In this document: positions 1 to 64,000 of the stretch, in pieces | How the letters are laid out: every line of letters starts with the position of its first letter | Position numbering within the stretch: position 1 is the first letter of the stretch | From: Polytrichum commune | Lineage: Eukaryota > Streptophyta > Polytrichopsida > Polytrichales > Polytrichaceae | NCBI GenBank assembly: GCA_950295325.1 | Contig: OX485805.1 | Span: 44,354,758 to 44,418,757, forward strand | Direction: 5' to 3' | DNA length: 64,000 nucleotides | Program-made: the position numbers and the translations under genes | Notes under the pieces: model-generated | Database searches by the model: none | What the model was told of the DNA's origin: nothing | The model's input: only the letters and a program-made list of their open reading frames with translations

Positions 1-2945
1 AATGTAGAGTTCATTTTGGTGGTAACATGGTAACATTGATCTCCCTCCAGAGAGGTTGTCAATATTTAATTAACCATCTTAATAAAGTATCATGGTATAG
101 AAACATTTTTACCTAAATGGTATGAAGAAAGGATAAATATGGATTGTATTTACCCATTGGAGTAGAATATGGCGATCACTGACATCCACCCAACTATTGG
201 TTTTCCTTGAGGGTTTTCTTTGTAGTATAAAGCTCCAACTTCTTCAAGCATCATGATATTGTTCTCCATAACTACCACTCGCAATTCTGTATTGGTATCT
301 CCTCGGGATATTTGTGATAGTAAATTCACCTTCTCAAAACATCATGAAATTGTTTTCTCCCCCAAGCAAAATTTGTTGTAGTGAACTTTCATGTGGCTGC
401 CTATAAGAAGGCATGTCAACACATCTGATCCATGATATTGTCTTGAAGTCAATCCATGTGGTTCATCCCATGAAACTTGCGCATGCGCAACCATTAGTAA
501 TTGTCACTTTGACAATATCTTAGTGTCACAATGTCACACTGCAACAAAGTTTTGGTGTTTTGAGTACAATGGAGTGGCGATTGTTGTCCAGCTCTTGGTT
601 GGAATTGTTCTCTAGAGGTTCCTAACAATAAGGAACATTGTGCGGTTGGATGTTGATAATCTACATGGCATTTTCCTTTAGGGTATGCCATGGAGAACGT
701 CAAAATCCTCTCCCACATTATTAACAATAAAACAAAGGTTTCCATCATCTTGAACCTCAAGGATATGTGAGCCCTAGTATGGTTGGAAAGGTCATTGGAA
801 TGGAAAGGATGCGTGTTCAAAACACTGAAACACTAAATGTGATAAATACGGGGTTGGTTTATCCAAAGTGACCGTTGGGAACCTTTCATGGAGGTCTAGG
901 GATACCATATTGGGCATGTACTCCCATGGTCATATATGACGATGTATCAAAGATCACTTTGGTTAATTGTGCTTGGAGTTTTCACCAACCTCAAGGTCAC
1001 TAACTCAGCAATTTTCTCCCCAACATATGCTTGAGCTCATTTTAGGACCAAGGTAGCCAATTATTGTCAAAGCTCAGTAACCTCATGTAGGTAGACTAGG
1101 TAGTAGGTTGGACCCGTGCTAGCCCAACCCGCTATACCCGTGCAGATGAATTGATATCTCATGCCACCCCAACCCCCTAAGCCCATGGAGAGCCCATGCA
1201 ACCATATGTCCCTGTGCCCATGGGCCCCCATGGTCATGCATGTCCCCCCATATGCATGTATGCCCATGCCCATGAGTTTCCCAGTGGCATTTATATCCTT
1301 GTCAAGCTAATACATGGACATAAGTAGAGGAAGTTCAAAGGATGTCAAGTTACTCAATGCCTCCAATACCCCTTCAAACCATTACAACTTCCACCACTTA
1401 ACCCTCAAGGCCAAATCAATAATATTTTATGTATGTTGTGCAAATTGCTCGGGGGCTCGAGCGGCGTACTCCATTGTCACATAGCAATGTATTAATCATA
1501 AGACGTGTTGGATGTAGAACACCACCCATGCTTAAGTGGTGCTAAGTACCTAAATTAGCATAATTTTGCAATAAATCGAATGGGGGAGGTGATTCTCCAA
1601 GATTTTGAGCATAAGTTTCCCTTGGATTTCTCATGTATAAATTGCTTTCAAATATGGCAAGCTCCTTCACAAATCATTTCGTATAAACTACGATTTTTGG
1701 GTAGACAAACTCCATTTTCTTAAAACTTTTGATCGTGAGTATTCTAACGCACTGGGAAACTTCTTCAAGGCCTCATATTCCCACATGTAAAGTTCCTTCA
1801 AACATGTCAAGCCTCCAATTACTTGGGTATCCATATTTTCTTACTTCCACAAAGTTTCAATTCCTTCAAATCTTCGAATCAAGGTCCTTCTAAATAGGCC
1901 TCAAATTTCCATTTGTTCACATCATGGTAAGGTCCACATGCCTCAAAGTGTTGTTTTGAAGATGCAACAACACTCATGGAACACACCACACGCTCCATTC
2001 ACCAATAGTGCAGACCTCCACCTCCATAGCAACCACACACAAATCCAATTTATCAGTGAACTTCCAAATGGTCCACGAGGCTTCATCATTGCTCATTGGG
2101 CTCTTGCCAAAAAGTAATTTGCATGCCCTAAACTCCAATACAACCCTTTAGGGCCTCTAGGGGAAAGAGTAAACGGTGTGCACAAGTTGCTACATTCACA
2201 TCAATGGTTTATTAATTGTAAGTTTATTCCTATCAATGAATCTAGATGTTCAAACCACATGAATATACCAAGATGAAGGAACACTCACAAAATTGAAGGA
2301 TGCGGAGCTTAAGCAACACTTTATATGGTTGATTGACACTGGATAGAAAACATCATTAGAGTAATATACCCATAGTGTACATGCACACCAAGATAACTAT
2401 ATCCATGTCCATATACTTGCAAGGTTCACTTCATCACACTAGAATTGAAGTTGTTGATTGAAGCCCCGTCCATCTTGACTTAGTAGTCATCCTACTTAGG
2501 GAGGAAGGTCACAATAGTTATAGTTGGTTGTAGCATCATCAATCAACGTTAATTAAAAAAGGAAGTGCTATTAGATAGTGGACATCAAGGGGTGTGTGAG
2601 CCCTCCACCAATAGATGACACAACCATGTGATGCTCTTCATTGATGCTTGCTTCTTCATTGAGCGAGTGTTTATATCTATCGATAAATTTTAAGTTGCAA
2701 GGTCATCCTAGCTAGGGAGCAAGGTCAAGATACTTGTTGGTTGCACCATCAAGGATCAACATTTTTTATAATATTAATGACTGAGATTGGTTGTGAAGGT
2801 GCCAACCCTTAATGAATCACTTGAGTGGCACTATCATGAATACAAAGAAGCTCTTCATATCTATATGCTTGCTTATTTACGGAACCAACATATCTATCTA
2901 TCTATCTATATGAAGATGCAACGATTGACATGGTGTAAGCGTAAG
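1..2945. other. gene-poor DNA, no gene recognised
   Basis: Only short open frames occur here and none has codon or domain character that I recognise. There is an (ATCT)n tract near 2889-2910. A diverged repeat is also visible: the stretch around 2480-2560 (GTCATCCTA-CTTAGGGAG-AAGGTCA) resembles 2700-2770. The region is AT-rich and looks like old intergenic DNA. Confidence 0.5.
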
Positions 2946-3429
2946 AAGTCTTGCAAAACAAATGCTAGATACAATCCACTTTGAAGCGAAGGCTAGAAGA
3001 CATGGAGTATGCATGCATGTCAAGATATCTACACCCATATCCATATGTTAGCACTCCTACATACAACTTCCTAAACACTCCTGATGTTTGACTTACCAGA
3101 CTAGAATCGAAGTTTGTTGAATACTGCAGCACATCACCATCGACCCCTGCAACTCCTCCAACATTTTGAGAGTTGCTCCAACCAAATGAAACCTTATGTG
3201 AAGGATAAAGAAACACACATACACACACCAGACCACAAAGTACAGACGAGGGTCTGCAAGAACTTAGAAGGTGGAAATGGTCCACCGAGTCCAGAGGTTG
3301 AGTCCTCCTGACCTGGCTTGCTTGTTGAGTTCCTCAAGTCCAAGAACAGTGTCCGAGGAGGGTTTTGAGCATACTAGTCTGTCAAGATCCTAGTATTTCC
3401 AAGTCCAACCAGCTACATGTTGTGACCTC
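2946..3429 (+). repeat. 484-bp dispersed repeat, copy 1
   Basis: This stretch begins AAGTCTTGCAAAACAAATGC and recurs almost unchanged in the same orientation at 59099-59574. Similarity starts and stops sharply: the flanks CGTAAG on the left and GTGTGTTTC on the right are not shared. The sharp edges suggest a short non-autonomous mobile element or a recent duplication. I see no terminal inverted repeats and no convincing target duplication. Short frames inside it (for example 3114-3311) are present in both copies but look non-coding. Confidence 0.85.
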
Positions 3430-3881
3430 TGTGTGTTTCTTTATTAATTTGAGGTATATCTCATAGATTTCTCTAGAATGATCGGTAATCTTTTTGGAAA
3501 TTTTGAACTTCAACCGGTTCATCAGTAACTACAGTAGCTACTGTAGCTACTGTCGGTTCTGCCCTTCATTCCTGGGGAAGCAAACAAAACACATTATAAT
3601 AATACAGGAGCCACATTAAAATGAAATTTAAAGAAGTTCGGAGTCTTACTATGCGGCCGATTTTTTGGCCCAATGCCTGCATGACTAACTCAATGTATAG
3701 TTGTTTAAATGAGACGTACAGAACAATGCACCTCATGCATTATACAGGGCGCATAATCTGGATAATGATAGGTAGGAGCTCCTGCTATAATGCAACTCGT
3801 GTGCATCAAGACAGTTAATTATGATTATATGGACGATTGTAGCCCACGATGCAACAATAAATAAGAGTAAACACTATATTA
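3430..3881. other. no gene seen
   Basis: AT-rich sequence between the dispersed repeat and element P. It includes a small self-complementary stretch near 3527-3552 (CAGTAGCTACTGTAGCTACTG). The bases just before 3882 (TAAACACTATATT at 3868-3880) partly repeat the element end, so the exact left boundary of element P may be off by about 13 bases. Confidence 0.4.
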
Positions 3882-3909
3882 AACACTATATTCGTTAAAT
3901 TGAGACTTT
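3882..3909 (+). repeat. element P left terminal inverted repeat
   Basis: AACACTATATTCGTTAAATT followed by GAGACTTT matches the reverse complement of 21064-21091 over 28 bp. The next bases (CTCTAGTCTCAAATTAATATATGG) are shared with the MITE at 11379, which supports this as an element end. Confidence 0.8.
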
Positions 3910-4412
3910 CTCTAGTCTCAAATTAATATATGGATCAAACAACATTCCGTGTTCCGAAACTATATTGCGAACAATCTCAAATATATTATATGTTCTAATA
4001 TCCCAAATCTATGGGGTGTGGACATAAGCACATATGGTAGAGCACTCAACACCAACTTCATCAACAAAAACACTTTGGGTAGAGCACTCCAAACTAGTTT
4101 CACCCAAAAAACATATAAAATGATTTCTATTATTAGCATGGTCAATAAAATATAGACATTGCAACATACAAAGTACATGCAATAAATGCATTTTTCTTCA
4201 ATGGAAAATTTAGTCCCAAACTTAATAAAAAAATGAACTTCACAACTGTATTGAAATATAGTAAATGGATATTCATCCAACCCCAAACAATATAGCATTC
4301 GCAAGTTCTACCCAAATTTTGCCCCAAGTTTGAGGAGCACACATATGAGTAATATATATTCGTCGAATTACATATTACACTATAATCATGCTAACACAAT
4401 CCTACCAACTTC

Positions 4413-7400
4413 TCATTCAACGTGGGTTGCTTCTTCTGCGATCCGAGCAAGGTTGTCTTTTGCAAAAGTTATGTACTTTTGAGGGATGGACACTGATCCA
4501 CTATGATTTTTCCGTGGTTTCCATGCTATGAATATGGAATCTGTATCTACCCAAGATGGACCGTGCTCAGAATCCACCTTCCACCGAAAGTTAGGGTTTG
4601 TATCCCAACCTGTATAATGCCGAACAACATCTTCATTCCGTGCTGTCGGTCGGTAGTACTCTACTTGTATTTGTCGAAAATGAGGGCTGGAAGTTACAAA
4701 ATTTGGTTTGGACAAAGCTCTTGCCACCCACACTGGCTTTGCATATGTCTCATCTCCAGGACGCAAAATGAGCATATAACCTTCATGACAATCCACTGCA
4801 ATGCGGAAAGATAGTGGCGGACGACTACTAGCAGGCCCCACGTAATGGTCGTCCACATCAAACTCCTCTCGAACCTCTCCATTTCCCAAAAGACTAGCCT
4901 CCGAAGCTTGTACATTGACACGTGTTTGTGGCCAAAACCCATGCCTTAAAGTAAGGGGTGTATCTTGATGAAGGTTTGCCAAAGCGCCACGAACACGTGT
5001 CCAATATTGTATCCAACTTCCGTAACGAAGCCAACACGATCCACCAACATCCGCTACCCTCAAACTCTCCCAATATTGTATGAAGCCTGATATGCCTTTA
5101 CAAATGTCCTCCAAATTCTTCATTAGTATTGGTTTGCAAGGCTTAGGCTCTCCGTCAGGCAACATCATCCTTCCCTCCCCATCAACACGCCATACAAGGA
5201 GACCCTCCGGCGGGCTCCAGTCTTGTGACGTGCACAACAACTTGTATTGCATGGCGGGGATACCATCGTCACGCACGTAGAACCGAAATTGTTGTGCCTT
5301 CGTATGTCCGATCAATTGGTGAGCTCCGCTTCGAATATACGGTTCTATAAATGCCTTGAAGTCTGGAACCTCCTCGATCATATGGGGGATGACGGGAATG
5401 TTCTCCAAATCCATATACGACTTCATCAACAATGGGATTGTCGGAAAATCCTCCTCGCGCAACTTCATGCTCCACCGCCCAAAAGATGCATCGATATCGT
5501 CGTGCGTGTGGCCTAGTAATAGAAAGGACACAAAAACCTCCTTGAAAATGCCTTTCGCAACCAACAACGACCAATATGCAAAAACATATCTACTTTTATT
5601 GTCCTTCGCACAATTGTCCAATTGGACACGCAGAGTTGGGGGCAAATTCTTGGCAATCACATCTTTACTTGGTGGCTCCGGCAAGGAGTGCACGCATACA
5701 TCTCTTCCATCCAAGACCGCTTCATATAGAGGTGTTGATCCCGAGTTTTCAAATAACAATCTTGATGAATAGGACGGCGGTTTCTCCAAATCACGTAAAA
5801 GCTTTGCAAATGACCCTATCGTGTGGTTTGAATCCGCCGGATACAAATCAAGAGCATAATGAGCATACTTGACATCACCATGTCCATGTGCAATCATCCC
5901 TGTAAAGCCAACCCAATGGTTTAATATTCAACTATAACACCAAAAAATTCACATGGTGTACATCTATGGCCCCAAGTACAAACCTAAAGCACAAATTTGT
6001 GTTTAGGTAATGCAATGCAATTGTTATCGAAATCACCTGTAACCGATACAGGAAGCTTAAAAAGGCCGTCCGTGGCTTTGATTCGATTTGCAAAACATGG
6101 TGAGGCTGTTTTGGCATGGTCCATTTTGTCATGGATGATTGTAAGGACCTCCAAAGGCCTAGAGATCGACAAAGCTCTATTTGTGTAGTAATCATTACGG
6201 TGTGCCTCTTGCATGTTCACATGCTTGAAATAGTTCATTTGATGTGCGGCATAGGACTCTGTCCCCATCGTGTGTGCATCTCGAAGGCGTTTCAACTTCT
6301 CGCATTTGGAACAACGGGCAAATTTGTCGCCTCGTCTTTTTGTGATGTATTCGCTAAAGTGAGATTTTTTTATTGCACTCAGTTTCGACAACGAAATAGG
6401 GTCCAACCCAACCTTCTCGCCAACTGCGTTTACGTCCAACAATATGTCTTTCCATTTCGTGCCTGTAGGAAGAACCTTCTCCACAACATTTTCACCAGTT
6501 GCGAGTGTGCGTGTTTTGTGCAGCATTGCATCGGCAAGGGGGACAATGATGGTTGCCAGAGTGGCGGTTGCTTGTCTCGTTGCTTCCCTTGGTTTCTTTA
6601 AGCCCGTATTCCCATGGTGACGGGACCGGCGGCCTTCCTTGGCATACGCGGCTTGTCTATAAAATTCCGCTTTCGACACACCGTGAATGATGTACCATGC
6701 GGTACAACACACGTCTATGCTCTCAAGGGTGATGACCTTGCGACCCGCTCCGTTCACATGTATCGCCCTATGGACATCAAGCTTTTTGGTAGATCTTAGA
6801 CGGAAATCTCCAAGCCACATTTCCTCGCGGATGGCCTTCAATTTATCCCTTGGGAACAATTGGCAACAACGATGTACACAACAATCCTTTGTGGCAACTT
6901 CTCTAATGGACTCCTCACAAAGCAACCTTTGACGTTTACACTCATTTGCAGACGGAGTAGGACGTGCCAATGTATCGTACTTCCGTAGGCCTTTGCGTGG
7001 CCGAATGTTTGCTTGGAGCTCTTCTTGGATTTGGATGTGTCGTCGCTCGTGCTCATGCAAATTAACCCCATCAATTGTCACATTCCTCAACGGCCACCTT
7101 CGCAACGAGAACCTATGAGTTGGATTCACTTCAGAATGTACGAGTGATTCCAATATAACAACTCCAACGTCCTCGGTGCCAAGGGGGTTTTCATCAATGC
7201 AATCTTCTGGATGTGTGTTACGACAAATACCCTCCGCCATAGCAACTCCACTGTCATTAACAAGTACTACATCCAAATTCACCCATGAAGCTCGTGAAAG
7301 CCCAGCACATTCCACAGTGGGGCAAGAAGGGGCAGATGGCGAAGGACTCCCCAAGTCACCTTCATCTGCACTGTCATCAAAACTATCCTCCCCAACAATG

Positions 7401-7480
7401 TCTAGCTCATCCCCAGACGTAGATTGGGTGTTGCCCATGTCGTCAGAGAAGGAATCCCCTCTTCCACCAACTCCCTCCAT
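4413..7480 (-). CDS. DUF7869-like putative transposase (two exons)
   Basis: Exon 1 is 7480-6037 and exon 2 is 5899-4413. The 137-bp intron (6036-5900) has GTGATT at the donor and TTACAG at the acceptor, in phase 1, and joining restores VSVT-G-MIAHGHG. The product would be 976 aa. Three acidic motifs are typical of an RNase-H-like fold: IIHDKMDHA at the end of exon 1, QLDNCAKDN and GHTHDDIDASFGRWS in exon 2. They match what I remember of DUF7869 proteins. A basic and cysteine-containing region (CVHRCCQLF, FARCSKCEKL) precedes them. The start MEGVGGRG is chosen because a GTGTGTAG acceptor-like site lies just upstream and the frame before it looks untranslated. The frame is open throughout. A deleted derivative of the same gene lies at 21598-22070. 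The transposase role is inferred from the family pattern, the TIR context and the derivative. The N-terminal 150 aa are acidic and low-complexity. Confidence 0.75.
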
Positions 7481-7657
7481 TGCGCCTACACACATGGAAA
7501 GAATGTAAGGGTCCAAAAGAATCAAATATCGGAAAATGCAAGACACCATGATCAATGGGGACACCGAGGATGAAGACATTTCCAACACAACTACAATGTG
7601 AACTCCCAACACTGTGTGCAAGTCCAAAACAAGTTCCAGAAATTATTTTGGTGCGGG

Positions 7658-9132
7658 TTTGGGTCGACCGGCCCAAACCTCATAAAGGTCGGACTGAACC
7701 CCTAACACACTGGGGTAGGGGTTTGGGTCGACCGACCCAAACCTCACAAGGGTGCATCCACCCACACTAGGTAGGGGTTTGGGTCGGTCGACCCAAACCT
7801 GACAAGGGTCAGAAAAAAAAACCCTAACACACTGGGGTAGGGGTTTGGGTCGACCGACCCAAACCTCACAAGGGTACATCCACCCACACCAGGTAGGGGT
7901 TTGGGTCGGTCGACCCAAACTTGATAAGGGTCAGGAAAAAACCCTAACACACTCGGGTAGGGGTTTGGGTCGACCGACCCAAACCTCACAAGGGTGCATC
8001 CACCCACACCAGGTAGTGGTTTGGGTCGGTCGACCCAAACCTGACAAGGGTCAGAAAAAAACCCTAACACACTGAAATAGGGGTTTGGGTCGACCGACCC
8101 AAACCTCACAAGGGTACATCCACCCACACCACGTAGGGGTTTGGGTCGGTCGACCCAAACCTGATAAGGGTCAGGAAAAAACCCTAACACACTGGGGGTA
8201 GGGGTTTGGGTCGACCGACCCAAACCTCACAAGGGTGCATCCACCCACACCAGGTAGTGGTTTGGGTCGGTCGACCCAAACCTGACAAGGGTCAGAAAAA
8301 AACCCTAACACACTGAAATAGGGGTTTGGGTCGACCGACCCAAACCTCACAAGGGTACATCCACCCACACCACGTAGGGGTTTGGGTCGGTCGACCCAAA
8401 CCTGATAAGGGTCAGGAAAAAACCCTAACACACTGGGGGTAGGGGTTTGGGTCGACCGACCCAAACCTCACAAGGGTGCATCCACCCACACCAGGTAGTG
8501 GTTTGGGTCGGTCGACCCAAACCTGACAAGGGTCAGAAAAAAACCCTAACACACTGAAATAGGGGTTTGGGTCGACCGACCCAAACCTCACAAGGGTACA
8601 TCCACCCACACCACGTAGGGGTTTGGGTCGGTCGACCCAAACCTGATAAGGGTCAGGAAAAAACCCTAACACACTGGGGGTAGGGGTTTGGGTCGACCGA
8701 CCCAAACCTCACAAGGGTGCATCCACCCACACCAGGTAGTGGTTTGGGTCGGTCGACCCAAACCTGACAAGGGTCAGAAAAAAACCCTAACACACTGAAA
8801 TAGGGGTTTGGGTCGACCGACCCAAACCTCACAAGGGTACATCCACCCACACCACGTAGGGGTTTGGGTCGGTCGACCCAAACCTGATAAGGGTCAGGAA
8901 AAAACCCTAACACACTGGGGGTAGGGGTTTGGGTCGACCGACCCAAACCTCACAAGAGTACATCCACCCACACCATGTAGTGGTTTGGGTCGGTCGACCC
9001 AAACCTGATAAGGGTCAGGAAAAAAACCCTAAGACACTGGGGTAGGGGTTTGGGTCGACCGACCCAAACCTTACAAGGGTCAGACATAAACCCTAACACA
9101 CTAGTGGACAGGTTTGGGTCGGTCGACCCAAA
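7658..9132. repeat. array of 25 palindromes (TTTGGGTCG-NN-CGACCCAAA)
   Basis: Twenty-five copies of TTTGGGTCGACCGACCCAAA or its reverse complement with GT at the centre are spaced about 56-66 bp apart. Starts include 7658, 7722, 7778, 7844, 7900, 7964, 8020, 8084, 8140, 8205, 8261, 8325, 8381 and 8446, with the last at 9113. After the AC-centred copy the spacer reads CCTCACAAGGGTGCATCCAC. After the GT-centred copy it reads CCTGACAAGGGTCAGAAAAA and then CCCTAACACACTG. From about 8205 a 241-bp higher-order unit (four palindromes) repeats almost exactly at 8446, 8687 and 8928. The array starts about 180 bp in front of the DUF7869-like gene and lies between the two divergent transcription units, so it may be a binding-site or regulatory array. 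Open frames through it (VWVDRPK, LGRSTQT, FGSVDPN) are by-products of the repeat. Confidence 0.95.
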
Positions 9133-11378
9133 CCTCATAGGGTCAGACTCAAGACCCGCCAACACTAGTGTAAAGGTGAAGGTTCGCCCAAGTACACCAC
9201 AAAATCCGGCGTATAATGGGGCGGATATTGCGTGGTGTGTTGAATTTGAGCTCATTGCAAAGTTCACGGTGGGCTTGCATGGTGTGGATAGGTGCTCATG
9301 AACTTGCATGCTATGGATAAGTGCTCATGAACGGCAGCATGCACGAACCTTGAAGTACAGCTCCTACTAAGAGTTCTCTCTACGAATTCGACAGCGGGAG
9401 AAGAGAAAAAAAGGACCGACTTTTGGGGGGTGCGCCCCTTTATACTATCCACCTCCGCTTCCCAGACTTAGTCATTGGATGCCTTCCCCGCCTTCTTCTC
9501 TTGCAGAGGTTATTTCAAACCTCCTGACATAATTCCCCGTTTTCTGTTTATAGTAGAAAAATGCGCATCTATCAATGCCCCTCTGATACCCCAGCCGTCA
9601 TATGACTTAGTCTATGTTATTTAATCTATTTGTTTTGTTTTGTGTGGATATGACATACGCCATTGGGAGGAAGGGTGGCGGCCACATTAATTTTTTCAAG
9701 TATCATCAAGGTATATTTTAACCAATATGTAGACCCAAACACAACTCCATTCAATGCTTTCAAGTGTAAACCTATTTAGGTGGGGTTTGGGCCATTTGGA
9801 GGCTGCAATTATGAGAGAGTTTCCAAGGCTTGAGGCCATTGTCATGATGAATAGAATTATTTATTTGTCCCCCCTAAACCCTAAACCCTAGAACCTTGCT
9901 CTATTATCTCGCATGCAAGAGTGGCAATGACGAACGTATGTGGACGTTGTTAAGGGGATACTAACTACCAATGTCCCTTTCTAGTTCAATCTTTTAATGT
10001 TACTTGAATCCATCCTCAAGTTCACTTCAAGTTTACTAATGTGTGAGAGCAAAACATCCAAGATTGGACCCTAAACCCTTATAACATCCACAACATGAAA
10101 TACGCATTGACTAAATACAAAACCAATTAGGATATCATGTTTAAACGTCCCATATAACATATTAACATGATCAAGATTGTATTTACTATGACCTTCCGAT
10201 TAGACTCTTCTTCATATTATGCAAACAATATCTGTTATATCTTCCTCCATTATCTAATACACGTGGAGAGAACAATGAATAACAACATGATGTTGTGCTT
10301 CTCCGATTTACTTTTACATGACATTCCATATATTAAATACATCATGAACGATGGTTTATTAGCGACTAATATGTGATTCCCTAAAGTGAGCGAAACATCC
10401 AAAGTTGGACCCCTAGCCCCTATTAACATCCACAATATTTCATGTTATTTGAATAAACACACGACCAATCAATATATCGCGTTTAAACGTCTCGAATAAC
10501 AAATTAACATAATCAACATCGTCTTCACTATAACCTTCCTATAAGACTCTTCTCACGAGTAAGACAATGTTATACATTGACATTGGATAGATTAATATGT
10601 TATAACCCTATCTCCTATCTCCTAAACCCTAAACCCTAAACACCAAATGTAGTTGTGGTTCACTGATGCCCCCATATACAAACAACATCTATTTTATCTT
10701 GCGCCATCATCTAATATACATGGAAGGAACAGGGAATAACAACATGATTGCTTGAATGGCTTCATTTGATGTTGTGCTTATCCCATTTACTCTTATATCA
10801 CAATCTATATATTAAATAAATCATGAACCATGATTTATTGGCGACTATGTGATTCGTGAAAGTCACGATCTAAGGGATGTACTTAAAACTTGAGCATGTT
10901 CGCATTTTCAAATAAGGATCGTGCATTTCAAAACCCTTGCAAAATGCAGTTGGGGAAGGTATTCATTTATTAGGCTCCACACTCAATTATTCTAAATTGT
11001 TCCACATGTTGGGGGGTGTGGGTAATCTTTTTTTTTTCATTCAATATCGTGTGAATTGTTGGCATCATTGGTAAGGACTAAATGTGAATGATTACATTGT
11101 TAAATATAACGCAATTATATGGTTTAAATTTTCTAACATGCTCAAACAAAAGAGAAACCAATGCCTTCAATGATTTTGGAAAATTTAGGGTATGGTGTCA
11201 TGTAAGTAGGGGATAAGTATTAGTTTAGCATAAAGTTTTGTTGTAAGAATGCGCTGGCTATATAAATGGTTAGTTTTGTAGAATAACACATTTTATGTAG
11301 CACCTTAGGGTACTCCATAGTTCTTTTGAAAAAACTAATAAGGGTTTAGAGCAAGGTCCAAAAGAACCTAAACCCTAA
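9133..11378. other. intergenic part of element P; diverged tandem duplication
   Basis: I see no gene here. A diverged tandem duplication runs from about 10052 (ACATCCAAGATTGGACC) to 10860, with the second unit starting near 10392 (ACATCCAAAGTTGGACC). Both units share GTTTAAACGTC, the ATAACAACATGAT stretch and TTTATTAGCGACTA/TTTATTGGCGACTA. The second unit contains an extra ~150 bp. Short CCCTAAA tracts occur at about 9876-9894 and 10618-10640. They are interstitial and too short to be telomeric. Confidence 0.5.
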
Positions 11379-11624
11379 AATTCGCTAATTTGAGATTTTC
11401 TCTTCTCTCAAATTAATATATGGACCACAACAACATAGTGTAATGTTTGGGTCGTCCTACCTAAACCATCTTCATATGAGATCTTAATTGCGTTCTTGAT
11501 ATGAACACCCGCTTCAAAGTATTTGCATCTTACAACATTCTCCAATGTACGTGCGATTTTATCCATGTTCTTATATTTGTAACTTTCTCAAAATGCCGAA
11601 AAAATCCCAAATTAACGAATATAC
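11379..11624. mobile_element. 246-bp MITE of the element P family
   Basis: The left end ATTCGCTAATTTGAGATTTT and the following TCTCAAATTAATATATGGA match the left end of element P (3891-3935). The right end, CTCAAAATGCCGAAAAAATC followed by CCAAATTAACGAATAT, matches the right end at 21050-21088. The middle includes CACCCGCTTCAAAGTATTTG, also found near 20982. It is therefore a deletion derivative of element P lying inside element P. It includes one decayed palindrome (TTTGGGTCGTCCTACCTAAA near 11449). Confidence 0.75.
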
Positions 11625-12299
11625 CGATTAAAACAAATGCAGCCTACAAAATTAGTGACTTAGCCTATAAAATTTTGAAAGTGTAGGACAAAGAGCCTAT
11701 GGACAATTTAAAAACATAGGATATCAACCTATGTGATAAAAACATTTAGGAAATTTTGCCTAAATTTTTTTTAAAAGAAAGGATTTTAGCCATTCATCCT
11801 TCTTCAAATTGGGAAATTAGTTGGCCTAAGTACATATCTTTAGGCTATATCTTGCAGGAAGAGTAGAGGTTGAATGAGAACATGGTGAGAACTTTCACCC
11901 TTAAACTCATTTGAATTTTAGCAACCTTTCAAAACTTATAATCAACTCTTTAAAAAAGACTTGGTTAATCCTTGGCCTTCAAACGTGGTGAAAGGCTTAG
12001 CCTGGTTCAATTCCTGCCAAGGATCCCACTTAGTACTCAAATTTTGATTTTAAAACCTACAACATTAAAAGATATGAAGGATTTTAGCCTACTAAAATTT
12101 AGTTTTGAGGCAATTGGCGAGGAACTTACAAACTCAAAAGGTTTTCAACTTACAAAAAGTTGATATTGTAGAATGCAACCTATGCTATGAGGCAAATAGC
12201 CTATGTACTCTTAAAGAGGTAGGCCCGCTAAGGGTTTAGAGTCAAGCGTTATGATTTAGGTTTTAGGGTTCCCTGTAACCCTGTTTCCGTGGGTGCCCT
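11625..12299. other. no gene seen
   Basis: Repetitive AT-rich sequence with recurring AGCCTA/TTTAGCC motifs and short frames without recognisable content. It precedes the CT-rich leader of the plus-strand gene set. Confidence 0.4.
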
Positions 12300-12540
12300 A
12301 ATCCTGTGGGCACCCTATTCATGCGGTTGGGGGCCAATGCCCGAGGTAAACAAAACCCCAACCGTCGCATTTCTCATTTCTTTCTCTCTCTCTCTCTCTC
12401 CGCGCCTCGCTTGGAAGCGCCGCTTTCGCAAAGCGCCGCGGCGAATCAGGCTTGGTGTAGGTTAACCCTTCGTTCTCCCGCGTTCATTGCTTTCTTTTGC
12501 ATCTTCTTTTCCCTCCTTTCTTTTGCTCTTCAATAGAATA
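12300..12540 (+). promoter_or_regulatory. probable promoter or 5' leader of the plus-strand gene
   Basis: Base composition changes from AT-rich to a pyrimidine-rich tract, (TCTC)n at about 12370-12401, followed by GC-rich sequence. CT-rich initiator or Y-patch tracts of this kind are common at plant transcription starts. A good donor (GAAAG|GTATTG near 13171) and the acceptor directly before the ATG at 13754 imply a 5'-UTR intron downstream. The start site itself cannot be fixed. Confidence 0.4.
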
Positions 12541-12829
12541 GCCCTTGTGCAATCTTAGAAGTTAGGAAGAGTTTTGAAAGAAACAGAAACATACGGAGGA
12601 AGGTTTTAGAGCGTGAGAGTGAAGGAAGTTAGCAAAAGAGTGTTGAAGAGTATTGGAAAGTGCTGAAGGAAGTTAGTAGAACATTCGGTAGTAGATAAAG
12701 CTTCGGTTTGGGAGGTCCAGGTGTTTGTACTGGAAGTTTTAGGAGTGCTTGTGAAATTCAAGAGTTCTTTAAGAGTATCAAGAGTTGTTTGAGAGTTTTC
12801 GAAGTCGTTTGAGAGATTCAGTAGTTTTG

Positions 12830-13035
12830 TGAGGGATTCAGGAGTGGGTTTAGACATTTCGAAGTCTTTTGAGAGGTTTAGTAGTTGTGTGTGAGATTCA
12901 GGAGTTGGTTTGGACATTTCGAAGGCTTTTGAGAGGTTTAGTAGTTGTGTGTGAGATTCAGGAGTTGGTTTAGACATTTCGAAGTCTTTTGAGAGATTCA
13001 GTAGTTCTGTGTGAGATTCAGGAGTTGGTTGAGAG
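12830..13035. repeat. 60-bp minisatellite in the leader, 3-4 copies
   Basis: The unit GATTCAGGAGTTGGTTTAGA followed by CATTTCGAAGTCTTTTGAGAG repeats at 60-bp spacing, with shorter decayed units before and after (12740-13090). A minus-strand frame through it would give a 20-aa repeat (SKPTPESHTQLLNLS). It lies in the presumed leader of the plus-strand gene and is more likely non-coding. Confidence 0.8.
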
Positions 13036-13171
13036 ATCCAAGAGCTATTTGAGAGAGTTGATACTTGTTTGAAAGTTTCTCATTGAACTTTCTCACAGTT
13101 TGTTTGATATTGAGAATTATTGGAAGAACAACCTGCTCTACTCCAAATTGTCTGCACAACATCTTTGAAAG

Positions 13172-13753
13172 GTATTGTGTTTTATTTTAACCAATATGTG
13201 TTTGTATATTCACGGTTTTGTAGCATATTACACAATGCATAAGCATTGTATATGCTAGATGCCAAGTTTAAAAAATACATTAAAATAATACTGTTTGGGG
13301 AGACAACCCAAACACAGCCTCTTGTTTGGGTCGACCGACCCAAACACAACCCCAAACACAGCCCCTTGTTTGGGTCGCTCGACCCAAACACAAAACAAAG
13401 CATCATGTTTGGGCCGAACGACCCAAATATAACACAAATCATCATGTTTGGGTCGAACGACCCAAACTAAGTCTTCTAATTATAAACTCATAAAGAAATC
13501 CATGATTTTTGCATCAATATAAAATTCACATCAACCCAAAATAATAATCAAGGAATGCATGAAGGAAAAGTATCAAGGAATCCTGCATGTCACAAACAAT
13601 ATAAAATGCAAATCCACCCAATAATCACAACATTCTTATTATCATTACAAATGATGCTGAAATATATAAATACACAATCCACCTAAACCTATTCATGTCG
13701 TAGATGTTTGGGTCGAACGACCGAAACTAACTTTGCGCATTATTCTCTTACAG
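13172..13753 (+). other. 5'-UTR intron of the DGQHR/methyltransferase gene, with palindromes
   Basis: The donor AAAG|GTATTGTG and the acceptor TTCTCTTACAG|ATG bracket this stretch. It contains palindromes at 13325 (centre AC), 13369 (CT), 13408 (AA, one arm mismatch), 13447 (AA) and 13707 (AA, one mismatch), plus a decayed one at 13293. The rest is AT-rich. Confidence 0.6.
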
Positions 13754-16700
13754 ATGGCTCCAAAGAAAAGACCCGGCGAAAGGTGGTTCATGCCTGCGCC
13801 GGACATGTTGTGGCAGGAGCACGAAACCCCGCAGGATGACTCCTATTCCCCTAAGGACGGGCTTGTCCTCGCTTGGTCTATTCAAGTAGTCAAAGCCTCA
13901 ACATACAAAATGATTTTTGTTGTCAAGGTGGGAACCGTGGAGAAACACACCTGGGCGACTCTTACGGGATGGGAGGTCGCATCGGTACAGTCTCTTGGAG
14001 ACTATACCGACGTCATCCTCGAGAACTCGGCTGTGCAGAACGCGCATATGTTCATGCACCAGTTCTCCGAGCCTTTCGACGCACTCTATGCAAGAGAGTC
14101 CTGTGTCGAACCGGAAGTTATCAAGCCGGAGACAATATTTATCGATGGGAGTACATCGAATACCAAGGTCTCAAGCCGGTTCACAAAACTAAAACATGCA
14201 ATAACCGTGCTGAACAGGGGCCTGCAAAGCAAAACCAAATCACAGCAACCTGTGAGGCGGAAAGCTCCCACAGAGGAAGGAGCAGGGTCGTCAAGACCTC
14301 AATCGGTGAGGATGCCGCTTCCAGTACCGGCTGACTCGCGTAGGACCACTCCCTCCCAAACACCTACGAATAGTGAGACCCCTACACCTTCCGGGAGCCG
14401 TCAAACAACTCCATCCAAGAGGGCGAGAGAGTCATCTGTGATGACTGACGAGCCAGTCTCACCGGAGTTGCGCATGCCGAAGCCCGGCGAAGAGGTGGAT
14501 GCAGGGGAGCTGCAGAAAATCGTGAACAATTTCACGACGAAATGCTCCCACTGTTTTTTCATGGGCAGGGATTTCAAGTTCGACGTGAACATCAGCCAGT
14601 GCCATCTAGCGCCACCGGAGAAGTGTGTCCGGGCAAAGGAGGACGCCTACGTTGACTGGATAATCGCGCAGATCGTTTGCGAGCAGTTTAAAGACGACAG
14701 GCAAACGATTGTAGTGATGCCACAGGGTCTCAAGAAAATGCCTACACCTGAAATGTGGCCAACAATTCAGAAGGGCGATTTTTGGCTGATGGACGGCCAA
14801 CACAGCGTGGAGGCATCCAAGAAAATCCAACTCATGAATGAGTGGGACGATCCCAACAATCAGAAGGAAAAGCTGAAGGTTTGGAAGGCACTGGTGGTGT
14901 GGTCTGACGACGAGACCAAGCTCAGCGACATCTCCCGGTACTTCAATATGGGAAACAATAAGAGGGCCTACCAAGCTTCTTGGATAAGGAATATCATGGC
15001 CTCGCGGGAGGTGTGGGAGTTCTATGGTAGGCCTCCCAAGGAGAGGGAGAATGCGAAGGACAAGAATCCCAAGTGGGAGGTGAGTATTGTTTGGGTCGAC
15101 CGACCCAAACTCCTGGTGCAGTCTTGTGTTTTTTTTAGTTTGGGTCGATCGACCCAAACAACTGTTGCAGTCTTGTGTTTTTTTAGTTTGGGTCGATCGA
15201 CCCAAACAACTGTTGCAGTCTTGTGTTTTTTTTCAGTTTGGGTCGACCGACCCAAACTCTTGTTGTAGATGTTGGTCATGATATGGTTTGGAAATCACAT
15301 GTACTTAACTAACACGCATTCAAATGTTCTGTTTTGTTCACGTGCAGAATTTCAAATACCAAATGATCAACAAATTCTCCTCCATTGATAATTCGAGCCA
15401 CAAGCAGAAGAAATACAGCGACCTCAAGGGTAATTTACTTGATTACAGCATCGGACTCAGTTTGGAGGAAGTGGAAAACCGTGTTTGAAAAGCACGAGAC
15501 GGGGGATTTGATCGACCCCGACACTGGCATTTTCTTCAGCCAAACCTCGCGCTTCAAGCAGATGAAGCCTCTCGTGAGAGAGTTCTTTAGAACTCTTCAA
15601 GGGCTGTCAGAGACGGAGGTGGAGAAGGCGGCATCGCACATCCTGCACGTGGCACCCACGGCCAAGAGGTGTTGGGTGCACCCGAAGATTGTCTTCGTAA
15701 AGCCCAAATCCTTCGTTCCTTCATGCTACACCATGAAGGAATGGACGGAGAACAGGAAAAAGAAGACGACTATCGTGCAGGAGCTGCATAAATTGGTGCC
15801 AGAGAGGAATATTGTCGTAGACGGCGAGGTTCATGGGGCTAACTGGAGAGCATTCAAAGATGAATATAAGTTCACCAGTGCCTCCATGGCGGCTCTAATA
15901 AGGGAAGCGGGGGACGACTTCTTGCGGGCCAAGATGGTGAAAGGTGGGAAGAACCGGGCGCTTCCGGATCACACAGCGCGTGCGTTCTCGAACTTCATCA
16001 AGGAGAAGAAGATTGTCCAGTTTGAAGGGGACGCCTACTTCAACCTTGTCACCTTCGAGCCTTTGAAAATTCAGGGCTGGCCAGGTCAAGACGCCAGAAT
16101 GGCGATAAGGACGAAAGCAAAGGACCGCTTTCCTTTTGGGATGATTGATTGTAGAAATATTCCTGGAAGCTCATTTGAGGGCACGATGAGCACCCTTTTC
16201 TACGACCCCTTCTTAACTAAGTTCGTCGATTATGCAAGCCCTAAGTTCAGGGAGGTAGATATCTGGCTTTGGATAGTCGAGGATAGAAGGGCGGAGCAGG
16301 TGTACGAGCTTGTCCGGAAACTGCAGCCGGAGTATGCAGTGTCCAAGTCTCACTACATCGCCGCACCGGCGGAGGGGGCTTACACGACGTTGAAGGACAA
16401 GAAGACCAAGTTCGTCAACGTCTTGTGTTTGTACTTCGTGTACAAAGCGAAGTTGCTGAAGGTGCCAAACCACCCTATATCCCGGATGGACAAACTCTTC
16501 CAAGTTCCAGAAGGGTTGGGTGCGAACAAGTGCCTCTACGACGAGGCTAAATACGCGAACTATCCTGCAGATGAGCTGCGGATGGAATTTTACATGAGAA
16601 TGATGAGGACGCTGACGAGGAGAGGGGACTGCATCTTCAACGTCTTCGGAGGCTCAAAACCTGTCTATGCTGCTATGGTAAGTGACTTTCTATAGCTCGT

Positions 16701-18325
16701 AAGCAGGTTTGGGTCGACCGACCCAAACTAGGCTCTTTGCAGGTTTGGGTCGACCGACCCAAACTACACATTGTATTTAGTCTTGTTTATGTGATTGCCT
16801 CGACAAATTCTAATTTCCCTATAACTTGGATTGTGTAGATGTCGGGGCTGAATATATACTCCTACATAGAGGATGGCGATCTGCCATTTTACAGGGTGCA
16901 GAAATCGCTGGCGAAGAAGATGGACATCCTCGATTGGATCCCGGGTAGCTACGTCGACGAGGTTGTTCAGGGTGGCGAAAACCCTCTTGATAGGGTGAGG
17001 CGCATCAACCCGGAGGAAATGGCCATGAGGGCCACGACCCAAGTTCCCGAACCTCTGGTCGGGTTGCATCCGGGCAATCCGTCCCGCACAGAAGGTGGCG
17101 AGGTTGAGGAGGAGGAGGAGGAAGAAGAGGAACACGAGGAGGCGGAGAAGAAGGCGACGTCGAGGAAGGGGCAACGGGCTTCACGCAAGAATCCGAAGCC
17201 CCTCAACGGACGAAGGCGATGCGGGCGGCAACCCCGCAGAGTAAGCTCGTGCCCGTCCTGACTGTGGACGATGCACGGGACATGTACTCCAGGGACGCCA
17301 CCGCGACGTTCAAGGAGAGGAGGAAGTTAAAGGGGAAGAAGCTGTATGGCGACTACTCCGTGGAGGAGACCATTGCCATAAGTAGTGAGGACGACGATGA
17401 CATTGAGCTCGCCAAACGGCTAAGATCAGATCCCCCGTCCCCGACAGCATTCGCTGGCATGGTTAGGGTGAAGCCCGAGGTCCTGACTGTGGAGGAGGCG
17501 AACGAGAAGATGAGGAGGGACGAGGAGCAGCGAGTCCGCCTGCAGAAGGCTGCCGCAGAAGAACCCTCAATGCGGAACGAGGTCGCAGAGCTGAGGGCTC
17601 TCCTGTTGGAGCAGGAGCGTCAAAGGGCGATGGCCCAACCTCCGTCCCACGCCGACTTGATATCACAAGTGATACAAGGAATGTGGGCGCAAGGTTTGGT
17701 GGTGGCTCCTTCCAGCTCCTTCCCGCACTTGCCCCCCGGCTTCCCTCCGCAGAGCATCCCTCAGCAGCCTGTGCCGCAATCGTCTTTCAGCTTCCAGCAC
17801 TTGATGCAGCCCCACCAAGTTCCGTACGCACCGGTCCAGCAAGTGGATGACCCCAACATCTGGCGCGTCTCTGGAGCCTCCTCCCCTTTGGGCCCTCCAC
17901 CACTTCGGCCCCCCATAGTCATGGCGCCACCCCACCAATCGGACGACCCCAGGATGTTTGGGTCGACCGACCCAAACCCACCATCCACTGTAGTGTCCGA
18001 AGGGCCCTCTCCAGATGCAGGACAGTTTGGGTCGGGCGACCCAAACCCCGTTGCAGCGCAGTCCTCCCTTGACCAACATGGGTGTCAACTAGACACGGCC
18101 ATGCTAGATGTTGAAGGCCTGCAAGGGCCTGGTGATACCTCTACTCCTAACCAAATCGATGAACCCATGCATGATGCACATGCGGAGATTGGTTTAGGAC
18201 AAGGGCCTGATGCCGATCGTTTGCAGGAGAAGGTTCCTGACGTCGTCGGAGAAGGCGGTGGCGAGAGAGGCGGGGCAGCGGGGACGGTGGAGGCTTCCAC
18301 ATCGTCGAGACATGACCAGGGCGAG
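13754..18325 (+). CDS. DGQHR/ParB-like plus methyltransferase-like protein, multi-exon
   Basis: The start is the ATG directly after a CAG acceptor. Exons are A 13754-15079, B 15348-16679, C/D 16839-18325. Donors GAG|GTGAGT, ATG|GTAAGT and GAG|GTAATA and acceptors GTGCAG and TTGTGTAG are all in phase 0. Exon A ends with FWLMDGQHSVEASKKIQ and a later SRYFNMGNNKRAYQAS, resembling DGQHR/ParB-like proteins. Exons B and C contain FGMIDCRNIPGSS, then TRRGDCIFNVFGGSKPVYAA, then MSGLNIYSYIEDGDLPFYRV. This has the order of a beta-class amino-methyltransferase (motif IV, later motif I), but DPPY reads DCRN and FxGSGT reads FGGSKP, so activity is doubtful. Exon C has an E-rich stretch. Exon D is proline/glutamine-rich and contains two palindromes in frame. 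The reading frame changes near 15430-15480 and near 17150-17220. These are either frameshifts or features my model misses. The last exon probably continues at 18817. Confidence 0.6.
15090..15256. repeat. four palindromes in intron A/B
   Basis: Copies start at 15090 (centre AC), 15139 (AT), 15187 (AT) and 15237 (AC), about 48 bp apart, each followed by ACTGTTGCAGTCTTGTGTT or similar. The AT-centred copies are perfect 20-bp palindromes (TTTGGGTCGATCGACCCAAA). They fill most of the intron 15080-15347. Confidence 0.95.
16708..16763. repeat. two palindromes in intron B/C
   Basis: AC-centred copies start at 16708 and 16744, separated by TAGGCTCTTTGCAGG. The host intron is 16680-16838 and is only 159 bp long. 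Confidence 0.95.
17957..18045. repeat. two palindromes inside coding exon D
   Basis: Copies at 17957-17976 (centre AC) and 18026-18045 (centre GG) lie within the open frame and are translated as FGSTDPN and FGSGDPN. Both keep the frame open. Confidence 0.9.
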
Positions 18326-18816
18326 GTAATACACTGAGCCCTCCCAGTTTGGGTCGACCGACCCAAACTTCCTGGGTCATTGTCTTGTTGGCGTGGTCGT
18401 GTCCCCCATGCTAGGAGGAAATGCACACCCCCTGCCCCCCCTGGTCTACACTTGCTCCCCCTCCCCCCAACGTGCCCCCCCGCGATCCCCTTCGTCTCAC
18501 CTGCATTCGACTACGCTCGACCTTGGCGGCGCGCAACCAATTTTGTAGATGTAGAATTAGGATAGTGTGAATGCCCTCGTTCACCGCGCCCCCCCCCCCC
18601 CCCGAATCAAATTGTACATAGAGATTTGTAAAAATAAAATTATTATTTTTGGCGCCCATATGTTTGCATCCGTGTCCCAATGTATGTTGTTCCCTTGTAT
18701 GTTTTTGTTGCCACCAATGGTCCAATTCTTCTTGTGTTTGCACAAAATTTCCGTTCTGCTTGAGATGGACATAGCATAACATAGTCCTCGCCGCCTTCTC
18801 TCGCTCGTCGCCGCAG
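18326..18816 (+). other. intron D/E with palindrome and poly-C run
   Basis: The donor GAG|GTAATA and the acceptor GCCGCAG|GG are both phase 0. One AC-centred palindrome lies at 18348-18367. A C-rich stretch ends in an uninterrupted C run at about 18590-18603. No other feature is visible. Confidence 0.55.
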
Positions 18817-19629
18817 GGTTCGGAGCATAGCGTCGCGGCTCCCCACCGATCCTCTCCGAGGAGTGTGGAAGACAGCGCGGTGGTCCCCCCGATTTTGCCC
18901 TCGCCACCTTCGCCTCCCAAGACCCGGTTCTTGGTGCTAGACCTCAACGGGGTCCTTGTCCAGTGCGTGCATTGTCCGAGGGTCCCAACGGTGCCTTTCT
19001 GCAAGCCCGAGGACGCCAACTACGATGGACCCCCCGCGTACATCAAAAACAAGCTAGTGTACCTCCGCCCGTGGCTTCGGCGCTTCCTACAGGTCGCCCT
19101 ATCCAAATGGTGGGTGATCATTTGGAGCTCCATGAAGTCCGAGAATATCCAGGCCGTCGTGGAGTTCATCTTCAAGGGACTCCAACCCCCGTGCTTGGTC
19201 CTAGGACATGATTCTTGTAAAACATTGTACACCCCCAAGGGCAGGGTTGTGAAGAAGCCCAACAACCCCGCCGTAAACCAATTTCTTAAGGTCTTGAAGC
19301 CAGTCGTATGGGACCAGCGTCCGACCATGGTCGGCTGTCCCTACGACGTTCGCCCCACCCGTGACAACACGTTGATGGTGGACGACATCGCTTCCAAAAA
19401 CATTTTGAACCCGACCTCCAACTTCATCGTTTGCCCCACGTGGACGGTCGAGAAGGTCCGAGACCGCTTTTTGTTAGACCTACTTAAGTACATTCAAACG
19501 CTCGTGGGGAGCGGACTACCCGTGCCCCGGTTCCTTAGTTGTAATCCGATAGGCGAAAGATACATGGATCCGAAGGACTATATGTACAGAGAGTTGTACG
19601 CTCACGCGAAATATAATAAACTCATTTGA
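18817..19629 (+). CDS. FCP1/HAD-like phosphatase domain (probable last exon of the same gene)
   Basis: After the CAG acceptor the frame reads GSEHSVAAPHR and stays open to a TGA at 19627-19629 (270 aa). It contains RFLVLDLNGVLVQ, then LRPWLRRFLQVAL, WWVIIWSSMKSENI, VLGHDSCKTLY, DNTLMVDDIASKNILNP. This order matches plant NLI/FCP1-type HAD proteins (Pfam NIF). In active FCP1 enzymes the first motif is DxDxT/V. Here the second Asp is Asn (DLNGV), as in a plant subfamily I remember, so catalysis is uncertain. The splice phase fits exon D (...DQGE + GSEH), which would fuse this domain to the DGQHR/methyltransferase-like protein. It could also be a separate gene with its own start. It is probably a captured host gene in element P. 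Confidence 0.65.
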   Translation, partial: GSEHSVAAPHRSSPRSVEDSAVVPPILPSPPSPPKTRFLVLDLNGVLVQCVHCPRVPTVPFCKPEDANYDGPPAYIKNKLVYLRPWLRRFLQVALSKWWVIIWSSMKSENIQAVVEFIFKGLQPPCLVLGHDSCKTLYTPKGRVVKKPNNPAVNQFLKVLKPVVWDQRPTMVGCPYDVRPTRDNTLMVDDIASKNILNPTSNFIVCPTWTVEKVRDRFLLDLLKYIQTLVGSGLPVPRFLSCNPIGERYMDPKDYMYRELYAHAKYNKLI

Positions 19630-19748
19630 GATACTACATGGTGTGCCATTGTGTGTGATATAGTATGCCTCAATTGTATATCGATTTTCTCATGCTCCCC
19701 CCCTGCCCCCCTCCCCTTGGGTTTTGTTTGTTTTAATTTTGCCATCAG

Positions 19749-20550
19749 CGTTTGGAGCCCTCGATTGAGATCGTCAGCGAATAAAACTTGGGGAGCTTCT
19801 TCTACGAGACCGTCTACGATGCCGCATCCACCATCGACTACTCCAAGGAGCCTCTTGACGCCGGCGTCGTCGATAGCCCCCCACCCAAGCAAATCTTCCG
19901 GCGATCTCCGTCCCCGTCGCCGCTCAAGGGCATAAATCGCAAATGCGTCCGGACGTCCCCCTCTCGGCCCGGCGGCAGTAGTACACCTCAACGGCGGCTG
20001 CGGATGGACGCTCGGCCTACGAAGAGTGGCACCCTTCCTATTCCTTTGCGGGACGCATTGCCCCTCCTCGCCGACTCCGACGGGAACGCCCCCGGTGACA
20101 AGGTGAACCCCCCCCCCCAAAACATGGTTAACCGCGCATTACAATCATCCGGCACTTAAAAAATGAACGTGTGACACGTTTGGGTCTTCCTCCCTAAACT
20201 AACACGTGTGTTCTTGCATTCACGCGTTGCAGGTTGCTCCCACCCGTAGACCTATGCGGGCTAGTGCGTCCGTCGAGTTGGAGCGTTTCTACTCCATGAC
20301 CAGAAATGCAAGACAGTCCACTTCATCGTATTCGAATTCTTCGTCGTATAATTCGGGCGGCCGACGGAATCCAAAATGTGTTATTGATGGCGGTCACCCC
20401 AAGAATGGCTATAGTCGCGGGGCGGAGATTTTCAGGAATGTTGAAGCAATGCGAGCAAAAGAAGCCGTAGCAAAAGAAAAAGAAAAAAAAGAAAAAAAAG
20501 CAAAAGAAAATGAAGCAAAAGAAAAAGAGGTAGTCTCCGAGGCTAGATAG
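19749..20550 (+). CDS. two-exon ORF with lysine/glutamate-rich tail, unknown function
   Basis: Exon F (about 19790-20100) reads FFYETVYDAASTIDYSKEPL and ends GDK|GTGAAC. Exon G starts after CGTTGCAG at 20233 (VAPTRRPMRAS) and ends at a TAG at 20550, both phase 0. The C-terminus is AKEKEKKEKKAKENEAKEKE, a charged, probably helical tail. I cannot place the 5' start: an in-frame TAA lies just before the FFYET motif, so an upstream exon or a separate short gene must be assumed. A decayed palindrome (TTTGGGTCTTCCTCCCTAAA) lies in the intron at 20179. No family is recognised. Confidence 0.45.
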
Positions 20551-21063
20551 GCCATAGTAGGCGTAGGGTTTTGGGCCATAGGCAAGAACATTTTGGGTCG
20601 CACTATCCAATGGATGTGTTGTGTTAGCATGCTATGCATTTTACATGCCACACTTTGTATGTTTTTTTTTTGCAATAATATAAGTGTCACATGATTTCCC
20701 CTTCCATATGGTCTAAGGTTTGGATTGCCCTACCTAAACCATCACAAATATGAGTTTGGAATATTTTGTATGTTATATTATATTGGTTCACATATTTCCC
20801 CTTCAATATGATCTATGGTTTGGATTGCCCTACCTAAACCATATTCATACAAGTTTTTGTGCGATAATATGAATGTTTTAAGATTTCCCCTTCAACTTGG
20901 CCTAAGGTTTGGATTGCCCACCCTAAACAATCCCAAATAGTGAGTTATTAACGGGGTTCTTGTTCTAAACACCCGCTTCAAAGTGTTCGCATCTTACAAC
21001 TTTCTCCAATATGTGTTCCATTTATCCTTGTTCTTATTTCTGTGAATGTCTCAAAATGCCCAA
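20551..21063. repeat. 3' region with ~100-bp diverged tandem repeat, 3 copies
   Basis: Three diverged units carry GGTTTGGATTGCCCTACCTA or close variants at about 20716, 20818 and 20908, each preceded by ATTTCCCCTTC. This core looks like a decayed palindrome (TTTGG...CTAAA). The segment from 20970 (CACCCGCTTCAAAGTGTTCG) to 21063 is shared with the MITE at 11379-11624. Confidence 0.7.
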
Positions 21064-21091
21064 AAAGTCTCAATTTAACGAATATAGTGTT
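21064..21091 (-). repeat. element P right terminal inverted repeat
   Basis: AAAGTCTCAATTTAACGAAT followed by ATAGTGTT is the reverse complement of the left end at 3882-3909. Confidence 0.8.
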
Positions 21092-21597
21092 ATTAGGTGA
21101 TTTGAGACTTTCCATGGACTTAGATAAACATATGAATGACAACAACACGAAGTCGTCCTAAACATAGGCTACGGTATGTTGGCAAGCTATATATTATTAG
21201 TCCAATCCCAAAGTTAATGATTGGCCAATATAAAATTACATTAGCTAGAGCACATTAGCTAGAGCACTTGAAACCTACTACAACATAAAATCAAAGAAAT
21301 CCATGCATTTTAAATATAGAATAAACCCCAAAGATAGGATTTATAAATGAATATCAATGCAACATAGGAGTTTTATCCCAAAGAAGTAATAAATTAAGTA
21401 CAATATTTAATGGATATTATATATCAATATTCATCCGACCCCAAACACAATAGGAATCGTAAGTAACCCAAAGTCTAGTCCAATTGTGTTGAACGCACAA
21501 TGCACATAGACTTACTAGTAGTTTATTATAATTTTGAACATGCTATATTTATTGCAATAGGTCAAGTACAAAAATGTTGAATATTATTGGTGGTAAT

Positions 21598-22070
21598 TCA
21601 TAACCAAACAATTTGACTTCTACTAAGTTCCCATTGGCTCGATTCACCCGTGAGGCGAGCAAGGTTGTCTTTTGCAAGTGTTATGTACTTTTGTGGGATG
21701 GATAGTGACCTACTATGATTCTTTCGTGGTTTCCATACTATGAATATAATATATGCGTTTATCCAACTTGGACCATGCTCATAATCCACCTTCCAACAAA
21801 GATTATGATTTGTATCACAACTTGTGTAATGGTGGGTCATATATTCATTACACATTGTTGATCGTAGTTCTCCAAGGATGACAATACCAACATTCCCATT
21901 GCCAAGTGGATTTTGGTCAACACAATCATGTGGGTCGGTATTACACAAATATCCTCCGCAAAATGAACTCCACCATCATTAAGAAGGACCACCTCTAAAT
22001 TAACCCATCCCAATCTTGAGAACCATATATGAACGTTGGAGAATGGGCTCCATTAGTATTGAAGGCAAAG
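21598..22070 (-). pseudogene. internally deleted DUF7869-like gene remnant
   Basis: The minus-strand frame joins the N-terminal motif CNTDPHDCVDQNPLGNGNVG (compare CRNTHPEDCIDENPLGTEDV in the full gene) directly to the C-terminal motif SWINAYIIFIVWKPRKNHSR (compare SWVDTDSIFIAWKPRKNHSG). The whole core with the acidic motifs is missing, so the copy cannot encode the putative transposase. The same two flanking motifs in the complete gene are about 2.4 kb apart. Confidence 0.8.
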
Positions 22071-22094
22071 GATTTTCCACATGCCCTACACACA

Positions 22095-22619
22095 AGTAGG
22101 AGACAAGGAGGAGGCAGAGGACATGGAGGAGGACAACATTGTTTCCAATGACACTACAATTTCATTTAGAGAGCAAAGGAAGCTGAAAAGGAACAAGTTT
22201 TATATTGAGTAGGTAGTGGAGAAGATCATCACAATCTCTAGTGAAGACGAGAACGATAGGAGCTTGCAAAGAAACAGAGGTTTACCCCCCTCCCTTTTTT
22301 CCTATAGAATTCACTGGTGTGGTGAGGGTGAAGCCAAAGGTGTTTTACAGTGGAAGAGAAGCAGTGCATCTGTCCTTAAAAAATAGAGGCCCAAGAACCT
22401 TCAATGTGGAATGAGGTGACAAAGTTGGGGCTTTGCTCCTAAACCATGAGCAGCAATGGGCCATGGCCCAATCACCTTCGAGTGCTTACATCATCACACA
22501 TGTGATATAAGGCATGTGTGCGCAAGGCCTGGTCGTGGATTCATTGAGTCCCTTCTCTCACTTGCCTCCTTGGTTCCAAACATAACACATCCTACATCAA
22601 CCCTTCTCTTCTCGTAGCA
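22095..22619 (+). pseudogene. remnant of the plus-gene exon D, 5' part
   Basis: The stretch follows 17290-17800 closely enough to align by eye. GTGGTGAGGGTGAAGCCAAA matches GTTAGGGTGAAGCCCGAGG. AGCAATGGGCCATGGCCCAA matches AAAGGGCGATGGCCCAACC. GATATAAGGCATGTGTGCGC matches GATACAAGGAATGTGGGCGC. It carries several frame-breaking changes and a stop (ATTGAGTAGGTAGTGG). It ends exactly where the outer hAT element begins and resumes at 39654. Confidence 0.75.
22612..22619. repeat. 8-bp target duplication, outer hAT, left
   Basis: TCGTAGCA directly before the CAGGGTTGTCTA end matches CCGTAGCA at 39654-39661 in 7 of 8 bases. Eight bases is the usual hAT duplication length. Confidence 0.8.
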
Positions 22620-22889
22620 CAGGGTTGTCTATCGCGACGTCATGACGGGGTCGTGCTGTCATGACGCGTCGTGTCGGGTCGGACCCCTCCGTCACGACAC
22701 AATAGGCTCCTCGTAGGGTCAAACTAGGGTCAACCTAGTAGGGTGGGTAAAATACTTACCTTCTTGCCAAGGTGGCGTCCTATGTGGCAAAAAATGCCGA
22801 CGTGGATGTGCATATTTCCCTTGGCATGTAAACCATTTTGCCATTGTGTTTATCATTTTGTTAAAATCAAAGTAATAAAATATTACTAA

Positions 22890-23037
22890 GGAGGGTGTAG
22901 GTCGGACGGGGGGAACGGGTGGGGAGCGCGGGCGGACGTGTGGGAACGCGGGGGAACATGGGGTCGGATGGGTGTGAGGGTCGGGCGGGGGGAAGGGTCG
23001 GACGGGGGTTTAGATGGGTCGGACGGGGGGGGGGGGG
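22890..23037 (+). repeat. G-rich array in outer hAT left arm
   Basis: Irregular repeats of GGTCGGACGGGGGGAACGGG and GATGGGTCGGACGGGG run up to the inner insertion point. The plus strand is almost free of C runs. The same array continues after the insert at 39002. Confidence 0.85.
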
Positions 23038-23045
23038 GATGGGTC
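23038..23045. repeat. 8-bp target duplication, inner hAT, left
   Basis: GATGGGTC before the inner CAGGGTTGTCTA end is identical to 39002-39009. Because the target is a tandem array containing this 8-mer, part of the match could be chance. The position on both sides is nonetheless exact. Confidence 0.8.
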
Positions 23046-23280
23046 CAGGGTTGTCTATTGTGTCGTGACGGAGGGTAATCCCGACATAATGTCGTGCCGT
23101 CACGACACGTATCCGTCACGACATTATGCCAGATGCTGTCTTTATCCTGACGGACTTGAATCTTACCGATTTTTTTGTGTAATTACATTAACCCATTTCT
23201 GACACGTAGGATTTACAATGTCCACGTGTGATGACATGTCAGCAAAGTAAAGGTAAAGTGGGGAAAAAATTACTAGAGCC
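23046..23280 (+). repeat. inner hAT left subterminal region
   Basis: Contains GTCGTGACGG, CCGTCACGACAC and CCGTCACGACATT within the first 90 bp, likely transposase-binding motifs by analogy with other hAT elements. The whole 235 bp reappears inverted at 39410-39653, including GCTGACATGTCATCACACGT. Confidence 0.8.
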
Positions 23281-23282
23281 CG

Positions 23283-23905
23283 TCAGCCCCCCCGTCCGCC
23301 TCCGTTCCCAACCCCCGTTCGCCCCCGTTCCCCCCCGTCCGCTCCCGTTCACAATCCCCGTTCGCCACCGTTCCCCCCCGTCCGCTCCCGTTCCCAACCC
23401 CGTCCGCTCCCCCCTCTCCCGTCCGCCCCCCCCCCCCCGTCCGCCCCCCCCCCCTCCCCCGTCCGCTCCACCCCCCTCCGTCCGTCCGCCCCCCCCCCCT
23501 CCCCCGTCCGCTCCCCCCCCCTCCGTCCGCTTCCCCGTCCGCCCCCCCGTCCGCTCCCCCCCGTCCGTCCGCTCCCCTTTCCGCTCCCCCGTCCGCCCCC
23601 CCGTCCGCTCCCCCCCTCTGTCCGCTTCCCCGTCCGCTCCCCCCCGTCCGTCCGCTCCCCCTTCCGCTCCCCCGTCCGCTCCCCCGTCCGCTCCCTTGTC
23701 CGCTCCCCCGTCCGCTCCCTTGTCCGCTCCCCCCCCCCTCCGTCCGCTTCCCCGTCCACTCCCCCTTCCGCTCCCCCCCGTCCGCTCCCCCCCCCCGTCC
23801 GTCCGCTCCCCCCCGTCCGTCCGCTCCCTCGTCCGGTCCCCCCCCCCCCCCTCCGTCCGCTCCCCGTCCGGTCCCCCCCCCCTTCCGTCCGCTCCCCAGT
23901 CCGAT
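23283..23905 (+). repeat. C-rich CCGTCCGC array, inner hAT left
   Basis: Degenerate repeats of CCGTCCGCTCCCCC and CCGTTCCCAACC run for about 620 bp with long C runs and almost no G runs on the plus strand. Proline-rich frames through it are by-products. The reverse strand is G-run rich and could form quadruplexes. Confidence 0.9.
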
Positions 23906-23912
23906 TCGAATA

Positions 23913-23920
23913 CTATAAAT
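23913..23920 (+). promoter_or_regulatory. TATA box candidate of the hAT transposase gene
   Basis: CTATAAAT directly follows the C-rich array and precedes the transposase start by about 230 bp. A start near 23945 and an intron ending TTATTTGCAG at 24136 would give a spliced leader. Confidence 0.5.
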
Positions 23921-24150
23921 TGAGGGTTCAAGGTGCCATTTTTGCCTCCAAAGACATAGTGTGTCTCAAGTCTTTTGATTCTCCTTTGAGGAGTGAGGAT
24001 TGAATGCGTGAGACCCGAATGCAGTGGATACTTTGTCCAATCTAGTGACTGTGAATTAGGGTTGCCCTTGTGGCACTCTTGAACAGGACCTAGTATGCGA
24101 TCAAAGTTACTTGCTCTAACTTGTTTTTATTTGCAGGTTTTGTTGAAGTT

Positions 24151-27100
24151 ATGCCACGCCGAAATGATGCATGGGATCATTGGTACGAGGATAAGGGGAT
24201 GGTTCCCGGTAAATCACAAAGGCAGGTTAAATGTAGGTTTTGCCCGTTCGTCATATCTTACCGAGGAAATAGAATGTTGGCCCACCTTGGTTATAGACCT
24301 CCTGTAGGGGGTGCTTGTGATGTTTCCACATGTAGGATGGTACCCCCGCATATTAGGGTCTTGTTTGAACATTGCGGAGGCATTGTGCCCTTACATGTAG
24401 GCATTGTAAATGAGGACTCTCCGGTGCCAGATATTGTACCTCTGGAGCCTATTATAGCGGACTCCATAATTAGTGAAACAGAGCCTTTGCTTATGTCCCA
24501 ATCCACTCAACATTCTGATGTTGTGATATATGGCACACCTCCTCGTGAACTACGTCAACTCAACATAACGGAGGGGTTCAATGTGTCAAGAAAACAACTC
24601 CTTGATAGAGCATGGGCAACGGCTTTTTATGAAGCTAACATTCCTTTCAACATTGTGAGACATCCTGCATTTGTTCATGCTGTGCGTGAAACTGCCCGTC
24701 ATCGAATGCCAGCCTACACACCACCATCGTACAATGCCATCCGTACGAAGTTGTTAACTGATAAAAAGGTTGACCTAGATAGGCAAGTGAAGGAGAAGAT
24801 GGGGAATTCCGTTGAAAAATACGGTGTTACAATATGTTGTGATGGATGGGACAACGTGCAAAACCGACCTCTCCTAAACGTTCTCCAATGCGGCACAAAG
24901 GGAGATGTTTTCTTGGGTACCATTGATACCACGGGAAATCACAAGGATCATGTATACGTTGCTGCTCAAATTCAACCATTTGTGGAAAAGGTTGGTCGAC
25001 ACAATGTGGTCCAGATTTACACCGACAATGCCCCAGTTATGGCCTCCGCTGCTCGCGACTTGATTCAAGCAAATCCCGATCTATATTTTCAAGGATGTGC
25101 TGCGCATTGCCTAGATCTCCTCTTAGAAGATTGGGGGAAGGAGGAATGGGTGAAAAAGTTGGTAAAAAAGGCGCACCATATTTGTGTTTTTATCAAAAAC
25201 CATCATGCTTCTCAAGCTATATTCCGGAGGTTGTCACCAAATCTCTCACTCCGCCTACCTGTAGAGACCCGTTTTGCAACGAACTTCATCATGATAGATC
25301 GTCTTCTTCAAGTACGCAATGCTTTGGAAAGAATGGTGGTTGATGAGGATTGGCCTACTCTAATGCGTGATATGAGGAGGAGATCTCGCACCTCTTACAT
25401 GAAGGGCTCTGCTGTGCGAAGCTTTATACGTTCTGATGGATTCTGGAACACGTGCGAAAATTTCTTGTATATGGTGATCCCGGTTGTTAAAGCTCTTCGT
25501 GTATTTGATGGCAAGGCGCCTGCAATGGGAATGGCTTGGAGGGTCATGCATGATTTACAAACCCATATTCGTGGATTCAGTAAACCTCCATTTCGCTTAA
25601 GCCCTGAGCTTGCTGCAAATGCTATGCTAACGTTTCAAAATAGATGGAGGTTGATGTTGAATGATCTACATTGGGCTGGAGCGATGTTAAATCCGCTTCT
25701 ACGTGGTTGGGCCCCACTCCATGAGGATGAGAATTCGAGGACAATCCTAAATCGAGTTCTTCGCATGCTTGCTCAAGATGAGGACACTTATGTCCAAATC
25801 CTCCACCAGTACCAAGATTTCCTTGAAAATCGAGGGCCTTTTGCTGATTCTACTGACCCGAGCGTGCATGCCGCACCTCTCCATGAATGGTGGGATGCAA
25901 TGGGAGGTGGAGCTAAAGCCCTCCAAACAATAGCAAGACGTATCCTTGCACAAGTATGTTCCGCATCCGCATGTGAACGCAATTGGAGCATGTACTCATA
26001 TGTTCACAACAAGAGTCGCAATCGCTTGAAGCATAGTCGTGCCGAGGACCTCGTCTACATATATACCAATAGTATGCTCATTCGACATCGGAGGGGCCCA
26101 AGACCTGCGCAATGGTACGAATTGAATGAGGTCCATTCTGACGATGACCTTGACGAAGAAGATGACAACGAAGATGACGTGGATCCAAATGATAGTGCCG
26201 GAAATGATGTTGACAACAATGTTGATGACATCGACTTTGATTTGGATGACCTCGATTCCGAGAATCATGATTCAGAAGATGAGGATGGCAATGGTAGTGA
26301 TGGAAACCTTGGGGTGTTTGATTTTGATGAACCGGATGTCCCCCAACATAACGACGGAATGCATGACGATCATGAGGGGTCTATTGGAGGACCGCCTTTT
26401 GAAACTCTCCACATTGGACAAGGGTTTCGCCCTGCCCATAATGTTGCTATGGGGGCAAGTGAGAATGTAGGAATTGAAGTAGATTCCTTGCAACCTCGGA
26501 GCGATTCTCTTTCTTTTGGTGAAGGTGACAATGTACTACCCGCAAATGAGCCAACGCACGTTCAACAGGATCCATTTCCAGCCCGAGTACATTCTGAATC
26601 CATGGACGCCTCCCTCATATCCAACCATCGTATAGAAGATCAAACACCCAATGTTCCTGAAATACCTACAACTCGATTCCGTGCTCTTCAAAGAACTGCA
26701 TCAACCTCTACGGTGCAAGTGCATGCACAAGGTCAACGTCGTCCTCTCACTCGAAGTATTGCCAATACTTCTAGATTGGGTGTTTCACGTGCAACTGCGG
26801 TGGGTGCTACTTTGGTTGCTATACACAATGTTTCAAGAAATGTTACTACAGAGGCGCCACGTCGTCATTCTGTTCGTCGACATGTTGTTGAGAACATACC
26901 AATTGCAATTCCATCCGCATCAGTTTCACTTCCACACAGTCAATCCAATGGAACATGTGGCCTTGGAGTTGGAGGCGGAAGTACAACGGGGGATGCTTTT
27001 ATAGATGGAAGTAGAGATGAAGTGCACTCAAGTCGTGGTACGGGTGGAGGGCGTCAGAGAACTACGAGAGGTGTCAAACGTACTAGGAAGAGGTATCAGG

Positions 27101-27348
27101 GAAGATCGCTTCCGTTTACTGCTGAAGACTACAATGAAGATGAGGGTAGACCACATCTAGATGAAAATGGCATACATGATGCAGAGGGCTCCCGGCCGAC
27201 CAAGAAGATAATTTTCTCACAACGTGACCGAGAGTTGCATCTTCGGAGCGCGACTCCCCAAACGGATGATGATTGCAGCACAGACGAGTCTGAAGAGGAC
27301 CCAAGATGTGTCGAAGCAAATGATCCCACAGTACGGATTCGAACGTAA
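24151..27348 (+). CDS. hAT transposase with BED finger and long acidic tail
   Basis: The ATG at 24151 gives MPRRNDAWDHWYED and follows an acceptor (TTTGCAG at 24136). The frame is open for 1,065 aa. Residues 7-48 form a BED-type finger (KCRFC...HLGY). A DUF659/RNase-H-like core follows with CCDGWDN (D231), IYTDNAP (D292) and the C-terminal hAT dimerisation region SACERNWSMYS (E609) and NRLKHSRAEDLVYIY, so the D-D-E residues are all present. After residue ~650 there is a ~415-aa extension. It begins with an acidic run (DDDLDEEDDNEDD) and ends in a basic, low-complexity part (RTTRGVKRTRKRYQGR). That tail is much longer than usual for the family. It should cut and paste the element through the CAGGGTTGTCTA ends. 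It looks intact and is the only complete transposase among the two nested copies. Confidence 0.9.
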   Translation: MPRRNDAWDHWYEDKGMVPGKSQRQVKCRFCPFVISYRGNRMLAHLGYRPPVGGACDVSTCRMVPPHIRVLFEHCGGIVPLHVGIVNEDSPVPDIVPLEPIIADSIISETEPLLMSQSTQHSDVVIYGTPPRELRQLNITEGFNVSRKQLLDRAWATAFYEANIPFNIVRHPAFVHAVRETARHRMPAYTPPSYNAIRTKLLTDKKVDLDRQVKEKMGNSVEKYGVTICCDGWDNVQNRPLLNVLQCGTKGDVFLGTIDTTGNHKDHVYVAAQIQPFVEKVGRHNVVQIYTDNAPVMASAARDLIQANPDLYFQGCAAHCLDLLLEDWGKEEWVKKLVKKAHHICVFIKNHHASQAIFRRLSPNLSLRLPVETRFATNFIMIDRLLQVRNALERMVVDEDWPTLMRDMRRRSRTSYMKGSAVRSFIRSDGFWNTCENFLYMVIPVVKALRVFDGKAPAMGMAWRVMHDLQTHIRGFSKPPFRLSPELAANAMLTFQNRWRLMLNDLHWAGAMLNPLLRGWAPLHEDENSRTILNRVLRMLAQDEDTYVQILHQYQDFLENRGPFADSTDPSVHAAPLHEWWDAMGGGAKALQTIARRILAQVCSASACERNWSMYSYVHNKSRNRLKHSRAEDLVYIYTNSMLIRHRRGPRPAQWYELNEVHSDDDLDEEDDNEDDVDPNDSAGNDVDNNVDDIDFDLDDLDSENHDSEDEDGNGSDGNLGVFDFDEPDVPQHNDGMHDDHEGSIGGPPFETLHIGQGFRPAHNVAMGASENVGIEVDSLQPRSDSLSFGEGDNVLPANEPTHVQQDPFPARVHSESMDASLISNHRIEDQTPNVPEIPTTRFRALQRTASTSTVQVHAQGQRRPLTRSIANTSRLGVSRATAVGATLVAIHNVSRNVTTEAPRRHSVRRHVVENIPIAIPSASVSLPHSQSNGTCGLGVGGGSTTGDAFIDGSRDEVHSSRGTGGGRQRTTRGVKRTRKRYQGRSLPFTAEDYNEDEGRPHLDENGIHDAEGSRPTKKIIFSQRDRELHLRSATPQTDDDCSTDESEEDPRCVEANDPTVRIRT

Positions 27349-28047
27349 TGGTTTTGCACAAATGTGGTATTTCGGTGCTCCCACGTACTTCCATAATTTA
27401 TTACTTACGTCAAAATTGATACAAGTTACAACCTTAGGGCCTTCGGTAAGACATTTAAACCACAAAGCGAACGTTACCTTCGAAGTTGTAACATTTTATT
27501 ATAGTAATAAAATTATTTATTGCATGTTTTTTAAAATTTTGAAAATATAATATGGTTGTCAACTTAGCATTGCAATTAATCTCCAATAACATGTTATGCC
27601 TTTATTAATTACTATTTTGTATAATTCTTACTGTGAATGGAGTTTTATGTTTATTTATTGAGCTTCTTAAAGAATATGCTTTTATAAATATTGCAATTCC
27701 CTATTGCTCGATTGTACATGCTTCGTTGGTGACATCCTCTTTTTGAGGACCTTTCTATCCGTTTTATATAATTATATCTTTATGTGGTATTCAATATTGA
27801 CTATGTAGTCAATAGTACTTTTGGTTAGACTATCATATGAATTACTAATATTCAAGTAAGTTTTTAAATGTTTCAAATAACATTAAAACATGTGGCATCC
27901 ATATGTTATCTTTTACACGATCTTAGAAATGACAACTTGTCGGTAAATCCTTTTTATATTACATATACTTTGAACATGAAATATGTTCATTGTGTCCAAA
28001 GTCTTCATCCGTTCCTATACAACTTCCTAAACATGGTACAAAAATGC
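27349..28047. other. AT-rich spacer, no gene seen
   Basis: This stretch holds the 3' region of the transposase gene and the 3' end of the minus-strand RING gene, which converge here. No defined poly(A) signal could be chosen among many AT-rich candidates. Confidence 0.4.
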
Positions 28048-30350
28048 CTAATCCGAATCTGAATCGAGGTCTATTCTAGCTGAAGTAGATCCTCGTCGTG
28101 CTCGTGATGATTCCCCCGCTTCCATGCTTCGCGTTGTTCCACGGGTGAAGTATGGACGACTACCAGGAGACAATGGAACGGCATTACGTGGTCTAGGCCC
28201 ACCATTTAGCCATCTCAATACCACATCATCCGCAACTCTATGCAAGAGTGCATCAATTGCAGCCAACTGCAGCCTGTTCTTGTGGTACCCCACCTCTAAC
28301 TACAATTCATATATCGGATCCCGTTCCGTAGGCATGTCATCTGCATCTTCTTCCAAATCATGCTCCGATACTGATTCGAGACCTGCTGCATTGTACCAAG
28401 GAGGATGAATGCCTCTCTTTAATTGTCTGCTGGTTGAATCCCAATGCCATTCAAGAGTTTGGTACAAAAATCTTTTCAAGCCATGATCGGGGGGCTTGTT
28501 GGGATACAACTCGTCTGCAACATACAAAATTTGACGTGCATTCCGTGTCCAGTCGCCATCTCTGTTCTCGTGTCATAGCTCAACCTTGGCACAATTGTAT
28601 AACCAACTCCACTCAACATTCTCCCCATCAAACTCTTGAAGATCGAAGGGAAAGTCCCATGGCTTTAATACCCAGTCGTTAGGCATGTAATCCCAAAGGC
28701 CAAATTGGAGGTACAAACGAAGGTGGAAGGGTGATCTGCAATGAGGACATTGGCGTTTCTTGATCATATTCCCTATTAGACATTGTGGATGGAATTGGGC
28801 CCACATGATCCAACTTGATAGCATCCCTCTGGGCCAAATGGACATTGACAAATCGCACATGCGGTTCCATCGAAGACCATTGTATGTGGATTTGGCCATA
28901 ACAACTCATCCCTCATGCGGAATGGATATTCATGCACTTGGGTCACATCCCAATGGTGATCTGGGTCGGTCACTTGACGCCAATCGATGCTCCCGCTTGG
29001 CAATGTCCACTCATTATCCCTATCCCACCTACTAGGGTACATCTGCTCATCTTCTGGCCATGACGTGAGCATCATATTCCGCATTCTCTGATTGCGGTTC
29101 CATTCTTTCTGGATGCTCTCAAACTCAGCTTCAAATTGATGAGCCTTGGCCATAGCAAGCAATGTGCTTGTCCTCATATTTTTGCGCTCCACAATCGCAT
29201 CCAACAGAAATTTCTTCAACCTTGCATTCTGCTCCTCCAGTCCGCCAATCTTGGCTTCGTGATCAACAACCACTTCATTGACCACTTGAAGTTGTTGTTG
29301 CATGTCCACCACCTCCTTTTGCAAAGCCTCCATCTTTCCTCGCATTACTTCATTCCTCATACATACCTCCAGAGCTTGTGACTTTGCAATCTTGGCCTCC
29401 TGTAAACCTGCGTCCCTCTCTGCTTCCAAAGACTGAAGGTTAATTGGTGTACTACTTGAACTGCTAGCCTCCCCCATCGTAAGTGTTGCAACTCGATTTT
29501 CCAACTCGAAAATCATCGTTTTATACTCACGAATTTCCAACGCATGTTGCTTACGCAATTCCTCCATTCTGCTCTCCGTCGGGTCCACTCCATGTTCACC
29601 AAGGTTTACCTCGTCTAGGACCTCGTTAACCACGTCGTTGATCAGGTTGTTGACCTCGACATTTGCCTCCATGCCCTCATCCATATGCTCAAACGCCTCC
29701 TCGATGGCCATCTGCACGTCATTGGCTGGTCGTTTACGATTACGTGATTTTTTTGGTTCCCGACCCTCTGGAATTGGGGCCCCAGGCTCGTCCACTAGTC
29801 GAGGATTCCTCCTGAACCACTCCGGAACGGGAGTGTATGGAATATCTGGAACTGTGCATTTAGTGAATGCAATTCCGATACCCCCAAATTTTTGACCATG
29901 CAGGGTAGCCAAACTTAACCAATCCACCCTAACTCGCAACACGTGCTCCGCATACATCATACACGCCACCGACTTTGGAATTGCACTCTTGGGCCATCTA
30001 TCCAAATTGGAGATACTTCTAAGTATCGTTAGGAATCTCCATTTTGCCTCCACGTCATCAAGCTGCATATAACTCGCACTGATGGCCTTGCAGTGTCGCT
30101 CGTGACAAGGTCTTGGCCACAACCGATCAAAGTGAGGGAAACCCACGTACTGCATTGCAGTCTTCACTGACCACGGTTGTGGTACATTCTCCCAACCTGC
30201 CCTGGCTTTTTGAGTGTTGTCATCATAAACATCCCACTCCAACCCAGCGGCCTTGCGTACATGTGATCTGTGACAACCTGATCCCCCACTTGCCATGTCT
30301 CCAGATCCTCCACTTGCACTTGCCATGTCTCGAGATCCTCCACTTGCCAT
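28048..30350 (-). pseudogene. coiled-coil plus RING-finger passenger gene, broken
   Basis: The likely start is ATG at 30350 (MASGGSRDMASASGG, a short repeat). The first frame runs about 520 aa: a globular N-part (WENVPQPWSVKTAMQYVGFP), a basic patch (REPKKSRNRKRPAND), then a long coiled coil (about 29100-29580, EIREYKTMIFELENRVATL and LEEQNARLKKFLLDAI). A RING finger follows: CAICQCPFGPEGCYQVGSCG ends in one frame and FHPQCLIGN...CPHCRSPF continues in another, so about one base has been lost near 28795. Downstream the same frame crosses two stops (28573-28575 and 28300-28302) and still reads well to 28048 (ARRGSTSARIDLDSDSD). A working ancestor would have been a ~770-aa RING protein, perhaps a ubiquitin ligase. 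I do not recognise the family outside this element. Confidence 0.7.
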
Positions 30351-30559
30351 GTCTGGAAATCCTTCACTTGCCGGATCCACCCAAATTGTAGTTTCTAATT
30401 CTAATCTAGAACTCTAATTTTTAAATTACTAATTGCACTTCATAATAGTGCTACAAAACATCCAAGCATACACTTCAAAATAGTGTTGCTGTGGATTTAG
30501 TTCAAAAATGTCGTTAAAAATTAAACTACAAAAATTCAGCATACCCTTCGAGCACCCCG

Positions 30560-30829
30560 CTACCAGCGCTCACGCAGAGGCCAGTTGACTGGGCGCGTCA
30601 CAAGGAATATGCCAAAAAGGCAATATGCCACGTCACAAGGGAACGGGTCCACGTGGATCACACCCACAAACAGGTCAGTAAAAAAAATATAAAAGGATCC
30701 CAAAAAAGGGATCCTTAACTCCTCCGAGCACCCCGCTAAACCCCGCACTCTGTAGTAGAGGAGGGTCGTCCGGGCGCCCACAAGGAGTGGAGTGGGGTAT
30801 GTAAGTGGTCCTCCACTTATATACCCCTC
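30560..30829. other. spacer upstream of the RING gene
   Basis: Contains two similar ~20-bp stretches, CCTTCGAGCACCCCGCTA near 30546 and CCTCCGAGCACCCCGCTA near 30721, flanking ~170 bp that includes GGATCC-AAAAAAGGGATCC. A TATATACCCC stretch at 30818-30827 could be a plus-strand TATA element, but no gene follows it. Confidence 0.35.
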
Positions 30830-31560
30830 CATCCGCTCCCCGTTCCCACCCTGTTCGCACCCGTTCCCTCCCGTCCGCGCCCGTTCCCCTCCCAGTCCGC
30901 ACCCGTTCCCGCCCCCGTCCGCACTCGTTCCCCTACGTCCGCCCCCCGCGTTCCCCTCCAGTCCGCACCCGTTCCCTCCCAGTCCGCGCCCGTTCCCCTC
31001 CCAGTCCGCGCCCGTTCCCCTCCCAGTCCGCACTCATTCCCTACCAGTCCGCGCCCGCGTTCCCCCCAGTCCGCACCCGTTCCCTCCCGTCCGCGCCCGT
31101 TCCCTCCCAGTCCGCACCCGTTCCCCTACGTCCGCCCCCCACGTTCCCCCCAGTCCGCCCCCGTTCCCAAACGTCCGCATCCGTTCCCAAACGTCCCCTA
31201 CGTCCGCCCCCCGCGTTCCCCCCAGTCCGCGCCCGTTCCCCCCAGTCCGCGCCCGTTCCCCCCAGTCCGCACCCGTTCCTGCCCCCGTCCGCACCCGTTC
31301 CCAAACGTCCGCCCCCTCGTTCCCTACGTCCGCTCCCCTCAGTCCGCTCCCTCGTTCCCTACGTCCGCCCCCTCGTTCCCTACGTCCGCTCCCCTCAGTC
31401 CGCTCCCGCGTTCCCCCCGTCCGCTCCAACCCGCCCCCCCCCCTTCCGCCCCCCCCCGTCCGCTCCATGTTCCCTTACGTCCGCTCCAACGTTCCTATAA
31501 GTCCGCCCCATGTTCCCCTACGTCCGCTTTAGAGTTCCCTTGCGTCCGCTCTAGCGTTCC
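30830..31560 (+). repeat. C-rich CCGTTCCC/AGTCCGC array, inner hAT middle
   Basis: Some 730 bp of alternating CGTTCCC and GTCCGC units (for example CCCGTTCCCCCCAGTCCGCG), about 18-22 bp per unit. It has the same plus-strand C bias as the left array. Proline/arginine-rich frames in it are artefacts. Confidence 0.9.
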
Positions 31561-32037
31561 CATACGTCCGCTCCCGAGTTCCTTTGAATTTGCACTTTTT
31601 AATTTTTTTTGGAAGTTTGGACATAGTCTCGGTTTTTTGGCTCTCAAAAATTCATATGAAGTCCAAAAAATGATTTCTTGGTATCCATGGATAGGTAATG
31701 AAGTCCTCTACATGAATATGCAATAATATTTCTACTGCACATTCCCGCGTCCCTCCATCCGCACCCCATCTAACTTAGGCCCTTTGCAAATAATATATGT
31801 GACACTAAATATCATTACCGGTGTACTTATCCACACAAAACTAATGAAGGATCCCTCAAGCAACAAAGTAACCAATGTAGTATGATGACCAACAAATTAT
31901 AACCCTTATGGAGACAACGATGTACAAGTAATGACTTTATTATTGCGACGACGGTACAAATGCCCTTTATAAATCACATACATGAACAAACCATGCACGA
32001 TTTAATATTCCACTTCATTCCGTCAACTTGACTTCCG
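31561..32037. other. no gene seen
   Basis: AT-rich spacer between the middle array and the 186-aa ORF; no repeat or motif was recognised. Confidence 0.4.
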
Positions 32038-32598
32038 TCATGGCAACCTCGTAGATGCTTGTGGCTTCCGTCGAGGGTCCATTTTTTTGAGATGATTCGG
32101 TCGAAGTAAATCAACATAGCTAATCGTTCGGTCTTTCATCCGTTCCTTCAATGGTAGCCGATGAGGCGATAATCCTCTCCTCTTCTTACGAAAAAGCAAA
32201 GTCCTTGAAGATTCTTCCGCTACCTTGACATCTTCAATGTCGATTGAAGTCTCCTCCACATCCACATCCCCGGGCTTCTCCAAAATATCCGCACACAAAT
32301 CAATCAGATCATTTAGATCTCCACCCACGCATTGTGTATTGTCATTCTCCACCGCATCGATCTCAAAGTTGTCCGCATATCGTCGTTGGTCCTCCTCCGC
32401 CCTCATCCTCCAAGCTTGTGTAGATTGTGAGAAGGGAGTCATGACATACTCATCACGAAATCGATCCCTAGCACATCTCTCATCTCTCTCACGCTCGGTT
32501 GATGGATTGAATGGAATATCAGGTTCACCTAAATTTTCTATCTCCTCATCACATCCTAGACCCTCAAACATGTCTCTCTTCTCTCCCATCCTATCCAT
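32038..32598 (-). CDS. 186-aa passenger ORF, unknown function
   Basis: The frame starts MDRMGEKRDMFEGLGCDEE and is strongly charged: an acidic middle (LCADILEKPGDVDVEETSID) and a basic C-terminus (LLFRKKRRGLSPHRLPLKER). The frame is open and its codon use looks protein-like, but I see no known domain, membrane segment or signal peptide. It shares the minus strand with the RING and kinase genes. It may be an unspliced gene or the last exon of a longer one. Confidence 0.5.
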   Translation of the reverse strand: MDRMGEKRDMFEGLGCDEEIENLGEPDIPFNPSTERERDERCARDRFRDEYVMTPFSQSTQAWRMRAEEDQRRYADNFEIDAVENDNTQCVGGDLNDLIDLCADILEKPGDVDVEETSIDIEDVKVAEESSRTLLFRKKRRGLSPHRLPLKERMKDRTISYVDLLRPNHLKKMDPRRKPQASTRLP

Positions 32599-32844
32599 GA
32601 TACTCTACCCTCGTTATATGTATGAGTCTAAATGCTCTACTTATATATTGAGCTCAAAGGACTTTATGAAATATACAATATTTGATGTAATCCAAGATGT
32701 AGAGGATCCAATTCTCGTTGGTAGGATAAAGACAACATAATAGGAATAAAAATAAAGTTGGTGAAATCAAAAAGTTAGTTGCCCTTTTTGAAAAAGTCCC
32801 CCGACACCCGCATTGGAAACCTCTTTGAAGCTTCTATATTTGAT

Positions 32845-33150
32845 GGGTTGTCCTTTCATTCAACAATTCACATATTTGAGCTTCAACCTTAGTGGTTCGT
32901 ATAGTTTCACAATCCACACGCATTCGAATGTCATATTAATTCAACAAAGTACATATTTGTGCTTCAACCTTTGTGGTCCATATGGTTTCACAACGCATAT
33001 TAGGCATCCGAATGCCATCTTCATTCAACAATTCACATATTTGAGCTTCAACCTTAGTGGTTCGTATGGTTTCACAACCCACACGCATCCCCTTGCCCTT
33101 TCATTCGACAATTCACATATTTGTGCTTCAACCTTTGTGGTTCATAAACC
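32845..33150. repeat. ~80-bp tandem repeat, four diverged copies
   Basis: Units carry CAATTCACATATTTGAGCTT with CAACCTTAGTGGTTCGTATG, alternating with a GTGCTTCAACCTTTGTGGT version, at about 32860, 32940, 33028 and 33106. The alternation suggests an older two-unit repeat. A short CCCTAAACCCTTAAACCCTA tract follows at 33147. Confidence 0.8.
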
Positions 33151-35520
33151 CTAAACCCTTAAACCCTAAACCCTACGTCATTCCAAATTGCTACCACATA
33201 TGTGCCGTTGTTTTGTTCTCTCACTCATGTAGAAGTGTTTCCATACATGGTTTGAGGGTTTAGGTTCCCAGCTTTCCAACGAACCCACCCGCTTTTTTTT
33301 ACGATGCCTACAACGAAAGTTAAACGTTCGCAAATCGCGAGGACTACTTCAAGTTGGTACAATCTCTACTTAGACATATAACTTATGGTATACATTGGGG
33401 TTTTTAGAAGGGGTCATGAACGCACGTGATTCTCAAACATAATGTAGAGTGCATCCCCCGAGTTCCTATAGGCTTTATAAAGATATCTTACCAACACCTT
33501 ACACAAATTAGAACATTCTAGAAAAGCAAATTAATATGGTCCACATTGATATTAAACTAGGGATTTGGTGTGGGCTTAAATTTAATGTGGCCCACATTAG
33601 TGATCATTTGGGGGGAGGGTGCACTATACTAAATCCGTATGAGTATATGTGAGTGCACAAAAGAGGTATTGATTTGAACTTTGTTGTATTATGTATTATT
33701 CTTCACAAAATTATAAGTTGTAGTTATGTAAATATATAGAATAATTTTAAAAAATATACAACATCTCTACTAACTTGTATGGTAGTGTCATTAGATTTTA
33801 TAGAATAAGGTTTATTTTATTTTAGTATTGGCTTAAACTGGTACATAAAAAGAACCAACCACAAGTGAACATACGATCTTACATATCATTTGATGGTAGA
33901 CTTCAAAACAATAATTGCATTAGCTTTTATGACATGTATTACAAATTAGAGTATGGGAGGATTGAATGGAAACAGATGCTTAGGGACTTGGAAAAAGCCC
34001 CGGACGTGGCCTACCATGACATTCTTAACAAATTTGATTTGATTTGGGGGGTCAAAGGTCTTATTGTGACCCGTAGCAACTTAGTCCCTACTTGGAAGGA
34101 TAGGCCTCAAATGAGCATTATTTCTAGATTTCAACTTAGGCTGCGCTGTTTCGGCTGGGTTGGTTGTATTTTCAATTTGAATTTTCAATTTGTGCCAAAA
34201 AAAGAATAAGACATGTATTGCAAATATAAGGGCCGGTTCACAATATGGCCAAACTTTAAGAGGTTCAACATTTGGACCAATGAAAATGCTGAAATGCCCA
34301 AAGTCCGTCCTCTCGGCCTTCACACTAGAGGCCGAAGTTCAAAGGACGTGGCCTCCAAAAGAGCCTAGGTGGCAACACTTTTAGGAAGTTATGGCGCCAA
34401 GAGTTCGGCCTCTCGAGCAAAGATTGGGTATAGCAAAATGCTCAACCCAAACTTCCGTCGAGAGGCCGAACTTTTTTTTCATTAAAATAATCAATCATTG
34501 ACAAGATCTTGGCCGTTAGATTGGAGGGGTTTATTTTGAGCAAGGAATAAAGTGGCATGCTCCTTTGAGTTTGGACTTTGGGATTGGCCTTTGGAGGCTT
34601 CACACTTTGGCCATCCAAGCCGAGAGGCCGTGGGAGTTCATGGCCAAAGGTTTGGACTTTGCGCTTGGCCTTTGGAGGCTTCACACTATGCCCAACTAAG
34701 GCTACCCTTACTATATTTTCTTGGCTATTTTCAGTTCATTTCTTTGGACTATCAACAAAGTTGGGCCACTTAATCGCACGGCCTCTTCACTTGGACGGCC
34801 AAGAATATGTCCAAACTTCCAAAAAAAAATGATTGTGAATTATATAAATATAAATATAAGCAATTGTGAAGATTCCTTGTGAGAGAATACCATTCATAAA
34901 ATTGCACACCCAATCAAAATTTTATTCAATATCAAGTTTACAAATCACGAGTGAATATGAATCAATGTAACCGGATGTGTAGTTTTTATCATCCATATTA
35001 TGGTTGTATTTCATCCGTTAACGTTTATAGAGTCAGATTTACAAAGAAGGGAGTACCATTTTGTTAACTGTTAACACGTTTAACATTTATAGTGTGCAAT
35101 ATGTGGGGAGTAGAAGAAAGATAACATTTTGAGATGTTTTGGATCACGTGTACAACCGATATAACTATAGTTTACTACATTTTGTGGCATACCAAAATTA
35201 GAATAAATATAGGTAACTGCATTTTTTCAAGACATATCACAAACAACTATAGTTAACTTGAACTTAGCACATGGATGTGATAACAACGATGTGAAAGAAG
35301 GATGTGGCCTCACGAGAGGCGAGAACCTTGGTTAGCCTCCCATAGATTTCTTCTCGATTATGGAGCAAAGGCCTCATGGAGTAGTATGAACATTGCACTA
35401 AGATCCATAAACCTCATACAATATACAAGTTTTGTATGAAAAATTGATGGCTTTATTTACATCTCCAACGGTTACAAAATTGGTATGATTCAAAATTGTT
35501 GCAAAAAAAACAAAAAAAAT
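33151..35520. other. decayed sequence inside the inner hAT, no intact gene
   Basis: A protein-like remnant lies at about 33955-34185 (plus strand, AYHDILNKFDLIWG and RFQLRLRCFGW). A related remnant is found at about 41790-41950 (IYDDVLAKFDVTWG). An ~80-bp direct repeat occurs at 34568 and 34650 (GTTTGGACTTTG...TTGGCCTTTGGAGGCTTCACA). The stretch from about 34240 to 34820 is rich in GAGAGGCCGAA/TTCGGCCTCTC in both orientations and may be an old foldback element. The rest is AT-rich. Confidence 0.4.
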
Positions 35521-37437
35521 CTATTTTGCAGTGTCACGGAAGCACATTGTCGGGTTAACCATGTTGTATGGAGGGGACTTCAAAATGTTCACTACGTGTG
35601 TGATGGTTGACCTTTCCGCTGGATTGGTCTTCGTCAATGAATCCAATGCTAACTCAAACCGCATATTCAAGCCATTTGGATCACTGTTTAGCTGAAACAA
35701 GGGGGCAGTCGCATCCCTGGCATAAATCTTCTTTGCCAAAGCACCCACTGAGAAGGACTCCGATAGAAACGTGTGCCTATGTTTCCGAGCCATCCTCACC
35801 GGAGAGGTGGATGTTCCACGCTGCCCTCGTACATGGAATAATTCTGGACCAGCACAGTTGTATTTTGCTTTGTGCTTGTTCATCTCATCCACTGAATCTT
35901 TTCCATAGTTGGAGGGTGCGTCTTCACCTCCCCAGGATGCCATGCCCCAATCACACACACCAATGTAAACCGTGTTCTCACGGTCTTGTGGAAAATGCAA
36001 CATGACATTGTTGGGATTAAGGTCATTGTGCAACACGTCATGCTTGTGCACTACATCCACAATGCACATTAGAGCCCATGCCAAATAAGCTCGATGCCTT
36101 CGATATACAACCAACCGTTTCCGTGCTTCAAAGTCTGCCCCAGGCATGTGAAGGATTGTGCGCTCGTGGGTTTCCGGAACGCTGAAGTCATAGATCCTCA
36201 TGTTTTTCAAGGAGCCTCCATTCCACCACATCGAATAGGATTCGTATGTTTTCATATTGAGGTATTGTAGCTTGATTACCCCAGGATGATCTACTGGACA
36301 CGCCAATGCTTCAACTGAACGTTCCTTTCGATTCTCCAAACTATTCGTGGCCTTCATGGTCTTCCCAGCCCACTCTATCCAGCTAGGGATGAATGATGCT
36401 CCATGAATTGCGACTCTCCGCACCACTCCGAAGGTCCCTTGGAAGATTTCCTTATCCAAGGCTTTGATCTCCGCATTCCTAGGCAACCATATGACACCCT
36501 GCCGGCCCTGAGTGGCAATGTTGTCTGCCATCTGCCTGTCAATAAAAATGGGAAGGTTGCGGGCGGATGTTCCTTTTGCTGCTATTACGCCTCTTTTCCA
36601 ATTCTCTAGCTTCATGTACAGCTCGGACTTCCTGCCACTACTACTTCCCTCGCTAGGATGCACAGCATCATATGCCATTGTTGGATTGTAGATTGCTTCC
36701 ACGGCTTGTTGTTCAATCCAGGTGCCCCAATCGCTCATGCCCCTAGCATCTTCAAACTCCGCTCCAGCCGTGGCTTCCGTGAGAATAAGAATCAAATCGT
36801 TCCTCACCAAATCCAACCCCTTTGTACCATCATTGAGGTATTTTTTTTCCAAATAAACCATGCTGTTATTTCTAAACCACTCCAACAGCACGACCCTACA
36901 ATGGTTTCGAGCCTCATTGATCCGCGGGTCGCGTTTGCCTCTATTTTTCCTTTTCCTCGATTGCGAACCTGAAACCCCGGACCCCTCCTTCGTCCCTTCC
37001 GAAATTGCTGGGCGTTTTTGTCCCCGTCTTTCACCATGCTCCGAACCCTGAGGTACATCACGTGCAGGGCTCTCCGGTCTTGATGTCCGCCGTGTCGGAG
37101 ATCGTGGTGGCACGGACTCTCCATGAGTGGCTGCATTTATATCGGTGGAACTGCCTGAGCTTGGTCCCCTTCCTGTTCTCCCTCTATGTCCACTGTTTCC
37201 CCGACTCCCACGTGTTCCACGGCTTCCACGTGTTTGGTTGCCTCCTGAATGGCCAACTGCAAAGAACTCTTCGTCAAACCGAAAAGGATCTGGACGTGGG
37301 GGACGTGCTGCAGTGCTTCCACTTCCGGCCTCGCTTCCCGTACCCTCTCCAGTATGCGCAAGTGGAGTGCTTTGGAGCCAAGCACGGTGCAGCCTCGTAT
37401 CCTCGTCTTGGTAAGGAGCAATGTCCTCCCCCTCCAT
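35521..37437 (-). CDS. protein kinase passenger gene
   Basis: The frame from ATG at 37437 (MEGEDIAPYQDED) is open for 638 aa without an intron. Residues 1-180 are disordered and Gly/Arg/Ser-rich (TRGSRGTRGSRGNSGHRGRT) with a basic patch (SRKRKNRGKRDPR) that could be a nuclear signal. The kinase domain covers about 325-625: glycine loop IFQGTFGVVRR, candidate ATP lysine in EWAGKTMKA, catalytic loop LHNDLNPNNVML (Asp472 and the Asn kept, HRD changed to HND), and the metal-binding motif as CDWGMA (DFG changed to DWG). The catalytic Asp, Asn and metal-binding Asp are present, so activity is possible. It is the only passenger in the hAT element that looks whole. A TATA box lies upstream at 37663-37670. 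The subfamily is not recognised; it resembles neither receptor kinases nor a typical MAPK by eye. Confidence 0.8.
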   Translation of the reverse strand: MEGEDIAPYQDEDTRLHRAWLQSTPLAHTGEGTGSEAGSGSTAARPPRPDPFRFDEEFFAVGHSGGNQTRGSRGTRGSRGNSGHRGRTGRGPSSGSSTDINAATHGESVPPRSPTRRTSRPESPARDVPQGSEHGERRGQKRPAISEGTKEGSGVSGSQSRKRKNRGKRDPRINEARNHCRVVLLEWFRNNSMVYLEKKYLNDGTKGLDLVRNDLILILTEATAGAEFEDARGMSDWGTWIEQQAVEAIYNPTMAYDAVHPSEGSSSGRKSELYMKLENWKRGVIAAKGTSARNLPIFIDRQMADNIATQGRQGVIWLPRNAEIKALDKEIFQGTFGVVRRVAIHGASFIPSWIEWAGKTMKATNSLENRKERSVEALACPVDHPGVIKLQYLNMKTYESYSMWWNGGSLKNMRIYDFSVPETHERTILHMPGADFEARKRLVVYRRHRAYLAWALMCIVDVVHKHDVLHNDLNPNNVMLHFPQDRENTVYIGVCDWGMASWGGEDAPSNYGKDSVDEMNKHKAKYNCAGPELFHVRGQRGTSTSPVRMARKHRHTFLSESFSVGALAKKIYARDATAPLFQLNSDPNGLNMRFELALDSLTKTNPAERSTITHVVNILKSPPYNMVNPTMCFRDTAK

Positions 37438-37662
37438 CGTGAAAAAAACCGCGTGAGTGAGTGAATGTAAAAAGGAGTGAGTGAATGTAGAAATGAGTGT
37501 GTGAATCTGGAAAAAAAATTGCGAGGGTTCCCCCACAATTTGCCCTGCCCTCCAAAACCCCCTGAGACCCGCGCGGTGCCGCTGTCCTTGGGACGGCAAC
37601 AAGGTCTCGGGTCCCTTTGTGGTGGGAGGAGAGGAAAGTGAGGGGAACTAAAACCCCACGGC

Positions 37663-37670
37663 TTTATATA
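37663..37670 (-). promoter_or_regulatory. TATA box of the kinase gene
   Basis: On the minus strand the sequence reads GCCTATATAAAGCC, about 230 bp before the kinase ATG. It implies a start near 37635 and a ~200-nt leader that contains GAGTGAGTGAATGTA-type short repeats on the plus strand at 37456-37505. Confidence 0.6.
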
Positions 37671-37729
37671 GGCAAAGGGGAGCACAATCATTATGGGATC
37701 CCGGTCGGATTTGACATGGGGCACGAAAA

Positions 37730-38275
37730 GGACGTATGGGGAACGTGGGAACGCGGGGGCGGACGGAGGGAACGAGGGGGCGGACGTAGGGGAACACGGG
37801 CGGACGGAAGGGAACGGAGCGCGGACGGGAGGGAACGTACGGGAACATGGGGCGGACGGGAGGGGAACGTGGGGCGGACTGGAGGGGAACGCGGGCGGAC
37901 GGGAGTGGAACGTAGCGCGGACAGGAGGGAACATGGGGCGGACGGGAGGGAACATGGGGCGGACGGGAGGGAACGTGGGCGGACGGGAGGGAACGTGGGC
38001 GGACGGGAGGGAACGTGGGCGGACGGGAGGGGAACGTGGGCGGACGGGAGGGGAACGTAGCGCGGACGGGAGGGAACATGGGGCGGACGGGAGGGAACGT
38101 GGGGCGGACGGGAGGGAACGTGGGCGGACGGGAAGGGAACGGGTGCGGACTGGGGGGGAACGGGCGCGGACGGGAGGGAACGCGGTAGGGAACGGGTGAG
38201 GACGTTAGGAAACGTGTGGGAACGTGAACGCACGGCGGGGGAACGTGGGGCGGACGTGAGGGAACTTGGGGCGGA
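37730..38275 (+). repeat. G-rich GGGAACGTGGGCGGACGG array
   Basis: About 25 units of GGGCGGACGGGAGGGAACGT and variants, 18-21 bp each. The polarity is opposite to the other arrays of the inner element and flips to C-rich at about 38276. Confidence 0.9.
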
Positions 38276-38720
38276 CGGAGCCCTCCGCGTTCCCCCCGTC
38301 CGCCCCCGCGTTCCCCCGTCCGCTCCAGCGTTCTCCCCCCCGTTCCCAACCCCCTTCCGCCCCACCCCCGTCCGCTCCACCCCCCTCCCCCGTCCGCTCC
38401 ACCCCCCTCCGTCGTCCGCTCCACCCCCCTCCACCCCCCTCCGTCGTCCGCTCCACCCCCGTCCGTCCGCCCCACCCCCGTCCGCTCCACCCCCTCCGTC
38501 CGCCCCACCCCCGTCCGCTCCACCCCCCTCCCCCGTCCGCCCCACCCCCGTCCGCTCCACCCCCCTCCCCCGTCCGCACCACCCCCCTCCCCCGTCCGCT
38601 CCACCCCCCGTCCGTCCGCACCACCCCCCTCCCCCGTCCGCACCACCCCCCTCCGCCGTCTGCACCACCCCCCTCCGCCGTCCGCACCACCCCCCTCTCC
38701 CGTCCGCCCCACCGTCCGCC
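38276..38720 (+). repeat. C-rich CCGTCCGC array, inner hAT right
   Basis: Units such as CCCCGTCCGCTCCACCCCCC repeat for ~445 bp up to the right subterminal region. Read inward from the right end this array is G-rich, the same polarity as seen in the outer copy. Confidence 0.9.
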
Positions 38721-38739
38721 CCACACCTTCCTTAGTCAT

Positions 38740-39001
38740 ATTTTTCTACTTTGATTTTAACAGAACCCTAAACACAATGGCAAAATGGTTTACTTGGCAA
38801 GGGAAATATGCACATCCACGTCGGCGTTTTCTGCCACATAGGACGCCACCTTGGCAAGAAGGTAAGTATTTTACCCACCCTAGTCCATTCCCCCTATGTT
38901 GACCCTACGTGGACCCTATTGTGTCGTGACGGAGGGGTCCGTCACGACACGACCTGACATGACGGCACGACACCGTCATGACGTCGTGATAGACAACCCT
39001 G
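38740..39001 (-). repeat. inner hAT right subterminal region
   Basis: This is the inverse match of the outer left arm (22620-22880), for example CCACATAGGACGCCACCTTG against CAAGGTGGCGTCCTATGTGG. It contains several CGTCACGAC/GTCGTGACG motifs in the last 80 bp. Confidence 0.85.
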
Positions 39002-39420
39002 GATGGGTCGGACGGGGTGGGGGATGGGTCGGACGGGGGGGGGGGGAAGGGTCGGACGGGGGGGAGGACGGGGAGGTAAGTGGGAACGGGGGGGGGGGGG
39101 GGGCGGACGGAGGGGAACGCGGGGAGCGTGTGGGAACGTGGGGAGCGGGGGATGGGAGCGGGTTTAGGAGGTTTGGATAGGACGGGATGGATGGGAACGG
39201 GATTAGGGGAACGGGGGAGGGGAACGGGAGGGAGGACGGGGGGTCGGACGGGGGGGAGGGTCGGACGGGAGGGTCGGACGGGAAAAGGGAGGACGGGAAA
39301 AGGTCGGACGGGGGGGTCGGATGGGAGGGAACATAGGGAACGGGTTAGGGAACATGTTAATGGGCTAAGGGAGCGGGGTTAGGGTACGGGGAACGGGGGC
39401 GGACGGGAGGGCGGACGGGC
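39002..39420 (+). repeat. target copy and G-rich array of the outer hAT right arm
   Basis: Starts with the 8-bp target copy GATGGGTC (39002-39009) and continues as GATGGGTCGGACGGGGGGG and GGGAACGGG units. It is the continuation of the array at 22890-23037. Confidence 0.85.
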
Positions 39421-39653
39421 GCTAGTAATTTTATTCCCCACTTTACCTCTACTTTGCTGACATGTCATCACACGTGGACATCGTAACTCCTACGTGTCCG
39501 CAATGGGGTAATGTAAATACACAAAAAATTCGGTAAAATTCAAGTCCGGCAGGATAAAGACATCATCCGTCATAATGTCGTGACGGATACGTGTCGTGAC
39601 GGCACGACATTATGTCGGGATTACCCTCCGTCACGACACAATAGACAACCCTG
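39410..39653 (-). repeat. outer hAT right end
   Basis: Inverse match of 23046-23280, ending in the complement of CAGGGTTGTCTATTGTGTCG. It is followed by the target copy CCGTAGCA (39654-39661). Confidence 0.85.
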
Positions 39654-39730
39654 CCGTAGCATGTGCAACCCCATCATTTCCCATACACCCATGTGCAGTA
39701 GATGGATGACCCCAACAACCCTTGCCCCCT
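39654..39730 (+). pseudogene. remnant of the plus-gene exon D, continued after the hAT insert
   Basis: GTGCAGTAGATGGATGACCC followed by CAACA matches 17837-17862 (CCAGCAAGTGGATGACCCCAACA). It follows on from the remnant that stops at 22619, so the hAT elements split one sequence. Confidence 0.7.
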
Positions 39731-42700
39731 CCCCCTAGACCCTAAACCCTAAAATTAATAACATATGAGTTGCAACTTGCATGTTATTTCAAGAATTTTA
39801 CGTTGGATGAATGAGAGGTACCCTCATATGCAATAAATTCCTCTCTCCATTGTGAGTTGCTAACTTCCATCTATCTTTCATTGAACACATCAATCTGGGG
39901 GTTATTTTAAGCTATATCTTGAGTCCCACTTTGCAAAGTCATTTAAAGGTGATTCCCAACTTCATGGCTCCTTAGAGGAAGTTAATGAAAATTGGAAATA
40001 AATGTTTCCATTATCGTGTGTCCACTCAACCACTTGAATCTTTACAAATCACTCTATTTGGGATTTCTAGGCATGGACCGCATGGTTATAAGAAGAAAAC
40101 ACTTTCCTTTTATTCTTGTCCTCTTCATGGGACTTATGGAATGGAATGTGTAAAGTGACCTTAAGGTTTGAGGGTGCTTCCAACTCAAGAGACAATTTCG
40201 GATGTTGGTTTGGATTGGGCAATGTCTCCTCTGTGTTACCAATTATGGACCACAAAATCTGTCATTTCAAGTTTCAATAGCCAAGTTGAAGCTTGAGCTG
40301 TATAAGTTATGATAGGCTTACATGGATTTTTATCTTCCTCTCTAAATTGATTGCATTGGCACTTATTCCATATTGGACCTATAAGGTTAAGTATATTAAG
40401 AGCACATAGTCCAATGTCCTCTTAACATGTGTCCTTTTGTGTGCGTTCATAATTACAAGCCTTGCATATACCACTCAAACATAGGTGTTCAATTAAAAAG
40501 AGTGATCATATAAGGCTCACATATCTTATGGAAAAGGATAAATGATGTATGGAATACATTCTTGAGTATGACATTGTCATTATACCACGTAGTGATGGGT
40601 TTCACGTCTTGTTCTTCTCCCTTTTGTGGCACCTAGACATCAAAAGGGATTGGTTTTGGCTTCTCTAAAGCTAGAGTTGCTGAACTCAACATGAAATTTG
40701 TGCTCAAAATGGTGCAAGGTGTGTGGGATGTCCCACACAAGGAGTTCCAACTTCCTCACTGTTAGTAACATTGCTCAAAAGTTCAGTGCTAATATAGAGA
40801 ACATGAGGTTGTGGAAACCATAATTAACCCCATCCTCTCATGGAAGCAACTTCTTCAACAAATGATTGTCCAAACATCCATCATTGGATGGGGTTGACAC
40901 TTTTGACTCTCCTAATGAAGGTGCTACTCCGGAGGTTATCTTTAGACATAATAGGTTTTTGCCATGTTCTCAATGAGTGCTCAATTGCAACCTTCCCTCC
41001 TCCTACTCTTGACCGGACTCTTGATTGTTTGAAGGGGTGTCTCCTTTCCCATATCTCTGATTTGGATGAACCTAAGACTTGGGATAACATGAAAGGGAGG
41101 TGGTTTAGGATGGTTAGAATGGATGAATTTAATAAAGGGCTTAAGACTAATCATTTTTAACCTCTACTTGGGGTGAAGTGATTCTATTCATATCGACCAC
41201 AAAAGAATAAAACATCTAATGAAGGATTTTTGAGTTATGCTTTGGCCATTGGTCATAATCTTTCGCAACGTGAAAAGCCTCTAGAATCATTCTCTATGAA
41301 TGACACGAGATGCTTATCCCTTTTTTCAAGCTCAAATGGGGAAATAATTAGGATATTTAAAGGAGGTGTAAGAAGGAAAGGGCCTTCATATGGTCCTTTT
41401 GGCATAAGCAGGTGGACGCTAAATCTTGAAAAGCTAGGTACATTGTTGAGATTGATTGTATATGTGTGCCTGAGATACTTAAGACCATTGCACACAAGTT
41501 TGATTTGCAAGGAGAGCTTGAGACTTTGCCAATGGCATCATTAACTCAAATAAAGCTCATAAGAAAGGTCATTTTCACTAGTAACATGAGAGTTTTGGAA
41601 GACACCAACCTCTCTTAGCAAGTATTTTCTAAAATGGGCTCCTCCTTAGAAACATTATGTTGTGAACCAATTGGATTGAGAGGAGTGATCCTACCTTTAA
41701 CAACAATATATGGGATGTTAATCAAGTGAGGCAAACAATATTACAAGGTTGTTTTGACTATGCTAGAGTTGCTTAGGGAAAAGCTCTCAAGGAATCAAAG
41801 AGGGAGCCATCTATGATGATGTCCTTGCCAAGTTTGATGTTACGTGGGGTGACATTAACCTCCTCTACAAGCATATTAGGTCAAAATTTCAAATCATGTG
41901 GAACAATTCTGCACTTAATGTTAGCCTAGTTAATCATGAGCTTAGGTTGTTCTAGGGATTTCACGTCCACGTTTGTCACTTCACATCACATCTTATGATA
42001 GTGATAAGACACCATACCAAAAAAGTCGCATCCGTGGGGGTAAATCCGACAATTTACTTAGGGGTTTACTAATGCGCTTAACCTCATGACCAACAATTTG
42101 GTTGATTACTACTTTGCAGTTGACATGATGATAATCAACTGCAAAAGAAGAAAAAATCCAATTTTTTGGGACCGTTAGATCTTATTGGCTATAAGATCTA
42201 ATGGTCCATATTTTTTGGGAATTTATCAGTTTAACAATGTACTAGAGGAGTCAATTGCTGAAATTTGACTATTGCAGCCGACCAGGCTTAGTGGCCTAGC
42301 TTGAATGTTTAGTCATGCAAGACATGTGCCCTATAACTCACATACTAATAATGTGTTGTCCAATCACATATGATATGGTTTATGATAAAAATACTGAAAT
42401 TAACCTAAAAAGTTGAAACATACATGGACAATAAATTGTAGTGAAGTGATTGGAGAACTTGTTAGCTGACCTTATTATAATAATAAATTGATGATATATA
42501 AAGAAATATTATTCCTATCATAAATTAAAAGCCCCAAAGAGCATATTATCAATCTTGGAATACAAATAGGGCCTTATATTAAATTACATGTCACTTTGTA
42601 ACCAAACTAGATCATGGCGAGGAATTTCCTATGCAGATTCTTGTTTTGGGGTTGAGGGCAGCTAAATCTATAAGTGTTTGTAAATAGTGTCTAGTCATCT

Positions 42701-43130
42701 TCACGTGTTGGTACTGGAGGTGGTTATGCTGATTATTTGAAGTGATACTTTTGTAACATATTGCACATTGCATCCTGCACAACAAGAGAGTATGCGATGC
42801 AGAGGACATGACCAGTCCATTCTTTAAAAAACTCTACACTGTCTTCTAGACCCCAACGTATTGGACTCTTTTTATCCAACTACCGAGTAAATTCTTGAAG
42901 CAGCCATTTATTAGGTTTTGACTGATCATTTGAGAACTTTCAAATTAAACAAACATCCTCCTGGAGCCTTAGGATAGGAGCCAGTCGGAGCACTTAGATT
43001 CAAGCATGACATCAATTTGGTACAGGACCCACATACACCCGTTTCAAAATAAGAGTGTCTTGTTTGGACTCCTGTCTGATTCATTTTTTTTTTTTTTTAA
43101 TCTCTTATGTCTGCAAGTGAACTGAGGGCC
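39731..43130. other. gene-poor DNA with decayed coding remnants
   Basis: No intact gene. About 40840-41960 has protein-like pieces in several frames (RTLDCLKGCLLSHISDLDEP; IYDDVLAKFDVTWG; RKGPSYGPFGISRWTLNLEK), probably an old transposable-element gene related to the remnant at 33955. A CCCTAAACCCTAAA tract lies at about 39738-39752. The remainder (41960-43130) shows nothing I can name. Confidence 0.35.
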
Positions 43131-43741
43131 ACTTCACACACAAGGCTGAAGGCCCTTGACCATGGCAATGTAAGAGCTCTCATTGGTCGAAAAGGCGGAG
43201 ACCATCCAAGTTCACTTCACACTAGGAGGTGAAGGCCTAAAGGCCCAAAGAAAAGTTCGTGGATGAAAAGTCTACATGGAGTCCTACATGGCTGGTTGTG
43301 GATAAGGGTGCATGGTCTACCGGAATTTGCGTCAGACCCACCTCCAAGAGGTGGGCTTGACGCAAATTCTGGGAGACCATGACTTTTTAAATTTTTTTCC
43401 AGCAAGACATATTTCAGGACAGACTGCATGGTAGATTCCAGAACAGATTCCAAGATAGATTCTAGAAGAGATTCTAGGACAGACAAACACCACTAAATAA
43501 TTATCTTAAATTGATAAACTTGAAGACATATTATATTAAACCAAATCCTCCCCTCTTTTTCCACCAACAAAATATGCAATGGTCCCACAACATGGTTCAT
43601 TCTCACTTCACACTATGCTTGAGGGCCCAAGACTACATAGAATGGCTTTCCCAAAGCCCATGGTACGGCCTTTGGATGAGAGTCAAGGGTCCTCACCATT
43701 ACAAGGTCACGGCTCTTGGCTCATGTGTGAAGTGGCCCTGA
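43131..43741. mobile_element. foldback/MITE-like element, ~610 bp
   Basis: The ends CTGAGGGCCACTTCACACAC and, inverted, CTCAGGGCCACTTCACACAT match in 18 of 20 bases, and weaker complementarity continues inward (GGCCTTTGG/CCAAAG blocks, CTTCACACTA). No clear target duplication was found. A separate 71-bp hairpin lies inside at 43311-43381 and imperfect 17-18-bp GATTCTAGAA repeats at 43425-43485. Confidence 0.6.
43311..43381. repeat. 71-bp hairpin
   Basis: The arms starting CATGGTCTACCGGAATTTGC and CATGGTCTCCCAGAATTTGC (reverse strand) pair in about 31 of 35 positions around the loop CAA, with CCCACCTC/GAGGTGGG at the tip. It is symmetrical enough to be a small nested palindromic element. Confidence 0.85.
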
Positions 43742-43930
43742 GGTACTGAGTTGCTCAGGTTCTGGATGAGTTGTCAGGTTGTAGCTTGATTCTTGAAGAA
43801 GAGATTTTTGTCTTCAGGCTGAGCCACGCTGTTTTTCACTGCAAAAGTTTGAAGCGAAATGTTATTAACGAAATCTTAAAGGATGCAGTCTTGCAATGGT
43901 CCATAACATCTACATAAGGCTTACAATCAG

Positions 43931-46900
43931 TTGGATGTCACCACAGCGAGCAGCAACCATTGAAACTAAGCACGGCTGAGATGGAGGAAGTTGTGTCAGC
44001 CGTGTGTGCGGAGGCAGCAGCATCAGGTAGCACAGGTTTTTTTTCAGTTCAAGGAAGCAATCAGAGTGGGAAGCTGGGAGTAGAGGCTGCTGATGTTGCT
44101 GCAAGTGTTCTCATCAAACTTCTCATCGATATGTAGGTTGCAAAAACCTTTGCTACTTGTGCGTTCTCTAATTACATTTCGGTTCTGATGGTGCTTTTGA
44201 GCACTATAGATACTGTGGGCAAGACCAATAAGTGACACTATGGATTTTACCTACATCTTGTGGGCCCTGTGCTGTTGAGCACATTATGACTACTTGGGGT
44301 TCCACAAGACATCCTACAAATTATATCTGTAGACCTTCAATGAGCTTAGACATGTGCCCCTGTCATTATGGAGCTCATCTGCTGTAAATTAAATTGTGGG
44401 ATTTGATGGTCGAATGTTTTTTGTGGCAAATATAGCCTTTTGTGGAGTCTTTCACCCCAAACTAGTTAAGGAGCTTGTTCACAACTGTTATGGAGGCCTT
44501 TAGTGGGTGAAAAATCTAGGTTGGGAGAAACACCTGGGTTTCAAGAAGATCGTTCTTTTAAATTTTCAGCTATTTTCAGCAACGAAATTACCTTGAGATA
44601 ATAAGAACTCCCCCTCACATTAGAAAACTATGGCTGTGAGATAGAGCATCTGTGCCTGTGGAGGGCTTTCTGGGTATGAGTGCATGGCTGTTGATGGTGA
44701 CATTTGGGAGATCTCCATGTGGCAATTCAAGAAGATTAAACAAGAAACTTTATGAACCTAATTCTAGATAGTTGCTCCAGCTTCTAGACAGTTTGTTGGC
44801 AAGATCACAAATCAATGATAGGTTTACTGGCTGGTGACAGGATGTGTATGGATCTGATTATTTACTTCTTTTATAATATTTTGCAAGGCACAAATGTATG
44901 TAACTATGTCAGGACTGAATCAAATGTCTCTGTAGGTACATAGGAGACTCTCGGACTGCAGCACCTCTCACTCTGTCCTTGCTACAGGTACTGTATGAAT
45001 TTATCTCAGCCTGATAGAAACACCAAGTGTGGCCTTGGCCCTTGGATCTTCTATGATTGGATATATGATATAGTGTGATGTTAGTTATACTTGGTCATGA
45101 TTCTGCTCACAGAATGGATTATATGAAATATTAATGGAGTTTCAAAGGAAGTTGGTAGGTTTGATTCCCAGTTTTAGGCCCCTCCTCTCAACAATTTTTC
45201 TTCCTTATCAATTTTGGTGGCTTGACAGGGAATGCTAGCCTCTCGAGAAGCAGCTGTTCGAGTCCATGCATTTGATCTAGTACTAAATTTGTGCGTCCAT
45301 GCCCACCTTCTGGAGCCAATGCAAAGTGAGGATCAAGCTTCTGTTGAAGAATCAAGTCAGCCTTCTCCCTTGACAGGCGGGTCGTTCTCATCAGTTTTAT
45401 CAGCAAGCGATTTTCCTGTTGGAGAAAGAGAGGACTTTTCAGGAGAATGGAAGGGGTAAAGGGTTATCTGAGAAACCAGAAAGGGGAACACAGGCTGCGG
45501 TTGGTGTATTTGAGGCCTGGTTACTGGATATTGTCTGAAATGCTTCTCTACCTTGTTCAGTTACATCTCTGGAAGCCCTATTTGCCAAAAGGCTTCCTTA
45601 ATAGCAATATTGTTTGCAAGTATACACAAATTTACAAGTTTCTAGAACCCCACAAGCTTTTCAGAAAAGTCTAATTCCCATTGACCTGATTTTCCAGATG
45701 ATAGTGGTTGGACTCTAGTTACGGTGCTAAATCATCTGAATTAATCTACAGGGTACTTTTTTAAGAGGCTGTACAATTCAACCCTGTCAGTACAATTTCA
45801 ACTGTAAACCCCTTTGATAATGAGTGTTATATCAACAATGCCCTGGATTCTGCTCAATCACGTTTCAGCAGAATTCAGGGCACTGTGACATTGAACTCTT
45901 TGAATATGTCTTGTTATATCTGTTGAGTATGCAGAACTAACAATATTGTTTGCTACTTCAGAGGAAATAGCTTACAGTTGAAGCTGATGGATGCGTTTCC
46001 CCAATCTTAGAATCAGAAATAATTTGTGTGACGAAAATCATTTCGACTTTAATCTCTAAAGCCTGCTTCTTGTTGGGCAGACTGAAGAGTTGGAGGAGGG
46101 AGTGTGGGCAGCGGCATTGAGCTGCCTCTTGTATCTGGTGTGTGACCGTGGCCGCATACGAAGGCAAAGATTGAATGGATTGGATATTCGTGTAAGAACT
46201 TTGCCTAAAGCATGTTGAGAAACTCACTTAGATTCTTTAATAAGTACTTCTGAAAGTGATGAGATTTTGCACCTCTGTATTGGTGTAGGGCTACTCTTTG
46301 TTCAACATATTGTAACACCAAAATTGATAGTTTAGGTTTAATGAAGTGATTCATTAGAGGAGTATGTGATGAGGGTTTGATTTGTGTCACAGAGCATCCT
46401 ATGTAAATTTAAGGGAGTTCTCAGCTTCAATACGGCAACTAATTGCTCAGAAAAAAAAATATACTAGATTTGAAAGGCTGCTATAAGAACTATCGTCTCA
46501 TGACACAGGTAGATTTTATACTTATATGTATACATGATCATTCCATGAGTGACAGGTATTGAGTTCGTTGTTGGAGGTTAGTTGGATGCATGCATGGGCA
46601 GAGGAGGTGCATAGTCGCCTTATACACATGGCATGTAGCCTTCTGTACCGCCAGGCAGCAGGAGCAGGAGAGCTCAATAGTAAACCATCTCTTGATCTGG
46701 AGCAACTTTATCTCATGGGTGGTGTAGAAACCATCTGTTCTGAGGTTATTATCTGCAACCTGCATCTCCTCCAATCAGATTATATGCTCTTATGTATATA
46801 TATATATGTATATGGGATTGTTAAATCGACAATGTTGTTTGTTCAAACAGCCACAGAGACGCGTTGTGCAATCACATGACCTGTCAAAATTTGATTTTGC

Positions 46901-49900
46901 ATTGCACATATGAAGAGGAGCAAGGTGTCCAAATTAGACCATGTGACACATCTCTCTGGTCATTTAAACCAGTGTGTGGTCGATTTAACAATCCCCTACA
47001 CACACACACACACTCACACAAATCAACATGCATAAACTGTCTTGAAGAAATAGTAATAAGGTCCTTCATCTAGGCTGAAGTTCTACCTATCTGTTCGATG
47101 ACCATCCTGATAAGCACTTACTTTACTGAGGTCTAAACCTGTCCTCATTAGTATCCCTGGACTGTGAGAATAACACATAAACATGGTTGTCAGAAAAAAA
47201 GTGCATGCTATATTATGTTATTTATTAAACGTTGGTTATATTCCTCCCATGCTCTCTCTTGTTAATTTCTCGTTGGGTTCCCAGTGCTAGTGACTTTGTT
47301 GGTTGTAATCAATAACGTTAAATGCAGTTTAAGACAAGATTTTCCAGTGTCCTATCACTACTTTTCAGATGTTTTTGGGCCTTTGGACTATTGATGAAAC
47401 AATATTTCATAATCCCAGTTCAATTCATTCCAATAGATTTCAATCTTACAATAGTTTCTTCCATTTCTATGGAGCTTACACATTCTATTTCGTTTTTGGG
47501 CAGCTTCTAGAAGACATCATGGCATCATTGGACTTGCTGGCATCCACTTACATGCACCCTGATCCTAGTTTTGAGCATCTCATCAAGGTGACCATGATTA
47601 GTCAGGGCTTAAGCAGTCAGGATGTAAGTGGCAGTGGCCTGGTCTCTCGTGATAGGCCTCTTGACCCAGCGTTAGTTACCAAGGCTTGGGCAACACTGAG
47701 GAAACTTCTTCATTCCTCAAATCCCTTGTGCCGTTCAAATGGGTATGCGTGGCTACTTGAGCTCCTATCCGCAGAAATGGCACATGGAGGCTCAAAGCAA
47801 GCCAGTAAGTTGAACACCTATGCACTGCAGAGGCAATTTCCTTATTGGCACGGCTGGAAAGGGCTACAGAATTAGATTTCACTGACAAGACGAGTGAGAC
47901 ACCAACTATCTCATCAACTGCCCGTTTGTTATGTGGCCTACTGAAAGCAAAAGAACCAGTTATAAGGCGAGGATTTGTGCTTGTTCTTGAGAAGCTTTTG
48001 CTGCATTGTCAGCGGCCAGGATTGGAGCTGGAGAATTCGCTCCCATTTCCTGTTGACGGAGAGCCCAAAGATGGGTCCAGATCTATGGGGTGGAAGACCG
48101 TGCACTTCCTATGCTGGGGCCTATGAACGGAGCATTGTGGCAAGTCATCTCAGCCAATGACACAGACCGCATAAAAATCTTGCAGGTACCTAAGTCGTGA
48201 CATCATATTCACATATCTCTCATTTTTTGAGCCAAATGTTGTCTTTTGCTATACTAGGACAACAGGAAAGGTGCACAAGAAATGGCACATTTTATTATCC
48301 GGTCTTGGAGAAGGTACCAAGCAAGATGGGCTCTCTACTGCAGTCCAGCGTCCCAGCAGGTAGTAGATGTATAAGAAAATGAAACAAAAATACAAGTTGT
48401 ACCTCTTGACGAAGATAAGTAAACACTGAGAAAGAAGAAGTGTTTAGCCATTAGAAGATCCTAGATGTCCATTTTGGGCCTGAAGATGTTGTACGGAGGT
48501 GTGTAAGTTACTTGTTAGAAAAATGACCACATCTCAATATCAATTCATTTATTGTTTACATTCCTGCAATTGGACCCATACATGTACATAAAAGACATAT
48601 AGGGTTATCGGGCTCATAAGAATGTCTGAGGCTTATAGTCATACCACGTATATATTGTTGCCATTGTCACATCTGACCATACTTTCACTTTCTTAGGTGA
48701 TTTGTTTTTATTTGCATTTTTAGTCTCGTAGACTGGGTAAATCTGGAATTGAATACTTGGATGCTTGTGCAAACTGGCAGAAAGGCTATGCAATGGTAGA
48801 TTGCAAGGTGTTTTCATACTTCTTACCAGGCCTCTGTTCCATATTCGATTTCAAATAGTGATCATTGGATTTTTTTGCAGATGTGCAATATGATGTTTTC
48901 TCAGCTGTGTGTAAAGTGTCCGCAACCTGAGGTATCATCACCATCTGGCAAACAGACTCTGAGCGGAAGAATGGAACTGAGCTCAATACCAGATAACACT
49001 AAAGGTCCAGAAACATTGGTTCCCGATTATCGAAGATTATTGAATAGTAACATGATCAGCAACAATCTCATCAATATGAATGGCAACTATATCAGCCTCT
49101 ATGATAATGGACAGGACTGCTCAATGGCGGCAATGTTATTGAACGGACAAGCTGCTGCTCCAGTATCTTTAGTTGCAAACATGCGCACAGCTCTTCTGTA
49201 TTGGCCTCTGATGCAGCTTGCAAGCTCTGCCAATGAAGATGTGGCGCTTGGAGCCGCTGTTGGGAGTAGAGGAGGGGGCTCTACACAAGGAGGAGCTTGT
49301 GATGTCCGGGCTGCCCTTTTACTGCTTCTCATTGGGAAGTGTAGTACCTACCAGGCCGCCTTGGATGAGGTTGGTGGTGAAGAGCTTTTCAGGTACTTCA
49401 TGAGTGCTTAACACACGATTCCCTCATGTAAAGCAGACAAATGAATGCATTTTGAAAATATTTTTGAGAATCTAGCAGTACTACAATATGATCTTAATAT
49501 TTTTACACTCCGTGTTTTCTTATTTATGTAAGCTACACCAAGGCAATGCTTTTGGAGAGTCTTTTTGAGAGATTTTGTGTCCGGTGCTTGCCAGCATCTA
49601 AGACACCGAACATCTTTTCTGGAGCCATGTATATCTGTTTCCATAGTTGTCAAGGAGCTGTAATGAAGTTTTGGTTAACCAATCTGGGCTTTGGGTAAAC
49701 AGGGGCCTTCTGGATGACTCAGACGCACGTATTGCATATTACACATCTGCATTTTTACTGAAGAGGATGATGAGAGAGGAGCCAGAGGCCTATCAGCGGA
49801 TGCTTCAGAACTTGGTTTTCAAAGCTGCTCAACAGGTAATGCATGACAAGTAGAAGTTTTGTGGCAGATTTACACTTTTGCCTAATATGCACTTGATTTC

Positions 49901-50066
49901 TTGAGGAAGGATAGATCACAAAAGTGTTTGCTAATCCAAATGTGGTAGCTGACAAACTTGATGGGGTGGTCTTGAAACAGAGCAACACGAAAAGCTATTG
50001 GAGAATCCGTATTTGCAAATGCTGGGTATCCTCCAGTTATCCAGTGAAATGGGGAATACTTTGTAA
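43931..50066 (+). pseudogene. broken plant ARM-type gene (At3g12590-like, from memory)
   Basis: Likely exons: 43931-44026, 44048-44132, 44936-44987, 45229-~45570, 46081-46191, 46556-46744, 47504-47804, 47870-48185, 48881-49392, 49703-49835, 49983-50066 (TAA). Readable motifs in order are VAASVLIKLLIDM, TAAPLTLSLLQ, VRVHAFDLVLNLCVHAHLLE, GVWAAALSCLLYLVCDRGR, WATLRKLLHSSNPLCRSNGY, ARLLCGLLKAKEPVIRRGF, MCNMMFSQLCVKCP, DVRAALLLLLIGKC, ARIAYYTSAFLLKRMM, EKLLENPYLQMLGILQLS. They match a large plant protein of unknown function with helical repeats. Decay: the frame changes twice near 45450 and again near 45535 (LLDIV/SEMLLYLVQ), a donor is lost near 45571, and the frame changes near 48090. The exon block that should follow VETICSE (about 100 aa) is absent between 46745 and 47503. 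The last three exons are intact. It may be a decaying paralogue; the upstream ~half of the protein is not seen. Confidence 0.75.
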
Positions 50067-52700
50067 GAGCCTGTTGTGGAGGTGGCTCTTGGATCCGATC
50101 GGGAGGGAGCATTCCAATAAATTCCTCAAAGTCAGATGAACGCATACACCCCTGTATATTGTTTTTCTTGCCTACCCTGCACAGAGAAGCAGGCAATGGC
50201 CTTGTGTGCCAGGTGCAGACATAGATCACTCTTGCTACCTTTCTGTGACGTGTACTCTGCATCATGAGTCTACTTTTTCTTCAAGCACCTCATCAGCAGG
50301 ACTCATATTACAAGCAACTGCACCATCAACTTATTAGCCTACTCCTCCCTGTAAGCTGCTCCTCACTGTAAAGTATCTCATATCTGTAATCAGAAGTTTT
50401 TAGTACAACAATTGACCACGAAGACTTTGTTATCAAATTACAGTATGTCACTGAACAAGTATTGTGAATATGGTTCAGGAGCCAGGGTAAGTACCTCTTC
50501 ACTTGTGATGTGTGGTATATACATAACGAAGCAGGTAAACAACATTAATTAACAGCGTGTAAATATCTCTAGCACATCGAGGGTTGTACAGCTGTGGATA
50601 CTTAATTTCGAAACCAAATATTATGGCATCTACGATGTAATCTTGGAAGCACTTTCAAGCGTAACATTCATGTAAGAGTAGAAGTGTGATATTGAAGGTC
50701 TACGTTTTGACAATCAGGAGATTAATAAAATACGTATGATTTGCTCAATGAGCAAGCAGGTCACCAATTATACCCTGTTTTGTACAAAATACTCAGTACC
50801 GTTCGATTATCTGGATGGAGCTTACATACATTTCTCTCCTGTTGTAAGTTCCTACTTGCCTGGAGGACATATGAATCAATGATGAGTTCTATATATTTGT
50901 TCCTTGTTATTTGTTACAATTTTTTATTAGTGTTGTTATGCTGAACACACAATTAATCTACTTCATCTAAAGATAGAAGGATTGGATTTTAGAATTGCTA
51001 GGTTCCACAAACTGTAAATATTTTACAGTTATGATGTGAAATAACCTTGTGCAAGTATATAATGTAATCCGGGCTCTTTGTGTTCTGTGCAGAGGTTTTA
51101 TCACAGGTAACCTGTTTGAAGAAGAGCTCTATTCTACAAATTGGCATCAAGGTTTTTGCAAGACCTTATGTGGAGGACGCATCACAAGATTTAGGTGTTT
51201 CTATCCCATGATCTCTGGAGTACAACTCCATATGACCAAAATGTTCAATAAATCGAAAACTCTCAACAGGAAGGATCCAGGGTCTTGTTGGTGTCCAATC
51301 AGAAACATTCTTGTTCGGCTGATTTCATATTTGGATTGTTCAGTTTGAGGTCAGTTACCACTCTATTTGACTCTTCCTGTGTACATAATGATGGGAACTG
51401 TGTATGTCAACTCTCCCGACTGAAATGTACCAATTTTGCTCCTTCAGTGGTGGAAGGTGGATGGATTTACCGTCAGTTTTTCTTACAGTGCAAGGAGTGT
51501 AATCATGTCATTTGCCATTATTCAGATCTGAAGTGAGATTTGAAAATCTCTTACAAGGGGCCATTTACCCTTGTCCATAAAGATCTTCAAGGCCAGTAGA
51601 TCATTTGAAGATTGTAGATGCCTATGTTCACTAACGTCAATTCAAAGCAAATCTTTGTCATTCTACATTTTCTCGAGGTCAAGCCTCCTTCCGCATGTCC
51701 TCACCCAATGCATTGTTTCCCACTTCCCACTGTAACCTATTGCACATGTTGTTTGAAGGGTCAACACCACTAGTAGACTATTATACGAGGCATATTCACA
51801 TGATGATCCAAGGTTCTCCATGTAAATCTCAAACTTTGGACTTGGTACTCTTTAATAATCACAATTTTTTTTAGAAATTATGTTGAGCTACGCAAAAATG
51901 TTGGAACTTGCAAAGTCATTTATGTAAGCTTATTAAAAATCTTCCAAAATGTCTCAAGAGAGTGACCTTGTGCATTTTAGAGTGAAAGAAGAACCACATC
52001 ATTTGGCATGATATTCAAAGAAAAAATGTTTTGTGCTGGCCTAATTAAGATTCATTACAAAAGATTGCCACTTTTGAAAAAGATAAGAAGTCTACCTCCC
52101 TCAAAACATGTCCAAGCAATTGAGCTACAACACTATAACTTGATGAGTTGCAAATCAGACTTGCTAAAGACAAGTCTAAAACTTAGCACTCTTGCAAATT
52201 TAGCAATGGACTTTAATTCTTGAAGCCCCAAAAAAGGGCCCAAGGATTGGATAATTGTTGATTCAAGCAAAGAAAAGCTTTAAAGACTAATTAATAAGTT
52301 GAAAGCAAAAAAAAACTTACAAGAGCTCGTATGTTTCCAGCATAACGCATCCTTACATCTAATCCAAAATCACCAAATTTCACCTGAGTAGGTTACAAAG
52401 AAGGCATCCACGATGAACTCGCGATCACCATGCCCTGGAAGTATAATACACGACATGCTATTAGTGTACATTATGTCTTTTGCATTCAACATAATTAGAC
52501 ATTCATTTGATGAGCTATACATTTCTAATAAAAAATTGATTTAAAATCTCATACATTTATGTTGTTGTGATTGTTCCATTCTACACATGTCAAATTGTCC
52601 CATCGTACATAATATCCAATTATTCTTTCTACACAATTTCCAATTGTCCCATTATACATATATCCACTTCTCCTTCTTCTTTTTTTTCCTTCTTTTTTCT
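50067..52700. other. no gene seen
   Basis: This is the 3' flank of the broken ARM gene and intergenic DNA. The frame 51049-51348 (MQVYNVIRALCVLC) has no recognisable domain and is not supported. No RNA gene was recognised. Confidence 0.4.
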
Positions 52701-52950
52701 AAGACAAAAAACCAACACAGCCAACGCCAAATGAATAGAACAAGGAAAGAGAAAACAGGCCTAGAGGAGGCCGACCCTCGGGCACGAAACACCGCCACGT
52801 GGAAGAAACCAAGACTGACCCAAACTGCCGACTGGCCCGGACCCACCAAGCAAGCACCACCCCCACCCCACCGGCCAAGGACACCCCCTTCTTCCCACCT
52901 ACAAGCGGAGGATAGATCGATATCGAGCTGGGATCGACATAGCACCGAGG

Positions 52951-53268
52951 ATGGCCATGCTACCAATTACAGGAGAAGCTGCCGAGGAGTGGCCGCAGGA
53001 TTTTGACCCGGGCGAAGCTGAGAATGACCGAAACATCCGCAACCCTAATTCAATTGGAGCAGACTTCGTTGAGGCTGAGGATGACGATCCAGCTCCCGAG
53101 GTCGGAATTGCTGCGGTCGTGGCAGAAATTCATAGACCAATCGCTCATGCAGTGCCGGATAACCCCATAATCGAGTATGAGGAGGGCTTTATTCCTTGGG
53201 GAGATGTCAACCTGCCGGATGTACATCGCAAGAGCTCCGCCCTAGCCTCTACATGCCTCCACCTGTAA
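52951..53268 (+). CDS. small acidic protein, family of two in this window
   Basis: MAMLPITGEAAEEWPQDFDP opens a 105-aa frame with an acidic middle and the motif VPDNPIIEYEEGFIPWGDVN. A similar motif (VPVEPPVVLFERGFLSNWED) occurs in the ORF at 58562, so both may belong to one family. Near 53230 a second frame becomes protein-like (QELRPSLYMPPPVIEDSPES, ending TAA near 53300), so the C-terminus may be frameshifted. GC content rises over the ORF and a CT-rich tract precedes it (52660-52700), as at a plant promoter. The function is unknown. Confidence 0.45.
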   Translation: MAMLPITGEAAEEWPQDFDPGEAENDRNIRNPNSIGADFVEAEDDDPAPEVGIAAVVAEIHRPIAHAVPDNPIIEYEEGFIPWGDVNLPDVHRKSSALASTCLHL

Positions 53269-53299
53269 TTGAAGATTCACCTGAATCGCCTCGGAATTA

Positions 53300-54977
53300 A
53301 GTTGAAGCTGTTGTATTGCCATGAACATCTGTGCCATTTCTGTGCCGAGGCATAATTGAGGTCTACAAAGTTCCTGCATCGGTAAACGCATCTAAATATG
53401 TTCAAAACTGGATAGAGAGCCATTTTTGGATCAATTTTCGTAAAGACATCTTCTCTAGCATTTGGAATATCTAGTTTGAGTGATCTCCCACCATCTGCCG
53501 TTCATCTCGCACACTCGCACAGGCTCATAGTGTACAGGTTCATGCGGATCAGTAGAGGTCTACTCTCATTAAGTGTTCAGTTTGTTTATACTCGTAGCAT
53601 GATATATAAAAGATTGTGCAGCAGCAATTCCATGTTTGTAAATATTTTATTCTAAGTCAAGTTCAATGCTTCTGCTATGCTTTTACTCTGTGGAAATAAA
53701 TGAGAAATGAATGCTATTACTAACTTCACACCTTTCTCTCTTACTGTGGGCACCAGTGTATACACCCTAGCGAAAATACACCAGATCATCCGACCAAGCC
53801 TCATGATAATGAATTTATGTGCAACCGAACCTGCTATCGCATTCCATGACACCTCCATCGGCATCAATGTCTGGGGAATGTCTCCACTCAGTCATTACAT
53901 CTGCAGCACCAACACTTGCACATTGATGAAGTGTTGCATTGTAGCTGCATGTGCTTTGAAGGAGAAGTCCCCAGGTAAGAATATCACTAAGTGAGTAAGT
54001 GAAAATTGACCACTAAATGGGATATAAATTAGATACTATATCATAATACCTAGTGAGTAGTGCACACAGATGACTTATTTTGTGATGATCACCAGAATTG
54101 CTACAATGTCTTTCAGGAAGCGAATGAAATTGCGTTCTATGATAAGAACTACACCACATGTATTTTAAATCATAAAACCTTGCAGGTAAACCAAATTAGA
54201 TAATATATATAGCACTCTCACAATTGGAGCTTCTCACCCATCTCACTATTACCTGCATGTACAGCTCCAAGCTAAGAGTACCAATGTTTGTAAGACGTTA
54301 TGGGGTGAATGACATACGTCTGGGTGGCCTGACGTCTAGAGTGAATGAGGCATAGAAATAAGCTCTCCACAGGGAGCTTTGAGAAGCTCTAGTCAGAAGG
54401 AGTTACTGAAAGATGAATGTCATAAGCAGAAACCACATTTAAGTTGACAACGATGCAAGATCCTGATCACAATGAGTTGAAATTGATGTATACGTACCAT
54501 GGCACAATTAATGCTGAATCCTGAACCCCAACTGACAGATTTCGGAGCTGTTAGCGCCACTTACTCTGGAGTCCAACTGGGCTCACCTACTGAACAGCAT
54601 GAGATTCCACGACTCTAGATCAGAACAGAATGAAAAATGATCTTGCCACTCTTACACGATTAATGCGATGGAATAACGTCATCTACACTTCTAAATTAAA
54701 GCTCATGAAGTTGGATCGGACACAAGAATTGAGACAATTTCGATCCACATTGATCACCCATACATGATTTGAAGCTCCTCAGAATAGTACAGTGGACTTT
54801 AATCTACTCTGCACAAGTATGCATTTCTATACCAATTAGCTACAAGCTTGTGCAACAATTTCGTGTACATTTTTTTGTCTTCACACTTAAGTTCACTCTT
54901 AATATTTTTACTTGCATGAGTGTAAGTGTGCCCATGTGTGTGATTCTGATACCCCTCTCATAGTAGAGTTATCCATT
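53300..54977. other. no gene seen
   Basis: 3' flank of the small gene (a possible AATAAA at 53696) and intergenic DNA. The frame at 53707-53994 is not convincing. Confidence 0.35.
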
Positions 54978-55201
54978 AATTCAAAGGTCATTCAACGGGA
55001 GATTTGGTCGGGAGTTGGTTGTTTTTCATACAAACAATTTCACGTTCGGTAAGTTTTCGGTGCATGTTCGGTATCAGTGAGAAGGTTCTCCTTTATCCAA
55101 ACCTCCACACTGACCCCAAGCATGTACAGATAACTCACCGAACATGGAAAGTGCTGTATGCAAGACAACCAACTCCCAACCAAAATTTCGGAGGTTGAAT
55201 T
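54978..55201. mobile_element. foldback MITE, ~224 bp
   Basis: The left arm (AATTCAAAGGTCATTCAACG, GGTCGGGAGTTGGTTG) is complementary to the right arm (CAACCAACTCCCAACC, GGAGGTTGAATT). Weaker pairing continues inward (GTTCGGTA.../...ACCGAACATG) to a central loop around 55080-55108. No gene lies inside. Confidence 0.75.
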
Positions 55202-55602
55202 AAAGGATATATATCTCTGATGCAATTATACTGCACACTTCAGACCTTTCTGTTTTAAGTGCACATCATTCACGATTCCCAGTAGCGAGAATGCACCAGA
55301 TCATTTCAGGTCCTGATTCCAACAAGGACAATCAACACGTGCACGCTGATAAATATGTTGTATTGTATTTCCATCTGCATCTGATTGGAAATGACATCAC
55401 CAAGTAAGATCACTAAGGAAACGAGTCAACCACTGAAACCCTCGTAAGTAGATGTTGGGAATGGTATGTGATCGATTAGGTAGCTGTTGCTGTACCTGAT
55501 GGTTGCAGATGGCCAGCTAGGAAGCTGGAAATTATGATTAGTGAAAGGCTCCCAGAATTCTGTAGATATTGCTACAGGTGCCATTTTGACGGTAGGTGCC
55601 AT

Positions 55603-55708
55603 TTGACGCTCTGATTGCTGATGTTTTGGAGATGCAGCAGATGTGGTGGAGCTTCTTCACAATCAATCACCCAATCTGCGATTTACGAAAGGACGAACTA
55701 GCTGTGTC
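55603..55708 (+). repeat. LINE ORF1-like fragment, copy of 62720-62826
   Basis: Shares GATGTTTTGGAGATGCA-CAGATGTGGTGGAGCTTCTT and about 85-90% of ~105 bp with 62720-62826. Translated it reads ADVLEMQQMWWSFFTINHPI. It is isolated here and truncated on both sides. Confidence 0.65.
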
Positions 55709-56894
55709 AATGAGGTGAAGCTGGAGTAGTGCACTGGAGGTGAGGAATGTTAGTGATAATCACCAGAAGTGCGACTCTTGCTTAAAACCAGAAGCAGGAA
55801 AAGGGACGAACTTTGGTCCAGAGGGACCCATCCCTCCAAGGTTCCCTGTCCTATATCCGAGGGGTGCCCTTCAGAATGTTAAAATTTTAGGTTACATTTA
55901 GTGTGGTGACACTACAGGGGCGGTTTACAATTAGCTGTATTGTGCAAGACAAATAGAAGTGGTGAGACTAAATAATATTACTTATTTACTGTATCTCGTT
56001 GTTATTTCCTATCAGTGATAGAATATCTGACATGGGAATTACCTCATATGTCATAGCCCTATCATAACAGCCTTCAAATACAAAGCCTGAGATGGACAGA
56101 ATGGGGTTTGCAATGACCTAGGTTCCAATCATTTCTAGGTTCCACTACAACAAATTGGAAATGTATGGCAACATTCTAGTTATAATTTTCAGCAACTGAC
56201 ATCATGTTCTCTGTACTAAGGCATGAAAAGCAAGACTGGCCACACTATGCCATCTCACCATTTAAGAAAAATTATGATGTTTGTCCAGACTTTATAAGGA
56301 TTAGTCAATTTATAACGTGTGAGCAGAAGCCAAGGCAACTTCAGATTAAGGGGAAAGTTGTTTTGGACCACATTACCGTAATCACATCAATGCATTGGAT
56401 GATTGCCTACAAAATACAGGGTTGCGATTTTGATCTTTTATTTCTATAAATTATAGCCGTGAGAACTTAAAGGGCGAATTATGATTTAAATGGATGTTGA
56501 ATGGATTGCAACAAATTGCTATAAATGGAATTCCATATTAGTATTGAATAGCTTACCTCTGCCCATTATTTCTTCAAGAACCTGCTCTTCCTCCATCCTT
56601 GGCTTCTCTTTCTGCAATGGCCTTCAAACCCAGTGAATTTTTCAGCAAGGATGCCCAATCTCGCCGATTTACGTCCAATTTCTCAAAGACTTTAGGCAAT
56701 TCGCATTCAAAAAGTTATGCCATTCAAAAACAATGGAGTCAATGCGGCCAACTAAAAATACTCGGGCAGAGTTACACGAAGGCTTGCCTTTCTGGGATCC
56801 TGCCCTTTCTGAAGACTTGGTATGATATTTAAACGATCGCATTACAGGTGGCTTGGAATGCACTATGCCATGTGAATCCTTCTCATGTGTTAAG
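55709..56894. other. no gene seen
   Basis: Intergenic DNA. A fragment near 55890-55940 (TTTAGTGTGGTGACACTA... TTTACAATTAGCTG) resembles the interior and right end of the MITE at 57014-57370. Confidence 0.35.
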
Positions 56895-56928
56895 CCGGGG
56901 AAGGCCCTTTGTGTTGGGCTTTCCCCGG
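56895..56928. repeat. 34-bp GC-rich hairpin
   Basis: CCGGGGAAGGCCC pairs with GGGCTTTCCCCGG with one mismatch around TTTGTGTT. A similar hairpin with the same core lies at 57675-57701 (GGGAAAGGCC/GGCCTTCCC), which hints at paired ends of an ~800-bp element; this is not proven. Confidence 0.6.
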
Positions 56929-57013
56929 AACATGGCGGGGTTGGGCCCTAGGGCCAGGGTGCAACTTGGCGTACTAAAGCTTTGGACCATCTTTTTAGGT
57001 GTAACAGTGCATG

Positions 57014-57370
57014 CATTGCACTACACTAAATTTGATATTTAGTGTCACTATGGTAACTTTCCGGATGACACTTCTTATGAATAAATGAACAAATATTGTC
57101 ATGGAGGATGGATGAGTTCATCCATTGGCCAAAACTCTACGTTCTCTTGTCAGCAACTGGTGATGACATATTGTCATGGATGATTGAAAATTGGCTGCAA
57201 AAACACTTGTTACGTGTCAGTAATTGCAACACTAGAAACTGTGGTGCCCCCAAAAATTTACAAGGCATGACCAAAATATGTTGGGTTCATACTTAGTGTT
57301 GGTGACACTATACCGCAGTATACAATTAGAATTGGTGACACTAAATATCATATTTAGTGTAGTACATGAC
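57014..57370. mobile_element. MITE with TTTAGTGT ends, ~357 bp
   Basis: The left end ACTACACTAAATTTGATATT + TAGTGTCAC and the inverted right end ACTACACTAAATATGATATT + TAGTGTCAC match over ~29 bp with one change. The end itself contains the palindrome ACTAAATATCATATTTAGT. No coding capacity. Confidence 0.75.
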
Positions 57371-57710
57371 GTATGCCCTAATTAAGGGAGATATCGCTTT
57401 ATAACACAAACTCCTTTGTAAGGGAAAATGATGAACTATGCCGTTTATCCCAATTAGTGTGTACTATTATTCGGACTCATGCAATGCAATAATGTGTTAC
57501 TGAGGAGTTCGGTTGTTACTAACGAAAGTTTAATAGGTTAATATTCTAACATTAAAGAACATAGATGACTCTGCTTGGTAGAATATTACATTCTCATCAA
57601 ATAGTTATAGCACTGCGTAGCTCCAATTATGAACACGCATTAATTAGGATAATCAGTGTAGTACTTTACGTTTTGGGAAAGGCCCCACTCAAGGCCTTCC
57701 CCTACATACA

Positions 57711-58040
57711 GAGTGGAAGGGAGAGGGAAGAGGAAGAAAGGAAGTGAAGTGAGCTACATCAGAGGAAGGGAGAGGGCAGAGGAAGAAAGGAAGTGAAGTG
57801 AGCTACATCAGAGGAAGGGAGAGGGAGAGGAGCGAGAGAGACAGGAAGAAAAGAAACAGATAGAGAAAGAGAGAAGCAGCCTAGAGGAATCAGAAGTGAG
57901 AGACAGAGAGAAGCAGCCTAGAGGAATCAGAAGTGAGAGACAGAGAGAAGCAGCCTAGAGGAATTAGAAGCGAGAGACAGAGAGGAGCCTAGAGGAATTA
58001 GGAGTGAGAGACAGAGAGAAGGAGCCTAGAGGAGAGAGAG
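57711..58040. repeat. purine-rich minisatellites
   Basis: Two ~50-bp units (GAAGAAAGGAAGTGAAGTGA, then GCTACATCAGAGGAAGGGAG) start near 57729 and 57780. These are followed by about five ~36-bp units (AGCAGCCTAGAGGAATCAGA + AGTGAGAGACAGAG) from about 57871 to 58030. They probably lie in the leader of the small gene at 58562. Confidence 0.85.
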
Positions 58041-58561
58041 AGAAGGCGAAATGACAAAACCTCCGACAAGCAGTCCATCAGAATGGAGGACCACGATGTG
58101 CAATTGGAGCCTCTCATGGTAGTCGCGAGAAACCGGGATGAGCCGATAATTCCCTTAGACTTCTCATGTGAAAATCACTAAGCATGAATGCAGACAGGAG
58201 TTGAGTACCTATATGCCGTCCACGCCTGACGTGCTGCGTCGAAGAACCCAGCTAAAGTCGATTCAGCACTTGCCGACAGCGAGGAGTGATCAGGGTTTGG
58301 TGCCAAGAAACCTGGATTCCGCCTCAAGGGTTAACTAATTACTGCAGGGTCTACATTCTGCACATGAGACACCGGGCTCCTCGGAACTTAGTGTTCTAGT
58401 TGAGTGAGTGCAGACACACACTCGGGCAGGTGGGGTCGATCATCACCACCGGCTGCATATTAAAGAGCTAGTTGAACTAGGTTGTTGTCAGGGAGTCCGT
58501 GGCGTCGATCGATCAATCACCAAGGGGGTTTGAGACTCGAAACATGAACACACAGGTGCAG

Positions 58562-58783
58562 ATGGCTTCGGAGGAGCCACCTCAGGCCTCTTCTTCTTCC
58601 GATTTTCATGGGGCGCGACATAGCCCTAACATTCCAATGGCTCCAGTGCAGGTGATTCATCATCCCGTCCCAGTGGAGCCTCCTGTTGTCCTCTTCGAGC
58701 GTGGATTTCTTTCCAATTGGGAAGACAGAATGAATCTTAGCAACCCCGGATTCTTGACAATCCATCCCGCTGTCACTGAATGA
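58562..58783 (+). CDS. small protein related to the ORF at 52951
   Basis: MASEEPPQASSSSDFHGARH opens 73 aa, ending TIHPAVTE. An in-frame upstream ATG at 58541 (MNTQVQMASEE) is possible. The motif IHHPVPVEPPVVLFERGFLS resembles IAHAVPDNPIIEYEEGFIPW in the first small ORF. It is preceded by a purine-rich leader and short GC-rich sequence. No known domain is present. It may be one exon of a longer gene. Confidence 0.4.
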   Translation: MASEEPPQASSSSDFHGARHSPNIPMAPVQVIHHPVPVEPPVVLFERGFLSNWEDRMNLSNPGFLTIHPAVTE

Positions 58784-58885
58784 GCGGATGGCTCAAGTAC
58801 ACATCAAGTAGTGCATGCAGCAGGTGACATTCAATTCTTTCCCATAGTTGCATGAGTACACATGAATCGGTATCAAGATGACTTG

Positions 58886-59098
58886 TCTGCAGGACATGAT
58901 GCATACATGATGAATTGAAGATTCCAATCAGTTTCTGGTCCTTAAGTCGATTCTCGAGGAGTACATGATAATCAAAGACGTCATACTACGCCGTTCCAAG
59001 GAAATTACACTGCTAATTATGAGGTGCAGGACCCCTGACCTATCGTCGACATTCATATCATTTCCTAAGCTTTATGAACTAGGGTTCCTTCATTCTGG
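58886..59098 (+). repeat. 213-bp direct repeat, unit A1
   Basis: TCTGCAGGACATGATGCATA ... CATTCTGG is repeated at 59573-59786 with about three differences. The dispersed 476-bp repeat lies exactly between the two units. Confidence 0.9.
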
Positions 59099-59574
59099 AA
59101 GTCTTGCAAAACAAATGCTAGATACAATCCACTTTGAAGAGAAGGCTAGAAGACATGGAGTATACATGCATGTCAAGATATCTACACCCATATCCATATG
59201 TTAGCACGCCTACATACAACTTCTTAAACACTCCTGATGTTTAACTTACCACACTAGAATCGAAGTTTGTTGAATATTGCAGCACATCACCATCGACCCC
59301 TGCAACTCCTCCAACATTTTGAGAGTTGCTCCAACCAAATGAAACCTAACTTGAAGGATAAAGAAACACACATACACACACCACACCACAAAGTACAGAC
59401 TAGGGTCTGCAAGAACTTAGAAGGTGGAAATCGTCCACCGAGTCCAGAGGTTGAGTCCCTGACCTGGCTTGGTTGTTGAGTACTCAAGTCCAAGAACAGT
59501 GTCCGGGGAGGGTTTTGAGCATAGTCTGTCAAGACCCTAGTGTTTCCAAGTCCAACCAGTTACATGTTGTGATC
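59099..59574 (+). repeat. 484-bp dispersed repeat, copy 2 (476 bp)
   Basis: Same sequence and orientation as 2946-3429, with several single-base and short indel differences. It is bracketed by the A1 and A2 direct repeats. Confidence 0.9.
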
Positions 59575-59786
59575 TGCAGGACATGATGCTTACATGATGA
59601 ATTGAAGATTCCAATCAGTTTCTGGTCCTTAAGTCGATTCTCGAGGAGTACATGATAATCAAAGACGTCATACTACGCCGTTCCAAGGAAATTACACTGC
59701 TAATTATGAGGTGCAGGACCCCTGACCTATTGTCGACATTCATATCATTTCCTAAGCTTTATGAATTAGGGTTCCTTCATTCTGGA
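59573..59786 (+). repeat. 213-bp direct repeat, unit A2
   Basis: Second copy of 58886-59098. After it the sequence continues as GGAACGTCGAGACAG, which is presumably the original flank. Confidence 0.9.
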
Positions 59787-61487
59787 AGGAACGTCGAGAC
59801 AGTAGGTAGGAATTTATAGACTTAAGTAGAGGTTAAGCTGCATCAATCTATAACTAATCTCATTACCTGCAGCGAAATTCTTCGAAGGGATCAAGGTCCT
59901 GGAAGAAGACTGTGATAAATCGTGCAAGTTGCAGATGATCCAAGAAACATCATGTGATATATGTATCATTTTGTTACAAATAGTAAGTAGTTAGTGAAGA
60001 AGCATTTTAGAACGTTCAAGCTAGGTTTAGTCGAGGACTTTCTGGAAGCTTCGTAGGTAGTTACTGTTGAGTAGTTATTAGTTATCATCGCTCTGCATAT
60101 ATTAAATCCATTACCAGGGAGCTTAATTGTTGCTAGGACTCTGTAATGATGTTGTTGTTTTGCAATAAAGATATTGAATAAGAATGGACGCACATCATGT
60201 GTACGCTATGTGACTTTATCTGGTTCTATCGTTTCAATATATCAAGAACTGTAACATGTTCAAAATTCACTCTTTTCCTTTCACAATTAAATTGCCCACT
60301 GGTTCAAAGTTCCATTCTAGTTACACAAGTTTCGTGATGGTGTAAGTGATGATTCAGACCTTTCATACTTGGGTTCTAGTGGTGAAATGCAATTACTTGT
60401 ACACATATGAAGCTCATGAATCATAAGCATGCTCTTGGTAAATGTCATCAAAGATCCTGGGCTTCTATGAAAACTAGCAACACTTGCACATGAATATTGT
60501 TCCTTTCTTTTGCCCCGGTTCAGACTACCATTCTAGTGTAAGCAGCTTGTTGATGCTTCAATACTTTCTTTCTTGAGTTCTAGTGGTTAGTTACAAAGTA
60601 TTTGCACAGATACAAAGCTCTAGTGACATCTCATAATGTTCGTAGACATCATTAAAGATCTTGCGAGCTGGCGGTTACCCAGTGGTTACAAGTATTTGCA
60701 CATGAATAGTATATCTTTCGTTATTTCAGGTTCAGACCTCAATTCTGGGATAAGTTTGTTGATATAGTGCGTGTGACACTTCAGAACTTTCTCTCTTGGT
60801 AAGTAATTCACTCACCTTTCAAAAGAGAAATGGCAGTCTAATTTGTGCCTGCAAATATGGCGAACACATCATCCGTTGTTTGATGTCTTGCGGGACCGGT
60901 GACCAGCTGCTTCTGTTTAAACCAGATGCTGTCACTAGAAGAAATCTCGTCTGTCTTACCATCCGCGTTGACTGCTTGTTTTGCTTGGTCTGGTTTTTTA
61001 TTTTTTTGACAAATGAAATACTCTATTTCATTTGCGATAAACATAGAAGGCCACATGGACCCAAAAAAGAGAGAGGGGCACCTTGGGTGCACTCGGTGGA
61101 ACCACACTGCCCCAAGAAGTTGGTGTTCCTTGCAATCAATTCCAGCAGCTGCAAATCCTTGCAACATTTAGACTAGATGAACCAATGTAGGAAAAAGCCC
61201 CTGGTTTCAGTAGATCTGCTGCCACAGAAGCACAAGACCCGACTGACGCACAAGATCAGAAGAAGATCACAAGCCCTGAGTAATATCGAACAGGTTCCAG
61301 CACCTTAACTTAGGTGTATCGCTTTCATATTGTTCGAAGAATATAATAAACTTGGATTTCATATTCTCCTTTGATACATCGGAAATGTCAGTTTCATATT
61401 TTACTCTGAAACATCGGCAACTTTGCTTTCATATCCTCTTCTGATATATATATACAGCTAGTAGAAACTGTGATTACTGAACCATTC
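59787..61487. other. no gene seen
   Basis: Contains a plausible plant 3' end (GCAATAAAGATATTGAATAA near 60161-60180) without an identifiable gene before it. A repeated theme occurs at about 60355 and 60560 (TTCTAGTGGT...CACA-ATA-GAAGCTC). A small palindrome AATGAAATACTCTATTTCATT lies at 61012-61032. Confidence 0.35.
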
Positions 61488-61499
61488 GCTCTGATACCA

Positions 61500-61593
61500 T
61501 GTTTGAAATGGAGAGTGGGAGATAATGGTGAGAAAGGCACTCCACCCAACCTTGGAGTATCTCTCACAATTCTCTCTATCTCTATTTCTAACA
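61500..61593 (-). mobile_element. short LTR fossil (TRIM-like)
   Basis: A 94-bp stretch beginning TGTT and ending AACA is directly preceded by GCTCTGATACCA (61488-61499). This is the complement of the usual initiator-methionine-tRNA primer-binding site of plant LTR retrotransposons, so the element lies on the minus strand. The very short LTR suggests the TRIM class. No second LTR or coding part was found, so it is a broken fossil. Confidence 0.6.
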
Positions 61594-61924
61594 TTCATAA
61601 AATCTGGGGATTTCTTTGTGGATCACAGGATTAATACTTCTTTGCATGCTTATTGCTGAATTCTTCTACTACCTTAAATTGTTGGATGTACATTGTGTCG
61701 TCGATCATTCAGTTTTTTCTTTAGGTGTTTGTCATGCTCCTGTCAACTTAAAAACATGAATCGTATTAAACCCACACAATACGTATTGTGCATCTTCATG
61801 TAACATCATAAAATATGAGTAAAATTAACCTACAGCATACGATGGTAAAATGCATTTGATGTGATTATGTTAAACTGTACTGAAGGACTTTCAGAGATGG
61901 AAACAACGAACTTCAAATTCTCAC

Positions 61925-62025
61925 GATATTTAGTGTTTGATACAATAAATACGAACGCATACACTAAATATCAATAACCCTATGAAAGTAAGTAACATCA
62001 ATTGTAAACTCAAACACTAAATATC
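61925..62025. repeat. inverted repeat of ATATTTAGTGTTT
   Basis: GATATTTAGTGTTT (61925-61938) faces AAACACTAAATATC (62012-62025), with a further ACACTAAATATC at 61961. The core is the same as in the MITE ends at 57014-57370. Confidence 0.75.
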
Positions 62026-62079
62026 AACTATGGTAATGTGTGGAAGTTACATGTTTGAATTTAGGTTTACTAAGGATAT

Positions 62080-62640
62080 TTAAAAAAAAAACAAAGATAA
62101 AAGGTCATTTCCAATTTGTACAAAGTCTAGGTACAAATCTGAAATATCGTAGCAACCAGTTAATTCTCTCAAGTGGATTAAATAGATATTAAAGAGAATT
62201 CGACAGGTGAAATGATGCAATAGTGTGAACAATTGTTCTGAATTTTCCTTTGTAGATTCATCCAGTAAATTTAGTGAATTTCTGTAACATGAGAGTATGT
62301 AAGATGCTGCTAATTTAGGTTTGTGGATCTTATGTGGAGCCAACATAATGACCTCGGATTTTCAGTAGTAAATATTTGACTACATCCACATAATGAGAAC
62401 TACATTTACATCATCAATGGTTCACAAAAAACTAAAGAAAACAAACTTCTCAGGCTAAACAGAAAAAGTACAAATAAAAAACAATTAGGAAATTATTAAA
62501 AATTGGTGTGATTAACATAAATTTTGAATTTCACTTGGCAATTGACATTGTGAAGAATAATTGAAATTTGATTGGTTGATAACCTCAATATTAAATGCTT
62601 CTAGAACATTGATGATATTCACCCACACTGGCCCAAGAGC
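62080..62640. other. no gene seen
   Basis: AT-rich DNA; the minus-strand frame 62080-62346 shows no recognisable feature. Confidence 0.3.
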
Positions 62641-63914
62641 TATGTTATGGAATCACCTGGCACAAGCTGGGCTACCAGATGTAGAATGGATACTTGCGGG
62701 GACTTCAACAATATCGATTGCCATTTGATGCTCTCGTTGTTGATGTTTTGGAGATGCAACAGATGTGGTGGAGCTTCTTCACAATCAATTACCCAATATG
62801 CGATTTACCAAAGGAGGAGGCTGAATACTTGGTGGACAAAAAAATCCAACCGTTCGGTACTATAGCCTAGGCCCGGGGAGTGCACTTAAAGTTAAGATTA
62901 GGAATACAAGTGAGTGCGTTTTAATGGCATACCCCCTACAATACTTGGCCTTAAAATAGTTTTTTAATTAATCATTTTTAAGTGCCAAATCCTTACTTAT
63001 ATATCTATCACTTGGTATAAATTTTAGGACGAATTTTTTTTTAAATTATTAAAAAAAAATGATAGAAGTTTGAACTAAAATGCGTTGTTTTTTGCTTCAA
63101 AAATCAATTTAAAATATTTACAATTGATTATTTTTTGAAATTTATACAACAAGAACTTTAGATTGTGTTTAACAACTTCATATTTGTTTTACAATTTTTA
63201 GATGATTTTTTAGTACATACATAGGGGGGTCAAAAGTACGCACTCACATGATTCCTAGTCTTAACTTTAAGTGCACTCCCCGAGAGCCTAGGTACATGTA
63301 GCTAAACTACTCACCGAGATACCATGGACAACACTCAGAGCAAGGCAACATGTGGTTAAAGAGGTGTCTCAAGTCCTACACAAGGTACTCATCTTCAACA
63401 ACAAGCTCTCCAACCCTTTCAAGATATGGGCCCAAGGACGCTAGTTTGCCAAATGGAAGGAAGAACCTGAAGGAGACCATATATGCACCCTATTCGTTAG
63501 CGTGGCTGTCCAACAAAACAAAGTCAAACCAAGGAAAAACTAAAACTTCGGTTGGCGCAGAGTCCCTCCTCCAATAATGGATCGCTCAACGCCAACATAA
63601 TAGAGGAGATTCAAGACATCACGGACGAGCATACATCATGGTTGAAAATGACAAGCACCACTCCAAGAGGTAGTGGTACAATGCAGACCCCTCCAAAATC
63701 TTCCCATAATAGATTCTCTAACCTCAGCGTGGAGGAAGCCCCTTCTGCCTAAAATCACCCTTGCATGACAGGAGACACCCTCACTATACCAACACACAAC
63801 GTTAGAAGCCTGGAACAAGGGTTCCTAGGACGAAAGAAACCCAAAGAGATTCAACATCTTTTCAAACACACCATACCCACCACTGACATTTTACCCTTGC
63901 AAGAAACAAATTAA
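62641..63914 (+). mobile_element. 5' LINE debris, split by a MITE
   Basis: About 62640-62871 encodes LPDVEWILAGTSTIS and, in another frame, FDALVVDVLEMQQMWWSFFT. After the MITE, KEVSQVLHKVLIFNNKLSNP and FKIWAQG, then KWKEEPEGDHICTLFVSVAV read like an ORF1. The frame 63765-63914 reads HNVRSLEQGFLGRKKPKEIQ and TTDILPLQETN, the usual start of a LINE endonuclease (compare WNVRGL...DILLLQET). It stops there and nothing more of the endonuclease or reverse transcriptase is seen before the window ends. Several frame changes show it is dead. Confidence 0.55.
62872..63284. mobile_element. 413-bp MITE with 8-bp target duplication
   Basis: AGCCTAGG occurs directly on both sides (62864-62871 and 63285-63292). 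The ends CCCGGGGAGTGCACTTAAAG + TTAAGATTAGGAAT and, inverted, CTCGGGGAGTGCACTTAAAG + TTAAGACTAGGAAT match with two changes over ~34 bp, and similarity goes on to GTGAGTGCG. The AT-rich interior has no coding capacity. The 8-bp duplication suggests a hAT-type origin. Confidence 0.85.
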
Positions 63915-64000
63915 AACATTCCATGGAATTTTTTAGTTTTATAAAATTGAATTCAATATTATAAGCAACTCAATACTTTAATAAAAAATACAATATTACT

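Follow-up and report, generated by a model that had tools for sequence, protein, structure and literature searches.

What, if anything, reads a short palindrome that occurs 40 times within a single moss transposon? The question is raised by a stretch of 64,000 nt from Polytrichum commune (GCA_950295325.1, contig OX485805.1, positions 44,354,758–44,418,757 of the forward strand), which was analysed as a whole and is referred to here as the window. The palindromes lie in element P, which spans 3882–21091 (17.2 kb) and is best read as a giant cut-and-paste DNA transposon, with 28-bp perfect terminal repeats, a DUF7869 gene and a possible 4-bp target duplication. The left terminal inverted repeat (3882–3909, plus strand, AACACTATATTCG...) is complementary at 28/28 positions to the right one (21064–21091, minus strand), and the maximal repeat has ATTA on either side, just before the left end and just after the right, with the left ATTA lying inside a 12-bp tandem duplication. 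A duplication of 4 bp, rich in A and T, would be in keeping with Sola transposons. Membership of CACTA/EnSpm was also considered, since CACTA occurs at the ends, 2 bp into the repeat; the triplets flanking that boundary (AAA and TTA) differ, so there is no 3-bp duplication, and this assignment was rejected. The putative transposase gene (4413–7627, minus strand) comprises two open stretches, 4413–5897, which carries DUF7869 (Pfam PF25273, E=1.2e-39), and 5984–7627, with its start codon not fixed. A literature search for DUF7869 returned no papers, and the protein has no relative in IMG/VR. On the plus strand lie an accessory gene with ParB-like and methyltransferase-like (MTase-like) motifs and an ORF at 18865–19629 with an NLI-interacting-factor (FCP1-like) phosphatase domain (PF03031, E=3.9e-13), probably a cargo gene. 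The element also contains a small element-like copy (11369–11623, plus strand) with sequence from both terminal regions of the element P family, and the stretch at 21092–22602 is a second copy, in which five blocks match element P at 60–75% identity (0/8 in control stretches). An Rfam scan of the DNA found nothing at gathering score.

The sites themselves are real. At up to two mismatches, TTTGGGTCG-NN-CGACCCAAA has 40 matches in the window, all at 7658–18367 within element P and none in the rest; 36 are exact, three carry one mismatch and one carries two, and 100 dinucleotide shuffles yielded no match. The first-pass annotation had counted at least 39 copies, 25 in an array and 14 outside it, with none elsewhere in the 64 kb, and both statements hold, the 39 being exactly those with at most one mismatch. 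The range it gave fits the sites; element P itself reaches past 7658–18367 on both sides. The fortieth match (start 11446; 22-mer 11445–11466) is a degenerate site in the small copy. None of the five blocks of the second copy spans the region of canonical sites, and no site is present there at up to five mismatches. Exact searches found the 22-mer nowhere in IMG/VR and the 20-mer at one place in a prokaryote set of 84,980 species.

Conservation extends over 22 bp, GTTTGGGTCG-NN-CGACCCAAAC. The arms of this unit had been described as 9 bp long and nearly invariant; the invariance stands, but the length is 10 bp, the outer G and C both being retained in 38/39 sites. Outside the 22 bp, no consensus emerges from the flanks of the 14 non-array sites. 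The two central bases, said to vary freely, are looser than the arms outside the array: when AC is taken as the consensus centre, the non-array sites differ from the consensus at 3/280 arm positions against 9/28 centre positions (P=2e-8, with sites in local tandems not independent), which bears out the contrast between arm and centre that had been put forward as a check. The centre is nevertheless less free than claimed, because AC and GT are reverse complements and thus one unoriented class, the same site read from opposite strands, and this class accounts for 32/39 sites (25/25 in the array, 7/14 outside). Outside the array, 12 of the 14 sites have A as the first of their two central bases. 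To judge from the sequence, a symmetric site of this kind, whose arms are constrained and whose centre is looser, is the pattern that a dimeric DNA-binding protein would select, as had been suggested. The symmetry could also serve RNA hairpins acting in transcripts of element P, since three canonical sites each fold as a 9-bp stem (−13.2 kcal/mol) and, of the four arm changes seen across the 39 sites, two still permit a G-U pair. However, each of the other two disrupts a pair, no arm change has a compensating partner, the inner G and C, located within the loop of the RNA, do not vary in any of the 39 sites, and the one diverged sequence that was folded is weak (−2.1 kcal/mol); we consider this reading very improbable.

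Twenty-five copies of the 22-bp palindrome form a tandem array (7657–9133) on the 5′ side of the transposase open frame, with a gap of 30 bp between the two. The array unit is 120 bp and holds two palindromes, with centres AC and GT mostly alternating. When three edge half-units are excluded, 0/44 columns vary in the sites against 13/76 in the spacers (P=0.002); with the edge half-units the counts are 1/44 and 34/76. Four 241-bp stretches of the array are identical, spacers included, so tandem homogenisation may account for part of the site invariance. The palindromes might even be a by-product of a minisatellite unit that bears them and has multiplied through local duplication and gene conversion, with no binder taking part; the identical stretches and the gathering of 25 sites in one array, and of eight non-array sites in two small tandems, are consistent with this. 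We nonetheless hold it to be unlikely, as spacer columns vary where site columns do not, and the separate clusters have only the 22 bp in common. As to base composition, 50 of the 56 CpGs in the array lie within sites, which retain both of theirs. CpG protection was dropped as an explanation because the spacers are as poor in GpC (5) as in CpG (6), against 62.5 expected, and composition explains the pattern.

Outside the array, four sites (13324–13467; 22-mer starts 13324, 13368, 13407 and 13446) lie upstream of the ParB/MTase-like gene, and a further one with one arm mismatch (13706–13727) stands 26 bases ahead of the putative start codon at 13754. Within the gene, four (15089–15258) fall in inferred intron 1 (15080–15347) and two (16707–16764) in inferred intron 2 (16678–16838). 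The ORF at 17219–18337 contains a site at 17956–17977, read in frame as FGSTDPNP, and another with centre GG at 18025–18046, read as FGSGDPNP, with the last site (18347–18368) directly past its stop codon. Each of the two main genes thus has clusters upstream of it, the accessory gene has them in each inferred intron as well, and 37/39 sites are outside, with 2/39 inside, the seven coding-like stretches that make up 49% of element P. The layout resembles that of the targets of VANC anti-silencing proteins in the VANDALs, which are Mutator-like. In VANDAL21, introns and the region upstream of the transposase gene are described as the places of VANC21 motifs, which often form tandem repeats and are rare in other elements (PMC5735166). 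In element P, too, a short motif recurs, in tandem repeats, in non-coding DNA before the transposase gene and within the inferred introns. It is, however, a 22-bp palindrome, whereas the VANC21 motif, YAGTATTAY, is given as 9 bp in one orientation and not palindromic, and VANC proteins are reported to carry DUF1985/DUF287 (PMC5735166; PMC10398659), for which a Pfam scan of eight proteins gave no match.

The canonical sites lie in the interior of element P, 3.8–14.5 kb from its left end, and only diverged forms are subterminal. These degenerate relatives, all within the element, have four or five mismatches in 20, where simulated sequence gives an expectation of 0.15 five-mismatch matches per 64 kb. 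The left subterminal one (4073–4094, five mismatches) lies 191–212 bp from the left end, with a chance of ~0.0005 per 300 bp (4000 simulated stretches; sought after the fact). Towards the right there are sites at 20178–20199 (four mismatches) and 20591–20612 (five mismatches), and three subterminal ones of the GTTTGGATTGCC...CCTAAAC class at 20718–20928 (starts 20718, 20818 and 20907), the last being 163–184 bp from the right end. Their position near the two ends is one of several points in favour of the DUF7869 transposase as binder, in line with the earlier suggestion that the sites may mark the element for its own transposase: the diverged end copies would serve transposition, and autoregulation would come from the array upstream of the gene. 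The closeness of the array to the transposase open frame would agree with this, as would the small copy at 11369–11623, which retains one degenerate site at the matching place, and the palindrome-forming subterminal repeats known in CACTA elements (PMC2613891). We regard the transposase as a possible binder, though not a probable one, given that the canonical sites are internal, some of them in inferred introns of the accessory gene, and that those near the ends are diverged only. The same difference separates element P from the CACTA elements Spm/En and Tgmt*, which resemble it in having element-specific repeats bound by an element protein (TnpA-type), palindrome-forming in Tgmt*, but with those repeats described as subterminal (PMC2613891).

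The other candidate binder is the accessory protein. Its gene runs on the plus strand, opposite to the DUF7869 gene on the minus strand. Inferred exon 1 (13754–15079, with the splice site read by eye) has the DFWLMDGQHSVEASKKI motif and a ParB-like DGQHS motif, inferred exon 2 (15348–16677) contains the methyltransferase-like region, with a change of reading frame between 15431 and 15451, and inferred exon 3 with an overlapping ORF occupies 16839–18337 (open at 16839–17261, the ORF at 17219–18337 being in another frame). The first-pass annotation had credited the element with a DGQHR/ParB-like and methyltransferase-like protein. The two motifs do occur in one gene, but neither assignment reached significance in Pfam, PHROGs, NCBIfam or PADLOC. 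With hhalign, the comparison with 11 bacterial ParBs was no better than controls (P=0.55), and the RRGDCIFNVFGGSK stretch aligned to motif I of N4/N6 methyltransferases at P=0.0076 (0.066–0.43 for four controls), which is suggestive at most, with a match probability of 5% and a P that does not survive correction for 20 comparisons. PADLOC MTase_II scored E=0.038 over residues 378–419, and an unrelated PADLOC family, DUF3780, reached E=0.043 with this protein too. A Pfam scan of eight proteins gave no match to ParB_N or a ParA-type family, the exon 1 and exon 2 proteins had no relatives in IMG/VR, and the ParB-like and MTase-like regions had none in phages. A motif search of the first methyltransferase locus set gave no ParB–methyltransferase fusion, no credible match came from searches of solved structures (best E 1.2, 0.2 and 1), and the AlphaFold models (mean pLDDT 36.3 and 34.5) are too poor to show a DNA-binding fold. 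Neither of the canonical motifs, [DNS]PP[YFW] and FxGxG, occurs in the exons read, which makes catalysis doubtful in this copy.

These results bear on a further explanation, in which the ParB/MTase-like protein loads at the palindromes in the manner of parS and methylates (6mA or 4mC) the surrounding element DNA. The DGQHS motif, the motif I alignment and the MTase_II score are compatible with it, and the same domain pair has been published in algal transposons (PMC12477816). We nevertheless think it doubtful in view of the negative comparison with bacterial ParBs, the low methyltransferase probability and uncorrected P, the similar score of DUF3780 and the two missing motifs. DNA modification is a weaker reading than operator-like sites because the ParB/MTase similarity is at motif level only and the exons read lack the canonical catalytic motifs, and the earlier proposal that the palindromes are modification sites made by this copy is accordingly weak. 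Bacterial ParB/parS systems share with element P the clustered palindromic sites and a ParB-like motif in a linked gene, and the outer GTTT/AAAC of the palindrome is presumably similar to the parS consensus; they differ in that the site of element P is 22 bp with a 2-bp centre, with no ParB_N or ParA-type match and a negative ParB profile. A comparable setting is described for the 21.5-kb Sola1-1 of Ectocarpus, where a ParB + N4/N6 methyltransferase accessory gene lies opposite the transposase and self-binding has been proposed (PMC12477816). The same report places ParB/methyltransferase proteins in brown, green and red algal transposons, proposes binding and modification of the element that encodes them, and cites Iyer 2011 and Petroll 2025 on ParB + DNA methyltransferase accessory genes; its available text gives no target sites for the algal proteins (PMC12477816). 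Element P is similarly large, with an accessory gene on the strand opposite the transposase and ParB-like and MTase-like motifs in one gene, but its domain calls are motif-level and its catalytic motifs degenerate.

The reading that we favour, with moderate confidence and from sequence analysis, is that the 22-bp palindromes are operator-like sites for a dimeric protein encoded by element P, the likeliest being the putative ParB/MTase-like product of the plus-strand accessory gene. This protein would occupy the array upstream of the transposase gene, the sites upstream of the accessory gene and those in the accessory-gene introns, and once bound may mark the non-coding DNA of element P and control its expression or chromatin state, in a role parallel to that of VANC on VANDAL21 and TnpA on Spm/En, and may thereby protect the element against silencing by the host. 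Tandem duplication and homogenisation would have multiplied the sites. A bolder form, which we offer as speculation and consider rather unlikely, is a self-tagging system in which a horizontally acquired ParB/methyltransferase-type protein recognises the ~40 palindromes in promoters, introns and even coding sequence, labels the element as its own and shields it from host silencing, as a plant/algal counterpart of parS loading and VANC-like anti-silencing.

ParB/methyltransferase accessory genes have already been published in algal giant transposons (PMC12477816), and element P adds candidate target sites. With ~40 natural copies, the candidate target is an explicit one, and its clean 22-mer could be used to assay binding. 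Should the accessory protein bind these sites, work on a sequence-specific chromatin tool could start from them, and element P would represent whole-transposon self-recognition via clustered palindromes, by a protein unlike VANC.

The 20-mer TTTGGGTCGNNCGACCCAAA has 40 matches with up to two mismatches in the 64-kb window, all within 7658-18367 and 36 of them exact, and none was found at this threshold in 100 shuffles of the window. The first-pass annotation had counted 25 copies in the tandem array at 7657-9133 and 14 outside it, which correspond to the 39 matches having one mismatch or none; the 40th, at 11446, belongs to a small related copy within element P, the 17.2-kb DNA transposon studied here. 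Conservation extends over 22 bp, GTTTGGGTCG-NN-CGACCCAAAC, with the outer G and C both retained in 38 of 39 sites and no consensus in the flanks beyond it among the 14 non-array sites. No other clustered palindrome family was seen in the window in a scan for perfect arms of at least 9 bp, judged by eye.

The arms had been described as nearly invariant around a freely varying centre, and the near-invariance is borne out: outside the array, with AC as the centre consensus, departures fall on 3/280 arm positions versus 9/28 centre positions (P=2e-8), the sites being partly non-independent because some form local tandems. AC and GT centres are one site read on opposite strands, and this class accounts for 25/25 sites in the array and 7/14 outside, beyond the 1 in 8 expected of a free centre (nominal P=0.0007); the centre is therefore tolerant, not neutral. 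Within the array, 0/44 site columns vary versus 13/76 spacer columns when three edge half-units are left out (P=0.002), or 1/44 versus 34/76 when they are kept. Counting against this column contrast, the array holds four 241-bp stretches that match one another completely, spacers included, so recent homogenisation contributes to the invariance of its sites. Were the palindrome to act as an RNA hairpin, two of the four arm changes would retain a G-U pair, but this explanation is disfavoured because both loop bases, G and C, are unchanged across all 39 sites and the single diverged sequence folded gave a weak fold.

Element P (3882-21091) is delimited by a perfect 28-bp inverted repeat, AACACTATATTCGTTAAATTGAGACTTT, with ATTA on either side, a possible 4-bp target duplication with the caveat that the left ATTA sits in a 12-bp tandem duplication. 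Duplications of 4 bp are given for Sola elements (PMC10741241), and those of Sola2 are AT-rich in the cases of PMC3627910. On the minus strand is a gene for a DUF7869 protein (PF25273, E=1.2e-39), taken as the putative transposase, and an FCP1/NIF-like phosphatase ORF (18865-19629, E=3.9e-13) is carried as probable cargo. Stretches of TAAACCC, resembling plant-type telomeres, are present in the window and, taken with the character of the encoded proteins, point tentatively to a moss or streptophyte alga. With splice sites placed by eye, the plus-strand accessory gene comprises inferred exons at 13754-15079, 15348-16677 and from 16839, separated by putative introns at 15080-15347 and 16678-16838. 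Two shifts of its reading frame, one around 15431-15451 in exon 2 and the other around 17219, could be unusual introns or decay; the first coincides with a 19-base GT...AG interval that would be an extremely short intron unless it reflects decay.

Outside seven coding-like stretches, which make up 49% of element P and leave out mechanical ORFs crossing parts of the array and of putative intron 1, lie 37 of the 39 sites. A gap of 30 bp separates the array from the 5' end of the putative transposase open frame (start codon provisional). Upstream of the accessory gene are five sites, the closest 26 bases ahead of its putative start, with four more in putative intron 1 and two in putative intron 2. 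Two sites are in frame within an ORF, read as FGSTDPNP and FGSGDPNP, and one directly follows its stop codon. The most likely reading, with about an even chance of being right, is that a dimer encoded by element P would occupy the sites and thereby control non-coding DNA of the element itself.

Each end of element P has a diverged site nearby, at a distance of 191-212 bp on the left and 163-184 bp on the right; more are at 20178, 20591, 20718 and 20818, and the small copy at 11369-11623 retains one at 11445. Matches with at most five mismatches occurred in 0.0005 of 4000 simulated 300-bp stretches, the ends having been examined after the fact. It is because of these subterminal versions that binding of the sites by the transposase is the main rival, albeit an unlikely one. 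The diverged versions (4073, 11445, 20178, 20718-20928; e.g. GTTTGGATTGCC...CCTAAAC) are less symmetric than the internal palindrome and could be its transposition form. Adjoining the right end is a decayed, internally deleted relative (21092-22602), which matches element P at 4054-4341, 4402-4661, 7149-7286, 11380-11435 and 17288-17769 (60-75% identity) and contains no canonical-site region. Elsewhere, long GC-rich tandem arrays of the CCCCGTCCGC type occupy 23287-23903, 30824-31583 and 37754-38713, the first adjoining an ORF (24121-27348) that is presumably hAT-like, and repeat copies near the window ends (2945-3428 and 59098-59575), outside element P, are 95% identical over 484 aligned columns.

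The accessory protein had been put forward as ParB-like and methyltransferase-like, a likeness that stands at the level of motifs: exon 1 has DFWLMDGQHSVEASKKI, resembling a ParB_N motif, and exon 2 terminates in RRGDCIFNVFGGSKPVYAAM, resembling motif I of N4/N6 methyltransferases. Neither gave a significant family match in profile searches including PADLOC, where MTase_II reached E=0.038 with an unrelated family close behind at 0.043. Against hhalign yardsticks of 11 bacterial ParBs and 15 methyltransferases (of 23 candidate ORFs, those with motif IV ahead of motif I and at most 260 residues apart), the ParB comparison was not above its controls (P=0.55). The methyltransferase match (P=0.0076, probability 5%; one reversed and three shuffled controls, 0.066-0.43) is suggestive only, because 20 comparisons were made. 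AlphaFold without an alignment gave low mean pLDDT values, 36.3 and 34.5. No relatives of the exon 1, exon 2 or DUF7869 proteins were found in IMG/VR, nor any of the ParB-like and methyltransferase-like regions in phages. The sites might instead serve DNA modification, but [DNS]PP[YFW] and FxGxG are both missing from the exons read, which weakens that reading and leaves it improbable, more so than transposase binding.

An Ectocarpus 21.5-kb Sola1 element, as outlined in PMC12477816, carries on the strand opposite its transposase a gene for a protein of 1104 aa that combines a ParB-like with an N4/N6 methyltransferase domain; that source cites similar proteins of green and red algae, with the proposal that such proteins may bind the transposon that encodes them and modify it. 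Element P pairs an accessory gene similar in its motifs to this one with a site layout resembling that of the VANC21 target, YAGTATTAY, described as clustered, in tandem-repeat form, within introns and upstream of VANA21, with VANC21 causing loss of methylation along its element (PMC5735166; PMC10398659). Subterminal repeats are also reported to form palindromes in the 20.5-kb CACTA element Tgmt* (PMC2613891).
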